Source of the DNA: Ruoffia tabacinasalis
GTDB lineage: Bacteria; Bacillota; Bacilli; Lactobacillales; Aerococcaceae
DNA length: 64,000 bases
Assembly: GCF_005864045.1 (NCBI RefSeq)
Contig: NZ_VBSP01000001.1
Coordinates: forward strand, 62,001-126,000
Direction: 5' to 3'
The position numbers and the translations under genes were made by a program. Below, piece after piece: positions 1 through 64,000 of the stretch (its first letter is position 1; each line of letters opens with the position of its first letter). The notes beneath the pieces were generated by a model, which saw only the letters and a program-made list of their open reading frames with translations, was not told the DNA's origin and did no database searches.

Positions 1-170
1 CGAAAGTAGAGCTTAAGATATATACGTCGGCACCCGTTACAGTGTCTCAGTAAATCAATGAATTGTTTACTGAATAAGACAATGAGTTCATCGCTCTTGT
101 AAATGAAGGTGGTACCACGTGAATGAATATTCTCGTCCTTGCGTAATTTATTACGCAGGGATTTTTTAAT
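1..170 (+). promoter_or_regulatory. T-box riboswitch leader (3' part; 5' part outside window)
   Basis: The antiterminator bulge motif GGTGGTACCACG lies at about 109-120 and a factor-independent terminator follows at 135-168, just before the SAM hydrolase gene. This is the standard order of the 3' half of a tRNA-sensing T-box leader. The specifier loop must lie before base 1, so the amino acid cannot be read here. The downstream genes (SAM hydrolase and a UPF0397-type ECF transporter) make methionine a reasonable guess, but that is inference. Confidence 0.8.
135..168 (+). terminator. T-box terminator hairpin
   Basis: CCTTGCGTAA (137-146) pairs with TTACGCAGGG (151-160) and is followed by ATTTTTT. 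The arms lie directly after the T-box antiterminator bulge, so the hairpin is the OFF state of the leader. Confidence 0.85.
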
Positions 171-208
171 GAAAAAATTTAAATTTATCTTATATGATGG
201 AGGACAAT

Positions 209-1060
209 ATGAATAACAAACATTTAGTATTACAGACAGATTTTGGATTAGTGGATGGGGCAGTCTCAGCTATGCAAGGTGTAGCATACACAGTTGCACC
301 AGAGGTTACAATCAGTAATTTAACACATGAAATTGAACCATATAATATTAACGATGCATCATACAGATTGTTACAAACAGTAGCATATTGGCCAGCCAAA
401 ACAGTCTTTGTGTCTGTGGTTGATCCTGGTGTTGGGAGTAGCAGAAGAAGTGTTGTTGCTAAAACAACCGCTGGGCAGTATATTGTCACTCCAGATAATG
501 GATCATTATCACACGTCGCAAAATTCGTTGGGTTAGAAAGCGTTAAAGAAATTAATGAAGAAGTTGACCGTCTACCACATTCTGAGAAAAGTCACACTTT
601 CCACGGACGTGATGTTTATGTATATAATGGTGCAATGATTGCGGACAATGAATCATATTATGAAAATTTAAGTAAAGAGGTCAGTGTCGACTCAATTAAG
701 ACTTTAGAAATCGCGGAACCTGAATTACGTGATGGTGTCATTCACGGTGTCATTGACATTCTAGATATTCGATTTGGATCTTTATGGACAAATATTCCAT
801 TAGAACTCGTTGAAGAAGCTGGGATTCAAACGGGTGATAAAATCAGTGTACAAATTTTCCATGATGATATTAAAAAGTACGATAACCAATTATTATTCGG
901 ACACAGCTTTGCTGATGTTGCAGTTGGTGAGACTGTAGGATATATTAACTCATTAATTCGTTTAGGTGTAGCAATTAACCAACAGAACTTCTCTCAAACA
1001 TATAATATCGGGACAGGGAAAGACTGGTTAATTCAAATTAAAAAAGTAAAAGGAGAATAG
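209..1060 (+). CDS. SAM hydrolase / SAM hydroxide adenosyltransferase (DUF62 family)
   Basis: The product of 283 residues has the family signatures TDFG near the N-terminus, [11 protein letters not shown] near residue 75 and TPDNGSLS near 95. Members of this family split S-adenosylmethionine into adenosine and methionine. I chose the ATG at 209 because GGAGG sits at 199-203; the upstream ATGs at 194 and 197 overlap that site. It is the first gene of an operon with an ECF transporter (4-bp gap to the S component) under a T-box leader. The gene order suggests a link between methionine or SAM salvage and uptake of a related nutrient; the substrate is not visible in the sequence. Confidence 0.85.
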
Positions 1061-1064
1061 ATTT

Positions 1065-1619
1065 ATGAATAATAATAATAATTCATCTATAATTAAACTC
1101 GTTGCTGTAGGTATTGGTGCAGCTGTCTTCTTCATTCTAGGACGTTTCCTTTCAATTCCTACGGGAGTTCCAAACACAAGTATTGAAACGACGTATCCAT
1201 TTTTAGCTTTAATGTCTGTCATTTATGGACCCGTTGCTGGTTTATTAATCGGTTTAATTGGACATGCAATTAAAGATTTACTTACATATGGTTTATGGTG
1301 GAGTTGGGTACTTTCTTCTGGTGTCACTGGCTTTGGTTATGGATTAATTGCAAAACGCTTAAACATTCAATCAGGCGAATTTACTAAAAAAGATATGATT
1401 ACATTTAATATCGGACAAGTCGTTACAAATGTTCTAGCATGGGGGATTATTGCACCGCTTCTAGATATTCTAATTTATTCAGAACCTGCTAATAAAGTGT
1501 TTGTCCAAGGATTTGTTTCAGCTGCTATGAATTCAATTGCCGTTGGAGTATTAGGAACGTTACTGATTACAGCCTATACAAAAACCCGAACTAAAAGTGG
1601 AAGCTTAACGAAAGAGTAA
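1065..1619 (+). CDS. ECF transporter S component, UPF0397 type
   Basis: This very hydrophobic 184-residue protein has about five or six membrane segments and the length and pattern of UPF0397 substrate-binding components of energy-coupling factor transporters. It lies between the SAM hydrolase and a double ATPase, so the operon encodes a dedicated group I ECF system (S-A-T). GGAGA at 1051 supplies the ribosome binding site. The T-box control and the SAM hydrolase partner suggest methionine or a precursor as ligand, which is inference from context only. Confidence 0.85.
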
Positions 1620-1624
1620 TTTAT

Positions 1625-3352
1625 ATGGACCTTCAAGAAAAAAGAACGCCGATGATCAAATTTGATAAAGTTAGTTTTCAATATGATAGTCAGGCAGAAA
1701 AAAATCTCATCGATATAAACTTTGATGTTTACGCCGGTGAAACAATATTAATTGTTGGACCGAGTGGATCAGGGAAATCGACTATTGCTCGTTGTATTAA
1801 TGGGCAAATACCAAATACATATCCAGGTCAACTTGACGGGTTTGTTTCAGTCAATGGAAAAGAAGTACAAACGAGCTCTATTTTTGACTTATCCTTAGAA
1901 GTAGGAACGGTTTTACAAGATACAGATGGACAATTTGTTGGCCTAACAGTTGCTGAAGATATTGCCTTCGCATTAGAAAACGATGGTGTGGAGCAAGAAA
2001 AGATGCAAACCATTGTCGAGAATTGGAGTGAAACTCTAGAAATTGATGACTTACTTCAAAGCATGCCGAATAAACTTTCTGGTGGCCAGAAGCAGCGTGT
2101 TTCAATTAGTGGCATTCTAGTTAATAATGCGCCTATCTTATTATTTGATGAGCCATTAGCAAACTTAGATCCGGCATCAGGTGCGGATACAATGCGTTTA
2201 ATCAACCAATTAAGCAAAAAGCACAACTATACAACAATAATAGTAGAACATCGTTTAGAAGAGGCTCTTTTAGCAGATATTGATCGTATTTTGGTCATTG
2301 ATGAAGGTAAGCTAGTGTTTAATTCATCACCAACGGAGCTATTAAAAAGCACGGTCTTACAAGAAGTTGGTGTTAGAGAACCGCTTTATTTAACAGCGAT
2401 GAAGTACGCTGGGATTGATATTAATAAATATAATCATGTGAACACTTTCAGCCAAATAAATCTATTATCTGAAGATATCAAGCTTATTGAAGAGTGGGCG
2501 AGTCAAGTGACACACGAAGAAGATTTTAATGAAAAAGATACTATATTGAGAGTCGACCACTTTAATTTCTCGTATAATTCAGAAACTAATGTCCAAACCT
2601 TGTCTGATATTAAATTCTCAGTAAATGAAGGCGAAATGATCAGTATTGTCGGGACTAATGGTGCCGGTAAATCAACATTAGCAAAAGCAATTAGTGGTTT
2701 TGTGAAGCCAAGTTCTGGGAAAATCATCGTAAATAACGAAGAGATTCGCGATTTATCCATTAAAGAAATTGCGGATACGGTTGGTTTTATTATGCAAAAT
2801 CCAAACAATATGATTTCAAAAACTATGATTTACGATGAAGTTGCTTTAGGTTTAATTAATCGCGGATGGAAAGAAAGTGACATTGAAGAAAAAGTGTTTG
2901 ATACTTTAAAAATTTGTGGCTTATATCCATACCGTAATTGGCCAATCTCGGCTTTAAGTTATGGGCAGAAGAGAAGGGTGACAATTGCGAGTATCCTTGT
3001 TTTAGATCCTAAAATTCTTATCTTAGATGAACCAACAGCAGGACAGGATTACGCGCATTATACTGATATGATGCAATTTCTTAACCAACTCAATCTTGAA
3101 AGAGACATGACTATTCTAATGATTACGCATGATATGCATTTAATGCAAGAGTATACAGATCGAACATTGGTGTTTGATACAGGTAAATTATTAGCCGATA
3201 CGAATCCATCAGAGTTGTTTTCTAATACTCATTTATTAAAAGCCGCCCATCTTACTGAGACAAGTCTATACCAATTAGGTAAACTTTTACCTTCGATGAC
3301 TTCAGAAGATTTTATTGGACGCTTTATGCGTTATGAGAGGGGGATGCGCTGA
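1625..3352 (+). CDS. ECF transporter energy-coupling ATPase, fused double ABC domain
   Basis: The 575-residue cytoplasmic protein carries two complete ABC ATPase domains. The first has Walker A GPSGSGKST near residue 45, signature LSGGQKQRV and Walker B LLFDEP. The second has GTNGAGKST near residue 343, signature LSYGQKRRV and LILDEPTAGQD. This fusion replaces the separate EcfA and EcfA' subunits and powers the S component encoded just upstream. The stop codon overlaps the start of the T component (TGATG), which indicates translational coupling. An internal ATG at 1652 is an alternative start with weaker support. Confidence 0.9.
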   Translation: MDLQEKRTPMIKFDKVSFQYDSQAEKNLIDINFDVYAGETILIVGPSGSGKSTIARCINGQIPNTYPGQLDGFVSVNGKEVQTSSIFDLSLEVGTVLQDTDGQFVGLTVAEDIAFALENDGVEQEKMQTIVENWSETLEIDDLLQSMPNKLSGGQKQRVSISGILVNNAPILLFDEPLANLDPASGADTMRLINQLSKKHNYTTIIVEHRLEEALLADIDRILVIDEGKLVFNSSPTELLKSTVLQEVGVREPLYLTAMKYAGIDINKYNHVNTFSQINLLSEDIKLIEEWASQVTHEEDFNEKDTILRVDHFNFSYNSETNVQTLSDIKFSVNEGEMISIVGTNGAGKSTLAKAISGFVKPSSGKIIVNNEEIRDLSIKEIADTVGFIMQNPNNMISKTMIYDEVALGLINRGWKESDIEEKVFDTLKICGLYPYRNWPISALSYGQKRRVTIASILVLDPKILILDEPTAGQDYAHYTDMMQFLNQLNLERDMTILMITHDMHLMQEYTDRTLVFDTGKLLADTNPSELFSNTHLLKAAHLTETSLYQLGKLLPSMTSEDFIGRFMRYERGMR

Positions 3353-4182
3353 TGAGTCAAGAGAATTTATTTGGTTACATCCCTAATAAGACAATCATAC
3401 ATAATCTAAGTGGCTCCACAAAGTTGATTAGTTTTATCTTAATATCCTTAATTGTAATGACTAGCTTTGACACTCGATTTTTAGTAGCAATGACAATCTT
3501 TAGTTTAATTTTGTTCTATATCGCACGTATTCCATGGAGAAATATTAAAGTATTAATCTATTTTGTTTTAGTATTTTCTATCTTAAATTTACTTACAATA
3601 TATATCTTTGAACCAGAGTATGGCGTACAATTGTATAACTCGCGAACAGTGCTATTTGATGGCATCGGACGATATACAATTACGGCAGAACAATTATTTT
3701 ATGAGTTTAATGTCGCAATTAAGTACTTTACGACCATTCCCTTAGCTTTAATATTTATATTCACAACAGATCCGAGTGAATTTGCTTCAAGTTTAAATCG
3801 AATTGGTGTATCGTACCGAATTAGTTACGCTGTATCATTGGCATTACGTTATATTCCGGATATTCAAGACAGCTTTTTTGAGATTAGACAAGCTCAACAA
3901 GCTCGTGGACTGGAGATGAGCCGGAAAACATCACTAATGAAACGAATTACCCGCTCTGCACAAATCATTATGCCATTAATCTTTAGTAGCTTAAATCGAA
4001 TTGAAATTATAAGCCAAGCAATGGAGTTACGTCGCTTTGGGAAAAATAAATCAAGAACATGGTATAGATATAGACCTTTTACTAAAAAAGATGTTATCGC
4101 CTTGGCTTTGATCGTTATAATTACCGTCATTGGAATTTTATTATTCTTTGTTAATGGCGGAAGATTTTATAATCCCTTTTAA
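3352..4182 (+). CDS. ECF transporter transmembrane T component
   Basis: The 276-residue membrane protein has hydrophobic segments in the N-terminal half and near the C-terminus, and the conserved coupling region with AQQARGLEM near residue 182 plus a second Ala-Arg type motif (AMELRRFG) further on. These motifs contact the ATPase subunits in ECF transporters. The start overlaps the ATPase stop by one base. A terminator at 4196-4232 ends the four-gene operon. Confidence 0.88.
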   Translation: MSQENLFGYIPNKTIIHNLSGSTKLISFILISLIVMTSFDTRFLVAMTIFSLILFYIARIPWRNIKVLIYFVLVFSILNLLTIYIFEPEYGVQLYNSRTVLFDGIGRYTITAEQLFYEFNVAIKYFTTIPLALIFIFTTDPSEFASSLNRIGVSYRISYAVSLALRYIPDIQDSFFEIRQAQQARGLEMSRKTSLMKRITRSAQIIMPLIFSSLNRIEIISQAMELRRFGKNKSRTWYRYRPFTKKDVIALALIVIITVIGILLFFVNGGRFYNPF

Positions 4183-4195
4183 TAAATACATATAC

Positions 4196-4232
4196 GAATA
4201 CATCTGCGAACAGGCAGGTGTATTCTTTTTTT
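4196..4232 (+). terminator. terminator of the ECF operon
   Basis: GAATACATCTGC (4196-4207) pairs with GCAGGTGTATTC (4214-4225) and is followed by a run of eight T. Confidence 0.85.
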
Positions 4233-4349
4233 GTTGTATATTGATTATATTCATTTTACTATCTTTAATTCTTGCTTATTCTGATGTATGTTTTATAATG
4301 AATATAGATAGGTTGGTTGCGCTTACAATAAGGAGAGGTGTTGATACTA

Positions 4350-4751
4350 ATGTCAAAAATATATGAGAATATACTTTTGCCAGTTGACGGGTCACAACAG
4401 TCGATCGATTCATTCAAACGAGGCGTCCGCTTAGCAAGAGAATGGGATAGTAATGTGTATTTAGTTCGAGTAGTGAAGGAAGATGATGGTCAAGATATTC
4501 CTAAAGAACAACGTGAATCACTATTAAACTCACTAAAAGAGTATGCTAGAAATGAAAGGGTTTCTTTAGAAACAGAATTAATTTATGGAGATCCTCGTAC
4601 TCAAATTGCTGAAGTATTAGTAGACCGTTGGTCCATTGATTTAATTGTATTAGGAGCGACAGGTAAAGGTCGTGTAGCAAAGATGCTTATTGGGTCAATT
4701 ACAGATTATGTTGTTCGAAATGCCCAATGTGATGTCTTAATTAGTCGTTAA
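4350..4751 (+). CDS. universal stress protein, UspA family
   Basis: The 133-residue product begins with the typical beta strand ILLPVDGS and ends with the ATP-binding signature G-x2-G-x9-G-S (GATGKG then GS), so it belongs to the nucleotide-binding class of UspA proteins. GTG 4338 and TTG 4341 are in frame upstream, but the ATG at 4350 gives the canonical N-terminus; the ribosome binding site AGGAGAGG lies at 4331-4338. It has its own terminator and appears monocistronic. Its exact stress role cannot be told from sequence. Confidence 0.85.
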   Translation: MSKIYENILLPVDGSQQSIDSFKRGVRLAREWDSNVYLVRVVKEDDGQDIPKEQRESLLNSLKEYARNERVSLETELIYGDPRTQIAEVLVDRWSIDLIVLGATGKGRVAKMLIGSITDYVVRNAQCDVLISR

Positions 4752-4762
4752 ACAATTTATGG

Positions 4763-4793
4763 AACTGCTCTATATCATTTAGAGCAGTTTTTA
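4763..4793 (+). terminator. terminator after uspA-like gene
   Basis: AACTGCTCT (4763-4771) pairs with AGAGCAGTT (4781-4789), followed by T residues. Confidence 0.85.
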
Positions 4794-4873
4794 TGTGATT
4801 TATTATAATTTATCATACCATTTATCTGACAATCTGATATACTGATGCGACGTAGTAAAGAAAGTAGGAAAAT

Positions 4874-6331
4874 ATGAAAAAATTCACATTTGAATCAATG
4901 GGCATCAGCTCGGAAATTACTAAAGCACTAGATAGCCTTCGATATTACCAACCAACACCGGTACAACAAGAAATTATTCCACTCGCATTAAATAATGAGG
5001 ACATTCTCACTGAATCGCAAACAGGAAGTGGTAAGACGGCGGCTTACGGTATTCCACTTTGTGAGCAAGTTATTTGGGAAGAGAATAAACCACAAGCTTT
5101 AATCTTAGTACCAACACGTGAATTAGCGATGCAAATTAAAGAAGATATTATGAATATCGGTCGTTTTAAACGAATTAAAGTGACGGCTGTCTTTGGTAAA
5201 TCTTCATTCAAAACTCAAAAATCCGAATTAAAACAAAAAAGTCATATTGTAGTGGGTACACCCGGTCGTATCTTAGAGCATCTTCAAGAAGGTACTTTGA
5301 ATGTAGATGAAATTAAGAGTTTAATTCTTGATGAAGCGGATGAAATGCTGAATATGGGCTTTATACAACAAGTTGAAGACATTATTGATTATCTACCTAA
5401 AGAACGTCAAACGATGTTATTTTCAGCTACAATGCCGTCTGAAATCGAACGACTCGCATTCTTTTATATGAAAAAAGACCATAAGACAATAAAAATGGAA
5501 AAATCAGAAGAAAATACACCTGACATTTCACAATCTTATATTCGAGTTCAAGATTTACCTAAAGAAAAGTTATTGTTGGATCTATTAACAATTGAAAATC
5601 CTGATACGTGTATCATTTTTTGTAACACACGCGAGGTGGTTGATGAAGTCGATAGCTATTTAGCAAAAGCTGGGATTCCTATTGATAAATTACATGGCGG
5701 AATGGATCAGGATGACCGTTCGGACGTCATGCAGGAATTTAGAATTGGTAAATTACGTTATTTGGTTGCAACCGATGTTGCATCTCGCGGCATCGATGTT
5801 GATAACGTGACGCATGTTATCAATTATAATGTGCCTTTTGAGAATGAAAGTTTCACGCACAGAACTGGTAGAACCGGTCGTGCAGGGAAAACAGGTGTTG
5901 CCTTAACTTTAATTAGCGATAATGAGATGAAGCGTTGGCAAGAAGTAAGTGAGTATGCTAAAGAAACTGGCATAGAATTTACGGAGGTAAACGCACCGAG
6001 CAATCGCCAAGTAATGAGTCGTAAGACAGCTTTTGAGAAAAAAATTAACTCTAGACCTGTGTTGAAAACAGCTCGTAATAAAGAACTGAATAAAGATATT
6101 ACGAGAGTCTACTTCAATGGCGGTAAAAAGAAAAAACTCAGAGCCATCGACTTTGTTGGAACATTAACGAATATTAAAGGTGTCGAAGCCGAGGACATTG
6201 GAATTATTACCATTCAAGAAAATGTTACATATGTTGAAATACTGAATAATATGGGACCTTATGTCATCTCTGAAATGCAAAACCGCACAGTTAAAGGTAA
6301 AAAATTAAAAGTACATAAAGCGAGAAAATAA
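4874..6331 (+). CDS. dbpA: DEAD-box RNA helicase, DbpA/YxiN type
   Basis: The 485-residue protein has the full set of DEAD-box motifs: SQTGSGKT (48-55), PTRELA, GTPGR, LDEADEM, SAT, then RGID and HRTGRTGRAG in the second RecA domain. The last 75 residues (from RVYFNGG) match the DbpA RNA-binding domain, which in this family recognises hairpin 92 of 23S rRNA. The protein probably helps assemble the 50S subunit. Length is close to the Bacillus YxiN/DbpA protein. A short hairpin follows the gene. Confidence 0.88.
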   Translation: MKKFTFESMGISSEITKALDSLRYYQPTPVQQEIIPLALNNEDILTESQTGSGKTAAYGIPLCEQVIWEENKPQALILVPTRELAMQIKEDIMNIGRFKRIKVTAVFGKSSFKTQKSELKQKSHIVVGTPGRILEHLQEGTLNVDEIKSLILDEADEMLNMGFIQQVEDIIDYLPKERQTMLFSATMPSEIERLAFFYMKKDHKTIKMEKSEENTPDISQSYIRVQDLPKEKLLLDLLTIENPDTCIIFCNTREVVDEVDSYLAKAGIPIDKLHGGMDQDDRSDVMQEFRIGKLRYLVATDVASRGIDVDNVTHVINYNVPFENESFTHRTGRTGRAGKTGVALTLISDNEMKRWQEVSEYAKETGIEFTEVNAPSNRQVMSRKTAFEKKINSRPVLKTARNKELNKDITRVYFNGGKKKKLRAIDFVGTLTNIKGVEAEDIGIITIQENVTYVEILNNMGPYVISEMQNRTVKGKKLKVHKARK

Positions 6332-6345
6332 ATATATAACGAACA

Positions 6346-6372
6346 ACCCAATATCAACGATATTGGGTTTAC
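6346..6372 (+). terminator. weak terminator after dbpA
   Basis: ACCCAATATC (6346-6355) pairs with GATATTGGGT (6359-6368). The following tract is only moderately T-rich. Confidence 0.6.
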
Positions 6373-6389
6373 TTGTCTTTAAAGGTCGG

Positions 6390-6709
6390 CTAATACAAAT
6401 CAAGAATATCTTTTACTAATTCAAAGTACTTTTCTTTTAATAGAGGAGGGAACTCAATCACGATATTTTTACCGAATTTTATCATATATTCAGCCATATA
6501 AGTAATTTCCTCAGGATTAAAATACCCTGCGATATAATGCTTGTCACCTTCAGTAATTAGATGCATGTTAGGGTAACGGCTCTTCTTAAATGTCTCCACA
6601 CCGCGTTGGTTAATCAAACATCTAAATGGTATTGTATTTAATTTTCCATCTGTATCTTTTTGTAATGTTTTTAATCATTCAAACTTAAAGTCTCTTCAAA
6701 ATCTATCAT
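6390..6709 (-). pseudogene. remnant of a WYL-domain transcriptional regulator
   Basis: The readable 75-residue C-terminal part (YFNPEEITYMAEYMIKFG, then PPLLKEKYFELVKDIL) matches the C-terminal region of HTH-WYL regulators, which bind effectors or nucleic acid. Reading upstream, the frame opened by ATG 6709 (MIDFEETLSLND) stops just where the other frame begins (LKTLQKDTDGKL), so a frameshift near 6670 joins them. The HTH domain is missing. This is a decayed gene next to another gene fragment. Confidence 0.65.
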
Positions 6710-6794
6710 GATCATTAATTTTTATATGGTATCTGTTCGAAGCATACGCTAAGCCTTCTTATTACAATCATCAGCATCAGAATCTGTAAGCTTA

Positions 6795-7046
6795 ATGAGT
6801 AATGATCGAAATCTATTAATAATCCAATCGAGTGGTAGTATCTATACAAATAATGTTAGATACTCGCCATTGGAATTTAGTTACTATTATCTAAAAGAAA
6901 TGCTTGAAAATGTTATGGGATTCCATGAAACATATATTGCACGTGCACAAGGGACTACAATACAACCCATCGATGAGCAACAAATACTGAGCGATGCTGT
7001 TAATGATTTAGAAAATGTGTTTCCTAAGTTTTGTAACGATTTGTAA
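6795..7046 (+). pseudogene. C-terminal fragment of an FMN-dependent NADH-azoreductase-like flavodoxin-fold protein
   Basis: The 83-residue reading frame resembles the last third of AzoR-type azoreductases: a strand plus the loop LLIIQSSGSIYTNN, then a helix YYLKEMLENVMGF and the end segment IARAQGTTIQP. The N-terminal flavin-binding part is absent upstream, so the gene is truncated and probably non-functional. It lies opposite the decayed WYL regulator and converges on trkH. Confidence 0.55.
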
Positions 7047-7077
7047 CACTGCCGCATAAAAATGAAAGTAACAAAAA

Positions 7078-7123
7078 ACATAGTGAGACTCTTTCGAAAT
7101 TAAGAGCACTCACTATGTTTTTT
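7078..7123. terminator. bidirectional terminator between convergent genes
   Basis: ACATAGTGAG (7078-7087) pairs with CTCACTATGT (7109-7118), with an inner CTCTT/AAGAG stem. T runs flank it on one strand and A runs on the other. It separates the azoreductase remnant from trkH. Confidence 0.8.
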
Positions 7124-7146
7124 ATAATGCTAAAATTTATTGTTGA

Positions 7147-8598
7147 TTAATAGCGTTTTAGCCATGTATTCGGTGCAAATAAAATTATCATTGGAAATAT
7201 TTCTAAACGTCCCATGATCATAATGAATGATAGGAATATTTTGATAAATGGACTAAAATGAGCAAAGTTTTGAGAGGGTCCCACAATGCCTAGACCAGGT
7301 CCAATGTTATTAAGGGTTGCTGCCACAGTACTAAAAGAGGATAGTAGGTTTGGTGTTTCTAAACTAATGACAAGCACCGCTACAATAAAAATAATAATAT
7401 AGACCACCAAGTAGCTCAAGACTGTATTGGCTAATTTAGAGTCAATACGTCTACCTTCATAATCGATGGTAACGACACGATTAGGTCGTATTGTTTGTTT
7501 TATTTCTGCCCAACCTATTTTAACTAAAAGCAAAATACGTGAGACCTTCAAACCACCTGCAGTTGAGCCAGCCATTCCTCCAACAAACATCAAAAGAATG
7601 AGTATTAACTGAGAGAATAAGGGCCAATGATCAAAGAGGGCAGTTGAATAACCCGTAGTCGATATAATGGAAGCAACCGTAAAGAAACTATCACGAAATG
7701 CATTGCTAACACCATAAGATGTTGAGATTAAATTTATTGAGATTAAAAGCACAGCAATCGCGATAATTGCTAGAAACCAACGAAGTTCTTCACTTTTTAG
7801 AATTCGTTTCGCCTGATGAATATAGACTAGATAGAACAAATTGAAATTAATACTGAATATTATCATGCCGATACTTAATATCATCTCAACTGTAAAGCTA
7901 TCATAAGGTGCGATACTCCCATTCAAGACACCGAAACCTCCAGTTCCGGCGGTCCCAAATGCAAGTAACATCGCCTCGAAGAAGGGCACACCTGCAATAT
8001 ACAAACAAACTAACGTGATCATCATAAAGGTGAAGTAAATAATATATAAAATCCGGGCCGTTGATGACAATTTAGAAACAAGTTTACCAAATGTAGGTCC
8101 AGTCATTTCAGCCTTCATGATATGTACAGAGGAAGACTCGGCTTTTGGCAATATGGCTAATGCGAAAACTAAGACTCCCATTCCACCTACAAAGTGGCTG
8201 AAACTACGCCAAAATAACATTGAATGCGATAAAGCCTCCACATCAAGTAAAATACTGGCACCAGTTGTTGTAAAGCCACTCGTCATTTCAAAAAAGGCAT
8301 CAACAAAAGATGGAATCTGCTGACTAAGAACAAACGGAATCGCACTAACAAAAGAAATTAAAAACCAAGATAGAGAAACTATCGTAAAGCCTTCTCGCGC
8401 ATAAAAAGTACGTCGATGCAATTTTGTTCGAGATAGGGCAAAACCAATAACAAGAGTCACTAGAGAAGTACCAAGAAAACTTGCTATATTTACCCAGCTT
8501 TCTTGGTAGATTACACTGACGATCAAAGGTAATAACATCAGGCCAGCCAGAATCATTAAGATATTTCCGAGTGTATAGCGGATAAATTGTGTATTCAT
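7147..8598 (-). CDS. trkH: Trk-type potassium uptake protein, membrane subunit
   Basis: The 483-residue integral membrane protein has the fourfold pore repeats of the TrkH/KtrB family, seen as filter-like loops TSGFTTTGAS, AFGTAGTGGFG, SIISTTGYSTA and LNNIGPGLG. It forms the K+ channel-like subunit that works with the cytoplasmic RCK protein TrkA, encoded 10 bp upstream in the same operon. The length fits TrkH rather than the shorter KtrB. A good ribosome binding site (AAGGAGG) precedes the ATG at 8598. Confidence 0.9.
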   Translation of the reverse strand: MNTQFIRYTLGNILMILAGLMLLPLIVSVIYQESWVNIASFLGTSLVTLVIGFALSRTKLHRRTFYAREGFTIVSLSWFLISFVSAIPFVLSQQIPSFVDAFFEMTSGFTTTGASILLDVEALSHSMLFWRSFSHFVGGMGVLVFALAILPKAESSSVHIMKAEMTGPTFGKLVSKLSSTARILYIIYFTFMMITLVCLYIAGVPFFEAMLLAFGTAGTGGFGVLNGSIAPYDSFTVEMILSIGMIIFSINFNLFYLVYIHQAKRILKSEELRWFLAIIAIAVLLISINLISTSYGVSNAFRDSFFTVASIISTTGYSTALFDHWPLFSQLILILLMFVGGMAGSTAGGLKVSRILLLVKIGWAEIKQTIRPNRVVTIDYEGRRIDSKLANTVLSYLVVYIIIFIVAVLVISLETPNLLSSFSTVAATLNNIGPGLGIVGPSQNFAHFSPFIKIFLSFIMIMGRLEIFPMIILFAPNTWLKRY

Positions 8599-8608
8599 TA
8601 TTGCCTCC

Positions 8609-9961
8609 TTACCTTAAGATATCATCAATGTCGTTAAACGCTTTATGTTTGGTCACGATTAGGACATGATCATCAGCTAAAATAACATCCTCACCCGTAG
8701 GATAAATCAGTTGAGAACCTCGTATTATGTAGGCAATTAATAAATTGTCTTTTGTATTTAAATCTCTTAGCTTGATATTCACAACACGACTACTTTCTTT
8801 AACAAGAAATTGCAAGGTCTCGACTTGATTATCAGCAATTCGAATCAAAGCCTCTACATTAGATGCTGTTGCATTTCTTAATGAGCGAACGTAACGTAAA
8901 ATCTTGTTTGTTATTAATCGTTTAGGTGTAACAATGGCTTGTAAGTCTGAATCACCTAATATTTTTAATAAGTCAGTTCGACTTACTTTTGTCATAACTT
9001 TTTTAATACCTAAAGATAGGGCGTACATTGAGTTGATAATGTTTTCCTCGTCGATACCCGTCAAACTTAAAACTGCGTCAAAGCTTTCAATACGTTCTTC
9101 TAATAACAATTCTTGCTCCATACCATCACCTTTAATTACTACTACTTGTGGGAAGCGGTGACTAAGATCTAAAGCTCTTTCTTCATTTAATTCGATTACT
9201 TTTATATCGATATCCATTTTACTTAACAGATGAAGCGTGTAATAGGTCACACGGCCACCGCCGATAATTAAAACCGACTTAGTTTTCTCTTCACGGTAAC
9301 CAGCTTTGAAATAAAAATTTGCTAAATCTTCTCGAGATCCAGTAACATAAACACGATCCCCAACTCTCAAGACTGATTGCCCACTGGGAATAATAGTTTG
9401 TTTATCATGGGTTAGGGCGCAAATTAATACTTCACCATATTCATTTCTAAACTGATTTAAAGACTGATCGACCAATGGACTGCCGGCTTTAATTTCTAGT
9501 TCAACTAAATTGACTCGACCTTTACCGAATTGTTCAATACTGAGTGAATGCGGAAATTCGATACTTTTGGTAATATAACGAGCTGCCACCATTTCAGGAT
9601 TGATAACCAAGTCGATACCTAGGCTATCACGGACGAATTCAATATGATTCGTATACTTAGGATTTCTTACCCGGGCAATAGTATATTTGGCACCCAGTTG
9701 CTTAGCTATAATAGAACTTATAATATTTGTTTCATCTTCAGGAGTCACAGCTATAAACATATCACACTGTTCAACGCCAGCTTCGACTAAGTTATCATAA
9801 TCCGCTCCATCACCGACTAAGCCTGTAATATCATTTTTATTAATAATACGATTCAATCTTTCAGAATTAGCTTCGATGAGGACGACATTATTATTCTCCA
9901 ATGCTAGTTCTTGGCAAAGAATTTCACCAACTTTACCTCCACCTATAATGACAATATCCAT
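8609..9961 (-). CDS. trkA: Trk potassium system NAD-binding regulator
   Basis: The 450-residue cytoplasmic protein consists of two tandem RCK units, each with a Rossmann NAD/ATP-binding fold (IVIIGGGKVGE at the N-terminus, LIIGGGRVTYY near residue 230) followed by a TrkA-C ligand domain. It gates the TrkH channel encoded downstream. I prefer the ATG at 9961 because AAGGTGA lies 8 bp before it; an in-frame ATG at 9985 would add eight residues without a good ribosome binding site. Confidence 0.9.
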   Translation of the reverse strand: MDIVIIGGGKVGEILCQELALENNNVVLIEANSERLNRIINKNDITGLVGDGADYDNLVEAGVEQCDMFIAVTPEDETNIISSIIAKQLGAKYTIARVRNPKYTNHIEFVRDSLGIDLVINPEMVAARYITKSIEFPHSLSIEQFGKGRVNLVELEIKAGSPLVDQSLNQFRNEYGEVLICALTHDKQTIIPSGQSVLRVGDRVYVTGSREDLANFYFKAGYREEKTKSVLIIGGGRVTYYTLHLLSKMDIDIKVIELNEERALDLSHRFPQVVVIKGDGMEQELLLEERIESFDAVLSLTGIDEENIINSMYALSLGIKKVMTKVSRTDLLKILGDSDLQAIVTPKRLITNKILRYVRSLRNATASNVEALIRIADNQVETLQFLVKESSRVVNIKLRDLNTKDNLLIAYIIRGSQLIYPTGEDVILADDHVLIVTKHKAFNDIDDILR

Positions 9962-9985
9962 TTGACGATTCACCTTCGTTTTCAT

Positions 9986-10548
9986 TTATTTTTAAAATTT
10001 AAATTAGTTGAATATTAGCACTTTGACCTGATCATTAATAAACATGCAATAAAAAGCGTATAATTGCAAGGTTTATAAGGATAAATTCTAGAGCTAATAA
10101 GACAGTCATTTTAAACTATATAAAGCAATATTACAATAGTTTCATCAACTTATAAAGAAAATACAAGAGGCAATATCACAAATCATTATTCAGATAAAAG
10201 AAGGCGGTTACACGATTATGAAATCTTATCACGGATGTAAAAGTTGATCCAAGTTCAATAAACTATTTTTGCGATGAAATATAAAATGTTTCTACAAGAA
10301 TTGTGCTTATTTAAAACACTAAACAAATGTAGTGACGTATAGGTCGAAAATTTCAGGATCAAAGAAATATTTAGATATTTTCTATCATTAGCTAATGTAA
10401 AATAAAGGCTCTGATTATTATTACGCATAAGACTAAGCATAATAATCTGAATTAACCTTAGAATCGACATATATATTTATGACAATGGGAAAGAGAGGGA
10501 TGAACTATTAAATAGCAAAAATATTGGATAAGTTAATTTTTATTATTG
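9986..10548. other. AT-rich intergenic stretch, no recognised feature
   Basis: About 560 bp separate trkA from the element's left junction. I see no convincing gene, RNA or terminator; a 71-codon frame on the minus strand (10255-10470) lacks a ribosome binding site. It may hold the trkA promoter. Confidence 0.5.
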
Positions 10549-10576
10549 AGTTTACATAATATATAGTAAACTTGTT
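10549..10576. other. attL: dif-like recombination site
   Basis: The arm AGTTTACATAA (10549-10559) and core TATATA (10560-10565) match, in reverse orientation, the XerD arm and centre of the Bacillus-type dif site as I remember it. The other arm, GTAAACTTGTT (10566-10576), does not match the dif XerC arm and is assigned to the element. A second site with the same arm (one mismatch) and core lies at 51557-51584. Confidence 0.7.
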
Positions 10577-10661
10577 ATATATATTATAAACGACTTATTT
10601 TAGTTATATATGAGTTAAATAATACGATAGTTAATTGATATATGATTAATATGTATATTAC

Positions 10662-10699
10662 AGACCTACTAACCGAAAATGGTTAGTAGGTCTTTTTTT
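10662..10699 (+). terminator. strong terminator just upstream of parA
   Basis: AGACCTACTAACC (10662-10674) pairs perfectly with GGTTAGTAGGTCT (10681-10693), followed by a run of T. It ends only about 30 bp before the parA start, so it either insulates parA from transcription entering the element or attenuates the leading transcript. In the circular form it would follow the structured region at 51073-51545. Confidence 0.85.
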
Positions 10700-10730
10700 G
10701 TTACAAAAAATAAAAAGGACGTGTATTAAT

Positions 10731-11552
10731 ATGAAAAATAACCACGATCTAACTTCTTGCCACGCTGGCAAGAAGTTAGCGAAAGTAATTGCTATCACCA
10801 ACCAAAAAGGCGGAGTCGGGAAAACAACGACTACGATGAATTTAGGTTACTCACTAAGTCAACAAGGGTTTAAAGTACTTTTAATTGACTTTGATCCACA
10901 ACACAACCTCACTAATTATTTAGAAGGAGAAGCACACAGCTTCACAATTTCAGAAGCTATAGCAGAAGAAATTTCAGGTGAAACAGAATATGTTTCATCG
11001 CTCATACAAAAATATACTGAGTCCTTACATTATATCCCAACAAATTTGTCATTATCAGCTATTGAATTAAAACTTGTAATGACAAATGCAAGAGAGTATA
11101 TTTTGACAGATATTTTAACCAACTTGAAAATCAGAGACCAATACGATTATGTTTTGATAGATTGTATGCCAGCTTTAAATATGTTGCTAATCAATGTAAT
11201 AACAGCAGTTGATAGTATCATTGTTCCAGTTGAAGCTAGTTATGGCGCATTTGAAGGATTAGAACAATTATTTGAATATGTGAAGATGGTTCAAAAAAGA
11301 TTGAATCGAGATTTAAAAATTGAAGGTATTGTTTACACTAAAGTTAATAATACTAAAATTAGCAAAGAAGTAAGGGAAAAGCTTCAAGATATATATCCAA
11401 ATTTATTACTATCAATTGAGATCAAAGAATTAACAGAAGCTAGAAAATCTTATGCAGAAAGAATACCGCTTGAGGAAATGAAAAAAAGTCGTCTCGCTAT
11501 GGATTATTCAAACTTAGCAACTGAAATTGCAGTTAAAAGGGGGCAAGGGTGA
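10731..11552 (+). CDS. parA: ParA-family partition ATPase
   Basis: The 273-residue protein has the deviant Walker A motif QKGGVGKTTTTMN, Walker A' LLIDFDPQHNLT and Walker B YVLIDCMP of ParA/Soj ATPases. These use ATP-dependent nucleoid binding to segregate plasmids. There is no N-terminal DNA-binding domain, so it resembles the short Soj-like class. The start at 10731 follows AAAAAGGACGTGT. Unusually, codons 7-16 are built from one copy of the element's palindrome (residues LTSCHAGKKL), inserted before the normal ParA N-terminus AKVIAITNQ. It overlaps parB by one base (TGATG). Confidence 0.92.
   Translation: MKNNHDLTSCHAGKKLAKVIAITNQKGGVGKTTTTMNLGYSLSQQGFKVLLIDFDPQHNLTNYLEGEAHSFTISEAIAEEISGETEYVSSLIQKYTESLHYIPTNLSLSAIELKLVMTNAREYILTDILTNLKIRDQYDYVLIDCMPALNMLLINVITAVDSIIVPVEASYGAFEGLEQLFEYVKMVQKRLNRDLKIEGIVYTKVNNTKISKEVREKLQDIYPNLLLSIEIKELTEARKSYAERIPLEEMKKSRLAMDYSNLATEIAVKRGQG
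10751..10777. repeat. palindrome copy 1 (inside parA)
   Basis: AACTTCTTGCCA, centre CGC, TGGCAAGAAGTT. Two more flanking bases pair on each side (10749-10779). It lies in frame in the 5' coding region of parA, 20 bp after the start codon. Confidence 0.95.
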
Positions 11553-12421
11553 TGGTGTCTTTAGAATCAATGTTTGGATTAAGCGAAACTGATACTGAAC
11601 TAAACAGTATTGTATTACTTCCTATGTCGCAACTTGAACCATACCCAAATCAACCATTTAAAATGTATACAAAAGAAAAGCTAGTGGAACTTTCAGAAGA
11701 TATTAAACAAAACGGTCTTTTAAATCCTTTAATTGTAAGAAAAATCAAAGGGAGAAAATATCAGGTGCTTTCAGGCCACAATCGCTTAAATGCATTGAAA
11801 CTAAATGGTGAAGATGCAGCTCCAGCAATCATCAAAGATTGCACAGATAATGAAGCAAAATTGATTTTAGTACAGTCAAATTTACTTCAAAGACAAGAAC
11901 TATCTAATCGAGAAAAAGCAGAAGCATTCAAAATGAGAAATGATGCTCTTAAAACGCAAGGAAAGTGTAAGGTAAATCAGCTTCAAACTTTAGATGAAAT
12001 CTCGAAAACAGAAAAAGAATCAAGTAGAACAATTGCAAGATATATTAAAACTACAAAACTTGTACCAGAGTTAATGGATCGATTTGATGATGGGGAATTA
12101 TCTTTACCAACTGCCGAATTAATCGCTGGATTAACTGAAAGTAATCAAAATAAATTAGTAGAATTAATATCCGACGGAGTATCTAAAATCAATACTAAGC
12201 AAGCTAAAGCATTACATGAAATAGATAAATTGAATACTGAAATAACAAAAAAGGATATTTTAAATGTTTTAGAAAAATCATCTGTAAATAAAATTACTGA
12301 TGTAGAAAGGGTGAAGAACGCTTTAGTTGACGAGGGCATATTATTGAGCGATACAATCATTGAAGGGTTTCTGGAAACATTAAATGAATTAAAATACTTA
12401 AAGCATTCTATAATAGAATAG
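11552..12421 (+). CDS. parB: ParB/Spo0J-family partition protein
   Basis: The 289-residue protein has an N-terminal ParB nuclease/CTPase-like domain (LPMSQLEPYPNQPF near residue 23, then IKQNGLLNPLIVR and the SGHNRLNA box near 75). A central helix-turn-helix region follows (LSNREKAEAFKMRND onward) and a helical C-terminus. ParB proteins bind centromere sites and stimulate ParA. The ATG at 11552 overlaps the parA stop; a GTG at 11549 is also possible. Whether the dispersed palindromes are its binding sites is an open question raised in the findings. Confidence 0.9.
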   Translation: MVSLESMFGLSETDTELNSIVLLPMSQLEPYPNQPFKMYTKEKLVELSEDIKQNGLLNPLIVRKIKGRKYQVLSGHNRLNALKLNGEDAAPAIIKDCTDNEAKLILVQSNLLQRQELSNREKAEAFKMRNDALKTQGKCKVNQLQTLDEISKTEKESSRTIARYIKTTKLVPELMDRFDDGELSLPTAELIAGLTESNQNKLVELISDGVSKINTKQAKALHEIDKLNTEITKKDILNVLEKSSVNKITDVERVKNALVDEGILLSDTIIEGFLETLNELKYLKHSIIE

Positions 12422-12431
12422 TGGTGATGAT

Positions 12432-12629
12432 ATGTTAAAAAGCAAGCAAACATACATTTCCACTTTTTTATGCAAAAAATGTGGAAGTAAAATGGAATTA
12501 CCAAGAACTTTCAGTCGAAGACGAGAAATATTTCACATCAAAACAATGTACTGCTACAACTGTAAAAATGAAACAGACTTTATCGAAGCAGAAGAATTTA
12601 GAGATGAAACACACAGAAGTTTCTGGTGA
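12432..12629 (+). CDS. small zinc-ribbon protein
   Basis: The 65-residue protein has two Cys pairs (CKKCG and CYNCK) about 28 residues apart, a zinc-ribbon arrangement. GGTGATG precedes the ATG, and the gene lies 10 bp after parB. A second protein of the same layout is encoded at 13025-13225. Neither is a family I can name; a nucleic-acid or protein adaptor role is typical of such folds. Confidence 0.7.
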   Translation: MLKSKQTYISTFLCKKCGSKMELPRTFSRRREIFHIKTMYCYNCKNETDFIEAEEFRDETHRSFW

Positions 12630-12659
12630 TAAATATTGCGAAAAAACTAAAAATTTTTT

Positions 12660-12686
12660 CACTTCTTGCCAGCATGGCAAGAAGTG
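12660..12686. repeat. palindrome copy 2
   Basis: CACTTCTTGCCA, centre GCA, TGGCAAGAAGTG. The outer base pair is changed on both arms (A-T to C-G), so symmetry is kept. It ends 21 bp before the next start codon. Confidence 0.95.
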
Positions 12687-12707
12687 ATTTGAAAGGAAGT
12701 GGGTTCA

Positions 12708-13028
12708 ATGGCACAGTTTCTATTATACATCCTGAAAAAAATCATAAGATTTTTATTATATGGTACATACATAATGCTGATTCTTATTACTCCTTTGGCT
12801 AATTTATTCGCTTTGTTTTCAACAATAATTGGAACTTTATTCCTTCTTTTTTCATTATTCATTGTGTTTGACCCCACACTGCCGAACGTTGAAAAATCAT
12901 TATTTTTTTTATTTTCTTTACTAGTATTAGGCTCGGGATACTTACTTCCAGTCATTAAAGAATCATTAGGAGCTTATTTTGAACAAGATCCTAACAAAAA
13001 AGTAAATGAAAAGAAGTTAAATCTATGA
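12708..13028 (+). CDS. small membrane protein
   Basis: The 106-residue product has three or four hydrophobic segments (for example LLYGTYIMLILITPLANLFA and SLFFLFSLLVLGSGYLL) and a short charged tail. GAAAGGAAG at about 12691 precedes the ATG at 12708. It lies between two zinc-ribbon genes in the parAB operon and overlaps the next gene by four bases. I recognise no family. Confidence 0.7.
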   Translation: MAQFLLYILKKIIRFLLYGTYIMLILITPLANLFALFSTIIGTLFLLFSLFIVFDPTLPNVEKSLFFLFSLLVLGSGYLLPVIKESLGAYFEQDPNKKVNEKKLNL

Positions 13029-13225
13029 AGTCAATCAAATTAAATACATATCCAACTGATTCACTTTGCAGAGTGTGTGGATGCAAAAAGACAATCCAGC
13101 GAAACAATAACGAAAAAAGAGAAATATTTAACGAAAAGACACTTTATTGTATCAAATGCAGAGTAGATACAATTCACTTAGAAGCTCCTTTTCATAAAAG
13201 TTTCAATCATGTTGAACTTTATTAA
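13025..13225 (+). CDS. small zinc-ribbon protein, paralogue of 12432-12629
   Basis: The 66-residue product carries CRVCG and CIKCR and shares the pattern K-R-E-I-F-x-x-K-T-x-Y-C with the protein at 12432-12629. The two genes therefore look like an ancient duplication. It overlaps the end of the membrane protein gene by four bases, which suggests coupled translation. Confidence 0.7.
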   Translation: MKSIKLNTYPTDSLCRVCGCKKTIQRNNNEKREIFNEKTLYCIKCRVDTIHLEAPFHKSFNHVELY

Positions 13226-13245
13226 ATCAAAATTGGAGGGTAGGC

Positions 13246-13998
13246 ATGACAAATAACATTAAAGATTCTAACGATAAAATTATCAGTAAAATAAAAGAAT
13301 TGCTGGCATTATCAAGAGATAATAATCAAGATGAAGAAAGTCAATCAGCTTTTTTATTAGCGCAACGCTTAATGTTAAAGCATCAATTAGATTTTTCAGC
13401 AATTGAAGATTACGAAGTAATGATCGAAAGAGAAGCGATTGGCGAAGAGAGTGTGACAGTTTATAAGCGTTTATATTGGTTTGAAAGAGAACTTGCTCGA
13501 ATCATCTCAAAAAACTTTAGAGTTAAATTCTTTTATAATTCAAGACCCGTAAAAAGTGGCGCAGGACAAAAGAAAACAAGCATAATTTTTTATGGTAAAC
13601 GAACTGATTTAGAATTTGCCAAAGTAATTTATTCTCTTGCTAGCGAAATATTGGTTTACCACTCAAAAAAATACCTTGAAAAATTTTATCAAGAAATTCA
13701 AGAAGGGCGAAGCCAATATTGGACGGCTAGAATCAAGAGAAATTACATTAGAGGTTTCTTAATTGGTTTGAATAATAAACTAAGTGAGCAAGTCGTGCTA
13801 ATCAAGGAAGAATATCCACTTTTGGTTCTTATTCCAGAAGAAGTCGAAAAAGCATATGAAGAGTTTTCTCTCGATTTTGGTACAGCAACACTATTAAAAT
13901 TACCAAATCCAGATGAGTCTACAGCGTTTAATGCCGGTATCGAAGAGGGGTTCACACGAAGTACACTTGCTGACTGCGGTGGTGAATATGTTAATTAA
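13246..13998 (+). CDS. DUF2786-domain protein
   Basis: The 250-residue protein begins with the DUF2786 pattern: helix KIISKIKELLALSRDNN, then ESQSAFLLAQRLMLKHQLD. A longer domain found with it in phage and plasmid proteins follows (RLYWFERELARIISKNF, then FYGKRTDLEFAKVIYSLA). Such proteins are common on mobile elements of Firmicutes, but their function is not known to me. GGAGGG precedes the ATG. It overlaps the next small gene by 11 bases. Confidence 0.75.
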   Translation: MTNNIKDSNDKIISKIKELLALSRDNNQDEESQSAFLLAQRLMLKHQLDFSAIEDYEVMIEREAIGEESVTVYKRLYWFERELARIISKNFRVKFFYNSRPVKSGAGQKKTSIIFYGKRTDLEFAKVIYSLASEILVYHSKKYLEKFYQEIQEGRSQYWTARIKRNYIRGFLIGLNNKLSEQVVLIKEEYPLLVLIPEEVEKAYEEFSLDFGTATLLKLPNPDESTAFNAGIEEGFTRSTLADCGGEYVN

Positions 13999-14227
13999 AC
14001 AGTACCTATTATACAAGATACTTAAATATATATTGAGGATTATCAGCATTATTGTTGCATGCTTGGTTTTATTATTCGTTGTCGGATGGGGAATTTCTAT
14101 CTATCAGCCAGATGTAAATAATAATATTACTGAATTTGTCACTAATTTAATTCCACAAAGAATTTTCGATTTAGCAGATAATATTTTTACAACTGTTAAG
14201 AACATTATTACCAATTTATTTAGGTGA
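13988..14227 (+). CDS. small single-pass membrane protein
   Basis: The 79-residue product has one strong membrane segment (IISIIVACLVLLFVVGWGI) after a basic N-terminus, then an amphipathic tail. I chose the ATG at 13988 because GGTGGTGA lies before it; an earlier in-frame start overlaps the DUF2786 gene much more. No family recognised. Confidence 0.6.
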   Translation: MLIKQYLLYKILKYILRIISIIVACLVLLFVVGWGISIYQPDVNNNITEFVTNLIPQRIFDLADNIFTTVKNIITNLFR

Positions 14228-14240
14228 AGGAGATGAAATA

Positions 14241-15182
14241 ATGAGCGACACGATTAAACGGTATAGTAAATTTAAAGGATATGAAAGTTTACCAAGAGAT
14301 TTGCTACAATCAAAAAATCTAACTCTTGAAGCAATTGGTTTATTAGCTAATTTAGCAAGTTATCCCGAAAATTGGATATTGAGAAAAACGGAATTAAGGA
14401 CAAGATTTAAAAATGGAAAAAAAGCAGTGGATCGAATTTGGGATGAGTTAGTTACTGAAAATTATCTCATTCAGTTTCGAAAGAGAGTCGGAAGAGGTTA
14501 TGAATATCGTTATTATTTTTCTGTAGAACAATTCAAAACATCAGATATCCAAGAACTATTATTAATAAACTTTGAAGAAAATTTTGTGCCTTATCACAAA
14601 GAAATGAAAACAGTAAATTTTAATGTCATAGATTTAAAACCATATATTTTTTGTGAAGATAAGGAAAAGTTGGACTTCTCGTTTTGGACTTCCCAAAAGG
14701 GGAAGTCCACAGAAGGTTATAACACCAACGTTCATTCAAGTTCCCCTTTTGGAAAGTCCAAAATGGAAAGTCCAAAAGGGGAACTTAGTAGATTTACTAA
14801 TAAAGAGATTTACTATAAAGATAAAAATGAAGAAGAAGATATATATACTAGCGAAGAAGAAAAAAAATCTTTTGTTCTCTTACCAACAATGACAGAAGAG
14901 TTAAATAATATTGAAAATTTATTGAAAGAGTATTTAATTTTAAAACATGACAGATTAGAAATATTATTAGAACTAGAACACCATCTCGAATTGCAAAATC
15001 TAAAATTAATCGAAGAACAATTAAAGTGGTGTGAAGAAAAACAATTGATTAGCAGCATTGGAAATTACCCTAAATACTTTATAGATGGCTTGAAAATGAG
15101 ATATACTCGTGAAAGGAAATCAAGAGATACTCGCTATGACCATTTGGAGATTCCAATAATTAGCGATTATTTCAATAGATAA
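14241..15182 (+). CDS. putative replication initiator with winged-helix (DnaD/replisome-organiser-like) N-terminus
   Basis: The 313-residue protein has a predicted winged helix at residues 15-95 (FKGYESLPRDLLQSKNLTLE, then AVDRIWDELVTENYLIQF), as in phage replisome organisers and plasmid initiators that share the DnaD-type N-domain. A low-complexity middle (about 140-185) is encoded by strong inverted and direct repeats typical of iterons, and a helical C-terminus follows. A rep gene carrying its own origin is known from several Gram-positive plasmid families. The function is inferred from this layout and from parAB upstream. AAGGAG precedes the ATG. Confidence 0.6.
   Translation: MSDTIKRYSKFKGYESLPRDLLQSKNLTLEAIGLLANLASYPENWILRKTELRTRFKNGKKAVDRIWDELVTENYLIQFRKRVGRGYEYRYYFSVEQFKTSDIQELLLINFEENFVPYHKEMKTVNFNVIDLKPYIFCEDKEKLDFSFWTSQKGKSTEGYNTNVHSSSPFGKSKMESPKGELSRFTNKEIYYKDKNEEEDIYTSEEEKKSFVLLPTMTEELNNIENLLKEYLILKHDRLEILLELEHHLELQNLKLIEEQLKWCEEKQLISSIGNYPKYFIDGLKMRYTRERKSRDTRYDHLEIPIISDYFNR
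14672..14785. repeat. iteron-like inverted and direct repeats inside the rep-like gene
   Basis: GGACTTCCC (14686-14694) faces GGGAAGTCC (14700-14708). A 15-bp arm AGTTCCCCTTTTGGA (14739-14753) faces its perfect complement at 14771-14785. GGACTT or its complement AAGTCC occurs five times in about 105 bp. This is a good candidate for the vegetative origin. Confidence 0.65.
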
Positions 15183-15219
15183 TTAAACTTAGTAAGTGAA
15201 TTAGAGAGTAGGTATAATA

Positions 15220-15402
15220 ATGACGAAAAGTATAACGAAGCAAGATAAACAAAAACGATTTATTATCGCGTTGAAGTTAGATGGTGATATTCACGAAATG
15301 ACAGTAATGGCAACTGATTCAACAAGTGCACGTAGAAGGGCCGTTAAATTACTGAAATCCAGCAACAGCAACTTTCAACTTCTGGAAGTTGACCATAATT
15401 AA
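15220..15402 (+). CDS. small hypothetical protein
   Basis: The 60-residue protein looks like a compact alpha/beta unit (RFIIALKLDGDIHEMTVMAT, then STSARRRAVKLLKSS). The start has a moderate ribosome binding site (GAGAGTAGG). It lies between the rep-like gene and a secreted protein. No family recognised. Confidence 0.6.
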   Translation: MTKSITKQDKQKRFIIALKLDGDIHEMTVMATDSTSARRRAVKLLKSSNSNFQLLEVDHN

Positions 15403-15426
15403 AATAAGAAAAGGACGTGCATTAAT

Positions 15427-16011
15427 ATGAAAAAGTTCGAAAAGTTAACTATAGGTTTAATATTTTTAAGTGCTATTATTATAGTTCAAACAAATAAATT
15501 GGTTTCTGCTGAAAGCATCATGCTTCAAACAACAGATGCGATTCATATTACTAATGAACTCCAACAAGCAAAAGTAACCGCATTTTTTAATAATCAACTT
15601 GAAAAAGAAGAGCTTGAAGATGATTTAAACACAGAGAAAGAAACTAAAGCATTTGCACAAAGCACAAATGAATATGAAAAAAGTGCTAAAGAAAACAATA
15701 TAAAAGAATCAAATTCAATTGTAAATAATAATGAAACAACAACACCTGAATACAAACCTGAACCACAACCAGAACCGATTCCTGAACTAGAGCCTGAACC
15801 AGAGTATGTTCCTGAACCAGAGCCGACTCCACCAACAGTATTGTATCCTGAAGCACCTACATCAACTCCCGCTGGATATTTCGCAAGTTTAAACGAAGCA
15901 TTGGAATGGGGCGCATATAACTTTCCAGAAGGCTCAACCAATTATCAAGCATATACCGCTGGTTATCTACAAAATGGTACACCATATTACGGAGTAGATT
16001 ATTATTATTGA
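15427..16011 (+). CDS. secreted protein with PE-rich linker and one copy of a shared C-terminal domain
   Basis: The 194-residue product has a signal peptide (residues 1-28, ending near VSAES), an acidic region and a Pro-Glu-rich stretch. It ends in a domain of about 48 residues beginning GYFASLNEALEWGAYNF and ending at the stop (PYYGVDYYY). The same domain heads a three-repeat array in the larger secreted protein at 22945-24681, so this may be a short or truncated paralogue. There is no LPXTG. The start has the same leader AAAAGGACGTG as parA. A terminator follows. Confidence 0.7.
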   Translation: MKKFEKLTIGLIFLSAIIIVQTNKLVSAESIMLQTTDAIHITNELQQAKVTAFFNNQLEKEELEDDLNTEKETKAFAQSTNEYEKSAKENNIKESNSIVNNNETTTPEYKPEPQPEPIPELEPEPEYVPEPEPTPPTVLYPEAPTSTPAGYFASLNEALEWGAYNFPEGSTNYQAYTAGYLQNGTPYYGVDYYY

Positions 16012-16023
16012 AATTAATTAACT

Positions 16024-16050
16024 AAACGACTTTTTATAAGTCGTTTTTAT
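16024..16050 (+). terminator. terminator after the 194-residue secreted protein
   Basis: AAACGACTT (16024-16032) pairs with AAGTCGTTT (16038-16046), followed by T-rich sequence. Confidence 0.75.
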
Positions 16051-16065
16051 TTTGGAGGTGAAAAT

Positions 16066-16139
16066 ATGAAATTAGACATTTTGTACTTATTAATTCCACC
16101 TTAAATTTAGTTTATCTAAAAAAAAAAAAATAAACTAAA
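16066..16139 (+). promoter_or_regulatory. 12-codon leader ORF plus hairpin upstream of the adhesin gene
   Basis: A very strong ribosome binding site (GGAGGTG, 16054-16060) precedes ATG 16066, which opens a 12-codon frame ending at TAA 16104. CACCT at its end can pair with AGGTG of the ribosome binding site. Directly after it, TTTAGTTTAT (16106-16115) pairs with ATAAACTAAA (16130-16139) around an A-rich loop. The adhesin gene starts 16 bp later. The layout suggests translational or termination control; this is inference. Confidence 0.5.
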
Positions 16140-16155
16140 CGAAAGGAAATATAAA

Positions 16156-19100
16156 ATGGGTAAATATAATAAAATAAAAACAATTGCAGTCCTAACCGTT
16201 ATGAGTTTAGGGCTATTTTTTAGCCCTGATTTAGTAGGTGCAACAACGTTAACTGATGATCCTATAGAAACACCCTCTGTTACAGCACCAGAAATTTCTT
16301 TAGAGGTAATCGAACCAATTTTAGAAGTAGCAGAAGAACTAAAAATTGATAATAGCGAAGCTGATTCAGAAGCAAGATTAATTGAAGAAGCTAGACTCGC
16401 CGAAGAAGCAAGATTAATTGAAGAAGCTAGACTTGCCGAAGAAGCAAGATTAATTGAAGAAGCTAGACTTGCCGAAGAAGCAAGATTAATTGAGGAAGCT
16501 AGACTCGCCGAAGAAGCAAGATTAATTGAAGAAGCTAGAGTCGCCGAAGAAGCAAGATTAATTGAAGAAGCTAGACTCGCCGAAGAAGCAAGATTAATTG
16601 AAGAAGCTAGACTCGCCGAAGAAGCAAAATTAATTGAAGAAGCTAGGCTCGCCGAAGAAGCAAAATTAATCAAGGAATCTAAGGACGAACAAGACAAAAA
16701 AGATAAGGAAACTTTAGAAAAATATTCAGAGCAATTTAATATTTCATTGGATAATTTAAAACTTGTTAGAAGTTCTGATGGCAAATATGCCGAAATTATG
16801 AATACCTCCACTAGCAATGGTATTTTAACGAATGCTTCTGGTACGAAAATTGGAACGGTATATTATGGCAGAGAACAATTAACTAGTTACTGGGATGATT
16901 TATATGTTCTAGAAATCAATGGTGATGTTGTGTTCTGTATTGAACCTATGACACCATGGACGGGTGGTACTTATTATGAAGGTACTGAATTTCCAGATGG
17001 AACTGTGGTATTAGATAACTTAGCACCATTGTATCCTGCGGATGCTGCTGGAAAAGTTGAAATTGATTCTGTAAAAAGGTTGAAAATCGAGCAAATAGTT
17101 CAGTTTGGATATAATCAACAGATGTCAAATCAAAACTATGCGTTTACTCAATCGTATATCTGGGAAATATTAGGAGTCAACTTAGACACTAGCAGAGGAT
17201 ATTTAGCGCAGAATTACAATGCCTTTTTAAATTGGAAAGATCAAGTTGATACAAAAATCACAAATCATAAGTCTACTCCTTCATGGAACAATGGCAATGT
17301 GTCTCTGAAAAAAGGGGAATCAATCACATTAAATGACACATATAATGTGTTAGATAAATTACTACTACCAACAAGTTGGAACGGATTTACATTCGAAAAA
17401 CTTAGCTCAAGCCAACTAAAAGTAACAGCTGGTGAAAATGCAGTCAATGGTAGATATAATTTCATGCCAGATTTAACAAAGTTACCTGACGCTGTATCAT
17501 TAATTTACAGAAGCCCGGGACAACAGACTTTCGGTAGATTAAACTTTCTAGATCCAGTAAGAGCGATATTAAACTTTAATTTATTGGCAAGTAGTGGGGA
17601 ATTAGAGCTAAACAAAATAACAACTGATGGTCATGCACTTGCTGATACTGAATTCCAAATTGTTGATTCAAATGGAAATGTGGTTGCAACTAAAACTACT
17701 GATAGTAATGGTTATTTGTCCGTTAAGGATTTAGAAGCTGGGGAATACTCTATAAGAGAAACCAAAACACCAACTGGCTATGTGTTAAATACGGAGTCAA
17801 TATCAGTATTAATTGAAGCAGGCAAAAAAGCGAGTGTAGAATTTATAAATAAAGTCCAAAAAGGATTAATTGAAATCGCGAAAGTTTCAAGAAAAAATGG
17901 TTCTACAATGATTAACGATTCATATACGCTGGCTGGCGCTGAATTTGGCGTGTTTCAAGGAACACAACAAGTCGGTACAATCATTACAGACGCTGATGGT
18001 AAAGGGATTCTAGGTAATTTAAATTTAGGTAGCTATATTTTAAGAGAGTTAAAAGCACCAAATGGATTCACTTTAAACACACAAGAATTCTTAGTTAATT
18101 TAGTATCAACCAATCATACTCAAGAGGTATTTTCACAATTAGTAACAATTGAAAATGACGAGCAATTAGGAACAATCAAAGTTGTTAAGAAAGATGAAGA
18201 AACAGGTCAATCATTAGCAAACGCTGAATTTAATGTCTTGGATAACGCAGGCAACGTAGTAGATACGATTACAACTAACGCAAGTGGTGAAGCAGTATCT
18301 AAAGCATTACCCTTAGGGAAATACACACTAGTAGAAGTTAAAGCACCAAATGGCTATCAATTAGATAAAACACCAAGTGCTTTTGAGTTATTGTATGGAG
18401 CACAAACACAAGCAGTCGTACAGGTAATTAGAGAATTAACAAATACTGATGTTCCACCAACAATAGGAACAACTGCAACAACTGGTGACGGAAAAGTGAC
18501 AGACGCTCTAGAAAAAGTGACAATCGTTGATGAAGTGCAATATGACAAGTTAGTAATTGGCAAAGAATATACTGTTAATGGTGTTTTAATGGATAAGTCA
18601 ACAAACAAACCATTGTTAATTAACGGTAAACAAATAAGGCAAACGGTAACATTTATTGCAGATGAAGTTAAAGGATCAATCAATCTATCATTTACATTTA
18701 ACGCAAGCGCTTTGCAAGGCAAAGAAGTTGTCGTTTTTGAAGATTTAGTAAGAAATGGAAAAGTAGTCGCAAGTCACGCTGATATTGAAGATCAAAATCA
18801 AACAGTCAAATTTACTAAACCTACTATCAAAACCACCGCAACTAACCAAGACGATGGTGGTAAAGTGCTAGACGCTTTAAAGGAAGTAGTAATTAAAGAT
18901 GTTGTGGAATATAAAGATTTAATCGTTGGAAAATGGTACGAAGTAATGGGTCATTTAAGAGACAAAGCAACAGGGGAAAAAGTATTGGTTGATGGTAAGG
19001 AAGTAACATCTAATGTTAAATTCCAAGCAGAAAAATCAGCTGGTTTCATAGATCTGTTATTTAAATTAAATGCAAGCGCCCTGCAAGGAAAAGAAGTCGT

Positions 19101-21162
19101 AGTCTTTGAAGATTTATATCGTGAGGGCACTCTTTTAACAAGTCATGCGGATATTAATGATTTAGGACAAACAGTTAAGTTCACTAAACCTACTATCAAA
19201 ACCACAGCAACGAACCAAGACGATGGTGGTAAAGTGCTAGACGCTTTAAAAGAAGTAGTAATTAAAGATGTTGTGGAATATAAAGATTTAATCGTTGGAA
19301 AATGGTACGAAGTAATGGGTCATTTAAGAGACAAAGCAACAGGGGAAAAAGTATTGGTTGATGGTAAGGAAGTAACATCTAATGTTAAATTCCAAGCAGA
19401 AAAATCAGCTGGTTTCATAGATCTGTTATTTAAATTAAATGCAAGCGCCCTGCAAGGAAAAGAAGTCGTAGTCTTTGAAGATTTATATCGTGAGGGCACT
19501 CTTTTAACAAGCCATGCAGATATTAATGACTTAGGACAAACTGTTCGATTTACTAAACCTAAATTGCAAACAGAAGCTAAGTATGAAGATGGTTTGAAGG
19601 AAACAAACCCATTAGAAAAAGTTACAATCATTGATACTGTATCTTACCAAGATTTAATTATTGGAAAAAAATATACGGTAGATGGCGTTCTGATGGATAA
19701 AGCAACAAATAAACCATTATTAGTGGATGGCAAAGAAATTCGTTCTACACTTACGTTTACTGCTAGACAAGCGAACGGATCGGTAGAAATATTCTTTGAT
19801 ATACCTGCTCACTTACTAAGAGGTAAAGAAATTGTTGTCTTTGAAGATTTAATAAGAGAAGGACAAGAATTAGCTTTCCACCGAGATATTGAAGATAAGA
19901 AACAAACCATCATTGTAAATGATCCAAAAATTGGAACAACAGCAACTTCTAAAGACGGTGGTAAATTGGTTGATCCATTAAAAGAAGTAACATTAGTTGA
20001 TAAAGTTACATATAACAATTTAGTTGTAGGAAAGAAATATGTTATTAATGGTGTTCTAATGGATAAATCATCTGGTTTAGAACTACTAATTAACGATAAA
20101 AATGTTACAAGTACATTAGAATTTATTGCAGAACAAGCAAGTGGTTTTGTTAATTTAGAATTCATTTTCAATGCCACAAACTTGAAAGGAAAAGAATTGG
20201 TTGTATTTGAATCATTAGTCAATGAAGAGCAAGAAATAGTAACTCATAACGACATTAACGACAAAGGACAAACAGTTCGTGTGACTAAGCCGATTTTACA
20301 AACAGAAGCTAAATACGATGATGGATTGAAGGAAACTGATCCTAATCAAATTGCTACAATCATTGATACTGTATCTTACAAAGATTTAATTATCGGTAAA
20401 AAATATACGGTAGATGGCGTTCTGATGGATAAAGCAACAAATAAACCGTTATTGGTGGATGGCAAAGAAATTCGTTCAACACTTACGTTTACTGCTAGAC
20501 AAGCGAACGGATCAGTAGAAATATTCTTTGATATCCCTGCTCACTTACTACGAGGTAGAGAAATTGTTGTCTTTGAAGATTTAATAAGAGAAGGACAAGA
20601 ATTAGCTTTCCATCGTGATATTGAAGATGAGAAACAAACAGTTATCGTGAACAATCCCCGAATTGAAACTGATGCAACAATCAATGGTGAAAAAATTATT
20701 ATTGGTAGTGGAGCGTTCACTATTGAAGATTTAATTAAATACTTTGATTTGATACCGGGCAAAAAGTACACAATTAACGGTTGGTTAGTTAATAAGGCAA
20801 CAGGAGAACCAATTTTCGTGGACGGAGAACAATTAATTGTATCTTTAGAGTTAGTTCCAGAAACGAAAGATGGTGAGGTGATTATGTCTTTCAATCTGCC
20901 AAATGGAGAAATATTCTGGGATACATCGTTAGTTGTTTTCCAAGAATTAATAAGTGAAAAAGGCGATATTATTGTAGAACATCAAGACATCGACAATGAA
21001 AGACAAACTGTAACTATCGCTTCACCACCAATCACACCTAGTGGTCCACGATTACCGAATACGGGTGAAGCAAGTTCAAACACTTTCTACTTAATTACGA
21101 TTCTTATATTATCTGTAGGTCTGGTGTTAATTAGTTATGAACGAAAAGAAAAAAATAAGTAA
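16156..21162 (+). CDS. LPXTG-anchored thioester adhesin with SpaA and VaFE repeats
   Basis: The 1668-residue surface protein has, in order: a signal peptide (1-34); about eight 12-residue helical repeats (ARLIEEARLAEE, about 73-175); a thioester-type domain whose reactive pair is probably Cys261 (VVFCIEP) and Gln332 (AFTQSYIWE); three SpaA/Cna-B-like domains (about 481-765); and seven VaFE-type repeats (about 769-1620) with the recurring VVFEDL/VVFQEL strand. It ends with the sortase signal LPNTG (1633-1637), a membrane segment and a basic tail. Thioester domains bind host proteins covalently, and Cna-B-type domains often form isopeptide bonds. On a conjugative element it may mediate mating-pair contact or host attachment. 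Two VaFE repeats are nearly identical at DNA level. Confidence 0.88.
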   Translation: MGKYNKIKTIAVLTVMSLGLFFSPDLVGATTLTDDPIETPSVTAPEISLEVIEPILEVAEELKIDNSEADSEARLIEEARLAEEARLIEEARLAEEARLIEEARLAEEARLIEEARLAEEARLIEEARVAEEARLIEEARLAEEARLIEEARLAEEAKLIEEARLAEEAKLIKESKDEQDKKDKETLEKYSEQFNISLDNLKLVRSSDGKYAEIMNTSTSNGILTNASGTKIGTVYYGREQLTSYWDDLYVLEINGDVVFCIEPMTPWTGGTYYEGTEFPDGTVVLDNLAPLYPADAAGKVEIDSVKRLKIEQIVQFGYNQQMSNQNYAFTQSYIWEILGVNLDTSRGYLAQNYNAFLNWKDQVDTKITNHKSTPSWNNGNVSLKKGESITLNDTYNVLDKLLLPTSWNGFTFEKLSSSQLKVTAGENAVNGRYNFMPDLTKLPDAVSLIYRSPGQQTFGRLNFLDPVRAILNFNLLASSGELELNKITTDGHALADTEFQIVDSNGNVVATKTTDSNGYLSVKDLEAGEYSIRETKTPTGYVLNTESISVLIEAGKKASVEFINKVQKGLIEIAKVSRKNGSTMINDSYTLAGAEFGVFQGTQQVGTIITDADGKGILGNLNLGSYILRELKAPNGFTLNTQEFLVNLVSTNHTQEVFSQLVTIENDEQLGTIKVVKKDEETGQSLANAEFNVLDNAGNVVDTITTNASGEAVSKALPLGKYTLVEVKAPNGYQLDKTPSAFELLYGAQTQAVVQVIRELTNTDVPPTIGTTATTGDGKVTDALEKVTIVDEVQYDKLVIGKEYTVNGVLMDKSTNKPLLINGKQIRQTVTFIADEVKGSINLSFTFNASALQGKEVVVFEDLVRNGKVVASHADIEDQNQTVKFTKPTIKTTATNQDDGGKVLDALKEVVIKDVVEYKDLIVGKWYEVMGHLRDKATGEKVLVDGKEVTSNVKFQAEKSAGFIDLLFKLNASALQGKEVVVFEDLYREGTLLTSHADINDLGQTVKFTKPTIKTTATNQDDGGKVLDALKEVVIKDVVEYKDLIVGKWYEVMGHLRDKATGEKVLVDGKEVTSNVKFQAEKSAGFIDLLFKLNASALQGKEVVVFEDLYREGTLLTSHADINDLGQTVRFTKPKLQTEAKYEDGLKETNPLEKVTIIDTVSYQDLIIGKKYTVDGVLMDKATNKPLLVDGKEIRSTLTFTARQANGSVEIFFDIPAHLLRGKEIVVFEDLIREGQELAFHRDIEDKKQTIIVNDPKIGTTATSKDGGKLVDPLKEVTLVDKVTYNNLVVGKKYVINGVLMDKSSGLELLINDKNVTSTLEFIAEQASGFVNLEFIFNATNLKGKELVVFESLVNEEQEIVTHNDINDKGQTVRVTKPILQTEAKYDDGLKETDPNQIATIIDTVSYKDLIIGKKYTVDGVLMDKATNKPLLVDGKEIRSTLTFTARQANGSVEIFFDIPAHLLRGREIVVFEDLIREGQELAFHRDIEDEKQTVIVNNPRIETDATINGEKIIIGSGAFTIEDLIKYFDLIPGKKYTINGWLVNKATGEPIFVDGEQLIVSLELVPETKDGEVIMSFNLPNGEIFWDTSLVVFQELISEKGDIIVEHQDIDNERQTVTIASPPITPSGPRLPNTGEASSNTFYLITILILSVGLVLISYERKEKNK
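16372..16680 (+). repeat. 36-bp tandem repeats in the adhesin gene
   Basis: About eight and a half units encode ARLIEEARLAEE, differing by a few synonymous changes plus single Val and Lys substitutions. They would form a long charged helix between the signal peptide and the thioester domain. Confidence 0.9.
18820..19557 (+). repeat. two near-identical 369-bp tandem units (VaFE repeats 2 and 3)
   Basis: The sequence beginning CTACTATCAAAACCAC at 18821 recurs at 19190, exactly 369 bp later, and most of the unit is identical. A further pair of similar blocks starts near 19660 and 20380. The identity points to recent duplication or gene conversion. Confidence 0.9.
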
Positions 21163-21178
21163 ATATAAATATTACGTT

Positions 21179-21205
21179 AACTTCTTGCCATGCTGGCAAG
21201 AAGTT
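21179..21205. repeat. palindrome copy 3
   Basis: AACTTCTTGCCA, centre TGC, TGGCAAGAAGTT. It lies between the adhesin stop and the next ribosome binding site (AGGAGG), 18 bp before the start codon. Confidence 0.95.
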
Positions 21206-21223
21206 GATTTATAGGAGGCTATA

Positions 21224-21400
21224 ATGGCAGACTTGATAATTTCCGTTACAAAAAATGACATGAAACAAATGGAAAAGAACGCAAATACGATTCTAGAATT
21301 AAAAGGTGTTAATCCAGAAGAATACTGGTATCAATTGCACTTACAACTAGTTTCTGAGAATTTTGGATTATTGGTTCAAGAGCCAAATAATAAGGAGTGA
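21224..21400 (+). CDS. small hypothetical protein (58 residues)
   Basis: An ATG with a strong AGGAGG site opens a 58-residue frame beginning MADLIISVTKNDMKQMEKN and ending EPNNKE. The composition is soluble and helical. The frame ends 10 bp before the next start, and its last codons AAG GAG form that gene's ribosome binding site. It sits at the head of the transfer gene run. No family recognised. Confidence 0.65.
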   Translation: MADLIISVTKNDMKQMEKNANTILELKGVNPEEYWYQLHLQLVSENFGLLVQEPNNKE

Positions 21401-21410
21401 TGATTTAAAT

Positions 21411-21692
21411 ATGGATAATTTATCAAATTTTGTTCCTATTGTTGGACAAGGGAGTATCAATAGTATCATTGACGGATTTACTTCAAGTGCAACATCTACA
21501 TTCGTTGCGATCGCTTCTGGTGTGGCTGTCATGATGTTTGCAGCTTTGGGTGTTTGGTTTATGGTGGCAGGTCAAGAGGATACTTCTAAAATTAAAAAGT
21601 GGTTTATACGAGTCATATTCGGTTACATTATTGTTATAACCGCAGCAAGCATTGTTGGCTATATAACTAGTCAAGCTGGTGGCTGGGGATAG
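21411..21692 (+). CDS. small two-segment membrane protein, VirB2/TrbC pilin-like candidate
   Basis: The 93-residue product has an N-terminal region (VPIVGQGSINSIIDGF) and two membrane segments (FVAIASGVAVMMFAALGVWFM and VIFGYIIVITAASIVGYI) joined by a short basic loop. It ends with a Gly-rich tail. This is the shape of VirB2/TrbC-type subunits of type IV systems, and it lies first among transfer genes. The assignment rests on topology and position only. The ATG at 21411 is preferred over an upstream start overlapping the previous gene. Confidence 0.55.
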   Translation: MDNLSNFVPIVGQGSINSIIDGFTSSATSTFVAIASGVAVMMFAALGVWFMVAGQEDTSKIKKWFIRVIFGYIIVITAASIVGYITSQAGGWG

Positions 21693-21706
21693 GAAGGTGA
21701 GGATTA

Positions 21707-22882
21707 GTGTTCTTTAAACTCAAAACTAACAACTCGGAATTGATAAAAAAAATAGATCGTTCGAAAAAGTATTCAGTTTATGAAGCAGTTGAGCTTATTA
21801 GTGTTTTAGATAATAATTTCAAAGACGAAGATAAATCAGCTGATTTAACAGTTCTAATTTGGGATGAAAACCAACAGATTAGTAGTGACACAATTTCATT
21901 AGGGAAGGGAGAAGGAGTTGATTATTTAATATATTTAGAAAAGAGACTCTTGCAATTACATAAAGATGATAATGATTTTGAAAACAGGAAAATTGAAATT
22001 GATGTATTTATCAATAGTCTTCAAAATATATATACAGAACAATATAATGCGACACTTTTGCCAGAAATTGAAACAGAAAAGAAACCAAAAAAGAGTTATA
22101 GATTTTCTGGTAAATTAACAAAAAACGTAAAAATAACGGTAATAGCATTGTCGTTTGTTGCGGTATTGGTTATTGGCTACCTTGCACTAAAAAGCAGTAC
22201 AGATAAATCAATTGCAATTGAAAATGAAGAATCAATTAGTCAAAATTTCGAGGGGAATAGTTTGAGTGAAGAAAGTCACTATGATTTAACATACCTAAAT
22301 CAATTATTAACTGAGAAACGGTTTGAAGAAGCGTTGAAGGATTATCCGCAAGAATACCCTTACATTGAAAGAGAGATTTTTTATTTAGGGATTGAGGGTA
22401 TTCCATATTTAGAAACATTTTTAGCTGAAAAACCAGATTACCTAAAAGGTCATTTTGATTTAGCTTACTTAAAAAAGGATTTTGTTAAAGTTGTTGAGTT
22501 AAAAAGTGAAGCTGATAGTGATGAACGATTGACCCAATTAACCGTTGCTTACATCAATTTGAATCAACTTTCCGAAGCGGAAGAACTGAACGAAACGTTA
22601 CAAGTAACGAAACTTACCGAGCAAATTCAAACAGCAAAAAATAGGAATTTAATAAATAGTATCAAAGAAGGCAGACTGGATGAAGCAAAAGCAGATCAAG
22701 TTGCTTTACAAAATCCTCTAGTTGAAGAGTATTTTAAATTGTTTGATGAATCATCTCAACAATTAATTGTACTAGAAGAACAATTGTTGCAAGAAAATCT
22801 GAACGAAGAAGAAATAGAGTTGTTGAATAAAGAAAAAGAATCCATTCAAAATGAAATGAATAATTTTTTCTATTTGTTCTAG
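21707..22882 (+). CDS. single-pass membrane protein with helical extracellular part
   Basis: The 391-residue protein has a cytoplasmic domain of about 140 residues, one membrane segment ([19 protein letters not shown], about 143-162) and an acidic helical C-terminal part. That part contains TPR-like pairs ([19 protein letters not shown]) and a terminal coiled coil. The arrangement recalls EssB/YukC-type bitopic proteins, but I see no clear homology. It may be a structural part of the transfer machine. The start is GTG 21707 after GGAAGGTGAGG. Confidence 0.65.
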
Positions 22883-22885
22883 CCA

Positions 22886-22912
22886 AACTTCTTGCCACCG
22901 TGGCAAGAAGTT
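22886..22912. repeat. palindrome copy 4
   Basis: AACTTCTTGCCA, centre CCG, TGGCAAGAAGTT. It begins four bases after a stop codon and ends 32 bp before the next start. Confidence 0.95.
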
Positions 22913-22944
22913 ACATTTTACAAAAAGAAAGGGAAAATAAAACT

Positions 22945-24681
22945 ATGAAAAATACATTACGGAAAGTTGTTACACTAGGTCTTGTAGGAATGTGTCTTGT
23001 ACCAACGGAAACAATGATGGTTTTAGCAAATGAAACCTCTTCAATTGTAACATCAATGGATGCTTTTACAGTTTATGAAAATACACAATATGGAGTTATC
23101 GTTAAAATTCCAGAAGCAGAAACAGAGAATATCGAAAAAGTAGAGATAGAGATTATTACTGATCGTGAAGAGATCGAAAAGAAATTGAAGGGCGTACCTA
23201 AACCTATTCAAGAGAGCGTTTTTGATTTGTTAATTATTAGAATTACAGACGAAAACGGCAATCTTATCACAAATGCAAATGCAGAGGTAACAATTGATTC
23301 AGAAACTGATTATAGCAAATTAGATAAAGTTTTATTCCTAACTAATGATAAAACATACAAAACACTAGAGTTTAGTAACAATAATGAAATTGTAAAATTT
23401 ACAACTAGGGATTTAGGAGAATTTGCACTCGTGTTTGAAGTAGCTGACAAAGTAGCTGATGATAGAGAAAGGGATCAAAATTTAAGTGCAATCGCAAGTA
23501 TCCTTGATGAAGAAACAGACGATGAAACATTAGAGGATATTTCAAGCATTCATCCAGAAGAACCTAAGCCAGAAAAACCAGAAAGACCAGAGCCTGAACC
23601 AGAGCCTGAACCAGAGCCAACACCAGAGCCAACACCAGAGCCAACACCAGAGCCAACACCAGAGCCAACACCAGAGCCAACACCAGAGCCAACACCAGAG
23701 CCAACACCAGAACCAACACCAGAGCCTGAACCAGAGCCTGAACCAGAACCAGAACCTGAACTAGAGCCTATTCCAGAAGGGTATTTCGACAGTATGGAAA
23801 CAGCATTGGAATGGGGAGCGTCAAACTTCCCAGCGGCTTCAACTAACTATCAAGTCTACACAGCTGGTGCATTGTCTGATGGAACGCCTTATTACGGAAT
23901 CAATTATTTTTATGATTACGATTATAAATTCACAACCTTAGAATCAGCAGAGAAGTACGCTTCAAACTATAAAGCTTCTAACGAACAAGTGCATAGTTAT
24001 GAAGTAGTTGAAATTGTGGATGTTGACGGTGAAACTAAATTTGTTGTTTTGGCTTCTTTGCATTTAAATCCCGATGAAACAGTTGTTTATAATCCTAATA
24101 TGCCAGAACATGGTTTTACTTCTTTAGACGAAGCTATCGCAAAAGCACAAGAAATTAAAGATGGGGATTCTGATATTGAAAGTTATGAAGTCCATACAGC
24201 GGTAGGAAAAGATGGCAACGCTTATTATCTGTTATCATTTGCCTTTAAATCAGAAGATACAACTGAACCAGAAGTACCTGTAGAATCAGAAGATACAACC
24301 GAACCAGAAGTACCTGTAGAATCAGAAGATACAACTGAACCAGAAGTACCTGTAGAATCAGAAGATACAACTGAACCAGAAGTACCTGTAGATTCAGAAG
24401 ATTCATCTGAACCAGAAGTACCTGTAGAATCAGAAGATCTATCTGAACCAGAAGTGCCTGTAGAATCAGATGATTCAACTGAATTAGGAGCTACAGAAGA
24501 AACAGAATATGTAGCTAGTTTGGTAGATCAAGAGATTCATAATGGATTCATTGAAAATGACTTTGAATATGTTGGAACAGATGGAGAATACAATGTATAC
24601 GAAAAATCATTTAATGAATCGGAAGAGACTACCATCTATGACGTACAAACAAATCAACTTCTTATCGACTCAACAAACTAA
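22945..24681 (+). CDS. large secreted repeat protein without LPXTG
   Basis: The 578-residue product has a signal peptide (about 1-32, ending LANETSS), an N-terminal domain of about 150 residues and a PTPEP-type Pro-Glu linker. Three divergent repeats of about 48 residues follow ([49 protein letters not shown]), each ending in a DG-x-x-YY-type strand. Then come about six 12-residue repeats ([12 protein letters not shown]) and a small C-terminal domain. No anchor motif is visible, so it may stay non-covalently on the wall. The first repeat is homologous to the C-terminus of the protein at 15427-16011. The in-frame sequence upstream of ATG 22945 overlaps palindrome copy 4. Confidence 0.75.
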
Positions 24682-24694
24682 TAGATTATCATTT

Positions 24695-24729
24695 ATACCA
24701 CTTTGCTCAATGCAAGGTGGTATTTTTTG
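24695..24729 (+). terminator. terminator after secreted repeat protein
   Basis: ATACCACTTTGC (24695-24706) pairs with GCAAGGTGGTAT (24712-24723), followed by TTTTTT. Confidence 0.85.
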
Positions 24730-24742
24730 AAAGGAGATCATC

Positions 24743-24991
24743 ATGAAATTACCTGGGTATATTGAGTATGACAAACAAAATAAACTTAAGATATCGATGT
24801 CAACAGAAGTTTTAATCGTCAAAATAAGCGGAATAGATTTCGCAAATAACATACTAAACAACATTGTTAATTACGAAAGAATCGCACACATAGATACTCA
24901 AACCAAAACAATCTACTTTGATGAAGAAGCTGACGATTCGAATATTTCAATTAAATATGAATTAATTGAGGTGCTTTCAAATGACTTATAA
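24743..24991 (+). CDS. small hypothetical protein (82 residues)
   Basis: A good AAAGGAG site precedes the ATG. The product (MKLPGYIEYDKQNKLKIS to VLSNDL) looks like an alpha/beta domain with an acidic middle. It overlaps the ArdC-like gene by 11 bases and carries that gene's ribosome binding site (GAGGTG). The two are probably translated together. No family recognised. Confidence 0.6.
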   Translation: MKLPGYIEYDKQNKLKISMSTEVLIVKISGIDFANNILNNIVNYERIAHIDTQTKTIYFDEEADDSNISIKYELIEVLSNDL

Positions 24992-26000
24992 TAAAAAATC
25001 ATTAGATGAGAAAAAAGAAGAATTGAAACAGATCACTGAAATGATAAGAGATAAGGTCAAGCAATATTATGAAAAGCCAGAAAACATCGTGGACTTCGTA
25101 ACTTTCAGCAGAAAGTTTTATCATTATAGCTTTAATAATCGACAATTAATTCAATCACAAATGCCAGCTTCTGGATTTGTTGCAAGCTATACCGATTGGA
25201 AAAAGAAGGGTTATAGCGTTAATAAAGGCGAAAAAGGATTGAAAATATTCCAGCCTGTGACCAAACAAGTATTCCAACGATCCAATAAAAATTGGTATTC
25301 AATTTACGAAGCGACTAAACATGAAAAAAAGATGATTAAAGATAAAAAGATTCCGTTGAAAAATGAATACGCTGGATCAAAAATAGGACATGTGTTTGAT
25401 ATTAGTCAAACAAACGTACCGATAAAAGACTATCCAACAATTATTAAACGTTTAGTTATTTCAGACACTGACCGCACTTATCAAAAATATATTGACGGTG
25501 CTAAAGAATATGCAAAAAATAAGACGGTTAAAGTGACTGATGAAAAAGTTGAAGGAATTGCTAATGGTTTTTACAGCCCAAGCACGCACAGTATAACGAT
25601 GAGTAATCAATTAGATAGTCAAAATTACTTTTCAACATTAATACATGAGTTAGCACATAGCCAATTACATCAGAAAAAAACAACGCTTACAACAGAAGAG
25701 AAAGAAGTCCAAGCTGAAACAACTGCTTCGGTTGTTCTTCAATTCTATGGTATTGAGGCAACAGAAGGAAGTTTATCATATATTAAAGATTATGGTTCAA
25801 AATTAACTGAAGAAAAACAATATGACTTAATGAAAGACACCATCGAAACCGCAGTTGATATTACGCAAGGGATCGACGACTACCTAATTAGTCTAAAAAA
25901 AAATAAAGAAATAGATACAGAAAAAAGGAATTCAGAAAAGTTAAGTGATTTTAAAAATGAAAAGGATTCAAAAACAGCACAATATCAACCCGAAAGATAA
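24981..26000 (+). CDS. ArdC-like antirestriction / ImmA-IrrE-type metallopeptidase
   Basis: The 339-residue protein has an ArdC N-terminal-like domain (VDFVTFSRKFYHYSFNNRQL, then GFVASYTDWKKKGYSVNKGE and LKIFQPV), a fold linked to single-stranded DNA binding. A zinc peptidase domain follows with HELAH at 222-226 and a downstream Glu-rich helix (EEKEVQAETTASVV) for the third ligand. ArdC-type proteins of conjugative plasmids protect incoming DNA from restriction. Close Gram-positive relatives are annotated LtrC-like. An early-transfer role fits its place before VirD4. The C-terminal tail is charged and disordered. Confidence 0.75.
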   Translation: MTYNKKSLDEKKEELKQITEMIRDKVKQYYEKPENIVDFVTFSRKFYHYSFNNRQLIQSQMPASGFVASYTDWKKKGYSVNKGEKGLKIFQPVTKQVFQRSNKNWYSIYEATKHEKKMIKDKKIPLKNEYAGSKIGHVFDISQTNVPIKDYPTIIKRLVISDTDRTYQKYIDGAKEYAKNKTVKVTDEKVEGIANGFYSPSTHSITMSNQLDSQNYFSTLIHELAHSQLHQKKTTLTTEEKEVQAETTASVVLQFYGIEATEGSLSYIKDYGSKLTEEKQYDLMKDTIETAVDITQGIDDYLISLKKNKEIDTEKRNSEKLSDFKNEKDSKTAQYQPER

Positions 26001-26025
26001 CTTCTTGCCAGCGTGGCAAGAAGTT
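25999..26025. repeat. palindrome copy 5
   Basis: AACTTCTTGCCA, centre GCG, TGGCAAGAAGTT. The TAA stop of the ArdC-like gene forms its first bases; the next start codon is 16 bp after it. Confidence 0.95.
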
Positions 26026-26041
26026 GAAAGGGGGCAACTTA

Positions 26042-26380
26042 ATGAAAAAACCATATGTTGGAAAGGTGTTTATAGAAAGCGAACATAATTTTCAAAGATA
26101 CATAGTTTTCGCTGATAACATCTTTATAGCAAAAATGCTTTTGTATCAAGCGGATATAATTCCAATTGACTCCATAGGTGACTGTGAAATTTACCATGAA
26201 GAAAAATTTAAAGATAGTGAAAATGCATCCCACTATAAAATAGCACAATTACAATGGCGGTTAGGGTGGAAATTTTATGGTATGACTCCCCCAGATCCAG
26301 ATATTTCGACAGAGAATGATTTTAAATTATGGTATAAAAAAGAATTTCAACCGATGAAATACCGGCAAATAAAGAGGTGA
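26042..26380 (+). CDS. hypothetical protein (112 residues)
   Basis: GAAAGGGGG precedes the ATG at 26042. The soluble product starts with a short strand-rich part (YVGKVFIESEHNFQRYIVFA) and ends with a basic tail (KYRQIKR). It lies directly before the coupling protein gene with a 1-bp gap, so it belongs to the transfer operon. I recognise no family. Confidence 0.6.
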   Translation: MKKPYVGKVFIESEHNFQRYIVFADNIFIAKMLLYQADIIPIDSIGDCEIYHEEKFKDSENASHYKIAQLQWRLGWKFYGMTPPDPDISTENDFKLWYKKEFQPMKYRQIKR

Positions 26381-26381
26381 A

Positions 26382-28460
26382 ATGGTGACGGATAAGAAAA
26401 AAATTGTAATCATTGTGCTTATTATGTCGTATTTTGCTTCAAATTATTTAGGTAACTTCTTAGCTAATATTTCAGAGATTTTGTCAGGTGGTCAGAGTAA
26501 TCAGTGGGTATGGCTAATAAAACCTTCTGTTAAATATATTGTCTTTTATTTCTTGTTTAGTTTTATTTTTAGTTTAATTGCCGTTAGATTAACTGAATTT
26601 TATAACGTTCAATTTGGTGATTTAAGACAAGGCAATAAAGCAAGCTCCAGCTGGGCTTCGAGCGAGGAAATACAAATCTCGTACAAAGAAGTAGATTATA
26701 TACCAAAGAAAAACCTTAGTTTAAAATCAACAGATTATGAAGGGATGGGTGGCGTTTTAATCCATCGTGAAGATAAGAAGGCATACATTGATACATCCGA
26801 TTCTCACGGCTTAATTGTCGCTAGAACTCGAGGGGGAAAATCTCAAACAAAAACTTTGCCAGATATTGATTTATTATCAAGAAGTGAAGAAAAACCACAT
26901 CTGATCATTTCATCTGCTAAGTATGAATTAGTTGAAATGACAAAATTAGAACTGGAAGCCAGAGGGTATCAAGTGCATGTTTTTAATTTAATCGACCCAA
27001 AAATGGGCATTCAGTACAACCCTTTACAGTTAATTGTCCAAAATTATCAGGCAAGAGAAATTGGTAAAGCCGTTGAGCTGACAAAAAGTTTCACACATAG
27101 TTTATATCACAATCCTAAAAGTAAAGATCCATTATGGGAAGAAGCTGCCATGTCATTAGTCAACGGATTGATATTAGCATTATGTTATGAATCAGTAGGA
27201 GAACAGATTGATAGCGAATCCCGAAATCCTGATTATGTAACATTGCCTAATGTCTTACGATTTTTAGAAAAATTAACTAAACCAGCAAATAAAGAACAAC
27301 AATTAATGGATATATATTTTAATAATTTAGATATGGACAATCCCGCAAGAATGCAATTCACTACCGTAAATGCTTCCGAAAAAACAATGAGAAGTTCAAT
27401 CGTTGCGGTTGCCATTTCTAAATTAAATATGTTTATATCACCAGAAATAGAAATCTTATTGTCAGGCAATACACTGCCATTTGAAATGCTAGCGCAGGAA
27501 GAAATACCACAAGCGATATTCTTGACAATGCCTGACTATACAAATGCAAACAACATCATCTTTTCAACATGGATCGAACAAGTCTATTATCATTTATCAA
27601 TTGCTGCAAGCCAAAGTAACGATCGACTTCCTAAAAGAATCTTTTTTCTTCTGGATGAATTTGGTAACTTGCCAAAAATAAAATCATTAGAATCTATGAT
27701 TTCGGTTGGTGCAGGACGAGGTATGTTATTTTATTTTTATGTCCAAGATTTTTTACAATTTAAAATGAACTATGAGCCAGAAGTAGGTAGTTTTGTAGAA
27801 TCCCAAGTCATGACAATTCATTATTTGTCGTCAACTAGCGAAGAAACGAATAGAAAAATTGCTGATATGATTGGAAAGTATGAAGTAATTGAAAAAAGCA
27901 GATCGGGAAAAAGATACAGTCTTAATCAATCTATTTCAGAATCAGTCATTGACCGTTACTTAATAAATCCTACTGAATTGAAAAAAATATTAGAAGGTGA
28001 AAATGTTGTTATTCGTTCGAAAAGAAAAGGGGAACATGGCGAAGATGTCATTCCGAATCCTATTCGTAATTTAGGAGAAAATCGATTTAAACTAGCTTAC
28101 GATTATTTAGAAAGTGTCTTTTATAAAACAAATTTCGAAACATTAGGTATTCAAAATAATGAGTTAGATAGTAAAATGAAAGCAGATTTTAGAGCTTTTC
28201 TGACGGATTTTTCACCTCATACCGCACAATCAAATTCGACTGCTCGATCAAAACCTTTGCCACTTAAAGCAAGTCAATACCACGAACAACTAACAAAACC
28301 AGCCTTTAATGAGACAGAAGAATTTCAAATCATTAAAAAACAAGTAATTGAATCAATCCCTAGTCTAGTTTCGGAAATCAATCAACTAACTAACGCAAAA
28401 GAGTTCGAAGCGTTTATAGAAAATCATAGCCACGAATTGGAAAGGACTGGTGTTATCTAA
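26382..28460 (+). CDS. type IV secretion coupling protein, VirD4/TraG family
   Basis: The 692-residue protein has two N-terminal membrane segments (about 6-24 and 46-66) and a large cytoplasmic ATPase. Walker A is ARTRGGKS (147-154), with Ala in place of the usual first Gly, and Walker B is FFLLDEFGNLP followed by the conserved IKSLESMISVGAGRGM. Coupling proteins bring the relaxase-DNA complex to the transfer channel. It forms the core of the mating apparatus with the VirB6- and VirB4-type genes downstream. The C-terminal region is variable, as usual. Confidence 0.9.
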   Translation: MVTDKKKIVIIVLIMSYFASNYLGNFLANISEILSGGQSNQWVWLIKPSVKYIVFYFLFSFIFSLIAVRLTEFYNVQFGDLRQGNKASSSWASSEEIQISYKEVDYIPKKNLSLKSTDYEGMGGVLIHREDKKAYIDTSDSHGLIVARTRGGKSQTKTLPDIDLLSRSEEKPHLIISSAKYELVEMTKLELEARGYQVHVFNLIDPKMGIQYNPLQLIVQNYQAREIGKAVELTKSFTHSLYHNPKSKDPLWEEAAMSLVNGLILALCYESVGEQIDSESRNPDYVTLPNVLRFLEKLTKPANKEQQLMDIYFNNLDMDNPARMQFTTVNASEKTMRSSIVAVAISKLNMFISPEIEILLSGNTLPFEMLAQEEIPQAIFLTMPDYTNANNIIFSTWIEQVYYHLSIAASQSNDRLPKRIFFLLDEFGNLPKIKSLESMISVGAGRGMLFYFYVQDFLQFKMNYEPEVGSFVESQVMTIHYLSSTSEETNRKIADMIGKYEVIEKSRSGKRYSLNQSISESVIDRYLINPTELKKILEGENVVIRSKRKGEHGEDVIPNPIRNLGENRFKLAYDYLESVFYKTNFETLGIQNNELDSKMKADFRAFLTDFSPHTAQSNSTARSKPLPLKASQYHEQLTKPAFNETEEFQIIKKQVIESIPSLVSEINQLTNAKEFEAFIENHSHELERTGVI

Positions 28461-28483
28461 TCGAAGCAGAATTACAGTTATTA

Positions 28484-30517
28484 ATGGATTATAAAGAATA
28501 TTTACATTTAGATAATGTTTTTACCTCACCATTTCGAAGTGTCGCTTGGTCGTTGGTAAAAGGGTTGATGTCTCTACTAGAATCAGCCCAACAAATTGTT
28601 TTAGATGTATTTGACTTTTCAGGTATTTTTCAAAATGAATTTATGCAAGAGTTTTTAACAACGTATAGTAACGTAGCTTGGACTATTGGAACATTGGCTT
28701 TAGTTTTTTGGGGTTTACGTTATATGTATGATGATAAAGTTAAAATTAAAACTATGTTTGACTCATTTTTACTTGGCATTGGAACGTTGTTATTAGGAAC
28801 GCTGATCATTGGTAAAGTTACGACAGTTGGAATTCAAATTTCAGAATCTTTTCTTACAAATGATCAAAACAATAGTTTTGCTTTCGAGGTGTTGAATAGT
28901 AATACAACTGACATGTACAGAGTTCTAAATGATGGTGTTCAACCAGAACAAGCACACGCAAACGTTAATGAAACAAACATCCATTTTATAGATATCAATG
29001 AAACAATCAAAAAAGATGATCTGAATGATAAAGTTACTCAAAAGGCAATGGAACACAAAGTCCACATGCAATCTGATGGGTCACTCTCACTTAAAAAGAT
29101 TAATGATTACTTATTCATTGGTATTGAACAAAATTACACCAGATACCTTTTTAATGGTTGGGTGATTATTTTCTTCCTAGCTACATCAATTTTAGCTTAT
29201 ATTTTAACAGCATTTAAATTCGTACAATTAATGTTTGAGATAGTATTCAACCAAACTCTATTGCCGCTTTTTGCTTTTAGTGATCTGAATGGTGCGAAAA
29301 TACTAAAAATGATCTTGAACAATATTAAAAATGCGATTATTTCAATGGTTATGATTTCGATGGTACTGAAAGCTTACTCAATTGCACAACTATTTATTGT
29401 CACATTAGACATCAGTGTGTTTACTCAAATACTGATTCAATTTGCTTTGGCGCTAAGTGTCATTGATGGTCCGAAAATAGCTCAAGATGTAACAGGCAAC
29501 GATGCTGGTATTAAGTCAACGGGTCTTGCGATGTTCGGAATTGCGAAAGGGGCAGGTAGTGCTATATCTGGTCTAAGTAAGGGAGCTAGTGCCATAGGAA
29601 GTGTTGGAAAGAGTGTGGGGTCTAAGGCAATGAGTTTAGGCGTCGGAATGAACAATTTAAAACATGACAATGAAGCGATCAACGCAAGTTCAACGCAAGC
29701 AAAATCAAGTTCTAACGGTTCACCTAACGACCGAGACAAAGATGTGCAAAGTGAGATGAATAAAGGGGCATGGGGCGCACATCAAACGGTGAGCGGAAAT
29801 AACACACCAGCTGATTCAAGTTCCAATAACCTTCAATCTACTAAACCAAGTGATGGAGTGCCATTATCTGATAATCAGAAAATTAATGCTAGTCAATCGT
29901 CAAGTGGGCTTAAAACTCCAACCCAATCAGGCACAGAACAGGCTAAAAAGAGCGATTTTGTTTCAGCTCTTAATAATGGCAAGCAAGATCGAGGAAATAC
30001 AAATAGCACAGAAAAACCGCTTAGAAATCAACCGCATTTACAAACTAATGACGACAAAACCTTCTCAAATAATGATTCTAATTTAAGTCAATCAGCTAAA
30101 CGGTCAATTGGGAGTTCACCAAACGCACCAATTGCACCTAATTTAAGTCAAGAAATGGAAAGCGGAAAACAAACTAGCCAACTAATTAACCAAAATCAGA
30201 TACCAAAATCAAATTTAAATTCAAAATCAGATAAAAATATGCAACAAGATACAACGGCTACACAAGCTGATCATTCAAATCGAATGGGAAGCGGACAACA
30301 AACTAGTCAACCAATTAATCAAAATCAGATACCGAATTCAAATTTAAATACAAAATCAGATAGTACGATGCAACAAGATACAGCGACTACACAAGCAAAC
30401 CAATCACATAGAATGGCGAGCGGAAAACAATTGAACTCAAACGATAAGAAAGGTAATGAAGAAAAGAATAAGCTTAATGATTTAGGAAGTGGAACTAAAG
30501 ATGAAAGGAATATATAG
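28484..30517 (+). CDS. VirB6-like polytopic membrane protein (CD3337/EF1877 type)
   Basis: The 677-residue protein has about six membrane segments in its first 360 residues, including WTIGTLALVFWGLRYMY and LFNGWVIIFFLATSILAYIL. A Gly/Ala-rich hinge (IAKGAGSAISGLSKGASAIG) and a long polar Ser/Asn/Gln tail follow. The tail contains two similar segments of about 43 residues built around SGQQTSQPINQNQIPNSNLN. This matches the VirB6/TrbL-like subunit of Gram-positive transfer systems. The ribosome binding site before ATG 28484 is weak and the frame is open upstream without an obvious better start. Confidence 0.75.
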   Translation: MDYKEYLHLDNVFTSPFRSVAWSLVKGLMSLLESAQQIVLDVFDFSGIFQNEFMQEFLTTYSNVAWTIGTLALVFWGLRYMYDDKVKIKTMFDSFLLGIGTLLLGTLIIGKVTTVGIQISESFLTNDQNNSFAFEVLNSNTTDMYRVLNDGVQPEQAHANVNETNIHFIDINETIKKDDLNDKVTQKAMEHKVHMQSDGSLSLKKINDYLFIGIEQNYTRYLFNGWVIIFFLATSILAYILTAFKFVQLMFEIVFNQTLLPLFAFSDLNGAKILKMILNNIKNAIISMVMISMVLKAYSIAQLFIVTLDISVFTQILIQFALALSVIDGPKIAQDVTGNDAGIKSTGLAMFGIAKGAGSAISGLSKGASAIGSVGKSVGSKAMSLGVGMNNLKHDNEAINASSTQAKSSSNGSPNDRDKDVQSEMNKGAWGAHQTVSGNNTPADSSSNNLQSTKPSDGVPLSDNQKINASQSSSGLKTPTQSGTEQAKKSDFVSALNNGKQDRGNTNSTEKPLRNQPHLQTNDDKTFSNNDSNLSQSAKRSIGSSPNAPIAPNLSQEMESGKQTSQLINQNQIPKSNLNSKSDKNMQQDTTATQADHSNRMGSGQQTSQPINQNQIPNSNLNTKSDSTMQQDTATTQANQSHRMASGKQLNSNDKKGNEEKNKLNDLGSGTKDERNI

Positions 30518-30529
30518 TTACAAAATAAT

Positions 30530-30556
30530 AACTTCTTGCCACGCTGGCAAGAAGTT
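30530..30556. repeat. palindrome copy 6
   Basis: AACTTCTTGCCA, centre CGC, TGGCAAGAAGTT, followed here by TTTT, so this copy could also terminate transcription. The next start codon is 18 bp after it. Confidence 0.95.
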
Positions 30557-30574
30557 TTTTGAAAGGATCTAACT

Positions 30575-30934
30575 ATGAATAACCGTAGACTGATTACTAC
30601 TTTATCTCCAGAAGCAAAAATAGGATCATGGTTATATTTCACTGATCTATTTGCCGTATTATTGGGTTTAGCAGTCTTTATATTAACGCATGAGCTATTT
30701 GGTTATCTCTTATTAAAAGCTGTTTATGGCATCGTTATTGCAATTATTGCTTTATGGTCTGTCATTAGACCTAGGAATAATCCGTTCAAGAGAAATTATC
30801 AAGTTGTCGTATTCGCTTTTAAACGAGATAAAACGATTTATCATATGGTGAATAAAAAAGAATTATTATTTTACGAAGAAGAAATATTCAATCAGGAAGC
30901 ACCACTGTTTGACACTACACAAAAAATGAAATAA
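30575..30934 (+). CDS. VirB3/PrgI-like small membrane protein
   Basis: The 119-residue protein has two closely spaced membrane segments (LFAVLLGLAVFILTHELFG and AVYGIVIAIIALWSVI) and a cytoplasmic tail. This is the topology of VirB3/PrgI-type subunits, which in other Gram-positive systems lie just before the VirB4 ATPase, as here. GAAAGGA precedes the ATG. The assignment rests on size, topology and gene order. Confidence 0.65.
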   Translation: MNNRRLITTLSPEAKIGSWLYFTDLFAVLLGLAVFILTHELFGYLLLKAVYGIVIAIIALWSVIRPRNNPFKRNYQVVVFAFKRDKTIYHMVNKKELLFYEEEIFNQEAPLFDTTQKMK

Positions 30935-30942
30935 GAAAAAAC

Positions 30943-30976
30943 AAATAGTTTCTTGGTTAAAAGCAAGAAACTATTT
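30943..30976 (+). terminator. hairpin between VirB3-like and next transfer gene
   Basis: AAATAGTTTCTTG (30943-30955) pairs perfectly with CAAGAAACTATTT (30964-30976). Only a short T run follows, and the ribosome binding site AAGGAG comes at once, so it may be a partial terminator or an mRNA stability element within the operon. Confidence 0.6.
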
Positions 30977-30992
30977 TTAAGGAGTGGGTAAT

Positions 30993-31631
30993 TTGAAATT
31001 TGACACTCGCAAGAAAGAAAAAGAATTAATCAAAAAGAAGTTTATACCTGATAAAAAAGGAGTTTTGAATAAAAAGAAACGATTTTCCAGAGTAAAAAAG
31101 AATCAAAAAACAAAAAGTCAGAAAAACTTAACGACATTGGATCTGTTACCTTATAAAACGGTAGTGGGGGAAGATAATGTACTTCAACTAAATGAAGGGT
31201 TTATGGATATATTAGAGCTAAAAGGATACAACATGGCTGGAATGGATAATGAAGATTTGCTGCATGTTATTTATCAGTATGAATCGTTAGTTAAAATGTA
31301 TGTTTTTCCTTTTAAGCTAATAACGTTATATAGTCCACTTGATACAAGCGCCCAACAAAAATATTATTTAGATTTAATTAATGAAACAACAAATTTAAAA
31401 CATAAAAAGTTACTTATGGAAACGTATTATGAAATGAAATGGTTTCAGAACAATAATTACAATAAGGAATTTTATTTTATGATTTATGCAGATACTTTAG
31501 AAGAGTTAAGAGAATGCAGAAATGATTTTATGCAGTATAAAGGAGATCTTTCTGTTGGTCGGATCACTTTAGAAAAGAAACGAGCTATATTGTTTAAACT
31601 CAATAATCCAACGAGTAAAATATTCAATTGA
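30993..31631 (+). CDS. transfer protein resembling a VirB4 N-terminal domain
   Basis: The 212-residue protein has a very basic N-terminus (KKEKELIKKKFIPDKKG) and then a compact domain (DLLPYKTVVGEDNVLQLNEG to FKLNNPTSKIFN) without an ATPase motif or membrane segment. Its placement between the VirB3-like gene and VirB4 and its strand pattern suggest a stand-alone equivalent of the VirB4 N-domain. I prefer TTG 30993, 8 bp after AAGGAG, over GTG 30984, which overlaps that site. Confidence 0.6.
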   Translation: MKFDTRKKEKELIKKKFIPDKKGVLNKKKRFSRVKKNQKTKSQKNLTTLDLLPYKTVVGEDNVLQLNEGFMDILELKGYNMAGMDNEDLLHVIYQYESLVKMYVFPFKLITLYSPLDTSAQQKYYLDLINETTNLKHKKLLMETYYEMKWFQNNNYNKEFYFMIYADTLEELRECRNDFMQYKGDLSVGRITLEKKRAILFKLNNPTSKIFN

Positions 31632-31713
31632 TTAATCGCTAAAAAATAGTATCAACCAAAAGAAAGGAAGTTAAAATTGTCAGATATAGAGATTTCCTCA
31701 TTCGAAGCGAAGG

Positions 31714-33630
31714 GTGGTGCGGAAAATTAATATTAATTCACTCAAAGAAAAAGGTTACGACATTGATTTTATGTTAGACACACAGCCCATTGGAAATATT
31801 AGATTTTTAGATAATATGATTCAAACAGGCAATGCTTATATGGCTAGCTTGTATTTTTATCGTTATCCATCACAGCCAGAAGGTCTATGGCAAGCATTGA
31901 TCCATAACATTGAAAATAGTTTTGTAATCACAGATATTGCTAATCAAGAATCTGGAGAAGTATTACAAAAAGTTCAACGTGCAATTCGGGAACAATACAA
32001 TCGAATGATTGAAGAGAAAGAAGCGTATGACGCTGAAATAGCACAAGAAGAATACGTTGACTTAAACTACCTTGGTAAAGCATTAAGACGAACAGAAGAG
32101 GTTATGAAATATTTCGCATTACGACTCGTTCTGTATGCTGATACGAAACAAGAGTTAGAAAAAAGAGTGGTTGAAGTTAGAAAATATTTAGAAAAAAATC
32201 AGTTTGGCGCAACGGTATTAGTGATGGAACAAGAACATGAATATCAAGCAATGTTTTTGGATCACTCTTCACAATCGTATCTGCCAAATAAACGAGTGGG
32301 TAGAGATATACCTAGCTCGCAAATTGCATTAACCTTCCCAGCAAATCATGTGTATTTACATGACAGAAGAGGATTGCATTTAGGATATAGTTTAACAAAT
32401 GGAAATATCTTCTTTGATTGTTTTGATTTAGATGGAGTGTATAGACAACATTATAACGTGATTATACTAGGACAAATGGGTTCAGGCAAATCAACACTTA
32501 TGAAGAAATTACTTGTCAATCTGGGGGCAAAAGGAACGCATTTAAGAGGGTTTGATAAATCAGGTGAATTCACTAAGGTGATTGAATATTTAGATGGGAA
32601 AGTTGTTGCATTAGATGGCAGTAGTGGAACAATTAATATCTTTCAAGTATTCCCTACAGTCTTAAATAATGTAACCAATGAAATTGACGAAGTATCCAGT
32701 TTTACACAACACAAAAGTAAAATCGCAACTTGGTACGGTATCATTAAACCAACTGCAACTAACGAAGAATTAGCTATTTTTGAATTAGCTCTTAATCGTC
32801 TATATCTAAACTACTGGATCGATCAAGATGAATTAAATCCTAATTATACTCAAAGGCATAATTCAGATTATCCATTATTAGAAGAATTCCTTCAAACAGT
32901 AGAAATGATGTTAAACGAGCCAAATAATACCGCCACAGTCCAAACGAACTTAGAGATGATACATTTGACACTTGATAAGTTAGTCAGCGTGTACGGTCAG
33001 TTATTTAACCAATATACTTCAATCGGAGATGTAATCACCGAACAAATTTTGTTTTTTAATATTGATAATCTTATGGCCATGGATAATAAAACAATTATTG
33101 ACGCACAACTATTTAATGCGTTAAATCTATTTTGGGCTAGTTTAGTCAATCATGGAAAAGAGCAGGTAAGGCAATATAATGATCGTGAGGTCAGTTTCGA
33201 CCAAATCAAACGATCGATGTTAGTTATTGACGAATGTCATAATTTAATCAATCAAGATAACCCTCGATTAACTAAATTTATCAATACTATGCAACGTGAA
33301 GGACGCAAACTATTTATTGGTGTGATGTTAGCGACACAGTCTTTATCCAGCTTAGCGCCAGAAGTCATTCGAAGTGAAGCTTCTGAAATGTTAAGAGAGA
33401 TTTTTACGTTTAGTCAGTATCGATTTTACTTCCAAATTTCAACAGCAAATATAGATCATTTAAAAAGACTATCAAATAATGAAGTGACCGCAGGCCAAGT
33501 CGAACGTATCGCAAGATACCCACAAGGAAGATGTTTACTTAACTTTTCAGGCACAAACATTGAATTTAACGTGGAAGCAAGTGATCGTGAGCTAGAATTA
33601 TTTGGCGGTGGTGGAAAGAGAGCAAATTAA
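31714..33630 (+). CDS. VirB4-type transfer ATPase
   Basis: The 638-residue protein has the VirB4 N-domain and an ATPase domain with Walker A GQMGSGKST (253-261), Walker B LVIDE (503-507) and the C-terminal motif QREGRKLFIGVMLATQSL. VirB4 ATPases power assembly of the channel. GTG 31714 is the start of the long frame. A TTG at 31677 with a better ribosome binding site (AAAGGAAG) opens a 17-codon frame (SDIEISSFEAKGGAEN) that stops at 31730. Its sequence would continue smoothly into the long frame if one T near 31727 were absent, so the 5' end may be frameshifted. Confidence 0.88.
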   Translation: MVRKININSLKEKGYDIDFMLDTQPIGNIRFLDNMIQTGNAYMASLYFYRYPSQPEGLWQALIHNIENSFVITDIANQESGEVLQKVQRAIREQYNRMIEEKEAYDAEIAQEEYVDLNYLGKALRRTEEVMKYFALRLVLYADTKQELEKRVVEVRKYLEKNQFGATVLVMEQEHEYQAMFLDHSSQSYLPNKRVGRDIPSSQIALTFPANHVYLHDRRGLHLGYSLTNGNIFFDCFDLDGVYRQHYNVIILGQMGSGKSTLMKKLLVNLGAKGTHLRGFDKSGEFTKVIEYLDGKVVALDGSSGTINIFQVFPTVLNNVTNEIDEVSSFTQHKSKIATWYGIIKPTATNEELAIFELALNRLYLNYWIDQDELNPNYTQRHNSDYPLLEEFLQTVEMMLNEPNNTATVQTNLEMIHLTLDKLVSVYGQLFNQYTSIGDVITEQILFFNIDNLMAMDNKTIIDAQLFNALNLFWASLVNHGKEQVRQYNDREVSFDQIKRSMLVIDECHNLINQDNPRLTKFINTMQREGRKLFIGVMLATQSLSSLAPEVIRSEASEMLREIFTFSQYRFYFQISTANIDHLKRLSNNEVTAGQVERIARYPQGRCLLNFSGTNIEFNVEASDRELELFGGGGKRAN

Positions 33631-33704
33631 AGATAAAAAAGAACTTAAATATTTATCTTAGATTGGTAGATTTTTTTACTATATAAAATATATGAGGTGA
33701 AGAA

Positions 33705-33881
33705 ATGGAAGTAACAATTGACATTAAAGAATTAGAAACATTTTTAAATTACCTTCAAGATAAAGTGGATGAAGTGTATAAAATGGAAACTAATATTGCC
33801 ATCAAAACATTTTTAGAAGAAAAGGAGTTGAGTAAATGCAAGGAAAGTATAAATATGGAATATTCATCACCATTGTTTTAG
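33705..33881 (+). CDS. small hypothetical protein (58 residues)
   Basis: GAGGTG precedes an ATG that opens a frame of 58 codons beginning MEVTIDIKELETFLNYLQDK, a short acidic coiled coil. Its end overlaps the next gene by 46 bases and carries that gene's ribosome binding site (AAAGGAG). Small coiled-coil proteins at this place are common in transfer operons, but I recognise no family. Confidence 0.5.
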   Translation: MEVTIDIKELETFLNYLQDKVDEVYKMETNIAIKTFLEEKELSKCKESINMEYSSPLF

Positions 33882-34420
33882 TTATCGTCATATCAGCAGT
33901 TTTTGTATTCTTCGACAGTCAAACATTTGATTCTACAATAACTGAACAGATTGTTTTAGAATCTGAAATAGATGATATTTCAAACAATATTGAATCATCA
34001 GAGCTTACATCAGAAGGTGATTCAATCCCACCAGAAGAATTTTACAACGAAATCGAAACGACTAATGTATATGAAACTCAAATTCTTGAAGGGCAAGATC
34101 TATTAACATTATTCTTTAGTTTAAATAATGAATTAATCGTCAGTCCGAAAGATTACGAACTATATACAACACCAGAAGTCGCCGAAGCTTTAGCACAAGC
34201 AAAACGAATTGAGCAACAAAACAATAGAGAGTTAATTAAACAAGTAAACAATATTTCTTATGAAATACAAACTGTATCACCTCTACCACTTTCAATTATT
34301 TACACGTTAGAAGGAATCCGAATAGAAAATGAAAAAGAAACCAACACAACTCAACTATTCTTGATAAAATTTGACGAAAATAACCATAAAATAACGACTT
34401 TAGAAGAATTGAATAGGTAG
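33836..34420 (+). CDS. membrane-anchored transfer protein of unknown family
   Basis: The 194-residue protein has one N-terminal membrane segment (YGIFITIVLVIVISAVFVFF, about 7-26) and an acidic extracellular part. It lies between VirB4 and the VirB1-like hydrolase, the region where bitopic channel proteins are usually encoded. No Cys lipobox is seen. The function is unknown to me. Confidence 0.6.
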   Translation: MQGKYKYGIFITIVLVIVISAVFVFFDSQTFDSTITEQIVLESEIDDISNNIESSELTSEGDSIPPEEFYNEIETTNVYETQILEGQDLLTLFFSLNNELIVSPKDYELYTTPEVAEALAQAKRIEQQNNRELIKQVNNISYEIQTVSPLPLSIIYTLEGIRIENEKETNTTQLFLIKFDENNHKITTLEELNR

Positions 34421-34429
34421 GACTAGCTA

Positions 34430-36337
34430 ATGAATATTAAAGCTAAAACAATCATGAAATGGGCTTTATGGGGTGGTGGGTTGTCTGGAATATTTATTGT
34501 ATTATTCTTAGTCATTGTTATTGGTGTAGGTATATTTACAAGTGAAGATTCAAGCGTTGGAACATATGGTAATACCTCTCAACCCACTGCGAATCGATAT
34601 GATTCGAGTAAAGAAGAAAAAGCAGGGCCAGTAATAACTACTGGTTGGGATGAGTCATGGGTAGATAACTTTTATATTAATTCAGCAGATCCACCCTATA
34701 TTACTGGAGAATATATAGATACATTTTTAAGTACAAACTATCCACAATCAAGACTCATAGGATATGGGAAAGAAATTAAACGTTATGCAGATTATTACGG
34801 TGTAGCGACTGGTGCATTTTTAGGTCAAATTGCTTTAGAAACTACCTTTGGTACTGCAAGTTGTGGGGGAGAGTACAATTTTGGCTGTATCCGTTGGTAT
34901 GAAGGGGCAAACCATACAGGTATAGATACAAGTAATGGTGTATTTCAAGACTATCCAAATGTGGAAACTGGAATAGAAGCCTACTTTCATTTAGCGAGAA
35001 CTAATTATATTGATACAGGACAAGTTCGTTATAAAGATTATTTAAATAAATATTCACCACAAAATGACCCATTCGGTTATAACAATCATGCTGATTTCAA
35101 AAGTTTATTTTGGGGAACGTTAAAAGCGTTTGGTTATGATACTTCTGATAATGTTCGTAAAAAGAATCATGCCTTACCGACAGAAGTTGTGGATGGTAAA
35201 ATTGAAGGAACTATATCTGCTACTTCAATGTCTTCGAATAACACATCTTTCAGTTCAATTGATTTAAGTAACACGAGACTCACCCCTCTTGTTTTAAGTT
35301 GGCAATCTGCCATTGAAAGTGAAATGCAAAAACAAGGAGTACCTAATGAATACCTTCCAATTCTTTTAGGAATTTTAGCAAATGAATCAGGAGGCGGCGG
35401 AGTAAAAGATATATTCCAATCGTCAGAATCGAGAGGTTGGGCAATGAATACAATACAAGATGAATACCAGTCTATCAAAATTGGTGTAGAACATTTTAAA
35501 AATACAATTAACAAAACAAATGAGTATGGCAAAAGTATTTGGGCAGCAGCTGCTGGCTATAACTTCGGTCATGCTTTTTTAGATTATCTAAATCGAACGG
35601 ATCAAGACTGGTCGATCGAAGTTGCTAAAGAATATTCAGCAACAGTCGTTGCGCCAAGTTTAGGAAATACAACTCGACAACAAGCACCTTATGTCAATGA
35701 AATATCTATGAGTTACAACATACCATATTATTATTGGAATGGTGGAAATTTTCATTACGTACCAATGATGATGTATTATTTAGGATTTAGTTTGGATGAA
35801 ATAAGAGAAATGGCATTGAGTGGAGCGAGTGGATCAATGTCAGCAAGCACAACAAACTATCGCATTTTATTTGGAAAGTTTCAAAATGCTAATCAATTAA
35901 ATTTAGCTGGAGGAGATTTAGTTGAAATCGCAAAAACACAAATTGACCTACCATATTCTTGGGGAGGTGGCGGTAAAGAAGGGCCGACTGTTGGAATTTA
36001 TGACGCAAGTGTACAAGACGCAACTAACATTGTTGGTTTTGATTGTTCTGGTTTTATGCAATGGATTTACTACACAGCATACGGAGTTGATATTGGAGAT
36101 TGGACTGAACCACAAAAAACTTCTGGGCCGAGAGTTCCTTCATCAGATTTACAAGTTGGTGACTTATTATTTTGGGGAGAACCAACAACCTATCATGTCG
36201 CAATGTACATCGGTGATAATCAATTAATTGAATCCAGTACACCAGGAAATCCTATCGGAATTCATCCGATGCGTGGGTATGATTTTATCGTTCGTCCTGA
36301 TGTAGAAAAATTAAAATCGCAACAAGGAGTTGAATAA
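34430..36337 (+). CDS. VirB1-like cell-wall hydrolase with three catalytic domains
   Basis: The 635-residue protein has an N-terminal membrane anchor (about 12-34). A glucosaminidase/lysozyme-type domain follows (GVATGAFLGQIALETTFGTA near residue 125), then a second lysozyme-like domain (YLPILLGILANESGGGG near 305-325). The C-terminus is an NlpC/P60 endopeptidase with catalytic Cys in FDCSGFMQW and His in YHVAMYIG. Proteins of this kind (PrgK/TcpG class) open the peptidoglycan locally for the transfer channel. Two muramidase-like domains plus P60 is richer than the usual pair. Confidence 0.85.
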   Translation: MNIKAKTIMKWALWGGGLSGIFIVLFLVIVIGVGIFTSEDSSVGTYGNTSQPTANRYDSSKEEKAGPVITTGWDESWVDNFYINSADPPYITGEYIDTFLSTNYPQSRLIGYGKEIKRYADYYGVATGAFLGQIALETTFGTASCGGEYNFGCIRWYEGANHTGIDTSNGVFQDYPNVETGIEAYFHLARTNYIDTGQVRYKDYLNKYSPQNDPFGYNNHADFKSLFWGTLKAFGYDTSDNVRKKNHALPTEVVDGKIEGTISATSMSSNNTSFSSIDLSNTRLTPLVLSWQSAIESEMQKQGVPNEYLPILLGILANESGGGGVKDIFQSSESRGWAMNTIQDEYQSIKIGVEHFKNTINKTNEYGKSIWAAAAGYNFGHAFLDYLNRTDQDWSIEVAKEYSATVVAPSLGNTTRQQAPYVNEISMSYNIPYYYWNGGNFHYVPMMMYYLGFSLDEIREMALSGASGSMSASTTNYRILFGKFQNANQLNLAGGDLVEIAKTQIDLPYSWGGGGKEGPTVGIYDASVQDATNIVGFDCSGFMQWIYYTAYGVDIGDWTEPQKTSGPRVPSSDLQVGDLLFWGEPTTYHVAMYIGDNQLIESSTPGNPIGIHPMRGYDFIVRPDVEKLKSQQGVE

Positions 36338-36339
36338 TT

Positions 36340-37200
36340 ATGACTCAAAATAAACAACCCAAAGTTAGTAAGTTAGAATTAATGAGAGAGTCTTTGAATC
36401 AGAATGTTTCTAGCATGTATAAAATTTTTGTCATTTCAATGTCCGTTTTATTTTCATTTTTAATCACTTTTGGAATAATATTCAAACCAGTTCAAGTAGT
36501 ATCAGAATCAAAGTTAAATGAATTCTATGGAACAGGAAACTTAAAATTTTCAGTTTTAGAAAAAAGAATTAACCCAGAACAAAATAGGTTAGTCCTGATT
36601 TTAAACACAGACCCAAATCAATATAACGTTACTGACAAACTAAATATTGAAGTTAATTCGCAACTAAGGGGAGCTTCGTCTGACGATATGGAGATGAATA
36701 TCTACAAAGGCAGTCCAGAGTATTTAGAAATAGTTTACGATAATATCCCAGAAGAATGGACAGCACTTCGATTAATGATTTCTGAATCAAATCAAGAGCC
36801 AGCGGTATTAATGTTTAATCGAAAAAGCGTATCAGAGGATTACACATTAATAACAGATGATACTTTTAATGAAGACCAAGCAATACTTCGATCAATCATT
36901 TACGAAAAGGAAACATTGGAGCGACTAAGAATTGACGAAAAAGAAACAGAAGCTGAAAATTATTTGAAGAATATAGAAGAATTGAAATCAAATATTCCAG
37001 AACTTGAAGCTGAAAAAGAATATCAAACTGAACAACAAAAAAATGACACAGACCAAAAAATTAGGTCGATTGAACAACAAATAATTATATTAGAAAGTTC
37101 GTACAATCAAAATCTATTTGAACAGAATGAGTTATTAGCGAGAGAGGAATTGTTAGTGAAAAAGTATGAAGAGACTAAAATTCAATTTAAAAACAAATAA
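36340..37200 (+). CDS. membrane protein with C-terminal coiled coil, transfer operon
   Basis: The 286-residue product has a membrane segment at about 28-50 (YKIFVISMSVLFSFLITFGI), an extracellular beta-rich domain of about 120 residues and a long acidic coiled coil at about 185-280. It follows the VirB1-like gene by two bases and ends the transfer run before oriT. A VirB8-like or structural role is possible, but I see no homology to support it. Confidence 0.6.
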   Translation: MTQNKQPKVSKLELMRESLNQNVSSMYKIFVISMSVLFSFLITFGIIFKPVQVVSESKLNEFYGTGNLKFSVLEKRINPEQNRLVLILNTDPNQYNVTDKLNIEVNSQLRGASSDDMEMNIYKGSPEYLEIVYDNIPEEWTALRLMISESNQEPAVLMFNRKSVSEDYTLITDDTFNEDQAILRSIIYEKETLERLRIDEKETEAENYLKNIEELKSNIPELEAEKEYQTEQQKNDTDQKIRSIEQQIIILESSYNQNLFEQNELLAREELLVKKYEETKIQFKNK

Positions 37201-37492
37201 AAACAGATTTAAAAGATAGAATTTTTTTCAATGACATTAAGTATTCAATGGGCTCGATTGTGGGTTGTTGTGGGCTTAATCGTGGGATATTACACTTAAA
37301 AGGTGATGTTTTTTATAAAATCACCAAAACATACGTGGGTTGTTTAGTGGGCTTTCACAAACAATCTGCCCCCACTGGAAACCCTTGCTCTGCAAGGGAT
37401 ATCACCTAGTGTGATATCATTTCCCCTTATGCTCTAACCAGAATCTCCCTAAAAATCAGGGAGATTGTGAAAATTCGCTGACGCGAATTATT
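37201..37492. other. candidate oriT region
   Basis: This gene-free region upstream of the accessory and relaxase genes has four perfect inverted repeats in about 110 bp: CCCTTG/CAAGGG (37382-37398), GATATCAC/GTGATATC (37398-37418), AATCTCCCT/AGGGAGATT (37442-37466) and AATTCGC/GCGAATT (37472-37? ending 37489). A further GGTGAT/ATCACC pair lies at 37302-37325. GTGGGTTGTT followed by GTGGGCTT occurs at about 37260 and again, slightly spaced, at 37337. Position and structure fit an oriT for the MobL relaxase; the nick site cannot be read. Confidence 0.65.
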
Positions 37493-37522
37493 TTGAAAGA
37501 AAACGAAAACGGAGTTGATCAG

Positions 37523-37768
37523 GTGGGAAATATTTTACTAAGGAATTTGAGTGATCAGAACAAAAATAATTTGATTCATTTACAGTTAAAAAGTGAATTT
37601 ACTTCGCTTAATTCTTATCTTATTTTTGTTTTAGAAAGTCATATAGAAGAAAGAATCACAAAAAATATTAATTCAGAATTTATTGAACATGAGAAAGATT
37701 TGATAGCAGCGGTCAAAGAGAATACTAAAGCTGTAACTACTTTACTCACGCAATTGTACAATGACTAA
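37523..37768 (+). CDS. small mobilization accessory protein 1
   Basis: The 81-residue product (VGNILLRNLSDQNKNNLIHL onward) has the strand-helix-helix look of ribbon-helix-helix DNA-binding proteins and a coiled C-terminus. GTG 37523 lies 8 bp after GGAG; a TTG at 37493 would extend into the oriT hairpins. Together with the next two genes it probably binds oriT and aids the relaxase, as auxiliary proteins do in MobL plasmids such as pLS20. Confidence 0.6.
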   Translation: MGNILLRNLSDQNKNNLIHLQLKSEFTSLNSYLIFVLESHIEERITKNINSEFIEHEKDLIAAVKENTKAVTTLLTQLYND

Positions 37769-37787
37769 ATCATAAGGGGGATATAAT

Positions 37788-38060
37788 TTGTCAGAAGAAA
37801 TAAAAATAAGGAATGTACCAACTAATGTGAGAAATAAACTCAAAGAAAAGTATTTTAATTCAAACGAAAAATCGTTCAACAGTTTCATGTTAGTTGTTCT
37901 AAATAATTATGCATTTCAAAATGAATTAGAAACTTCGATGAGTGAATATTCTGATAGACAAAAGGTATTAATTGAAATAGTTAATAGAAATACGCAAGTT
38001 ATAAATTTGATAAAAAATTTAAGTCTAGAAGAAAATGAGGGGAATTATATTGAAAACTAG
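37788..38060 (+). CDS. small mobilization accessory protein 2
   Basis: The 90-residue protein shares the plan of accessory protein 1: a short N-terminal strand (EIKIRNVPTNVRNKLKEKY), two helices and a C-terminal helix ending near LIKNLSLEE. It starts with TTG after AAGGGGG. A ribbon-helix-helix oriT-binding role is inferred from position and similarity of layout. Confidence 0.6.
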   Translation: MSEEIKIRNVPTNVRNKLKEKYFNSNEKSFNSFMLVVLNNYAFQNELETSMSEYSDRQKVLIEIVNRNTQVINLIKNLSLEENEGNYIEN

Positions 38061-38520
38061 GAAGCACTTGTTATTATCAGATAATACGTGGGAAATTCTG
38101 GATGATATACAACTCAAGATTGGGTCGAAATCTTACAGAGAAGTAATCGAATACTTAGTAGAAAATTATAAAGAAGTTTCAACTGTCAATAATATTTCAA
38201 ATGTTGTCGGGAATTATGTTGCAAGTCAAGTGAAGCAACAATTTGAAGAATACGAAACTACAATGAACGATCGATTTAATATTTTAAGGTTGCGAACAGG
38301 TTATGCAAGTAAGCATACACAAATTATTCTAGATATGATGAATAATTATATTCTAAAACATGATTTAGATAATGGTGTTGACGATGTGCCGGCTCTAATA
38401 TCAAATGCACCAACAAATGTTTATAACCAATCTTTAAAGAAGTATGACGAGCAAATGAAACACTTTCAAATGAACGCACAGAATAAAAAGCAAAAAGAGG
38501 AAGAAAAGCTAAATGAGTAG
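38050..38520 (+). CDS. mobilization accessory protein 3
   Basis: The 156-residue protein begins KTRKHLLLSDNTWEILDDI, a third ribbon-helix-helix-like N-terminus, followed by helical segments and a charged tail (QNKKQKEEEKLNE). I prefer TTG 38050 because GAGGGG lies 7 bp before it; an ATG at 38035 is in frame. It overlaps the previous gene by 11 and the relaxase by 8 bases, so the four genes are translationally linked. Confidence 0.6.
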   Translation: MKTRKHLLLSDNTWEILDDIQLKIGSKSYREVIEYLVENYKEVSTVNNISNVVGNYVASQVKQQFEEYETTMNDRFNILRLRTGYASKHTQIILDMMNNYILKHDLDNGVDDVPALISNAPTNVYNQSLKKYDEQMKHFQMNAQNKKQKEEEKLNE

Positions 38521-39748
38521 TCCGGCGATTGTTTTTAAAAATAAATTTTCACTGCATAATAATGTCATTTTAAATTCAACAGGTGGAACAAATAATTATG
38601 GCTTTTATGTTGATTATATGGATCGTGAAGATACAAAGATGGATGAAAAAATAGATGAACTCAACAAAATATCTGGTGAAATTAAGAACGATACCTATAT
38701 TCAGTACATGGAAAATCCATTGAAAACCAATAATGTTTTCAATGAACGAAATGATAGTTTATCAAAAGATGAAATCAATAACATGAAAGATAGTTTTGTA
38801 AAGTCACAAGAAAATGAATCTCCTATGTGGCAACAAGTCTTTAGTTTTGATAATCAATTTCTAAAAGAAAATGGTTTATTAGCCGAAGATGGAAAACTAA
38901 ATGAAGCGCCTTTAAAAAAGGCAACAAAAATTGCCATGGAAGAATTTAAAACTAAAATGAATTTTAATGAATCGATGAATTGGGTAGGAGCTATTCATTA
39001 TAATACAGATAATATCCACATCCATATTGCGGTTGTGGAGCAGGAGTCGAGCAGACCTATTATAGAATCAGGCAAGTATGCAGGTCAACGAAAAGCAAAA
39101 ATACCACAACGAGTGATGAAACAAGTTAAAAGTAAGTTTATTAATTCTATGATTGATCGTAATTATGAGTTGAACCGCATAAACGATTTAATGAGAATGG
39201 AATTAAATAAGCAAGTCAAAGATTTGAATTTAGAAAAGGATATAATAACGTTCCAAAAAGTAAATCTTTTATTAAAAGAACTTCCAACTGATCGCAGGCT
39301 TTGGAGGTACAACAATAATGTATTAAAGAAACACCGCCCATTGATTAATGAAATTACAAAAGATGTGATCAATCGGAAAGATCCTAAAAGTTATGAAGAC
39401 CTTGAAGCAAGATTAATAGATGAAGAAAAATTTAGAAAACAAATTTATGGGAATACCAACGATAGTTACAAAGAAAATAAATTGAATGAATTAAATGCAA
39501 TGATGGGAAATGCCTTATTAAAAAATATGAATATAAGCTATCCTAAAAATAGTTACAAGAAAGCGAACGATTTACACAATGATCTAAAAGTGATGTCTTA
39601 TCAAAACAAAAAGTTTTTATTTAATATTTCACAAATATTCGGAAGAAATAAACAAGATTATTTAAATGAATTGAATTTCGAAAGAAATCAAAGAGAAAAA
39701 TTAAATGAAGAGTATCTCTTACAAAATGATTTTGAAAAAAGAAGTTAA
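38513..39748 (+). CDS. MobL-family conjugative relaxase
   Basis: The 411-residue protein carries the metal-binding His triad of relaxases in the segment HYNTDNIHIHIAVVE (His162, His169, His171), an N-terminal region with a Tyr-rich stretch (YGFYVDYMDRE) and a helical C-terminal half. The layout matches the MOBL family typified by the pLS20 relaxase, which nicks oriT and pilots the strand through the coupling protein. The nearby three accessory genes and oriT hairpins support this. Confidence 0.8.
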   Translation: MSSPAIVFKNKFSLHNNVILNSTGGTNNYGFYVDYMDREDTKMDEKIDELNKISGEIKNDTYIQYMENPLKTNNVFNERNDSLSKDEINNMKDSFVKSQENESPMWQQVFSFDNQFLKENGLLAEDGKLNEAPLKKATKIAMEEFKTKMNFNESMNWVGAIHYNTDNIHIHIAVVEQESSRPIIESGKYAGQRKAKIPQRVMKQVKSKFINSMIDRNYELNRINDLMRMELNKQVKDLNLEKDIITFQKVNLLLKELPTDRRLWRYNNNVLKKHRPLINEITKDVINRKDPKSYEDLEARLIDEEKFRKQIYGNTNDSYKENKLNELNAMMGNALLKNMNISYPKNSYKKANDLHNDLKVMSYQNKKFLFNISQIFGRNKQDYLNELNFERNQREKLNEEYLLQNDFEKRS

Positions 39749-39919
39749 ATGATTCAGTTAAATGATTATCAAATGTTGTTGTTGACATTTTTTGATTAAA
39801 AAGGCAAACACTTAACTTGACTGTACTTACGATAAGAAATAAATAACAATACACCTTCATTTTAAACAACACACAAAGAGAATTAGAAGATACAGTTTAA
39901 GGTGATTTATCAGGTGGCC

Positions 39920-39949
39920 TTGTTCATTAGAGTATACCCTAATGAACAA
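39920..39949. other. res-like inverted repeat upstream of the resolvase
   Basis: TTGTTCATTAG (39920-39930) and CTAATGAACAA (39939-39949) form a perfect 11-bp inverted repeat around AGTATACC. A symmetrical site with a GTATAC centre about 75 bp before a serine resolvase gene is what a res crossover site looks like. Confidence 0.6.
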
Positions 39950-40022
39950 AGTGGACACATGAGTCAGTCAAGCTTTTGATATGGTTAATAGGGTTGGTTA
40001 AAATGTTTTAAGGAGAAAGAAA

Positions 40023-40619
40023 ATGGCTACAAAAATTGGATACGCAAGAATTAGCACTAAAGATCAAAAGTTGGATCGTCAAATTGAAGCATTGTCAAAA
40101 ACAGTATCAAAACTTTTTGTAGAAAAAGAAAGCGGAGCAACTCTTGAAAGGCCTGTTCTTCTTGAAATGTTAAATTTTATCAGAGAAGGAGATATTGTAG
40201 TTGTAACAGAATTAGATAGATTGAGTAGAAACCATAATGATATCTCAAATATTATGAATTCAATTCAAAATAAAGGAGCGACATTAGAAGTTCAGAATCT
40301 ACCAAGTTTGTCAGGTATTGAAGATGAGAGTTTGAGAAAATTAATAAATAATTTAATTATTGAAATTTATAAGTATCAAGCTGAATCAGAAAGAACTAGA
40401 ATTAGAGAAAGGCAACAGCAAGGAATTGAAATCGCAAAACAAAAAAATAAGTACAATGGAAGAAAACCACTTTTTAATAAAGAGTCACCTCAATTAAAAC
40501 ATGCGTTTGATTTGTATCTCTCTGGAGAATCTGATGCTGGTGTTGCTAGTTTAACTGGGATCGATCGCAGTACATTTCGAAGGTATAGAAAAAAATTTAA
40601 TGTTGAAAGAATAGATTAA
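40023..40619 (+). CDS. serine recombinase, resolvase/invertase family
   Basis: The 198-residue protein has the catalytic motif YARISTKDQ (Ser11), the TELDRLSRN region, the dimer helix (ESERTRIRERQQQGIEIAKQK) and a C-terminal helix-turn-helix (GVASLTGIDRSTFRRYRKKF). It probably resolves multimers of the circular element through the res-like site at 39920-39949. AAGGAG precedes the ATG, and a palindrome copy overlaps its stop codon. Confidence 0.88.
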   Translation: MATKIGYARISTKDQKLDRQIEALSKTVSKLFVEKESGATLERPVLLEMLNFIREGDIVVVTELDRLSRNHNDISNIMNSIQNKGATLEVQNLPSLSGIEDESLRKLINNLIIEIYKYQAESERTRIRERQQQGIEIAKQKNKYNGRKPLFNKESPQLKHAFDLYLSGESDAGVASLTGIDRSTFRRYRKKFNVERID

Positions 40620-40644
40620 CTTCTTGCCACGCTGGCAAGAAGTT
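40618..40644. repeat. palindrome copy 7
   Basis: AACTTCTTGCCA, centre CGC, TGGCAAGAAGTT. It begins within the resolvase stop codon and is followed by TTT. The next start is 35 bp on. Confidence 0.95.
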
Positions 40645-40679
40645 TTTAATTTAACAATCTAAATAGGAGGTTAAGTATA

Positions 40680-41984
40680 ATGGACGAAAAGAAACGATAC
40701 CGCTTCACCAAAAATCAAATTAAACAGGCATCCGAAATTTCAATTTACGATTATGTTAAAGCGCACGATTTTGGAAAAATTATCAATGATAGTGGTAATT
40801 ATGTCAAGTTATCTTATATGAACCACGATTCCATTGTCATTGATAAAAAGAAAAATTACTTTATCCATAATGCAAATTCTTATGATAAAAATGCTAAAGG
40901 TAATTTAATTAATTTTATCCAGTATATAAATAAAAATGAAATCGGCTTTCAAGAAGCTGTCCATCAAGCATTACTTTTTGGAAAGACTAATTCCAAAAAT
41001 CAAACAGTTGTTATTGAAGACGAGCAAAAAGATTTTTTTGAGTATGATTACAAACAAGCGAAACATAATTGGACTTTGGAAAGGTATTTAACCAGGGAAC
41101 GAAAAATTAATCCTGACATTGTAAAATACCTATTAAAAGAAAATTATATTATGCAGGACGTCCGAAATAATATTATATTCAATTGGACACAAGACGGAAA
41201 ACCACCAACTAAAGACAATCCCATTATTGGCGCAACGCAACAACTAACAGAAAAAGTTGATTCTGATAATCCTAATAAATACATCAAAATGAATTCAGAA
41301 AAATATCATGGTTTTAATATTTCAATCGGTGAAAAAACAAATAAGATTTATGCTTTCGAAGCGTCGATTGATTTGTTGTCTTATTGGACAATCCATAAAA
41401 ACGAATTAAATAATTGCCGACTGATTTCTCTTGAAGGTGTTAAAGACGGCACACTTTTTAAAATGTTGGCGGACGACTACACTAAAGAACCAAGAAATTT
41501 AACAGTTTATCTAAGCGTTGATAATGATAAAGCGGGGCATCTCTTTTTAGATAATCACATTCAATCGGTAGGAAAGTCACACTCAATCGAATACAAACAA
41601 AATATTCCTGATTATAATGCGATTAATTCAGATCAATATCAAGAAATAATAAACGTTGCTGAACAATTTAAATTGCCAAAAGAACTAATGCTAGCATTCT
41701 GGCAATACGACCGTCCGTTTATCAATGATAAAGAGAAGCTAACTAAAGTTTATCAAGGGGATATTCCGCAAGATATTAAGATTTTTTCAGAATTATATAA
41801 AGAAAATCGAGAGAATAAAAATGAAGTGTTTAAATCACTTGAATTGAGTAGCCGACAAATTGATCGTATAAACGAATGGCAAAATACGTTCAAAGCCCAC
41901 AATCATACCTTAAAGGACAATATACTGAAAGATTGGAACGATGTATTAAAATCAGAAGTGAGCATTAAAAAAAAGAGTCCATAA
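40680..41984 (+). CDS. DUF3991/TOPRIM primase-like protein, first part
   Basis: The 434-residue frame has an N-terminal DUF3991-like part (VKLSYMNHDSIVIDKKKNYF near residue 40, GNLINFIQY near 80) and a TOPRIM domain (IYAFEASIDLLSYWTIHKNE near 225, LYLSVDND-type acidic motif VYLSVDNDKAG near 280). Such proteins on Gram-positive mobile elements act as primase-like or mobilization factors. The frame ends shortly after an A8 run (41967-41974), while the coding sense continues in the -1 frame to 42619. AGGAGG precedes the ATG. Confidence 0.75.
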   Translation: MDEKKRYRFTKNQIKQASEISIYDYVKAHDFGKIINDSGNYVKLSYMNHDSIVIDKKKNYFIHNANSYDKNAKGNLINFIQYINKNEIGFQEAVHQALLFGKTNSKNQTVVIEDEQKDFFEYDYKQAKHNWTLERYLTRERKINPDIVKYLLKENYIMQDVRNNIIFNWTQDGKPPTKDNPIIGATQQLTEKVDSDNPNKYIKMNSEKYHGFNISIGEKTNKIYAFEASIDLLSYWTIHKNELNNCRLISLEGVKDGTLFKMLADDYTKEPRNLTVYLSVDNDKAGHLFLDNHIQSVGKSHSIEYKQNIPDYNAINSDQYQEIINVAEQFKLPKELMLAFWQYDRPFINDKEKLTKVYQGDIPQDIKIFSELYKENRENKNEVFKSLELSSRQIDRINEWQNTFKAHNHTLKDNILKDWNDVLKSEVSIKKKSP

Positions 41985-42619
41985 AACCTAAAAAAGAAAA
42001 TGCAACAAAGGATGAAATCGGTATTTCTGAATATATACTCAACAGAACACAACGATTAAATGAACAACAAGTTTCTGAAATTTCAAATGGAATACAAGTT
42101 GATTTAGACATTATTCAAATGTATGCAAATAAAGGCTGGTTACGATGTGACAAAGAAAACACTGATTATTATTTCGTATGGGGGAAGGATGGCAAGATTG
42201 TAGGTGCAAATAAATTGACAAGTGACTACCAAATAGCAAATCCCGTAAGCGGTAGCAGCGTTAAGGATAGTTTAATTATTACAATTGGAGACAATCCTAA
42301 AAATATCATTTTATTTGAACAACCCATAGATAGTCTAAAATATATTGCAGATAATCGGGATCAAATTGGTAACTGTATCTTAATTTGTAGCAGGGAAGGG
42401 GATTTAACTAAGCAATACTCCAGCGAAAAAGTGAATAATTATCTTAAAACCACTTCAATTGATAATATTGATATTTTTACTAACGCTCATAATAGTGAGA
42501 AGATTAAGGAAAACATTCTTAACCACATTGAAATTGAAAATAAAAACGAACACACCAAAAATTTTAACTTAAATGTGATGACAAATACACATACAAAAAC
42601 CTTTGAAAAAACATTTTAA
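41975..42619 (+). CDS. DUF3991/TOPRIM protein, continuation in the -1 frame
   Basis: After the A8 run, the -1 frame is open from ESIKPKKENATKDEIGISEY through IIQMYANKGWLRCD to 42619, about 214 codons, with no start codon or ribosome binding site of its own before ATG 42119. It holds a second small domain (YYFVWGKDGKIVGA, then ILFEQPIDSLKYIADNRDQI) like a partial TOPRIM repeat. The two frames most likely form one protein of about 646 residues, joined by slippage or broken by a real or sequencing indel. Confidence 0.65.
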   Translation, partial: ESIKPKKENATKDEIGISEYILNRTQRLNEQQVSEISNGIQVDLDIIQMYANKGWLRCDKENTDYYFVWGKDGKIVGANKLTSDYQIANPVSGSSVKDSLIITIGDNPKNIILFEQPIDSLKYIADNRDQIGNCILICSREGDLTKQYSSEKVNNYLKTTSIDNIDIFTNAHNSEKIKENILNHIEIENKNEHTKNFNLNVMTNTHTKTFEKTF

Positions 42620-42644
42620 TGACGATTAAGAATCAAATCAATAT

Positions 42645-42691
42645 AAAAAGCACCAACTTCTTGCCAGCGTGGCAAGAAGTTGGTGCTTTTT
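42645..42691. terminator. bidirectional terminator built on palindrome copy 8 (42655-42681)
   Basis: AACTTCTTGCCA, centre GCG, TGGCAAGAAGTT, extended on both sides by AAAAAGCACC (42645-42654) and GGTGCTTTTT (42682-42691). The perfect arms are thus 22 bp, with A and T runs for both strands. It lies between the convergent TOPRIM and XRE genes. Confidence 0.9.
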
Positions 42692-42698
42692 TTGATTC

Positions 42699-42989
42699 CT
42701 ATTCAAAACTCATGACTAATTTTTTCCCACTTTGTTCAGCAATGCTTTCTAGTGTTTTAATTGTAGGGTTAGCATTCCCATTTTCGATTCGTGTAATTGT
42801 TGATTGCGGTTTGTTGACTAATTCAGCAAATTCAAATTGTGTTAATCCTAATGATTCTCTCAACTTCATGACTAATACTGCATAATCAAACTTTTTACCT
42901 TCTTGTTCCATTCTATCAGAAAAATTTTTGTCAGATTGTTTCATTTCACTAATATACTTAGATGTTTTTATTGTAGTAATGTTTTTCAC
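42699..42989 (-). CDS. XRE-family helix-turn-helix antitoxin-like protein
   Basis: The 96-residue protein has a charged helical N-terminus and a HTH_3 domain (LRESLGLTQFEFAELVNKPQ, then TRIENGNANPTIKTLESIA). It is similar to the antitoxin at 43078-43353 but has no toxin gene of its own beside it. I prefer GTG 42989; the longer frame to 43028 would start inside palindrome copy 9. It may be a solitary antitoxin or a second regulator of the pair upstream. Confidence 0.7.
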   Translation of the reverse strand: MKNITTIKTSKYISEMKQSDKNFSDRMEQEGKKFDYAVLVMKLRESLGLTQFEFAELVNKPQSTITRIENGNANPTIKTLESIAEQSGKKLVMSFE

Positions 42990-43015
42990 TTTATCATCTC
43001 TCTTTATACCATTTA

Positions 43016-43042
43016 AACTTCTTGCCACCGTGGCAAGAAGTT
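43016..43042. repeat. palindrome copy 9
   Basis: AACTTCTTGCCA, centre CCG, TGGCAAGAAGTT. Seen from the minus strand it lies 26 bp upstream of the XRE gene start, between it and the antitoxin gene. Confidence 0.95.
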
Positions 43043-43077
43043 GTATTGTTTGTCGAGCGGAGATTAAACTTTAAAAC

Positions 43078-43353
43078 TTATTTGAATTCTACTGATAATT
43101 GTTTATCCAGACCAATTGAAATTTCTATAATAAGTTCAATTGTTGGATTCATCTCTCCAGTTTCAATTCTTGAAATAGTTGATTGAGGTTTGCCTATTTT
43201 TTTTGCTAGTTCTTCTTGAGTCATTCCTGCTTTTTTTCTTTGTTCTGCTAACCTAACGGCAAAATCTAACTTAGCATTATCAACTTCAATCTGTCTTTTG
43301 AATTTAGGGTTTTTAAGTGAATTTTCTCTAATATAATCTTTAACTTTACTCAT
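43078..43353 (-). CDS. HigA-like antitoxin (XRE family)
   Basis: The 91-residue protein has an N-terminal helix region and a HTH_3 domain (LAEQRKKAGMTQEELAKKIG, then SRIETGEMNPTIELIIEI). It starts at 43353 after AAAGGAG, overlapping the end of the toxin gene by eight bases. This toxin-first order with an XRE partner is typical of HigBA modules. It probably represses the promoter at 43726-43754 through the overlapping inverted repeat. Confidence 0.8.
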   Translation of the reverse strand: MSKVKDYIRENSLKNPKFKRQIEVDNAKLDFAVRLAEQRKKAGMTQEELAKKIGKPQSTISRIETGEMNPTIELIIEISIGLDKQLSVEFK

Positions 43354-43702
43354 CACTATCGCTCCTTTTTCTTTTTGATAAATATTTATCTCGTATCTTT
43401 TTCGATCGTTTGATTTCTTTAACAGGGGTTTCATTTGTTTTTTTCTTAAAACCATGTGTTATAAAGTAATTTGATTGTTCAACTTGGAAATATAAAGAAC
43501 GAATAAATAATTCATTTGTTCTTACGCGAATCTCATATAAATTATTGTCAATTTTTTTTACCCATTTCATATTTATTGCTATTTGTAGTCCATGCTCTTC
43601 AATCTTATTAATCATAGCAATTACTTGTGTCGTTTCTTTTAATCGCAAAGAATTTAAGAAATTATCAAATTCACTGTCCCAGTCAAAAGTTGGAAGAATC
43701 AT
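43346..43702 (-). CDS. HigB/Gp49-like toxin of the RelE superfamily
   Basis: The 118-residue protein has the compact fold pattern of phage-derived Gp49/HigB toxins: N-terminal helices (FDNFLNSLRLKETTQVIAMI), the strands KIDNNLYEIRVRTNELFIR and FITHGFKKKTNETPVKEI. The conserved basic GFKKK-T segment belongs to the ribosome-dependent mRNA interferase group. Its antitoxin overlaps it downstream. It starts at 43702 after AGGAGG. Confidence 0.8.
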   Translation of the reverse strand: MILPTFDWDSEFDNFLNSLRLKETTQVIAMINKIEEHGLQIAINMKWVKKIDNNLYEIRVRTNELFIRSLYFQVEQSNYFITHGFKKKTNETPVKEIKRSKKIRDKYLSKRKRSDSDE

Positions 43703-43725
43703 ATTTTACCTCCTGTTCACTTTTA

Positions 43726-43761
43726 ATTATTGCATATACGCTATAAAATTTCAATTTATAG
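43726..43761 (-). promoter_or_regulatory. promoter and operator of the toxin-antitoxin pair
   Basis: On the minus strand, TTGAAA (43754-43749), a 17-bp spacer and AATAAT (43731-43726) form a promoter 24 bp before the toxin start. The inverted repeat CTATAAA/TTTATAG (43741-43761) covers the -35 box and is a likely antitoxin operator. Confidence 0.6.
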
Positions 43762-43776
43762 TTCCCTTAAAAAGAG

Positions 43777-43809
43777 GCTACATCTCTTGTTTTAATTTTG
43801 AGATGTAGC
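43777..43809 (-). terminator. terminator of the 43817-44011 gene
   Basis: GCTACATCTC (43777-43786) and GAGATGTAGC (43800-43809) form a hairpin followed, on the minus strand, by CTCTTTTT. Confidence 0.75.
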
Positions 43810-43816
43810 TTATTTA

Positions 43817-44011
43817 TTAAATTGTTATTTTTAAAAAATCATCACTTATCAACCGAAGGTCATTCTCTATCCATTCATCATATAGTTCATCTAAACTTGT
43901 TTGATTGTAGTTGTTAGTTTCCAAAGCAATTATAGCTTGCACGTAGGCTTTTATATCTAAGTTTTGTATCGTCTCTAGCTGTGTAATCATAAGCAATACA
44001 TTATTATTCAT
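43817..44011 (-). CDS. small hypothetical protein (64 residues)
   Basis: The soluble acidic product (MNNNVLLMITQLETIQNLD onward) is helical. AAAGGAGAG precedes the ATG at 44011; a longer frame would start upstream at 44038 inside palindrome copy 10. It lies between the toxin-antitoxin pair and the RadC-like gene. No family recognised. Confidence 0.6.
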   Translation of the reverse strand: MNNNVLLMITQLETIQNLDIKAYVQAIIALETNNYNQTSLDELYDEWIENDLRLISDDFLKITI

Positions 44012-44036
44012 CTTTATTTTCTCTCCTTTTAATGGC

Positions 44037-44063
44037 ACTTCTAGCCAGACTGGCTAGAAGTGA
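44037..44063. repeat. palindrome copy 10 (most divergent)
   Basis: CACTTCTAGCCA, centre GAC, TGGCTAGAAGTG. Two base pairs differ from the consensus and both are compensated on the other arm. It lies upstream of the minus-strand gene at 43817-44011. Confidence 0.92.
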
Positions 44064-44077
44064 AAGACATTGTACAA

Positions 44078-44641
44078 TTAATTCCAAAGGTTCGTTGCTT
44101 CTCTTAAAGATATCGAATCAAGTTTTCCAATGATAACATGGTCCAGTAATTCAATCCCCATGAGGTCGCCACATTCTACCATGCGTTTTGTGAATTGAAT
44201 ATCAGCCCCAGATGGTTCAGAATCGCCTGAAGGGTGGTTATGAGCAACTACTATTCTAGCTGTTTCGTATTGAACTGCTTTTCTAAAAATTTCTCTAGGG
44301 TGTGCGATACTAGAATTTACCGTTCCTTTGAAAATTTGTTCCATTTTAATTATTTCGTTTTTTGTATTTAATAATAAAACAACTAATATTTCTTCTTTGT
44401 AATGACACATTATTTTTTCCAAATGATACATCAACTGCCTTGAACTGCCGATTTGTATTTTTTTAAGACCATCCATAGCATATAGCTCATAAGATTCACG
44501 TATTATTGATAATTTTTCAATATCTCTTTTTGTGAGAAGTTGATTATCAATCACGAAAGTTGGATTTAATAAATCAGTTACCGGCACTTGATTAAAACTT
44601 TCTCTAGCTTTACTACTTAATAACGAAACTATATTATTCAT
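44078..44641 (-). CDS. RadC-like JAB-domain protein
   Basis: The 187-residue protein has the RadC JAMM metal motif HNHPSGDSEPSGAD and the conserved segment HPREIFRKAVQYETARIVVA before it. The usual RadC N-terminal helix-hairpin-helix part is shortened. RadC-like proteins are frequent on plasmids and phages; their biochemical role is unclear. AAAGGACGTGT, the same unusual initiation leader as in parA, precedes the ATG at 44641. Confidence 0.82.
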   Translation of the reverse strand: MNNIVSLLSSKARESFNQVPVTDLLNPTFVIDNQLLTKRDIEKLSIIRESYELYAMDGLKKIQIGSSRQLMYHLEKIMCHYKEEILVVLLLNTKNEIIKMEQIFKGTVNSSIAHPREIFRKAVQYETARIVVAHNHPSGDSEPSGADIQFTKRMVECGDLMGIELLDHVIIGKLDSISLREATNLWN

Positions 44642-45069
44642 ATTCTACACGTCCTTTGAATTTAATACCTGCCGTTGTCGGCTGGCTTACTTTCAAAGTT
44701 GCATATTTCAAATGGATATCAAGGGCTAGTTCTTGTTAGCGACTTTAGGCGCTTACAAGTAACTGCATGTTTACCCTTGAAATCCATTTTAAATGTGCGA
44801 CTATCTCTTTGTTTTTACTACATTAATCATCTGATGAACGTTATATTTTTTCTACTTTTAGACAGTCTTATTTTCAGTTATATGAATATTAAGTGTGATA
44901 CATTCAAATGTACAGGCCAATATTTTGTCACCGATTCAGATGAAAAGTAAGTAAAAAACTTTCATGAATGAAAGAAGAAATACAATTTTATGATATTAGT
45001 GAGTCAATTTATAAGAAAGGGGACTAAAAATATAGGTTGGTCATTATTACTATTTATTAAATAATAATT
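44642..45069. other. gene-free region with a long nested hairpin upstream of radC-like gene
   Basis: The arm TTTCAAATGGATATCAAGGG (44706-44725) is almost perfectly complementary to 44774-44793. Inside it, CTTGTTAGCG (44732-44741) faces CGCTTACAAG (44750-44759) with one mismatch. Together they can fold into one extended structure of about 90 bases on either strand. A single-strand origin or a radC leader RNA are possibilities. I see no convincing gene in the stretch. Confidence 0.5.
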
Positions 45070-45122
45070 AAAAAGACCCAGACAAAGTTAGATAAAATCT
45101 AGCTTTGTCTGGGTCTTTTTTT
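45070..45122. terminator. bidirectional terminator
   Basis: AAAAAGACCCAGACAAAG (45070-45087) pairs with its perfect complement at 45103-45120, with an inner imperfect stem. It ends the minus-strand gene at 45156-46022 and could block transcripts from the left. Confidence 0.85.
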
Positions 45123-45155
45123 CATGAAATTTATATATTCCATATGATTTTTCGG

Positions 45156-46022
45156 TTATCTTTCTTCAAGAACCTCTTTAAGAGCTTCTTGGATAATCTC
45201 AGCATCGTCGGGGGTTTGAATGATTAGTTCGTCCGATTTCATAATTGCTGCAGATTGAGCCGTTTGTAAAGATTGTTTTACATTTGGATCTTCTATGGAG
45301 TTGATATATTCATTTTGGTTGTCCCAAGCTTTTTTAATTATGTCATAATATTCTGTTTTTGCATTCAAAATTGATGAATTGTTTTTCTGTTCAAATTGAG
45401 TATTACTAACCTCGTCCGTTTCTGTTTGATCGATTGACTCTAATAAATATTCTAAAAAGACTGAATCTTCTACGAAATCGTTCATTTTATCTACATCGTA
45501 ATTATTAATTGCTAAAGAAATATTGCCTGCATTGTTATAAAACAAATAATATGCGTCATTAACTACATTCAATACATCCTCTTTGTCAGCATTCTCTTGA
45601 ATTTTCAACTCTGTATTTACAAAAACATTTCGAGTTTTATCTTCTTCATCCAAGATTGTAATTTCCTTAGTTTGTATATTTTCAATAGTTACGGGATAGA
45701 AGATCGACGGTACTTCTTCATTCATATTGAAGTATATCCCCATTCCGTAAGGATTAAGATCCTCTACATTTATATCGATTGACATTGGTAAATGTTTTCT
45801 TGATTTTGATTCCCTAAGAAATCTTTGATTTGCTGATTGGTCGGTCGTTTCATCATCTAACGCAATTGTTTTCACCCACTCGTCAAGTTTAACAGCATAT
45901 GGAAAATTATACTCTACAGAATATTTGGATTGAGAATCGTTGTCTGTCGCGTTACTTTTCTGCAAGCTATAGCCAAAAACAATAATTAGAATTGCACCAA
46001 AAAAAATTAATATTTTTTTCAT
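45156..46022 (-). CDS. secreted or membrane-anchored protein of unknown function
   Basis: The 288-residue product begins with an uncleaved anchor or signal (MKKILIFFGAILIIVFGYSL) followed by an acidic, polar extracellular domain. No Cys lipobox and no LPXTG are seen. I chose ATG 46022 because AGGAGG lies just before it. It is transcribed alone toward the terminator at 45070. No family recognised. Confidence 0.7.
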   Translation of the reverse strand: MKKILIFFGAILIIVFGYSLQKSNATDNDSQSKYSVEYNFPYAVKLDEWVKTIALDDETTDQSANQRFLRESKSRKHLPMSIDINVEDLNPYGMGIYFNMNEEVPSIFYPVTIENIQTKEITILDEEDKTRNVFVNTELKIQENADKEDVLNVVNDAYYLFYNNAGNISLAINNYDVDKMNDFVEDSVFLEYLLESIDQTETDEVSNTQFEQKNNSSILNAKTEYYDIIKKAWDNQNEYINSIEDPNVKQSLQTAQSAAIMKSDELIIQTPDDAEIIQEALKEVLEER

Positions 46023-46278
46023 TGTTGTACCTCCTTGTGTTTTTTCATCATTCAAACAATTTAATTCAATATAAACATTTTACTCATAAATTAGTATTTT
46101 ATCAAATAAATTTGAAGACTACATTAATATAAAAACACAAAAAGAACATTATTTTCTGGAAATAAGTAAAACAAAAGAGTCACAAAATTAAAAAAACAAC
46201 CACATATACATTAATAATAATTAAAGGGGGTGTAATAGTATTTTTCACAGGTAATGAAATATTCGGGGGAATGAATTG

Positions 46279-46656
46279 ATGGTCGATTTAAGTTGGCTAA
46301 CAAACAATGTTATTGATATGGTTTCAAGTCCGCTAATTCACCTTTTTGTCATTGTATCTTTATTAGATATATTAACAGAATTAAAGGCAAACTCGTGGCA
46401 TAGCTCTGTGAAATCAAACAATAACTCGTCAAAATTAAGTTTTCTTTTGTCGCATGTATTGGTTATTAGTACTGTTATGTTTTTATATCCATATCTAGTT
46501 TATTTCGATTTTAAAGTATATGGAGACACAACTCTATTATTTTATATCGCTAGACATGGTGTGTCAGTTATAGATAATTTCACAAAAATGGGAGTGAATA
46601 TACCTCCTTTTGTGAAAAGTTTAATTAGCAAAATAATGAGTAATAAACAAAATTAA
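46279..46656 (+). CDS. phage holin family protein (holin 4_1 / toxin-secretion type)
   Basis: The 125-residue protein has two or three membrane segments: LIHLFVIVSLLDILTELKA, then FLLSHVLVISTVMFLYPYLV. It also has the family-typical end (GVSVIDNFTKMGVNIPPFV). Holins of this family permeabilise the membrane in phage lysis or in bacteriocin and toxin release. An endolysin-like gene lies 860 bp downstream, so the pair resembles a lysis cassette. The ATG at 46279 follows GGGGG. Confidence 0.75.
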   Translation: MVDLSWLTNNVIDMVSSPLIHLFVIVSLLDILTELKANSWHSSVKSNNNSSKLSFLLSHVLVISTVMFLYPYLVYFDFKVYGDTTLLFYIARHGVSVIDNFTKMGVNIPPFVKSLISKIMSNKQN

Positions 46657-46747
46657 TTTTGCATTCCAATTTTCTTTGCAAAATTAAAATATGAATCAAT
46701 CAATTTAAATCTTAACTCATGATCAAATGTATCCAGTTGATTGAGTA

Positions 46748-47365
46748 ATGAGAGTGATAAAATTTATGTGGAATGAATTGGAGGAACTATTTTTAATTAA
46801 TAATACATCATTAGAAATCAGTTATGTTTATGAAAAAGGGTTAGAAATAATAAATCCATACTTAATAAAATGTTCAAAAATTTTCCAACAAAATGCTAAT
46901 GATAGAAATTTGAACATTCCATTCGAAGATTTTTATAGTAATGCTTTATTATACGTTTGGAAAGGTATGGAAGATTATATTGAAAAACAGCTGTCAGACA
47001 AATATACAATTAAAAATGTGTTGATACGTCGGATAAAATTAAGCGAGCTTAAAACTTGGGGTATGTACAAGAAAAAAGGCACAAAATATGACCAGCAAGA
47101 AATATCATATGCTAGCGCTAGAAATTATCCTCTTTCAGAAATAAATGAAGTTCATTTCAGTTTTGATTCGAACATAGATGAGAATGTCATTGTAAAAACT
47201 TCGGTTAAATCAGCTTTAAATATAATGAAAGAGAATAACTTAGAAAGCGCAATCTTTATAAAAAAATTACTTATCGGATATACTTCTAAAGATGCATTTT
47301 TATCCACGATGAAAGGAGTGAAAAGATATGGAAATAGAGAAAGGAAACAAGCTGAAAAGAATTAA
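46748..47365 (+). CDS. divergent sigma-factor-like protein
   Basis: The 205-residue protein resembles small sigma-70-like factors: a region-2-like N-terminal part (IPFEDFYSNALLYVWKGMEDY near residue 60), a linker and a helical C-terminus with a possible HTH (LIGYTSKDAFLSTMKGVKRYG). Similarity is faint. Its place between a holin and a lysin recalls UviA/TcdR-type sigma factors that drive toxin or bacteriocin release genes. The function is inference. A weak site precedes the ATG. Confidence 0.45.
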   Translation: MRVIKFMWNELEELFLINNTSLEISYVYEKGLEIINPYLIKCSKIFQQNANDRNLNIPFEDFYSNALLYVWKGMEDYIEKQLSDKYTIKNVLIRRIKLSELKTWGMYKKKGTKYDQQEISYASARNYPLSEINEVHFSFDSNIDENVIVKTSVKSALNIMKENNLESAIFIKKLLIGYTSKDAFLSTMKGVKRYGNRERKQAEKN

Positions 47366-47411
47366 GAAGAAATTTATAAGTATTTATGATAACGAGTTAG
47401 GAAGTAAATAA
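47328..47411 (+). CDS. 27-residue basic peptide ORF
   Basis: AAAGGAGTG at 47312-47320 precedes an ATG that opens 27 codons, beginning MEIEKGNKLKRIKKKFISIY, overlapping the end of the sigma-like gene in another frame. The peptide is strongly basic in its middle. It may be a real small product or chance. Confidence 0.35.
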   Translation: MEIEKGNKLKRIKKKFISIYDNELGSK

Positions 47412-47520
47412 ATATTTTGAGATAAAGTGTCACAAACTAATCTTTTGAGGTACATATATATCGTATTGAATTTATGCTGCAGCAGAATTAATACAACATT
47501 AAATTATATGGAGGAAAAAT

Positions 47521-49365
47521 ATGGCAACTACAGTAACAAATATATTACAAGAGGCAAGTAAATACATTGGGGTTGTGCAAGGTTCTGCTCAACACATACA
47601 AATTGTTAATAAATACAATTCCGTTAAACCGTTACCACAAGGATATCAAGTGACATATGATGATGATTGGTGTGACACCTTCATTAGTTATTTAGCTATT
47701 CAAACTGGTGCAGTAGATTTAATCGGTCGCGAATGTGGTGTTCAGCGTCACATTGATATTTTTAAGAACCTAGGAATTTGGATAGAAGATGGAACAATTA
47801 AACCAAAACCAGGTGATATTATTACGTTTGCTTGGTCTACCTCTTATCAGCCAAACAACTCTTGGGCGGATCATATTGGAATTGTTGAAAGTGTATCTGG
47901 AAATACTATCACAACTATTGAAGGAAATTCTAGTCGTTCTGTTCGTAGAAGAACATATAGCGTTGGTCATGGCAATATTCGTGGATATGCTAGACCTAGT
48001 TATCAAACCGGATCAAGCTCAACTCCACAACAATATAGTGGTGGCGCACTTACAAACGCTGGTCGAACTATGACGCAGAATAATATTCGTTTAATCATTC
48101 AATATGCTAAGCAATACAATATTAAACCAAGCTTTATGATTGCCCAAATGTATATTGAGAGTCATTGGGGTGACCCCAACACATCTGTTGTGGGTAGTGT
48201 AGATAATAATTGGAGTGGTATTTCTCAACCATTTACAGCACCTTCGGATTTAGCAATAAAAATGAGTAGGGGCTCAGCACGTCCTAGTAACGAAGGGGGA
48301 TATTATGTACATTTTGATACGTTAGAAGATTATTTTAAAGCGTATGCCTTTATTCTTTCAAATAGAAATGGAATCTATAAAGTTCAAGGGGCCACAACTA
48401 TTGAAGCGTTTTGTAAGGGATTATTTAGAGTAGGTGGAGCTACCAGTGATTATGCTGCTAGTGGTTATCAGCATTATGTTAACTTACTTGTACCAACCTA
48501 TAATGCTATTAAGCAACAAAACCCTGGGAAATTAGAACAGATTGATTCTAGTGAAGCCGGTCCAGAAAATACCGGAGGAGTTTCACCCGATCCAGAAATT
48601 TCAAATCCTGGTGATAATGATACTTTCCATCGTACTCAGGAATTTGGAACCTTCTTCCCAAATACTACTGTTAATGTTCGAGACTATCCTAGTTTACAAG
48701 GAAATGTCTTAGCACAGTATACAATTGGCGAAAGTGTTACTTATGATTCATATGTTATTAACAATGGATACGTATGGTTGAGCTACATTTCTTATTCAGG
48801 ATCTCGTCGATACGTTGCATGGCGTGTTCAAAACGGAGAGAAGTTTGGAACCATTCCTTCAGGATCGAATGACGGTTTTACAAGAGTTCCAGAGAATGGT
48901 ACTTTTTTTCCAGAAATGACTATCAATGTTCGTGACTATCCAAGTACACAAGGGAATATAGTAGCTCAATATCATGTTGGCGAAAGTGTTATCTATGATT
49001 CATATATAATCAACAATGGATATGTATGGTTAAGTTACATCTCATATTCTGGTCCTCGTCGTTATGTTGCATGGCGTGTTCAAGGTGGAGAGTTATTCGG
49101 ATCATTTAATGCTGAATTAACACCTTCAACACAACGCATCCTAGAAACAGGTGTATTTTATCCAAACAAAACGATTAATGTCAGAGCTTTTCCTGGAACA
49201 CAAGGAAATGTTCTTGCTCAATATACAAACGGTGAGAATTTTACCTATGATTCATATGTTATTAACGATGGTTATGTATGGTTAAGTTATGTTGCGTCTT
49301 CTGGATCACGACGTTACGTTGCATGGCGTGTTCAGGGGGGAGAAACATTCGGTACTATCATTTAA
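47521..49365 (+). CDS. endolysin-like protein: CHAP, glucosaminidase, three SH3 repeats
   Basis: The 614-residue protein has an N-terminal CHAP amidase/endopeptidase domain (Cys51 in DDDWCDTF, His in WADHIGIVE near 118). A glucosaminidase domain follows (YNIKPSFMIAQMYIESHWG near 205), then three SH3_5-type wall-binding repeats, each with NVRDYPS or NVRAFPG and RRYVAWRVQ. There is no signal peptide, so it is built like a phage endolysin and would need the upstream holin for export. GGAGG precedes the ATG, and a terminator follows. Confidence 0.88.
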   Translation: MATTVTNILQEASKYIGVVQGSAQHIQIVNKYNSVKPLPQGYQVTYDDDWCDTFISYLAIQTGAVDLIGRECGVQRHIDIFKNLGIWIEDGTIKPKPGDIITFAWSTSYQPNNSWADHIGIVESVSGNTITTIEGNSSRSVRRRTYSVGHGNIRGYARPSYQTGSSSTPQQYSGGALTNAGRTMTQNNIRLIIQYAKQYNIKPSFMIAQMYIESHWGDPNTSVVGSVDNNWSGISQPFTAPSDLAIKMSRGSARPSNEGGYYVHFDTLEDYFKAYAFILSNRNGIYKVQGATTIEAFCKGLFRVGGATSDYAASGYQHYVNLLVPTYNAIKQQNPGKLEQIDSSEAGPENTGGVSPDPEISNPGDNDTFHRTQEFGTFFPNTTVNVRDYPSLQGNVLAQYTIGESVTYDSYVINNGYVWLSYISYSGSRRYVAWRVQNGEKFGTIPSGSNDGFTRVPENGTFFPEMTINVRDYPSTQGNIVAQYHVGESVIYDSYIINNGYVWLSYISYSGPRRYVAWRVQGGELFGSFNAELTPSTQRILETGVFYPNKTINVRAFPGTQGNVLAQYTNGENFTYDSYVINDGYVWLSYVASSGSRRYVAWRVQGGETFGTII

Positions 49366-49436
49366 TTTTTTTATCTATAAACGTTATTTGTCAGTAATTT
49401 AGCAAAAGTGAATTTAGTTAAAATAGATAAAATATG

Positions 49437-49470
49437 CAAAAAGCAAGCCTATTTCAGGTTTGCTTTTTTA
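49437..49470 (+). terminator. terminator after the endolysin-like gene
   Basis: AAAAAGCAAGCCT (from 49438) pairs with AGGTTTGCTTTTT (from 49456), with one bulge or mismatch. Confidence 0.75.
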
Positions 49471-49855
49471 GTTTTTTTACTTACATACTAAGGGATATTA
49501 GTATAAACTAACTGAGAACTCACAACGTTTGCTCAATTTTATAATCTCTGTGAGATATCTAAAATCAATAACTTGTAATTTATTTCTAAAAAATAATTTT
49601 ACTTCATTCACAATGGGAACGTTTTATATTGAAGATTATACAATTCAAGTTCATATAGTTAAATTTAAATTCTTTGTAAAGTTTCTGAAAAAGCACTTAC
49701 CTAACACATTTACAAGACAAACTCCCAAAAAATAGGTTGTTAAATTGACGATTCGTTCTAAAACGTTAATTGAATAACGTTTCTTCTTTCTTTTACAATT
49801 TAAATAGTAAGCGAAAACGTGATAGAATGGATGATAGAAGGAGAGAGGTGATCAA
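49471..49855. promoter_or_regulatory. gene-free region with operator-like inverted repeat before the recombinase-like gene
   Basis: The perfect repeat AAACGTTA/TAACGTTT (49761-49768 and 49775-49782) lies about 75 bp before the recombinase-like start and may be an operator. A 68-codon frame at 49529-49735 has no ribosome binding site and is ignored. Confidence 0.45.
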
Positions 49856-50806
49856 ATGGAAGACTATTCGCAGCATTTACTCAAAAAAGGATATAGTGTG
49901 AACACTATTACAGCCCATTCTTATTATGCACGTAAATTTAGTCAATATTTAGACCAACAAGCATTAGATATTGACACCATAAAAACAAATGATATATACC
50001 ATTATTTAGAACAAACAAGACAAAAAAATGAAAATAGCACATATAATAGTGAGCTTTCATCCATAAAGGTCTTATTTAGTTATCTGTCAGAAAAGTATTC
50101 AAATCCAGTATTAAAAAAACCGGCGCAATTTAGGTCATTAAAATTCAAGAAATTACCTTGCTGTACAAACTTAGAAGCAATATTTAAAATTGAAATGCTC
50201 CTTAGAAATTCAACAAAGATTGAAGATTTTGAAAAAATAATTTTGTTACTAATTATGAATCATGGTATGAATCCAGTAGATATCATTCAATTAAAAATAG
50301 AAGATATAAACTTTAAGGACTCTATACTTTCTTATTCAAAGAACAATATTACACTATGTATAAAATTATTTAACGAGGACCAAAACCATTTTTTTAACTA
50401 TTTTAAGAATAAACACCATGGTATTAACGACCAACTTTTGATTGATATGAAATATAAGTCTATAAAGAAGTATCATATCCATAAGTTATTTAAAAATCTT
50501 GAAAGATATGATATCTATACGAACCCAACACAGCTAAGGAATCGGTTTATTCTTGATAGCTTGAATGTTGGGATACCGGCGCTTTATGTCGCTACATACG
50601 TTGGGATAACAAGCTTAAATCAAATATTAAGATTTGAAACGTTAACAGACGAGTACATATTAAAAGGGAAAATTGAAATTAATAAACTAAGAATGAAAGA
50701 AGGGTATAATCATGGAAAAATCAAACAAAACAGAGGAAGTTCTATCCCTCTTCAAATCAATGTCAAGAGAAGAGAAGATACAAATACTAGAAATACTGCT
50801 CAATAA
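49856..50806 (+). CDS. catalytically degenerate tyrosine recombinase
   Basis: The 316-residue protein has the SAM-like core-binding N-domain (LKKGYSVNTITAHSYYARKF) and the C-terminal fold of Xer/integrase enzymes. By hand alignment to XerD the catalytic set R-K-H-R-H-Y reads N-K-T-R-I-F: GLR is replaced by GMN, the HxLR box by PTQLRNRF, LGH by VGI, and the Tyr by Phe in ILRFE. It therefore probably cannot cut DNA and may act as an accessory factor for host XerC/XerD at the flanking dif-like sites. AGGAG precedes the ATG. It overlaps the next gene by 95 bases. Confidence 0.75.
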   Translation: MEDYSQHLLKKGYSVNTITAHSYYARKFSQYLDQQALDIDTIKTNDIYHYLEQTRQKNENSTYNSELSSIKVLFSYLSEKYSNPVLKKPAQFRSLKFKKLPCCTNLEAIFKIEMLLRNSTKIEDFEKIILLLIMNHGMNPVDIIQLKIEDINFKDSILSYSKNNITLCIKLFNEDQNHFFNYFKNKHHGINDQLLIDMKYKSIKKYHIHKLFKNLERYDIYTNPTQLRNRFILDSLNVGIPALYVATYVGITSLNQILRFETLTDEYILKGKIEINKLRMKEGYNHGKIKQNRGSSIPLQINVKRREDTNTRNTAQ

Positions 50807-51017
50807 ATATACAACAAATCAAATTGAAGCTACTCATTTAGCGGATGTTCATAACGGCCAGTTAGTAACAGCCGTTGAAAGAGGAACTTTAAGATTAATA
50901 CATGAATATGGTAAAGGGAAGTACCGCTCACACCGTGTGTTTTTGCTAGAGGATATTGTAAAGTATGCAAACACAATGCGAAATATGAGAGATCTTAGAA
51001 ACAAAAAATTCTATTAA
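50712..51017 (+). CDS. excisionase-like small DNA-binding protein
   Basis: The 101-residue protein has an N-terminal helix and a winged-HTH-like C-domain (ATHLADVHNGQLVTAVERGT, then GKGKYRSHRVFLLEDIVKYA) of the MerR/excisionase type. It overlaps the recombinase-like gene and lies at the element's end, the usual place for a recombination directionality factor. AAGAAGGG precedes the ATG. The role is inferred. Confidence 0.6.
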   Translation: MEKSNKTEEVLSLFKSMSREEKIQILEILLNKYTTNQIEATHLADVHNGQLVTAVERGTLRLIHEYGKGKYRSHRVFLLEDIVKYANTMRNMRDLRNKKFY

Positions 51018-51072
51018 TTTTTAAAATAAAAAGAACAAAATTCCGTTTTTATACCTATGTGTTACACTTCAA

Positions 51073-51545
51073 CACTTAAATGAACATTTAGCATTTAAGT
51101 GAAGTTGACAGAAAAATTTATTATCGATTGTTTACCGTTTACAGCAGTCATTTAGCTAGCATATGAAAGTTTTTGAATTATTAATAAATCGCTTGCTTTG
51201 TGTGTGGTTGTTTGGTAAACTTTCACTAAATAGAGAAACGAATGTATGTTCTCTGTTTCGTTCATTGATAAATAAATGGTAATATCGGTTATTACCTAAC
51301 AGGTCAAAGCAGACCTATTGTAAAAAAGCGCTAGTCGGTGAAATGCGGACTATCGGTAGAAGAAACTACCTGCTATTGCTGTGAAAGATAACGTGCCTAT
51401 AAAGCCAATATCAGCTATTTATCGCCATGAAACGCAATGATCTTCAATTATCATTGAGTGGAGCGAAAAAGGAGACGCAACGACCTTCAAGAGAAGAGAG
51501 CGAATGAAATGAATGAACTTTCGTTAACTCATTCATTTATTTTAT
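51073..51545. ncRNA. candidate structured RNA or origin region at the element's right end
   Basis: No gene is present, but at least eight inverted repeats follow one another: 51073-51101, 51164-51225, 51278-51296, 51301-51316, 51332-51352, 51355-51370, 51435-51456 and 51507-51538. The last (AAATGAATGA/TCATTCATTT) is followed by a T-rich tract like a terminator on the plus strand. The stretch 51300-51500 is purine-rich, unlike its surroundings. A TTGACA box lies at 51105-51110, but no clear -10 is seen. I cannot match it to a known RNA family. Confidence 0.5.
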
Positions 51546-51556
51546 TTTAACTAATT

Positions 51557-51584
51557 TGGGTTTACATAATATATATTATCGAAC
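51557..51584. other. attR: dif-like recombination site
   Basis: GGTTTACATAA (51557-51567), core TATATA (51568-51573), then TTATCGAACTT (51574-51584). The first arm and core match attL with one mismatch. The right arm fits the Firmicute dif XerC arm far better than the corresponding arm of attL does, so it belongs to the chromosome. Confidence 0.7.
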
Positions 51585-51719
51585 TTATTTAACGAAGATA
51601 ACCATATTACTAAATCTATTGGTTAATATCGTGGCACATGAATTGTATTATAACTTCAATTATTTTATCATTAAAATAATCACTCCGTTGCTTTTATATT
51701 TTTAAAGGAGAAATTTGAT

Positions 51720-52565
51720 ATGAAGAAATCATTAAAGAAATTATTAACTGTTTCATTAGCCGCTAGCGTGTTATTTGGCACAGACTTACATATGGTTATA
51801 GCTGAAAACTCCTCTGAAGCCAGCTCAGAACAAATTGAAAATTCTGAATCTGAAACTGATACTCAAATGGATGGTTTGCCATTAATTAGTAAAGCAGATT
51901 TAAATGAAGCCAATGGTCAGGATGGAAATCCAGCTTATGTTGCTGTATTTGGATATGTATATGACGTTACTGACATTGATGAATGGGAAAATGGTGAACA
52001 TAATGGTGCTCAAGCCGGTACTGATGCTTCGAGTTTTTTCATTGAATCCCCTCATGCTATCGACACTTTAGAAGGATTAGAACAAGTTGGAGTTTATAAT
52101 GACTGGGAAGTATCAGATGATTTATTAGCTGAATTTAATAATGAAAACGAAGAACTACCAAATTTAGTTGCAGTTCGTGGAATCGTTTATGATGTTACTG
52201 ACGAAGAAGCTTGGCCAAATGGTGAACATAACGGTATTAGCGCTGGATCTGATGCAACTGATAACTTTGAAAACGATTCTCCACATGAAGATGACCTATT
52301 AAGTACTTTAAAAATCGTTGGAAAACATGTAAATTATGTCTTTTCAGAGGATGAATTAGCAAATTTTGATGGTAAAGATGGAAATCCGGCTTATATTGCC
52401 GTAGACGGAACGGTATATGATGTTACAAACTTTGGTGCATGGGCAGATGGTGAGCATCAAGATATGGTCACTGCTGGTACAGATGCAACCGATCTTTTTG
52501 AATCAGAATCTCCTCATAATACAGAATTTTTAGAAGCCTTACCATTAGCTGGTCGTTTTGAATAA
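51720..52565 (+). CDS. secreted protein with three cytochrome b5-like heme/steroid-binding repeats
   Basis: The 281-residue product has a signal peptide (about 1-28), a short acidic linker and three repeats of about 72 residues. Each has the pattern YVYDVTD or IVYDVTD, then NGEHNG or DGEHQD, then SPH. The two His residues per repeat (in GEH and SPH) lie where the COG4892-type cytochrome-b5-like domain is expected to bind heme. No wall anchor is seen. The role, perhaps extracellular electron transfer or heme handling, is inference. AAAGGAG precedes the ATG. The gene sits just outside attR. Confidence 0.75.
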   Translation: MKKSLKKLLTVSLAASVLFGTDLHMVIAENSSEASSEQIENSESETDTQMDGLPLISKADLNEANGQDGNPAYVAVFGYVYDVTDIDEWENGEHNGAQAGTDASSFFIESPHAIDTLEGLEQVGVYNDWEVSDDLLAEFNNENEELPNLVAVRGIVYDVTDEEAWPNGEHNGISAGSDATDNFENDSPHEDDLLSTLKIVGKHVNYVFSEDELANFDGKDGNPAYIAVDGTVYDVTNFGAWADGEHQDMVTAGTDATDLFESESPHNTEFLEALPLAGRFE

Positions 52566-52576
52566 CATTAAAATAG

Positions 52577-52614
52577 AAAAATCCCAGTCTAATTTTAATC
52601 GGACTGGGATTTCT
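52577..52614. terminator. terminator between convergent genes
   Basis: AAATCCCAGTC pairs with GACTGGGATTT (about 52579-52612) and serves both the cytochrome-b5-like gene and the carbonic anhydrase gene. Confidence 0.8.
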
Positions 52615-52619
52615 TCTCT

Positions 52620-53240
52620 TTATAATTCTATGAATTCATTTTCTTCTTCATTAAATATGGAGATCACACCGTCACCAATACTATAATGCCAACCATTTAA
52701 AGTTATCTGATTTTTTTCAACACGATCTCTGATATTCTCATAAGTCATAAGATTGCTCAATTGTTGAATTACATTTAACTTTTCAAGTCGATTAGCCTTA
52801 ACTGTCATATCTTCATCTGGTAACTCTTTAGATACTTGTTGACGTAAGCTTTCTAATTGTGAGATCCAAATACTAGTATATGGTAACTCCTCAATATTTT
52901 CAGGAGGATTAATACTTGCTGCACACCCACCACAATTTGAATGACCACATATAATAATATTTTTTACATTTAAAACTTCGACCGCATATTCTATAGCAGA
53001 TGTAGTGGAAGCATATTTCACGCTCTGCCCCGCTGGTGGGACAATATTAGCAATATTTCTAATATGAAAAATCTCACCTGGATATGCTTGCAACAAGCGT
53101 TCTGGACTCACTCTAGAGTCAGAACAGCCTACAAATAATGTATGGGGTGTCTGAATTTCACTGAGTGATTCATATAAATCCTTATTTTCTTTGTAATCTT
53201 GTTTTTTAAATTGTTTCAGTGCTTTATATAAGTTTTTCAA
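52620..53240 (-). CDS. beta-class carbonic anhydrase
   Basis: The 206-residue protein has the zinc ligands and catalytic dyad of beta-carbonic anhydrases: CSDSR (Cys, Asp, Arg near residues 39-43) and GHSNCGGC (His and Cys near 98-101). It interconverts CO2 and bicarbonate in the cytoplasm, supplying bicarbonate for carboxylations. It is separated from the aroK end by about 75 bp and has its own start region, so it is probably a separate transcript. Confidence 0.9.
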   Translation of the reverse strand: MKNLYKALKQFKKQDYKENKDLYESLSEIQTPHTLFVGCSDSRVSPERLLQAYPGEIFHIRNIANIVPPAGQSVKYASTTSAIEYAVEVLNVKNIIICGHSNCGGCAASINPPENIEELPYTSIWISQLESLRQQVSKELPDEDMTVKANRLEKLNVIQQLSNLMTYENIRDRVEKNQITLNGWHYSIGDGVISIFNEEENEFIEL

Positions 53241-53315
53241 TTAACAAAACATCCTATCTTATTAGAATAATATTAAGTTTACTCATCTTAAATTAGAGAT
53301 GCAAATTTTATTTAT

Positions 53316-53807
53316 TTATATCATAGCAATGATTCTATCAGAAACTTCTTGTGTGTTTAGTGTATCGGTATCAATCGTGTAAGTAGCACAAGTTTCATAA
53401 TAAATTAAACGCTTCATGTATAAAGCTTTTAGTTCCTCTGTTGTTCGCTTCTTAGCAATTGGTCTAAAATTCATTTTGTCATTATTTATCCGGTGGTGTA
53501 ATGTTTCAAAATTTGCTCTTAAATAAACTACATTTGATGTCTCTTTTAGTATCGCCCTGTTTGCATGGTTTTCAATACAACCGCCACCTGTAGATATGAC
53601 TCCAGGAATTGAATAGTATTTTAATAAAAATTGATGCTCAAGTTTTCTGAATTGTGTTTCACCATACTTATCAAAATAATCAGACAAAGGCATTTGTATC
53701 TTTTTGATAATTTCTTTATCTAAATCATAACATGGTATATTCAATGATTTGCTTAATGTTTGGGCAACAGATGTCTTCCCTGCTCCCATAAAGCCAATTA
53801 GAATCAT
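53316..53807 (-). CDS. aroK: shikimate kinase
   Basis: The 163-residue protein has the P-loop GFMGAGKTS at the N-terminus, the shikimate-binding DLDKEI segment, STGGGC near residue 80 and the lid region with RPIA. It phosphorylates shikimate. I chose ATG 53807 after GAGGTG; a longer frame to 53867 overlaps aroA and adds a non-homologous N-terminus. It is the last gene of the aro operon, 10 bp after aroA. Confidence 0.92.
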   Translation of the reverse strand: MILIGFMGAGKTSVAQTLSKSLNIPCYDLDKEIIKKIQMPLSDYFDKYGETQFRKLEHQFLLKYYSIPGVISTGGGCIENHANRAILKETSNVVYLRANFETLHHRINNDKMNFRPIAKKRTTEELKALYMKRLIYYETCATYTIDTDTLNTQEVSDRIIAMI

Positions 53808-53817
53808 AGTTAACACC

Positions 53818-55125
53818 TCAATTTTTGTCTGTTTTTTCTGTTTGAGACATACGTTCAATTTCATCAAAGAATGTTGGATAGCTGATATTCACACAATCAG
53901 CATCCTCTAATTCAATAGTTTCATTTGCTGGAATGAGAAGTCCCGCTATTTGTAGCATCATACCAATTCTGTGATCACCATAACTGTTTACTTTTGCTCC
54001 TTTTAAAGGAGTTGGACCGTGAATAATTAAGCCATCATGTGTTTCTTCAATGTTTGCATTCATTTTCCTTAATTCTTTCGCTACTGCTTGAATTCGATCT
54101 GTTTCTTTAACACGAAGTTCGTGAGCATCTTTTATTATTGTCGTCCCTTGAGCTTGTGTTGCTAAAAGTGCAATAACTGGGATTTCATCAATTAATCGCG
54201 GTATGATTGATCCAGATATACTTGTAGCCAATAATTGACTCGTTTCAATGCTGATGTCTGCACTGTAATGATTCGGCAGTATGTTAACAATTACTTTTCC
54301 ACCCATAGCTTTAACAACATCTAAAATTCCTGAACGAGTATTGTTAATCCCTACATTTTTTATTTCGATGTTACTATTTGGTAATAGTAAACCAGCGGCA
54401 ATAAAGTAAGCTGCCGATGATATATCACCAGGGACATCTATATCTTGCCCAATGAGTTGTTGCCCACCCTCTAACATGATTGTCTTACCTTCCATATTAA
54501 GAGATACACCAAATTGCTCAAGCATTTCTTCGGTATGATTTCGTGTTGTTTCCTTCTCTATAAGAGTGGTCACACCTTCTGATAAGAGTCCTGCTAATAA
54601 TATTGCTGATTTAACTTGAGCACTTGCGACGGGCATCTCATATTTGATGGCTTTTAATTTTTCAACAGGTTTAATAACTAAAGGAGATAAAGTCGTATTG
54701 GCAAAACCTTGAATATTTGCACCCATGCTTTTTAATGGATTGATAATTCTATCCATCGGTCTTTTACTTAGGGACTCATCGCCAATAAGCGTGCTTTTAA
54801 AGTTTTGACCCGCTAATAGACCGCTTAATAGTCTCATCGTCGTTCCAGAATTCCCTGCATATAATGGTTTACCCGACTCTTGTAATTGTTTAATTCCTTT
54901 TCCATGAATAGTCACTGTGTCTCCATCATCATCAATTTCCACGCCAAGTTGTCGCATTATTTGAAGTGTATTTAAACAATCCTCTGATCTTAAAAAGCCA
55001 GTAACTTTTGTCATACCTTCAGCAATGGAGCCCATGATTATTGCTCGGTGTGAGATGGATTTATCTCCAGGAACGGATAATTGAAACTGAATATTTTTTA
55101 ATGAACCTTTTAATCTTTTAGCCAT
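53818..55125 (-). CDS. aroA: 5-enolpyruvylshikimate-3-phosphate synthase
   Basis: The 435-residue protein has LSVPGDKSISHR near residue 16, LYAGNSGTTMRLL near 85, the SKRPMDRI segment and RVKETDRI near 338, all hallmarks of EPSP synthase. It transfers enolpyruvate from PEP to shikimate-3-phosphate. The residues around GNSGT contain Gly where class I enzymes are glyphosate-sensitive. The start overlaps the aroC stop by eight bases. Confidence 0.93.
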   Translation of the reverse strand: MAKRLKGSLKNIQFQLSVPGDKSISHRAIIMGSIAEGMTKVTGFLRSEDCLNTLQIMRQLGVEIDDDGDTVTIHGKGIKQLQESGKPLYAGNSGTTMRLLSGLLAGQNFKSTLIGDESLSKRPMDRIINPLKSMGANIQGFANTTLSPLVIKPVEKLKAIKYEMPVASAQVKSAILLAGLLSEGVTTLIEKETTRNHTEEMLEQFGVSLNMEGKTIMLEGGQQLIGQDIDVPGDISSAAYFIAAGLLLPNSNIEIKNVGINNTRSGILDVVKAMGGKVIVNILPNHYSADISIETSQLLATSISGSIIPRLIDEIPVIALLATQAQGTTIIKDAHELRVKETDRIQAVAKELRKMNANIEETHDGLIIHGPTPLKGAKVNSYGDHRIGMMLQIAGLLIPANETIELEDADCVNISYPTFFDEIERMSQTEKTDKN

Positions 55126-56326
55126 GACTGTCCACTCCGTTTTGCCACATTTCAGGATTTTTACTGTATTCTCTGTAAGAATTCACTGCTTCTTTAAGTT
55201 CTATGAAACTATCGTGAGGAAATTTTTCTAAGATTGCTTGTGTTAATTCAGTTGCAATTACCGCTTGAGCAACGACGCTTGCTGCTGGAACAGCAGTCGT
55301 ATCACTTCTTTCAATATTCGCTTCGTAATTTTCCTTTGTATAGATATCCACACTTTGAAGGGGTTTATATAATGTAGGGATAGGTTTTTTTACCCCACGG
55401 ATTACGACAGGCATACCATTTGTCATTCCGCCTTCTAAGCCACCTAAATGATTACTCAATCTATAGAAACCTCTCTCTGGTGTATAAGCAATCTCATCCA
55501 TCACTTCACTACCGAATCGTCGTGCTATTTCAAATCCATCTCCTATTTCTACACCTTTAAATGCATTAATACTCATCATAGCTTGTGCCAGTCTGCCATC
55601 TAGCTTTTTATCAAATTGTGTATAACTACCTAAACCAATTGGCAAACCTTCTGCAATCACTTCTACAACGCCACCTAAAGTGTTACCATCTCGTTTTGTT
55701 TGATCTATCTTTTGAATAACGGCCTCTTCTTGACTTGAATCAACCATCTTTACAGGGGATTTATCAGCTAGTTTTCGAATATCAGTAAGAGATAATTTTG
55801 AAATATCAGCTTGACCTTGAATACCCCCTAATTCACAAACATAGGCAACAATATCTATGTCTAATACGTTTAATAATTGCTTTGCAACAGATCCGATAGC
55901 AACCCGCATTGCAGTTTCTCTTGCAGATGAACGTTCGAGGACATTTCTTAAATCTTCATGATGGTATTTTATACCTCCTACAAGATCGGCATGTCCGGGA
56001 CGAGGTCGTTGAACTGCACGTCTTTGTCGACTTTTCGGGTCATCATTCGATTCGATACTCATTACACTTTTCCAGTTTTTATTATCACGATTCGCTACGA
56101 TTAGTGTTAAGGGTGACCCTAATGTCTTTCCATATCGTACTCCAGATGTAATTTCTACTGTATCGCTTTCTATCTTCATTCGATTTCCTCGACCGTAACC
56201 CTCTTGACGTTTCGTTAATTCATGATTAATTTTCTCAACATTGATGGGTAAACCTGCAGGTAGACCTTCAATAATTGTTGTTAAACTTGGCCCGTGTGAC
56301 TCTCCAGCAGTAATAAATCTTAGCAT
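55118..56326 (-). CDS. aroC: chorismate synthase
   Basis: The 402-residue protein has the FMN/EPSP-binding signatures TAGESHG near the N-terminus, RPGHADLVGGIKYHHEDLRN near residue 110, ERSSARETAMRVA and the C-terminal RSDTTAVPAASVVAQAV. It eliminates phosphate from EPSP to give chorismate. The start is uncertain: ATG 56326 gives the usual MLRFITAGESHG, while ATG 56332 and a TTG at 56338 are also in frame, with no strong ribosome binding site for any. Confidence 0.92.
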   Translation of the reverse strand: MLRFITAGESHGPSLTTIIEGLPAGLPINVEKINHELTKRQEGYGRGNRMKIESDTVEITSGVRYGKTLGSPLTLIVANRDNKNWKSVMSIESNDDPKSRQRRAVQRPRPGHADLVGGIKYHHEDLRNVLERSSARETAMRVAIGSVAKQLLNVLDIDIVAYVCELGGIQGQADISKLSLTDIRKLADKSPVKMVDSSQEEAVIQKIDQTKRDGNTLGGVVEVIAEGLPIGLGSYTQFDKKLDGRLAQAMMSINAFKGVEIGDGFEIARRFGSEVMDEIAYTPERGFYRLSNHLGGLEGGMTNGMPVVIRGVKKPIPTLYKPLQSVDIYTKENYEANIERSDTTAVPAASVVAQAVIATELTQAILEKFPHDSFIELKEAVNSYREYSKNPEMWQNGVDSHG

Positions 56327-56350
56327 GTACATTACCAACTTTCTTTTATT

Positions 56351-57232
56351 TTATGAATGACGTTTAATTAAATTCTGTATGGTTTCGATATTCATTTGAT
56401 AACCTGTCATCAAAGTGTAATTTAATGCTGCTTGATGAACTAGCATATCAATACCTGTAATTACCTTACAGCCTCGGCGTTGTGCTTGTTGGATAAATTG
56501 AGTCATTAAGGGTTCATAAACAATATCGCAGACGACTGTGTTGGGATTTAACCAAGTTTCATTTTCTAATACTGTTTGCATTGTATTAGGAGACATTCCG
56601 ACTGAAGTCGTTTGTACTAATATATCAGCATTTGTTACGGCTATTTTTACTTCACTTGAAACAGCCGAATCGATCAGATTAATAATGATGTTCGGAAAGT
56701 CTTCTTTTAAACTAGTAATGATATTTTTTATAGCTAATGGGCGGTAAATATTTCTGGCAATAATATTGATATGTTTAATGCCTTCTAATGCCGCCTGAGC
56801 CAAGATGATTCGTGTTGTATTTCCAGAACCAAAGATTGTAACAGTTTGATTCTTCAAAAGAACATCTTGTTGTTGAACGGCATTCCAAAACCCTTTGCCA
56901 TCTGTATTAAAGCCTATCCATCTTCCATTATTGGGTATCAACATATTAATGGCTTGAACATATTGGGCTGCTTGATCTAATTCATCAACACACTGTAGTG
57001 CTTGGTATTTTCCAGGCATCGTTACATTAATACCTACCGCATTCAAACTTTTTAAGGCTTGAATGCGATCAATTGTCTCATCTTCCGATGTTTCGAAGGC
57101 TAGGTAGACTAAATTTAATTTATCCAATTCAAAACTAGTATTATAAATTAAAGGTGATTTGGAATGACTAAGTGGCGATCCAATCACTGTAGCAAAACCA
57201 GTGGTTGCACTAATATCTCTGATGTACTTCAT
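56351..57232 (-). CDS. aroE: shikimate dehydrogenase
   Basis: The 293-residue protein has the shikimate-binding segment VIGSPLSHSKSPLIYN, the catalytic Lys region (GINVTMPGK) and the NADP-binding loop TIFGSGNTTR. It reduces 3-dehydroshikimate. ATG 57232 follows AAAGGAG. The gene overlaps the end of aroB by 23 bases and continues the operon to aroC. Confidence 0.92.
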   Translation of the reverse strand: MKYIRDISATTGFATVIGSPLSHSKSPLIYNTSFELDKLNLVYLAFETSEDETIDRIQALKSLNAVGINVTMPGKYQALQCVDELDQAAQYVQAINMLIPNNGRWIGFNTDGKGFWNAVQQQDVLLKNQTVTIFGSGNTTRIILAQAALEGIKHINIIARNIYRPLAIKNIITSLKEDFPNIIINLIDSAVSSEVKIAVTNADILVQTTSVGMSPNTMQTVLENETWLNPNTVVCDIVYEPLMTQFIQQAQRRGCKVITGIDMLVHQAALNYTLMTGYQMNIETIQNLIKRHS

Positions 57233-58310
57233 ATTGCTCCCACTCCTTTTCAAAATTTTGTTGAAAAGTGTTTAAATCGATTACATGTAAACGACACTGC
57301 CCAAATTCATTGGGTAAGACAGTTGTCATTTGATGCGTCCGTCTTTTTTTATCGTTTAACATTATATTTATCAGTTGGTCAGATGTATATGGTGGTTTTT
57401 CGCTTAATAGATGATATTCACTCAATAATTGTATAAGGCTAGTATAGATATCCTTATGTATAAGTTGTTGAGTAACTGCCATTTTTGTAAAAACAGCCAT
57501 ACCCATAGCAACACCTCGACCGTGACTTATTCGATACTGGCTTCTTTGCTCTAGAGCATGGCCTAAAGTATGACCAAAATTGAGTAATTGACGTAAGCCT
57601 TGATCAAATTCATCTTTTAATACGATATCTCTTTTCATTTTGACGCATTCGTAAATAATTTCAGGTAAATCTGAAGATTCTTTATTTAATGGCTGTTCTC
57701 TCTCTATTAATTCTTTTAGTAGTTTTGGATTCATAATCATAGCGTATTTGATTAATTCACTACAACCATCTTCGAATATATCTGTCGGTAAAGACTGAAA
57801 TGTGCTTGTATCACACAGAACACAGACAGGATGATGGAAAGCTCCGACTAAATTCTTGCCTTGTGTGATATCGACGGCGGTTTTTCCACCTACAGATGAG
57901 TCAATCGCGGCAAGAAACGTTGTTGGAACATGTATATAAGCGATTCCTCTTAGATAAATACTTGCCGTAAAGCCTACTAAATCCCCAATTACGCCCCCAC
58001 CTAAGGCGATAAGTACATCATCTCGAGTAAAATGGGCATCTGCCAAGTGTCGAATAATTAGCTCGACATTTTTCAAATTCTTTTGAGCTTCACCAGGTGG
58101 TAGAGAAAGATATTCAATATTTTCACAATGATTTTCTAATGAATGTTTAAATTTATCTAAATAACCATGTTTGTTTACGTTATCTTCAGTGATAATGAAA
58201 ACTTTTCGTTTTTGAATAAATTGATTCAGATATTTTTCCGCATTATCGATTAAATTTTGCCCTATCACAATATCGTAAGGTTTATTGACTTGAATTGTAA
58301 TTCTCTCCAT
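57210..58310 (-). CDS. aroB: 3-dehydroquinate synthase
   Basis: The 366-residue protein has the NAD-binding segment GGGVIGDLVGFTASIYLRGI, the PTTFLAAIDSSVGGKTA loop and metal ligands including the NFGHTLGHALE motif. It closes DAHP to 3-dehydroquinate. ATG 58310 lies after AGGAG and overlaps the aroF stop (TGATG), so translation is coupled. Confidence 0.93.
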   Translation of the reverse strand: MERITIQVNKPYDIVIGQNLIDNAEKYLNQFIQKRKVFIITEDNVNKHGYLDKFKHSLENHCENIEYLSLPPGEAQKNLKNVELIIRHLADAHFTRDDVLIALGGGVIGDLVGFTASIYLRGIAYIHVPTTFLAAIDSSVGGKTAVDITQGKNLVGAFHHPVCVLCDTSTFQSLPTDIFEDGCSELIKYAMIMNPKLLKELIEREQPLNKESSDLPEIIYECVKMKRDIVLKDEFDQGLRQLLNFGHTLGHALEQRSQYRISHGRGVAMGMAVFTKMAVTQQLIHKDIYTSLIQLLSEYHLLSEKPPYTSDQLINIMLNDKKRRTHQMTTVLPNEFGQCRLHVIDLNTFQQNFEKEWEQYEVHQRY

Positions 58311-59347
58311 CAAATTATCTCCTGGTCTGCACGATTCTTTTCTAATGTCTTCATGAATGCATGTAATTTCCAAACTTTCTCAGTTAATTGTTTGAATTGT
58401 TCTGGATATAAAGATTGTGAGCCATCCGATTCAGCGTGATCGGGATCAGGATGGGTTTCAATAATTAAACCATCTGCACCTGCTGCTATTGCAGCTAAAG
58501 ATAAAGATTCGATAATATCACGACGTCCAGCTGCATGGCTTGGATCAATCACAATAGGGAGATGACTTAGTTCTTTTACTATCGCAATTGCCGAGAGATC
58601 TTGAGTATTTCGTGTTGTAGTTTCAAATGTCCGAATACCACGCTCACAAAGTATCACGTTCTCATTACCTTCAGACATAATGTATTCCGCACTCATTAAC
58701 CATTCTTGTATTGTTGCTGACATGCCTCGTTTTAAGAGAATTGGTTTGTTTGTTTTACCCATAGCTTTTAATAAATCAAAATTTTGCATATTTCTTGCTC
58801 CTACTTGAAACATATCAACATCTTTAAATAATTCAATCTGATCAGTTGACATTACTTCTGAAACGATGGGCATATCCAACTTTTGCCCAACGCTACTCAT
58901 AATATCTAACCCGCTCTTGCCTAATCCTTGGAAAGAATAAGGGGATGTTCTAGGTTTAAACGCACCACCCCGAAGCATATTTCCACCAGCTTCTTTCACA
59001 TATTCAGCTGTTTTTTCTAATTGATCTTTATCTTCAATTGAACAAGGACCACCGATCATTGCGAAATGCCCACCACCAATTTTAATATTTCCAACCTCTA
59101 TTACACTTGGGTCAGGATGAAGTTGTTTACTTGCTTTTTTATATGGGGATTGAATCTTTTCAGTTTTAATAACCTTTGGTAATCGAGTAATTAACTCCAA
59201 TTTGTGATCGGTCACGATGCCATGTAATTCTAGCGTGATTCCTTTAGTGTGTGGTAATAAAGTAACATCCAGCTCCATTTGTTTAAGTGCTACAGTTAAT
59301 TTATCTAATTCATCTTCTCTTGTTTGCGGGTTTAATTTTACAATCAT
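58310..59347 (-). CDS. aroF: 3-deoxy-7-phosphoheptulonate synthase with N-terminal regulatory domain
   Basis: The 345-residue protein has an N-terminal region of about 80 residues with the ferredoxin-like pattern of the regulatory domain (MIVKLNPQTREDELDKLTVA). The catalytic barrel of the type I-beta DAHP synthase/KDOPS family follows, with IGGPCSIED, RGGAFKPRTSPYSFQG and DPSHAAGRRD. It condenses PEP and erythrose-4-phosphate, the entry step of the pathway. ATG 59347 follows AAGGAGG. A Phe/Tyr-rich leader peptide and terminator upstream point to attenuation control. Confidence 0.92.
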   Translation of the reverse strand: MIVKLNPQTREDELDKLTVALKQMELDVTLLPHTKGITLELHGIVTDHKLELITRLPKVIKTEKIQSPYKKASKQLHPDPSVIEVGNIKIGGGHFAMIGGPCSIEDKDQLEKTAEYVKEAGGNMLRGGAFKPRTSPYSFQGLGKSGLDIMSSVGQKLDMPIVSEVMSTDQIELFKDVDMFQVGARNMQNFDLLKAMGKTNKPILLKRGMSATIQEWLMSAEYIMSEGNENVILCERGIRTFETTTRNTQDLSAIAIVKELSHLPIVIDPSHAAGRRDIIESLSLAAIAAGADGLIIETHPDPDHAESDGSQSLYPEQFKQLTEKVWKLHAFMKTLEKNRADQEII

Positions 59348-59454
59348 TTTTATATCCTCCTTGGATGGTTGAGTATAGATTATCGTCAATGCAATGTCAT
59401 CTTGACAGTCTCCTTCATTAAAAACTACTTAGAATTTAAAAATATATATAAAAA

Positions 59455-59512
59455 GACCCAGCGACTGCAATCACCTTTAGTAGTGATTCCAGTTGCTAGG
59501 TCTTTGGATATA
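59455..59512 (-). terminator. attenuator terminator before aroF
   Basis: On the minus strand, AGACCTAGCAACTG and GATTCACT-like segments fold back on GGTGATTGCAGTCGCTGGGTCT and are followed by TTTTT. It lies between the Phe/Tyr leader peptide (59534-59659) and aroF (start 59347). Confidence 0.75.
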
Positions 59513-59533
59513 CTTTTCTAAGCTGACAATTAG

Positions 59534-59659
59534 CTAGTTAGAAAATGCTATCTTAAGTTCTCCTATTTGAGTGCAACATAAATCACTCTTACTTGAATAA
59601 AAGTAAAAGTAAAAATAGTTATAGAAACTAAAAAATGTTGCACTCATTAAAGATTTCAA
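59534..59659 (-). CDS. Phe/Tyr-rich leader peptide of the aro operon (41 residues)
   Basis: GGAGG (59671-59667) lies 7 bp before TTG 59659, which opens a 41-codon frame ending at TAG 59534. Residues 9-21 read FFSFYNYFYFYFY: six Phe and five Tyr in 13 positions. An 11-bp inverted repeat (GAGTGCAACAT, 59569-59579, with 59635-59645) brackets exactly this codon run. TTTTCTAA/TTAGAAAA (59514-59521, 59538-59545) offers an alternative pairing next to the terminator. An in-frame ATG at 59647 could also start it. The design is that of classical ribosome-mediated attenuation sensing charged tRNA-Phe and tRNA-Tyr. Confidence 0.85.
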   Translation of the reverse strand: MKSLMSATFFSFYNYFYFYFYSSKSDLCCTQIGELKIAFSN

Positions 59660-59693
59660 GATATTTCCTCCTAACTTATATCATTTGATTAGA

Positions 59694-59722
59694 ATCATAC
59701 AGGTAAATTATAATTAAGTCAA
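59694..59722 (-). promoter_or_regulatory. promoter of the aro operon leader
   Basis: On the minus strand TTGACT (59722-59717), a 17-bp spacer and TATGAT (59699-59694) form a near-consensus sigma-A promoter about 35 bp upstream of the leader peptide start. Confidence 0.75.
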
Positions 59723-59842
59723 ATAATTATCATCGTTTTATAATAATTAATTTATTAATGGACATTATCCTGCTTGTTTTCTATGTTTAGTCTCTAAACT
59801 TCTACTACTGATTATTATTAACTATTTAAACTATTTTCTACC

Positions 59843-59873
59843 AAAAAAGCCGAGTTAATTAACTCGACTTTTC
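59843..59873 (-). terminator. terminator of rsgA
   Basis: On the minus strand GTCGAGTTAA pairs with TTAACTCGGC, followed by TTTTTT, just after the rsgA stop. Confidence 0.85.
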
Positions 59874-59891
59874 TCATAACTCATAGCTATA

Positions 59892-60962
59892 TTATAGATT
59901 ATTCTTTTGCTTTTGCATTTTACGAGCATTTTTCATGCCACCATAATCTCTAAATATTTCATTTAATTTAGTTCGTTCGATTTCTTTTGAACTTAATCCT
60001 GCGTATTTGGCTTCTCGTCTTAATTTTAAATAGCTATCGTATCTTTCCAATGACATATTTCCTTCGGCTATAGCATTAAGTACCGCACATTTGGGTTCAT
60101 TTGTATGCGAACAATCATTAAATTTACATTGTTGAGCTAAAATATCTATATCATTGAAGGTACGTGTAATATCGGCACTTTCAAATCCGATTTCACGCAT
60201 ACCAGGTGTATCAATGACAGTTCCACCCTTTTGACTTATAAATAATTCACGATATGTCGTTGTATGTCGTCCTTTATCATCATTTCTTAACCCATCTGTT
60301 TCCAAGATTGTTTTACCGAGAAAATAATTAATTATTGTTGATTTTCCAACTCCAGATGAACCAATAAAGGCAGCGGTTGTACCAGCCAATAGTTGATTTT
60401 CTAAGTATTCAAGACTTTGAGGATCAAATGTTGAGGTAACTATGACCTCAACACCAATCGCTACTTCATCCAATTCAATTAGCTTTTCAGTTAAATTGTC
60501 ACATAAATCTGATTTTGTTAGAACGATTACTGGCATCGCTCCGCTATCCCAAACAATACTTAAGTATCTTTCAATTCGTCGGATATTAAAGTCATTGTTA
60601 AGTGACATACAAATATATACGATATCGACATTTGTAGCTACCAGTTGTTCATCATTCGATGTTCCTGCTGCTTTTCGAATTATCGCAGTTTTACGACTAA
60701 GTACATGATGTATAATTGCATGCCCTTCATCATCGCTCAGCTTATCAACCATAACAAAATCCCCTACAGCTGGATAATCCGATATTTTATCAATGTTATA
60801 TCGAAACTTTCCAGATACTTCTGCCGTAAATTCCTTGTCATCTGTCATGACTTTATATATATTTTTTGTTTGTGAAGAAATTCGGCCTACAAACAATTCA
60901 GGGTATTGATTTGCTTCTGTATTTATTTCTTTGCTAATCCCTAATTTTTTTAATTTATTCAA
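59892..60962 (-). CDS. rsgA: ribosome small-subunit-dependent GTPase A
   Basis: The 356-residue protein has an N-terminal OB-fold (FVGRISSQTKNIYKVMTDD), a circularly permuted GTPase domain (LTKSDL first, then GSSGVGKSTI, then DTPGMREIG) and a C-terminal zinc knuckle (CKFNDCSHTNEPKC). RsgA assists late maturation of the 30S subunit. It starts with TTG 60962, 7 bp after GGAGG. It forms its own transcription unit. Confidence 0.92.
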   Translation of the reverse strand: MNKLKKLGISKEINTEANQYPELFVGRISSQTKNIYKVMTDDKEFTAEVSGKFRYNIDKISDYPAVGDFVMVDKLSDDEGHAIIHHVLSRKTAIIRKAAGTSNDEQLVATNVDIVYICMSLNNDFNIRRIERYLSIVWDSGAMPVIVLTKSDLCDNLTEKLIELDEVAIGVEVIVTSTFDPQSLEYLENQLLAGTTAAFIGSSGVGKSTIINYFLGKTILETDGLRNDDKGRHTTTYRELFISQKGGTVIDTPGMREIGFESADITRTFNDIDILAQQCKFNDCSHTNEPKCAVLNAIAEGNMSLERYDSYLKLRREAKYAGLSSKEIERTKLNEIFRDYGGMKNARKMQKQKNNL

Positions 60963-61166
60963 TGTTTTCCTCCATTAAAGTGCTTAAGTGACTACCAACA
61001 CTTGTGGGAGGTTCCGTACACGATTTAGTCTGTATACTCCTCCCGGAATATTACAATTGCCATTTTAATCATAAAATACTCACTCCTTTTGTACAAACTG
61101 TATTTATTTAATTATAACTGAATGATGATGGAATTACTATTATTTCACGCATTTTTTATAAGGTGT

Positions 61167-61199
61167 ATTTTACGTAAAATATAAAAAGCATGTTATAAT
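61167..61199 (+). promoter_or_regulatory. promoter with overlapping palindromic operator
   Basis: The perfect 14-bp palindrome ATTTTACGTAAAAT (61167-61180) overlaps the expected -35 region of a promoter whose -10 is TATAAT (61194-61199). The gene starts at 61233. A repressor of the MarR or similar type could bind here; the regulator is not visible. Confidence 0.55.
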
Positions 61200-61232
61200 C
61201 AAAGTATCGATTGAATAAGAAAGGACATGATT

Positions 61233-62189
61233 ATGGGATTATTAGTAGATGGACAATGGCAAGATAAATGGTATGACACTGAAAAAAACGGTGGTCGCTT
61301 TGTTCGTAAAGATTCGCAATTTCGCAATTGGATAACAGCAGATGGAAGTGCTGGACCTACAGGTGATAGTGGGTTTAATGCAGAAAAAGGACGTTATCAT
61401 TTATATGTATCACTAGCCTGCCCTTGGGCTCATCGTACGTTGATTATGCGTGCGTTAAAAGGTTTAGAGGATTTTATATCACTATCCGTTGTGAATCCGA
61501 AAATGTTAGAGAACGGATGGACATTTGAAGACGGATCTGGAGTCATTAAAGATTCAGTTAATAACGCTGACTTTTTATACGAAGTTTACAAAGCTGCAGA
61601 TGATAATTATAGCGGTCGCGTGACGGTACCTGTATTGTGGGACAAACAAACGGGTAAGATTGTTAATAATGAATCTTCAGAAATATTACGTATGCTTAAC
61701 TCAGCTTTTGATGACATTGGTGCTAAACCTGGTGACTACTCACCTGAAGCATTAATGGACGAAATCGATGCCATGAACGATAGAGTTTACAATAACGTAA
61801 ATAATGGTGTGTATAAGTCTGGATTTGCAACTAAACAAGAAGTTTATGAAGAAGAAGTTACGAATGTGTTCAAAGTACTAGATGAACTAGAAGAACATCT
61901 AGAAAACCGGAAATATCTGGTCGGTGATCAGTTAACAGAAGCTGATATTCGTTTATTCACTACCCTAGTTCGATTTGATGCGGTTTATTATAGTCATTTC
62001 AAATGTAACTTCAAACGTATTGTAGATTATCCAAATCTTTGGCGTTTAACACGTGAAATCTACAATATTGAAGGTGTAGCCGAAACTGTAAATATGCAAC
62101 ATATCAAAGATCATTACTATATTAGTCATAAGACAATTAATCCAACAGGCATTGTTCCTAAAGGACCAGAACTGGATTTTAGCCTATAA
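61233..62189 (+). CDS. glutathionyl-hydroquinone reductase-like protein (Xi-class GST, YqjG/ECM4 family)
   Basis: The 318-residue protein has the family's catalytic motif CPWAHRT near residue 64, the thioredoxin-like N-domain with VTVPVLWD and NNESSEILRM, and the helical GST C-domain with YLVGDQLTEADIRLFTTLVR. These enzymes reduce glutathionyl-hydroquinones and related adducts. I prefer ATG 61233, 7 bp after AAAGGA; ATG 61227 is too close to that site. It stands alone between its promoter and terminator. Confidence 0.85.
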   Translation: MGLLVDGQWQDKWYDTEKNGGRFVRKDSQFRNWITADGSAGPTGDSGFNAEKGRYHLYVSLACPWAHRTLIMRALKGLEDFISLSVVNPKMLENGWTFEDGSGVIKDSVNNADFLYEVYKAADDNYSGRVTVPVLWDKQTGKIVNNESSEILRMLNSAFDDIGAKPGDYSPEALMDEIDAMNDRVYNNVNNGVYKSGFATKQEVYEEEVTNVFKVLDELEEHLENRKYLVGDQLTEADIRLFTTLVRFDAVYYSHFKCNFKRIVDYPNLWRLTREIYNIEGVAETVNMQHIKDHYYISHKTINPTGIVPKGPELDFSL

Positions 62190-62196
62190 AATACTC

Positions 62197-62226
62197 AAAG
62201 CCAGCCTTTTAAGGGCTGGCTTTGTT
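62197..62226 (+). terminator. terminator after the GST-like gene
   Basis: AAAGCCAGCC (62197-62206) pairs with GGCTGGCTTT (62214-62223), followed by a short T-rich tract. Confidence 0.75.
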
Positions 62227-62242
62227 TGATTATTAAATTTTT

Positions 62243-63238
62243 TTAAATGAAATCAAATTCTGTTCCGATATTTTGTTCAACAGCGCGACGGCGTACAACC
62301 TCCGCTACTGCAACATCTAGTGCTCCTGTACCGATAGGTATACAAATAATTTTTTCGTTAGAATAATCTTCTAGTGTCACTTTATTAGCAGCTAACTCGC
62401 CTAAGGTACAATAAATATCATCTTCAGTCACTTTACCATCTTTTGTTAGAGATTTTAACACTCCACGGTGTAAAGCTTGGTCAACATGGTCAACGATAAT
62501 TTTGTCCGCTGAAAGAATAACATCTTCACTTACCTCTTTAAAAGATCCCATAGGGAAAACGATTGTTCCCGGTTTAACCATTTCTTTTGTTATAAATGGT
62601 TCTTGTGCCGGTGTGAATGTAAATAATGCTTCATTATCTGTTGCTTCTTCAGGATGGTCCGGGTCTGCAATAATAATTTCGCCTTTAACAAAAGGTTCCA
62701 TATCTGCTTTAAATTGTTCTGCAGTAGAACGTCGATGATTCCAAACAACTAATCGCTCAATATCAAATAAATCAGCAATACAAATGGTGGCTGTTCTAGC
62801 TTGTAAACCTGCACCAAACATTCCTACTGTAATAGAATCCTTTTTACCAAGATATTTCAATGCTACTGCTGCCTGTGAACCAGTACGCATATTTGAAATA
62901 TAAGAACCTTCCATTACAGAAGTAAATGTACCAAGTTCAGGATCAATTAACGTAATAAGTGCTGTAATATATGGTAAATTCATTTCTTTTCGTTTACCTG
63001 CAAAACCACCAACCCATTTTTGTCCACCAACTTTTAACCAGTCCACATAAGCTGGCATAGCATTCATAAACCCTTCATTTTGTGGCCAATTTCCTGTTTC
63101 ACCTAAATCTAAGGTAACCTTCGTTGGATTCACAATCTCACCTAAGCCAAATCCTTCGAACGTCTTATCAACTACTTCATTAATTTCAGAAACCGTGATT
63201 AAACTCCTCACTTGCTCTTCGTTTAATAATCTTGTCAT
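62243..63238 (-). CDS. ornithine cyclodeaminase / mu-crystallin family dehydrogenase
   Basis: The 331-residue protein has the conserved Lys segment VGGQKWVGGF, the MEGSYISNMRTGSQAAVAL region and the Rossmann motif VGMFGAGLQARTA. Family members include ornithine cyclodeaminase, alanine dehydrogenase and imine reductases; the sequence alone does not settle the substrate. GGAGGC precedes ATG 63238. It appears monocistronic. Confidence 0.82.
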   Translation of the reverse strand: MTRLLNEEQVRSLITVSEINEVVDKTFEGFGLGEIVNPTKVTLDLGETGNWPQNEGFMNAMPAYVDWLKVGGQKWVGGFAGKRKEMNLPYITALITLIDPELGTFTSVMEGSYISNMRTGSQAAVALKYLGKKDSITVGMFGAGLQARTATICIADLFDIERLVVWNHRRSTAEQFKADMEPFVKGEIIIADPDHPEEATDNEALFTFTPAQEPFITKEMVKPGTIVFPMGSFKEVSEDVILSADKIIVDHVDQALHRGVLKSLTKDGKVTEDDIYCTLGELAANKVTLEDYSNEKIICIPIGTGALDVAVAEVVRRRAVEQNIGTEFDFI

Positions 63239-63422
63239 ATGTGCCTCCTATACATTTAATTTCATTTGTGCTAATTGAGTGGTCAAATACAAAAAAATCA
63301 GAACACTCCTTATTTTCATTTTACACTAAAAATGAAATTTTCGCTGAGAATTTTTAAAAAGTAACTCATCTGATGATATTTCTACACATCCTGATAGTCA
63401 TCTGATAACAAATATGAACTAA

Positions 63423-63572
63423 TTGATAACGTTTATAATAAAAGAAGAAGTACAAGCAACAATTGCAGCTAAGAAACTTGATAGAGTTAAAGAAGACGCA
63501 GCTCCAAATATTCTTACAGAAACACCAGAATCTACAGAACCAGTTGCTCGCTTCAAAGACAAAGACGAATAA
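63423..63572 (+). pseudogene. 3' remnant of an unrecognised gene
   Basis: A frame of 49 codons (from TTG 63423, no ribosome binding site) reads as a plausible protein end: EEVQATIAAKKLDRVKED, then VARFKDKDE and stop, followed by a good terminator. The upstream part of the gene is missing, so this is probably a truncated relic. I cannot name the family. Confidence 0.4.
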
Positions 63573-63589
63573 TCAAATTTTCAAACTAA

Positions 63590-63630
63590 AAGACTCTGCT
63601 AGGTTAAAAACTTAGCAGAGTCTTATTTCT
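63590..63630. terminator. terminator between the remnant and the dehydrogenase gene
   Basis: AAGACTCTGCTA (63590-63601) pairs with TAGCAGAGTCTT (63613-63624), with T-rich sequence after it and A-rich sequence before it. Confidence 0.8.
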
Positions 63631-63641
63631 TTTAAAAAATA

Positions 63642-64000
63642 TTATGGTTTTAAGATTGATTTACCGTTTCCAGATCGTGTTAATAAATCCTCATGTACCT
63701 TTTGAACTTCCCTTAAAGGGACACTCTCTCCAATAATAGGATTAATTACATCATGTTCTAACATGGCGATAATTCCAGCAGACGCTTCTGTGTAATCCTC
63801 TTCAGTTAAGTTTGGTAGCGAAGCACCTAGAACATTAATATTTCGGCTTAAAATGAGTCTAGGAGAGATTTCAATGGTGTCCCTAGCTCCTACGACTACA
63901 ATTCTTCCTTTTGTTTTGATGGCTTGTAAATCTAGTTCTAAGTTTTTATTAGCTAAGAATTCAATAATAACATCTGGGCCCACTCCATTTGTATACTCAT
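63642..64000 (-). CDS. zinc-type (MDR) alcohol dehydrogenase / quinone reductase, C-terminal part (partial)
   Basis: The frame is open to the window edge, so the N-terminal half lies beyond base 64000. The visible part reads GVGPDVIIEFLANKNLELDL, then KTKGRIVVVGARDTIEISPR, then ESVPLREVQKVHEDLL and the end GNGKSILKP. This is the coenzyme-domain half of medium-chain dehydrogenases of the quinone oxidoreductase type. The substrate is unknown. Confidence 0.75.
   Translation of the reverse strand, partial: EYTNGVGPDVIIEFLANKNLELDLQAIKTKGRIVVVGARDTIEISPRLILSRNINVLGASLPNLTEEDYTEASAGIIAMLEHDVINPIIGESVPLREVQKVHEDLLTRSGNGKSILKP

Follow-up and report, generated by a model that had tools for sequence, protein, structure and literature searches.

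A catalytically dead tyrosine recombinase lies at one end of an integrative conjugative element (ICE) that is integrated at the dif site of Ruoffia tabacinasalis, and we propose that this protein may be an accessory factor for XerC/XerD recombination at the att sites of the element. Judging from the sequence data, we assign this proposal a probability of about 0.5. The element was identified in a stretch of 64,000 nucleotides, referred to here as the window. A first-pass annotation of the window had pointed out the dead recombinase and an excisionase-like gene next to dif-like ends. Beyond that annotation, we found that the recombinase/HTH pair belongs to a whole ICE and is separated from dif by a conserved structured element. 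The features are summarized in Table 1.

Table 1 Features of the element and its flanks in the window
Feature	Coordinates	Strand	Basis or remarks
Left att site	10549..10576	.	outer XerD-type arm AGTTTACATAA, centre TATATA, element-side arm GTAAACTTGTT
Integrative conjugative element at dif (41,010 bp)	10566..51575	.	empty site in two same-genus genomes; conjugation genes
ParA and ParB	10698..12421	+	Pfam AAA_31, ParB_N
VirD4-type coupling protein	26382..28460	+	NF045973, 255.5 bits (cut-off 250)
VirB4-type conjugation ATPase	31714..33630	+	NF045975, 257 bits, below cut-off 590
Lysozyme-like/NlpC hydrolase	34430..36337	+	Pfam
MobP2/MobL relaxase	38513..39748	+	MobP2 over cut-off
Small serine recombinase (resolvase type)	40023..40619	+	Pfam Resolvase
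Catalytically dead tyrosine recombinase, 316 aa	49856..50806	+	ORF, Pfam, alignment
Small HTH-like protein, 101 aa	50712..51017	+	start overlaps recombinase 3' end; similarly placed relatives in two genomes
Probable full conserved region of the RNA	51328..51506	+	alignment A4; P1 to P5 by eye
Conserved structured RNA (probable), core (helices P2 and P3)	51347..51418	+	covariation; no Rfam match
Right att site	51559..51586	.	element-side arm GGTTTACATAA, centre TATATA, outer XerC-type arm TTATCGAACTT

The dif-like ends proved to be real. The left and right sites have 16 successive bases in common and share the XerD-type arm and the 6-bp centre, and no chance match to the right site was obtained at up to 3 mismatches in 100 shuffles. 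Joining the outer halves of the two sites gives AGTTTACATAATATATATTATCGAACTT, which is present exactly (0 mismatches) and once each in both other genomes of the genus (G220 and G341), and the outer half of the left site is identical to the empty dif of these genomes. The empty dif of G220 has the same neighbours on both sides as in the window. That of G341 has the same right side, and its left neighbour, trkA, lies ~4 kb away behind other genes and a transposase. Neither the dead recombinase nor the RNA described below was detected in G220 and G341 at the thresholds used. The predicted circle junction, GGTTTACATAATATATAGTAAACTTGTT, agrees with dif at 10/11 positions of the XerD arm and 6/6 of the centre, and at 4/11 of the second arm.

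By its gene content the element is an ICE, and it may be capable of self-transfer: it encodes a relaxase, a coupling protein and a T4SS ATPase homologue. Further genes encode an ArdC-like protein, a Toprim protein and RadC. The only tyrosine recombinase of the element is the dead one, and a PF00589 search of the same genome found no second one inside the element; a small serine recombinase is also present. The host XerC and XerD scored over the curated cut-offs and keep the catalytic residues R-K-H-R-H-Y. Integration at the host dif and carriage of a dif-like att site are two properties of an IMEX, and both were found. The element looks like an ICE-type IMEX, and its use of the host Xer recombinases is strongly implied.

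Several other features of the element were recorded. A 26-nt palindrome (AACTTCTTGCCA, three bases, TGGCAAGAAGT) occurs nine times at 10734-43041, mostly in intergenic positions, and possibly represents ParB sites or terminators; a similar, shorter palindrome adjoins ParA in genome G393. A second, degenerate dif-like stretch immediately inside the left end (10565-10605) looks by eye like the chromosomal sequence flanking the right end. The region 16156-21162 encodes a large protein that appears CnaB-like by eye and has a block of short-period repeats at its start. Next to the dead recombinase, at 46276-49365, are holin-like and CHAP/glucosaminidase/SH3 lysin genes, which form a phage-like pair inside a conjugative element.

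Both open reading frames of the pair are present on the forward strand as claimed in the first-pass annotation, the second overlapping the 3' end of the first. In the 316-aa protein, Pfam detected the N-terminal SAM-like recombinase domain with 44.1 bits (cut-off 22.3) and the catalytic domain with 24.3 bits, slightly below its cut-off of 27.1. The protein was aligned with the host XerC, the host XerD and 15 controls, and reads N-K-T-R-I-F at the Arg-I, Lys, His, Arg-II, His and Tyr positions, exactly the letters given earlier. The two host proteins and all 15 XerC/D-type controls covering the six positions read R-K-H-R-H-Y. These controls were derived from 26 loci, which yielded 17 ORFs, minus one in a wrong frame and one fragment; the ORFs were chosen by a motif filter biased towards an intact HxxR/GH region. 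The score against the curated XerD model (50.7 bits) was below the cut-off (329.6), and the R-K-H-R-H/W-Y set of active recombinases is not present. By sequence the protein is a member of the tyrosine-recombinase superfamily, yet it lies outside the definition of an active recombinase. An AlphaFold model based on three sequences had a mean pLDDT of 50, with 70-89 over residues 1-80 and ~50 or less beyond. Foldseek with this low-confidence model gave Xer and other tyrosine recombinases as the best matches, at TM-scores <=0.30. A match to PDB chain 9i5v_14 was set aside, the catalytic set of this chain being intact by eye.

Homologues were collected by a protein search of 395 genomes of the order and by inspection of RNA neighbourhoods. 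The protein search matched 30 of the 395 genomes, from which the window protein and three others were taken as members on score and coverage. The family comprises five members: those of the window, Hutsoniella sourekii (G293; like the window, Aerococcaceae according to NCBI), G329, an Atopostipes MAG (G196) and G013. Identity to the window protein is 26% for Hutsoniella, 28% for G329 and 22% for the Atopostipes MAG; the G013 protein matches the Hutsoniella protein in part only (tblastn). The first-pass annotation had suggested that the same degenerate residues be sought in homologues at dif sites, and a shared loss of catalytic residues is what we found. The catalytic positions read K-P-R-R-I-F in both Hutsoniella and G329, I-R-R-R-I-Y in the Atopostipes MAG and S-gap-R-R-L-Y in G013. 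Arg-I, the HxxR His and the GH His are gone in all five, Arg-II is retained in all five, and a Tyr is present at the nucleophile position in the Atopostipes MAG and G013. Tyr248, two residues before the usual GH, and Arg228 are invariant by eye in the five proteins. Every one of the five genes lies upstream of a dif site, with the RNA in between.

The reading frames of the five members are open over 266-323 codons, although identity is low. The Hutsoniella and G329 proteins, with 73% identity, are the sole pair in which selection was testable. Their dN/dS was 0.126 overall and 0.119 in the catalytic part (dS ~1.1, near saturation), indicating that the dead catalytic domain is under purifying selection in this pair. 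A decayed pseudogene was rejected on the same ratio between the two relatives, at the same near-saturated dS.

To survey the class, we used a profile (A1) that is unspecific: it matched 335 of 398 genomes, presumably through XerC/D and integrases. Its source members scored 1e-135 or better, and non-member matches 2.5e-23 or weaker (window aside). Member-level scores occurred in 3 of 76 genomes of the window's own family (own, G293 and G329) and in 1 of 27 of the Atopostipes family, and these are the same sequences from which the profile was built. As G013 was not recovered by the profile at 1e-19, more divergent members may have been missed. No match at E 1e-5 was obtained among phage records. 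Two candidates were rejected as members: a Parageobacillus plasmid match with 24.5% identity, whose catalytic set looks intact by eye, and the viral contig L069, which by eye carries an ordinary recombinase.

The small HTH-like gene directly follows and overlaps the dead recombinase gene in three of the five members (window, Hutsoniella and G329), and none was seen at the loci of the Atopostipes MAG and G013. The description of its 101-aa product as excisionase-like found no clear support: the matches were weak (PHROG 4691, E = 0.011; Pfam HTH_17 in two relatives, E = 0.036), no Pfam or NCBIfam model matched over its cut-off, and the structure model was poor, with no structural match at E <= 0.001. 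A relative stands beside the RNA in G357, where the dead recombinase was not detected. Other relatives in G085 and G225 (L073 and L074) had no recombinase or RNA seen nearby, and one of them adjoins a nagA-like gene.

A non-coding block between the recombinase/HTH genes and dif is common to the first four loci. It contains a conserved structured element that is probably an RNA and is called the RNA below. In the core alignment of the four loci, 8 of 15 pairs change on both sides, 98.2% of cells are paired, and 0 of 500 shuffles were as good. In an alignment of 11 sequences, both partners vary in 11 of 14 pairs and pairing holds for 93.4% of cells, with 0/500 shuffles as good; the rows of this alignment were picked by the covariance model, which favours the structure. 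One covariation measure, further pair types, was weaker than the others, 5/500 shuffles being as high for the first alignment and 33/500 for the 11 sequences. Hairpin P1, stem P4, GGAGACGC and a hairpin before GAGCGA were also common to most loci by eye. Because wobble pairs account for only 2 of 128 paired cells in the tested helices, a folded DNA strand has to be considered as well. Rfam 15 gave no match over the gathering score in the window, and the lowest E values in relaxed scans were 0.59 for the window stretch and 0.72 for the Hutsoniella stretch, all far under the gathering scores. Single-sequence folds were uninformative, with z values of -2.73 (Hutsoniella), -0.94 (window) and +0.49 (Atopostipes).

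A covariance model search of the 395 genomes of the order returned 22 matching genomes at E <= 0.1, of which 12 reached E < 1e-3. The latter, minus G227 and plus G167, which was found separately, are the 12 accepted RNA loci. The G227 match was dropped because it is antisense inside an ABC-permease gene and has no dif; the one weaker match inspected of ten (G299) was dropped, also having no dif. Among 220 genomes of the class, the RNA was found in one, that of the window itself. When plasmids were searched with three RNA stretches, a single match resulted, which covers the dif end of the query only, and 5 of 7 matches from a pattern search of the genome collection look like chance by sequence context.

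A dif half-site (<=1 mismatch) lies 213-442 nt downstream of the core start in 9 of the 12 accepted loci, or 9 of the 11 that are readable; the G167 contig ends 272 nt after the core start, so that dif is unreadable there, and G357 and G393 have no dif half-site near the RNA. In the half-site search of 11 genomes, namely ten that carry accepted RNA loci plus G227, the dropped false match, the half-site was single in 10 and adjacent to the RNA in 8. All five dead recombinases have the RNA and dif beside them. At G091, G313 and G014, where the RNA and dif are present, tblastn detected no dead recombinase in the 54-56 kb read, and a divergent one could be missed by this search. Since none was detected at these three loci, the protein appears not to be needed for the RNA-dif site to persist. 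The G254 contig ends too early for the dead recombinase to be judged. Two further observations were made at these sites. A T-rich tract precedes dif by a short distance on the element side in all nine RNA-dif loci (by eye), and in G014 (L135 9662-9740) the main site is preceded, at a distance of 49 bp, by a second, degenerate dif-like site whose half-site has 3 mismatches.

Promoter-like sites clearly better than shuffles were found in 3 of the 12 loci. These near-consensus promoters precede the core by ~160-170 nt in Hutsoniella, G329 and G357, where 0/200, 0/200 and 2/200 mononucleotide shuffles, respectively, were as good; the window's own copy has no clear promoter. In G393, a terminator-like hairpin follows the core (by eye). 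There the RNA precedes the ParA gene of a related ICE; the G357 copy is inside a conjugative element. Because the RNA accompanies ICE genes in these two genomes, it may go with the ICE family in general instead of with Xer recombination, which weakens the case for a direct role at dif.

The Atopostipes MAG carries a second dif half-site at position 5969 of contig C80, with a noncanonical inner arm and followed by genes that are RepA-like by eye, and the outer arm of its RNA-side site on contig C59 is TTATGCTGAGT. The two sites look like the ends of a second element of the same design, a link drawn across two contigs. The polarity of dif relative to the module is reversed in two of the five members, Hutsoniella and G329. 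The Hutsoniella element has the appearance of a short remnant by gene content, and the far end of the G329 element is occupied by insertion sequences (by eye).

In Xer systems, an att site with one mismatching arm may need help or special timing. We suggest that the ICE would enter and leave the host dif through the host XerC and XerD, following the IMEX strategy, and that these would exchange strands between dif and the site on the circle, which matches dif in its XerD arm and centre but not in its other arm. The dead recombinase would have been retained for its DNA-binding fold. It most likely binds the att sites, perhaps on the noncanonical arm in place of XerC, leaving the cutting to XerD. 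Once bound, it could permit, time or direct recombination in an architectural or activating capacity. Further candidate parts of the same control module are the small HTH protein and the neighbouring RNA. With no other tyrosine recombinase detected in the element by the PF00589 search and both host Xer genes intact, the natural interpretation is that the dead protein acts on host Xer. We infer from sequence a chain that comprises host Xer use, DNA binding by the dead recombinase, its contact with Xer, activation or directionality, and the roles of the HTH protein and the RNA.

An accessory function on XerC/XerD had already been advanced in the first-pass annotation, and it stood in part. In its favour are the ICE at dif with an empty counterpart, the intact host Xer genes without another tyrosine recombinase in the element, the catalytic loss common to the family, purifying selection and recurrence at dif in all five members. 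It is complicated by the small number of members, two of which keep the nucleophile-position Tyr and two of which lack the HTH gene, and by the RNA, which could be the functional core. The inverted polarity in Hutsoniella and G329 is not predicted by a simple model in which the protein replaces XerC at one fixed arm. A more elaborate version, which we regard as unlikely, is a ribonucleoprotein in which the dead Xer paralogue and the HTH protein, on an RNA transcribed beside dif, would load or activate XerC/XerD on the mismatched att site and set the direction. We know of no RNA-assisted tyrosine-recombinase reaction of such a kind.

The same data were weighed against other explanations. It is possible, at rather low odds, that the dead recombinase is a regulator that holds att/dif for stable integration, excludes a second element or represses genes at the element end. 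Its recombinase homology without the catalytic set and its position at the att end fit such a role, and dif-resident elements need a way to stay in, a problem described for the gonococcal genetic island (GGI) in the consulted part of PMC5357621; however, no positive sign of repression or exclusion was seen, and such a regulator is hard to tell from an accessory factor. We are doubtful that the RNA is the functional partner, with the dead recombinase and the HTH protein as RNA-binding or RNA-regulated parts of an RNA-controlled switch. The strong covariation, the promoters in three loci and the presence of the RNA next to every one of the five dead recombinases and next to the G357 HTH gene agree with a switch of this kind, but the window's copy shows no clear promoter, and the RNA occurs without a detected dead recombinase at G091, G313, G014 and G357, and in the stretch read at G393. 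Still less probable is that the supposed RNA is a DNA structure, such as a single-strand origin, part of an oriT or attachment DNA folded during transfer, on which the dead recombinase acts. The few wobble pairs are compatible with DNA, the element encodes a relaxase and is presumably transferred as a single strand, and CTXphi uses folded single-stranded DNA at dif according to the portion of PMC5357621 available; the terminator-like hairpin in G393 and the strong promoters before the core in three loci argue against it.

Two further explanations seem very improbable to us. One is that the small serine recombinase integrates the element and the dead tyrosine recombinase is a bystander. The serine recombinase is the sole intact site-specific recombinase noticed in the element, and homologues with 34.6% and 35.8% identity are found in the Hutsoniella and G329 stretches. 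These homologues, however, could belong to ordinary transposons, and the insertion falls precisely at dif, with two elements retaining the XerD arm and the 6-bp centre at each end, as expected for Xer. The other, to which we give equally little credence, is that the protein is a decaying recombinase, or is cryptically active with displaced catalytic residues. The invariance of Tyr248 and Arg228 in all five members makes cryptic activity conceivable from the sequence, and the retained Arg-II and the Tyr in its normal place in two members point the same way, but no alternative conserved set of Arg, His and Tyr was seen. Decay is opposed by the dN/dS of 0.13 between the two relatives and by frames that stay open in every member.

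Known IMEX include the T4SS-bearing GGI, TLCphi, VGJphi, CTXphi and LME-1 (PMC5357621 and PMC9765430, as far as their consulted text goes). The window element resembles them in its integration at dif through a dif-like att site, one arm of which is divergent in GGI and TLCphi, and it resembles GGI in being a large element with T4SS genes (same portions of PMC5357621 and PMC9765430). In contrast, it is a Bacillota ICE whose divergent arm is on the XerC side, whereas that of GGI and TLCphi is on the XerD side (PMC5357621, partial text), and it encodes a dead Xer-like protein and an HTH-like protein along with a structured RNA. The proposed role of the dead recombinase is similar, by described function, to that of XafT, the XerD-activating factor encoded by a Vibrio cholerae IMEX, in that an element-encoded factor acts on host Xer (PMC9765430, sections consulted). 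The Rcd RNA of ColE1 cer is likewise encoded within an Xer site region; it differs in being 70 nt long and in binding tryptophanase (PMC5357621, in the text at hand), and its sequence was compared through the Rfam scans only. As an Xer-type relative, the NCBIfam XerD-like protein NF002685/PRK02436 is also comparable, the window protein scoring 26.0 bits and other members 31.0 and 37.4 bits against a cut-off of 178. We take NF002685/PRK02436 to be the streptococcal XerD-like protein that is inactive at dif, and XafT to be unrelated to tyrosine recombinases. Among the titles and abstract beginnings returned by searches of the open-access literature, none described a dead tyrosine recombinase encoded by an IMEX or an RNA located at dif in elements of this type.

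For elements that use host Xer without a working integrase of their own, the question is how staying and leaving are controlled. The trigger of Xer is unsettled in Bacillus subtilis, where neither SftA nor SpoIIIE activates CodV or RipX directly, according to the part of PMC5357621 consulted. The conserved dead recombinase at dif is a concrete candidate for this control, for which the two same-genus genomes provide empty-site controls, and the conserved, probable RNA beside it is a new object for study.
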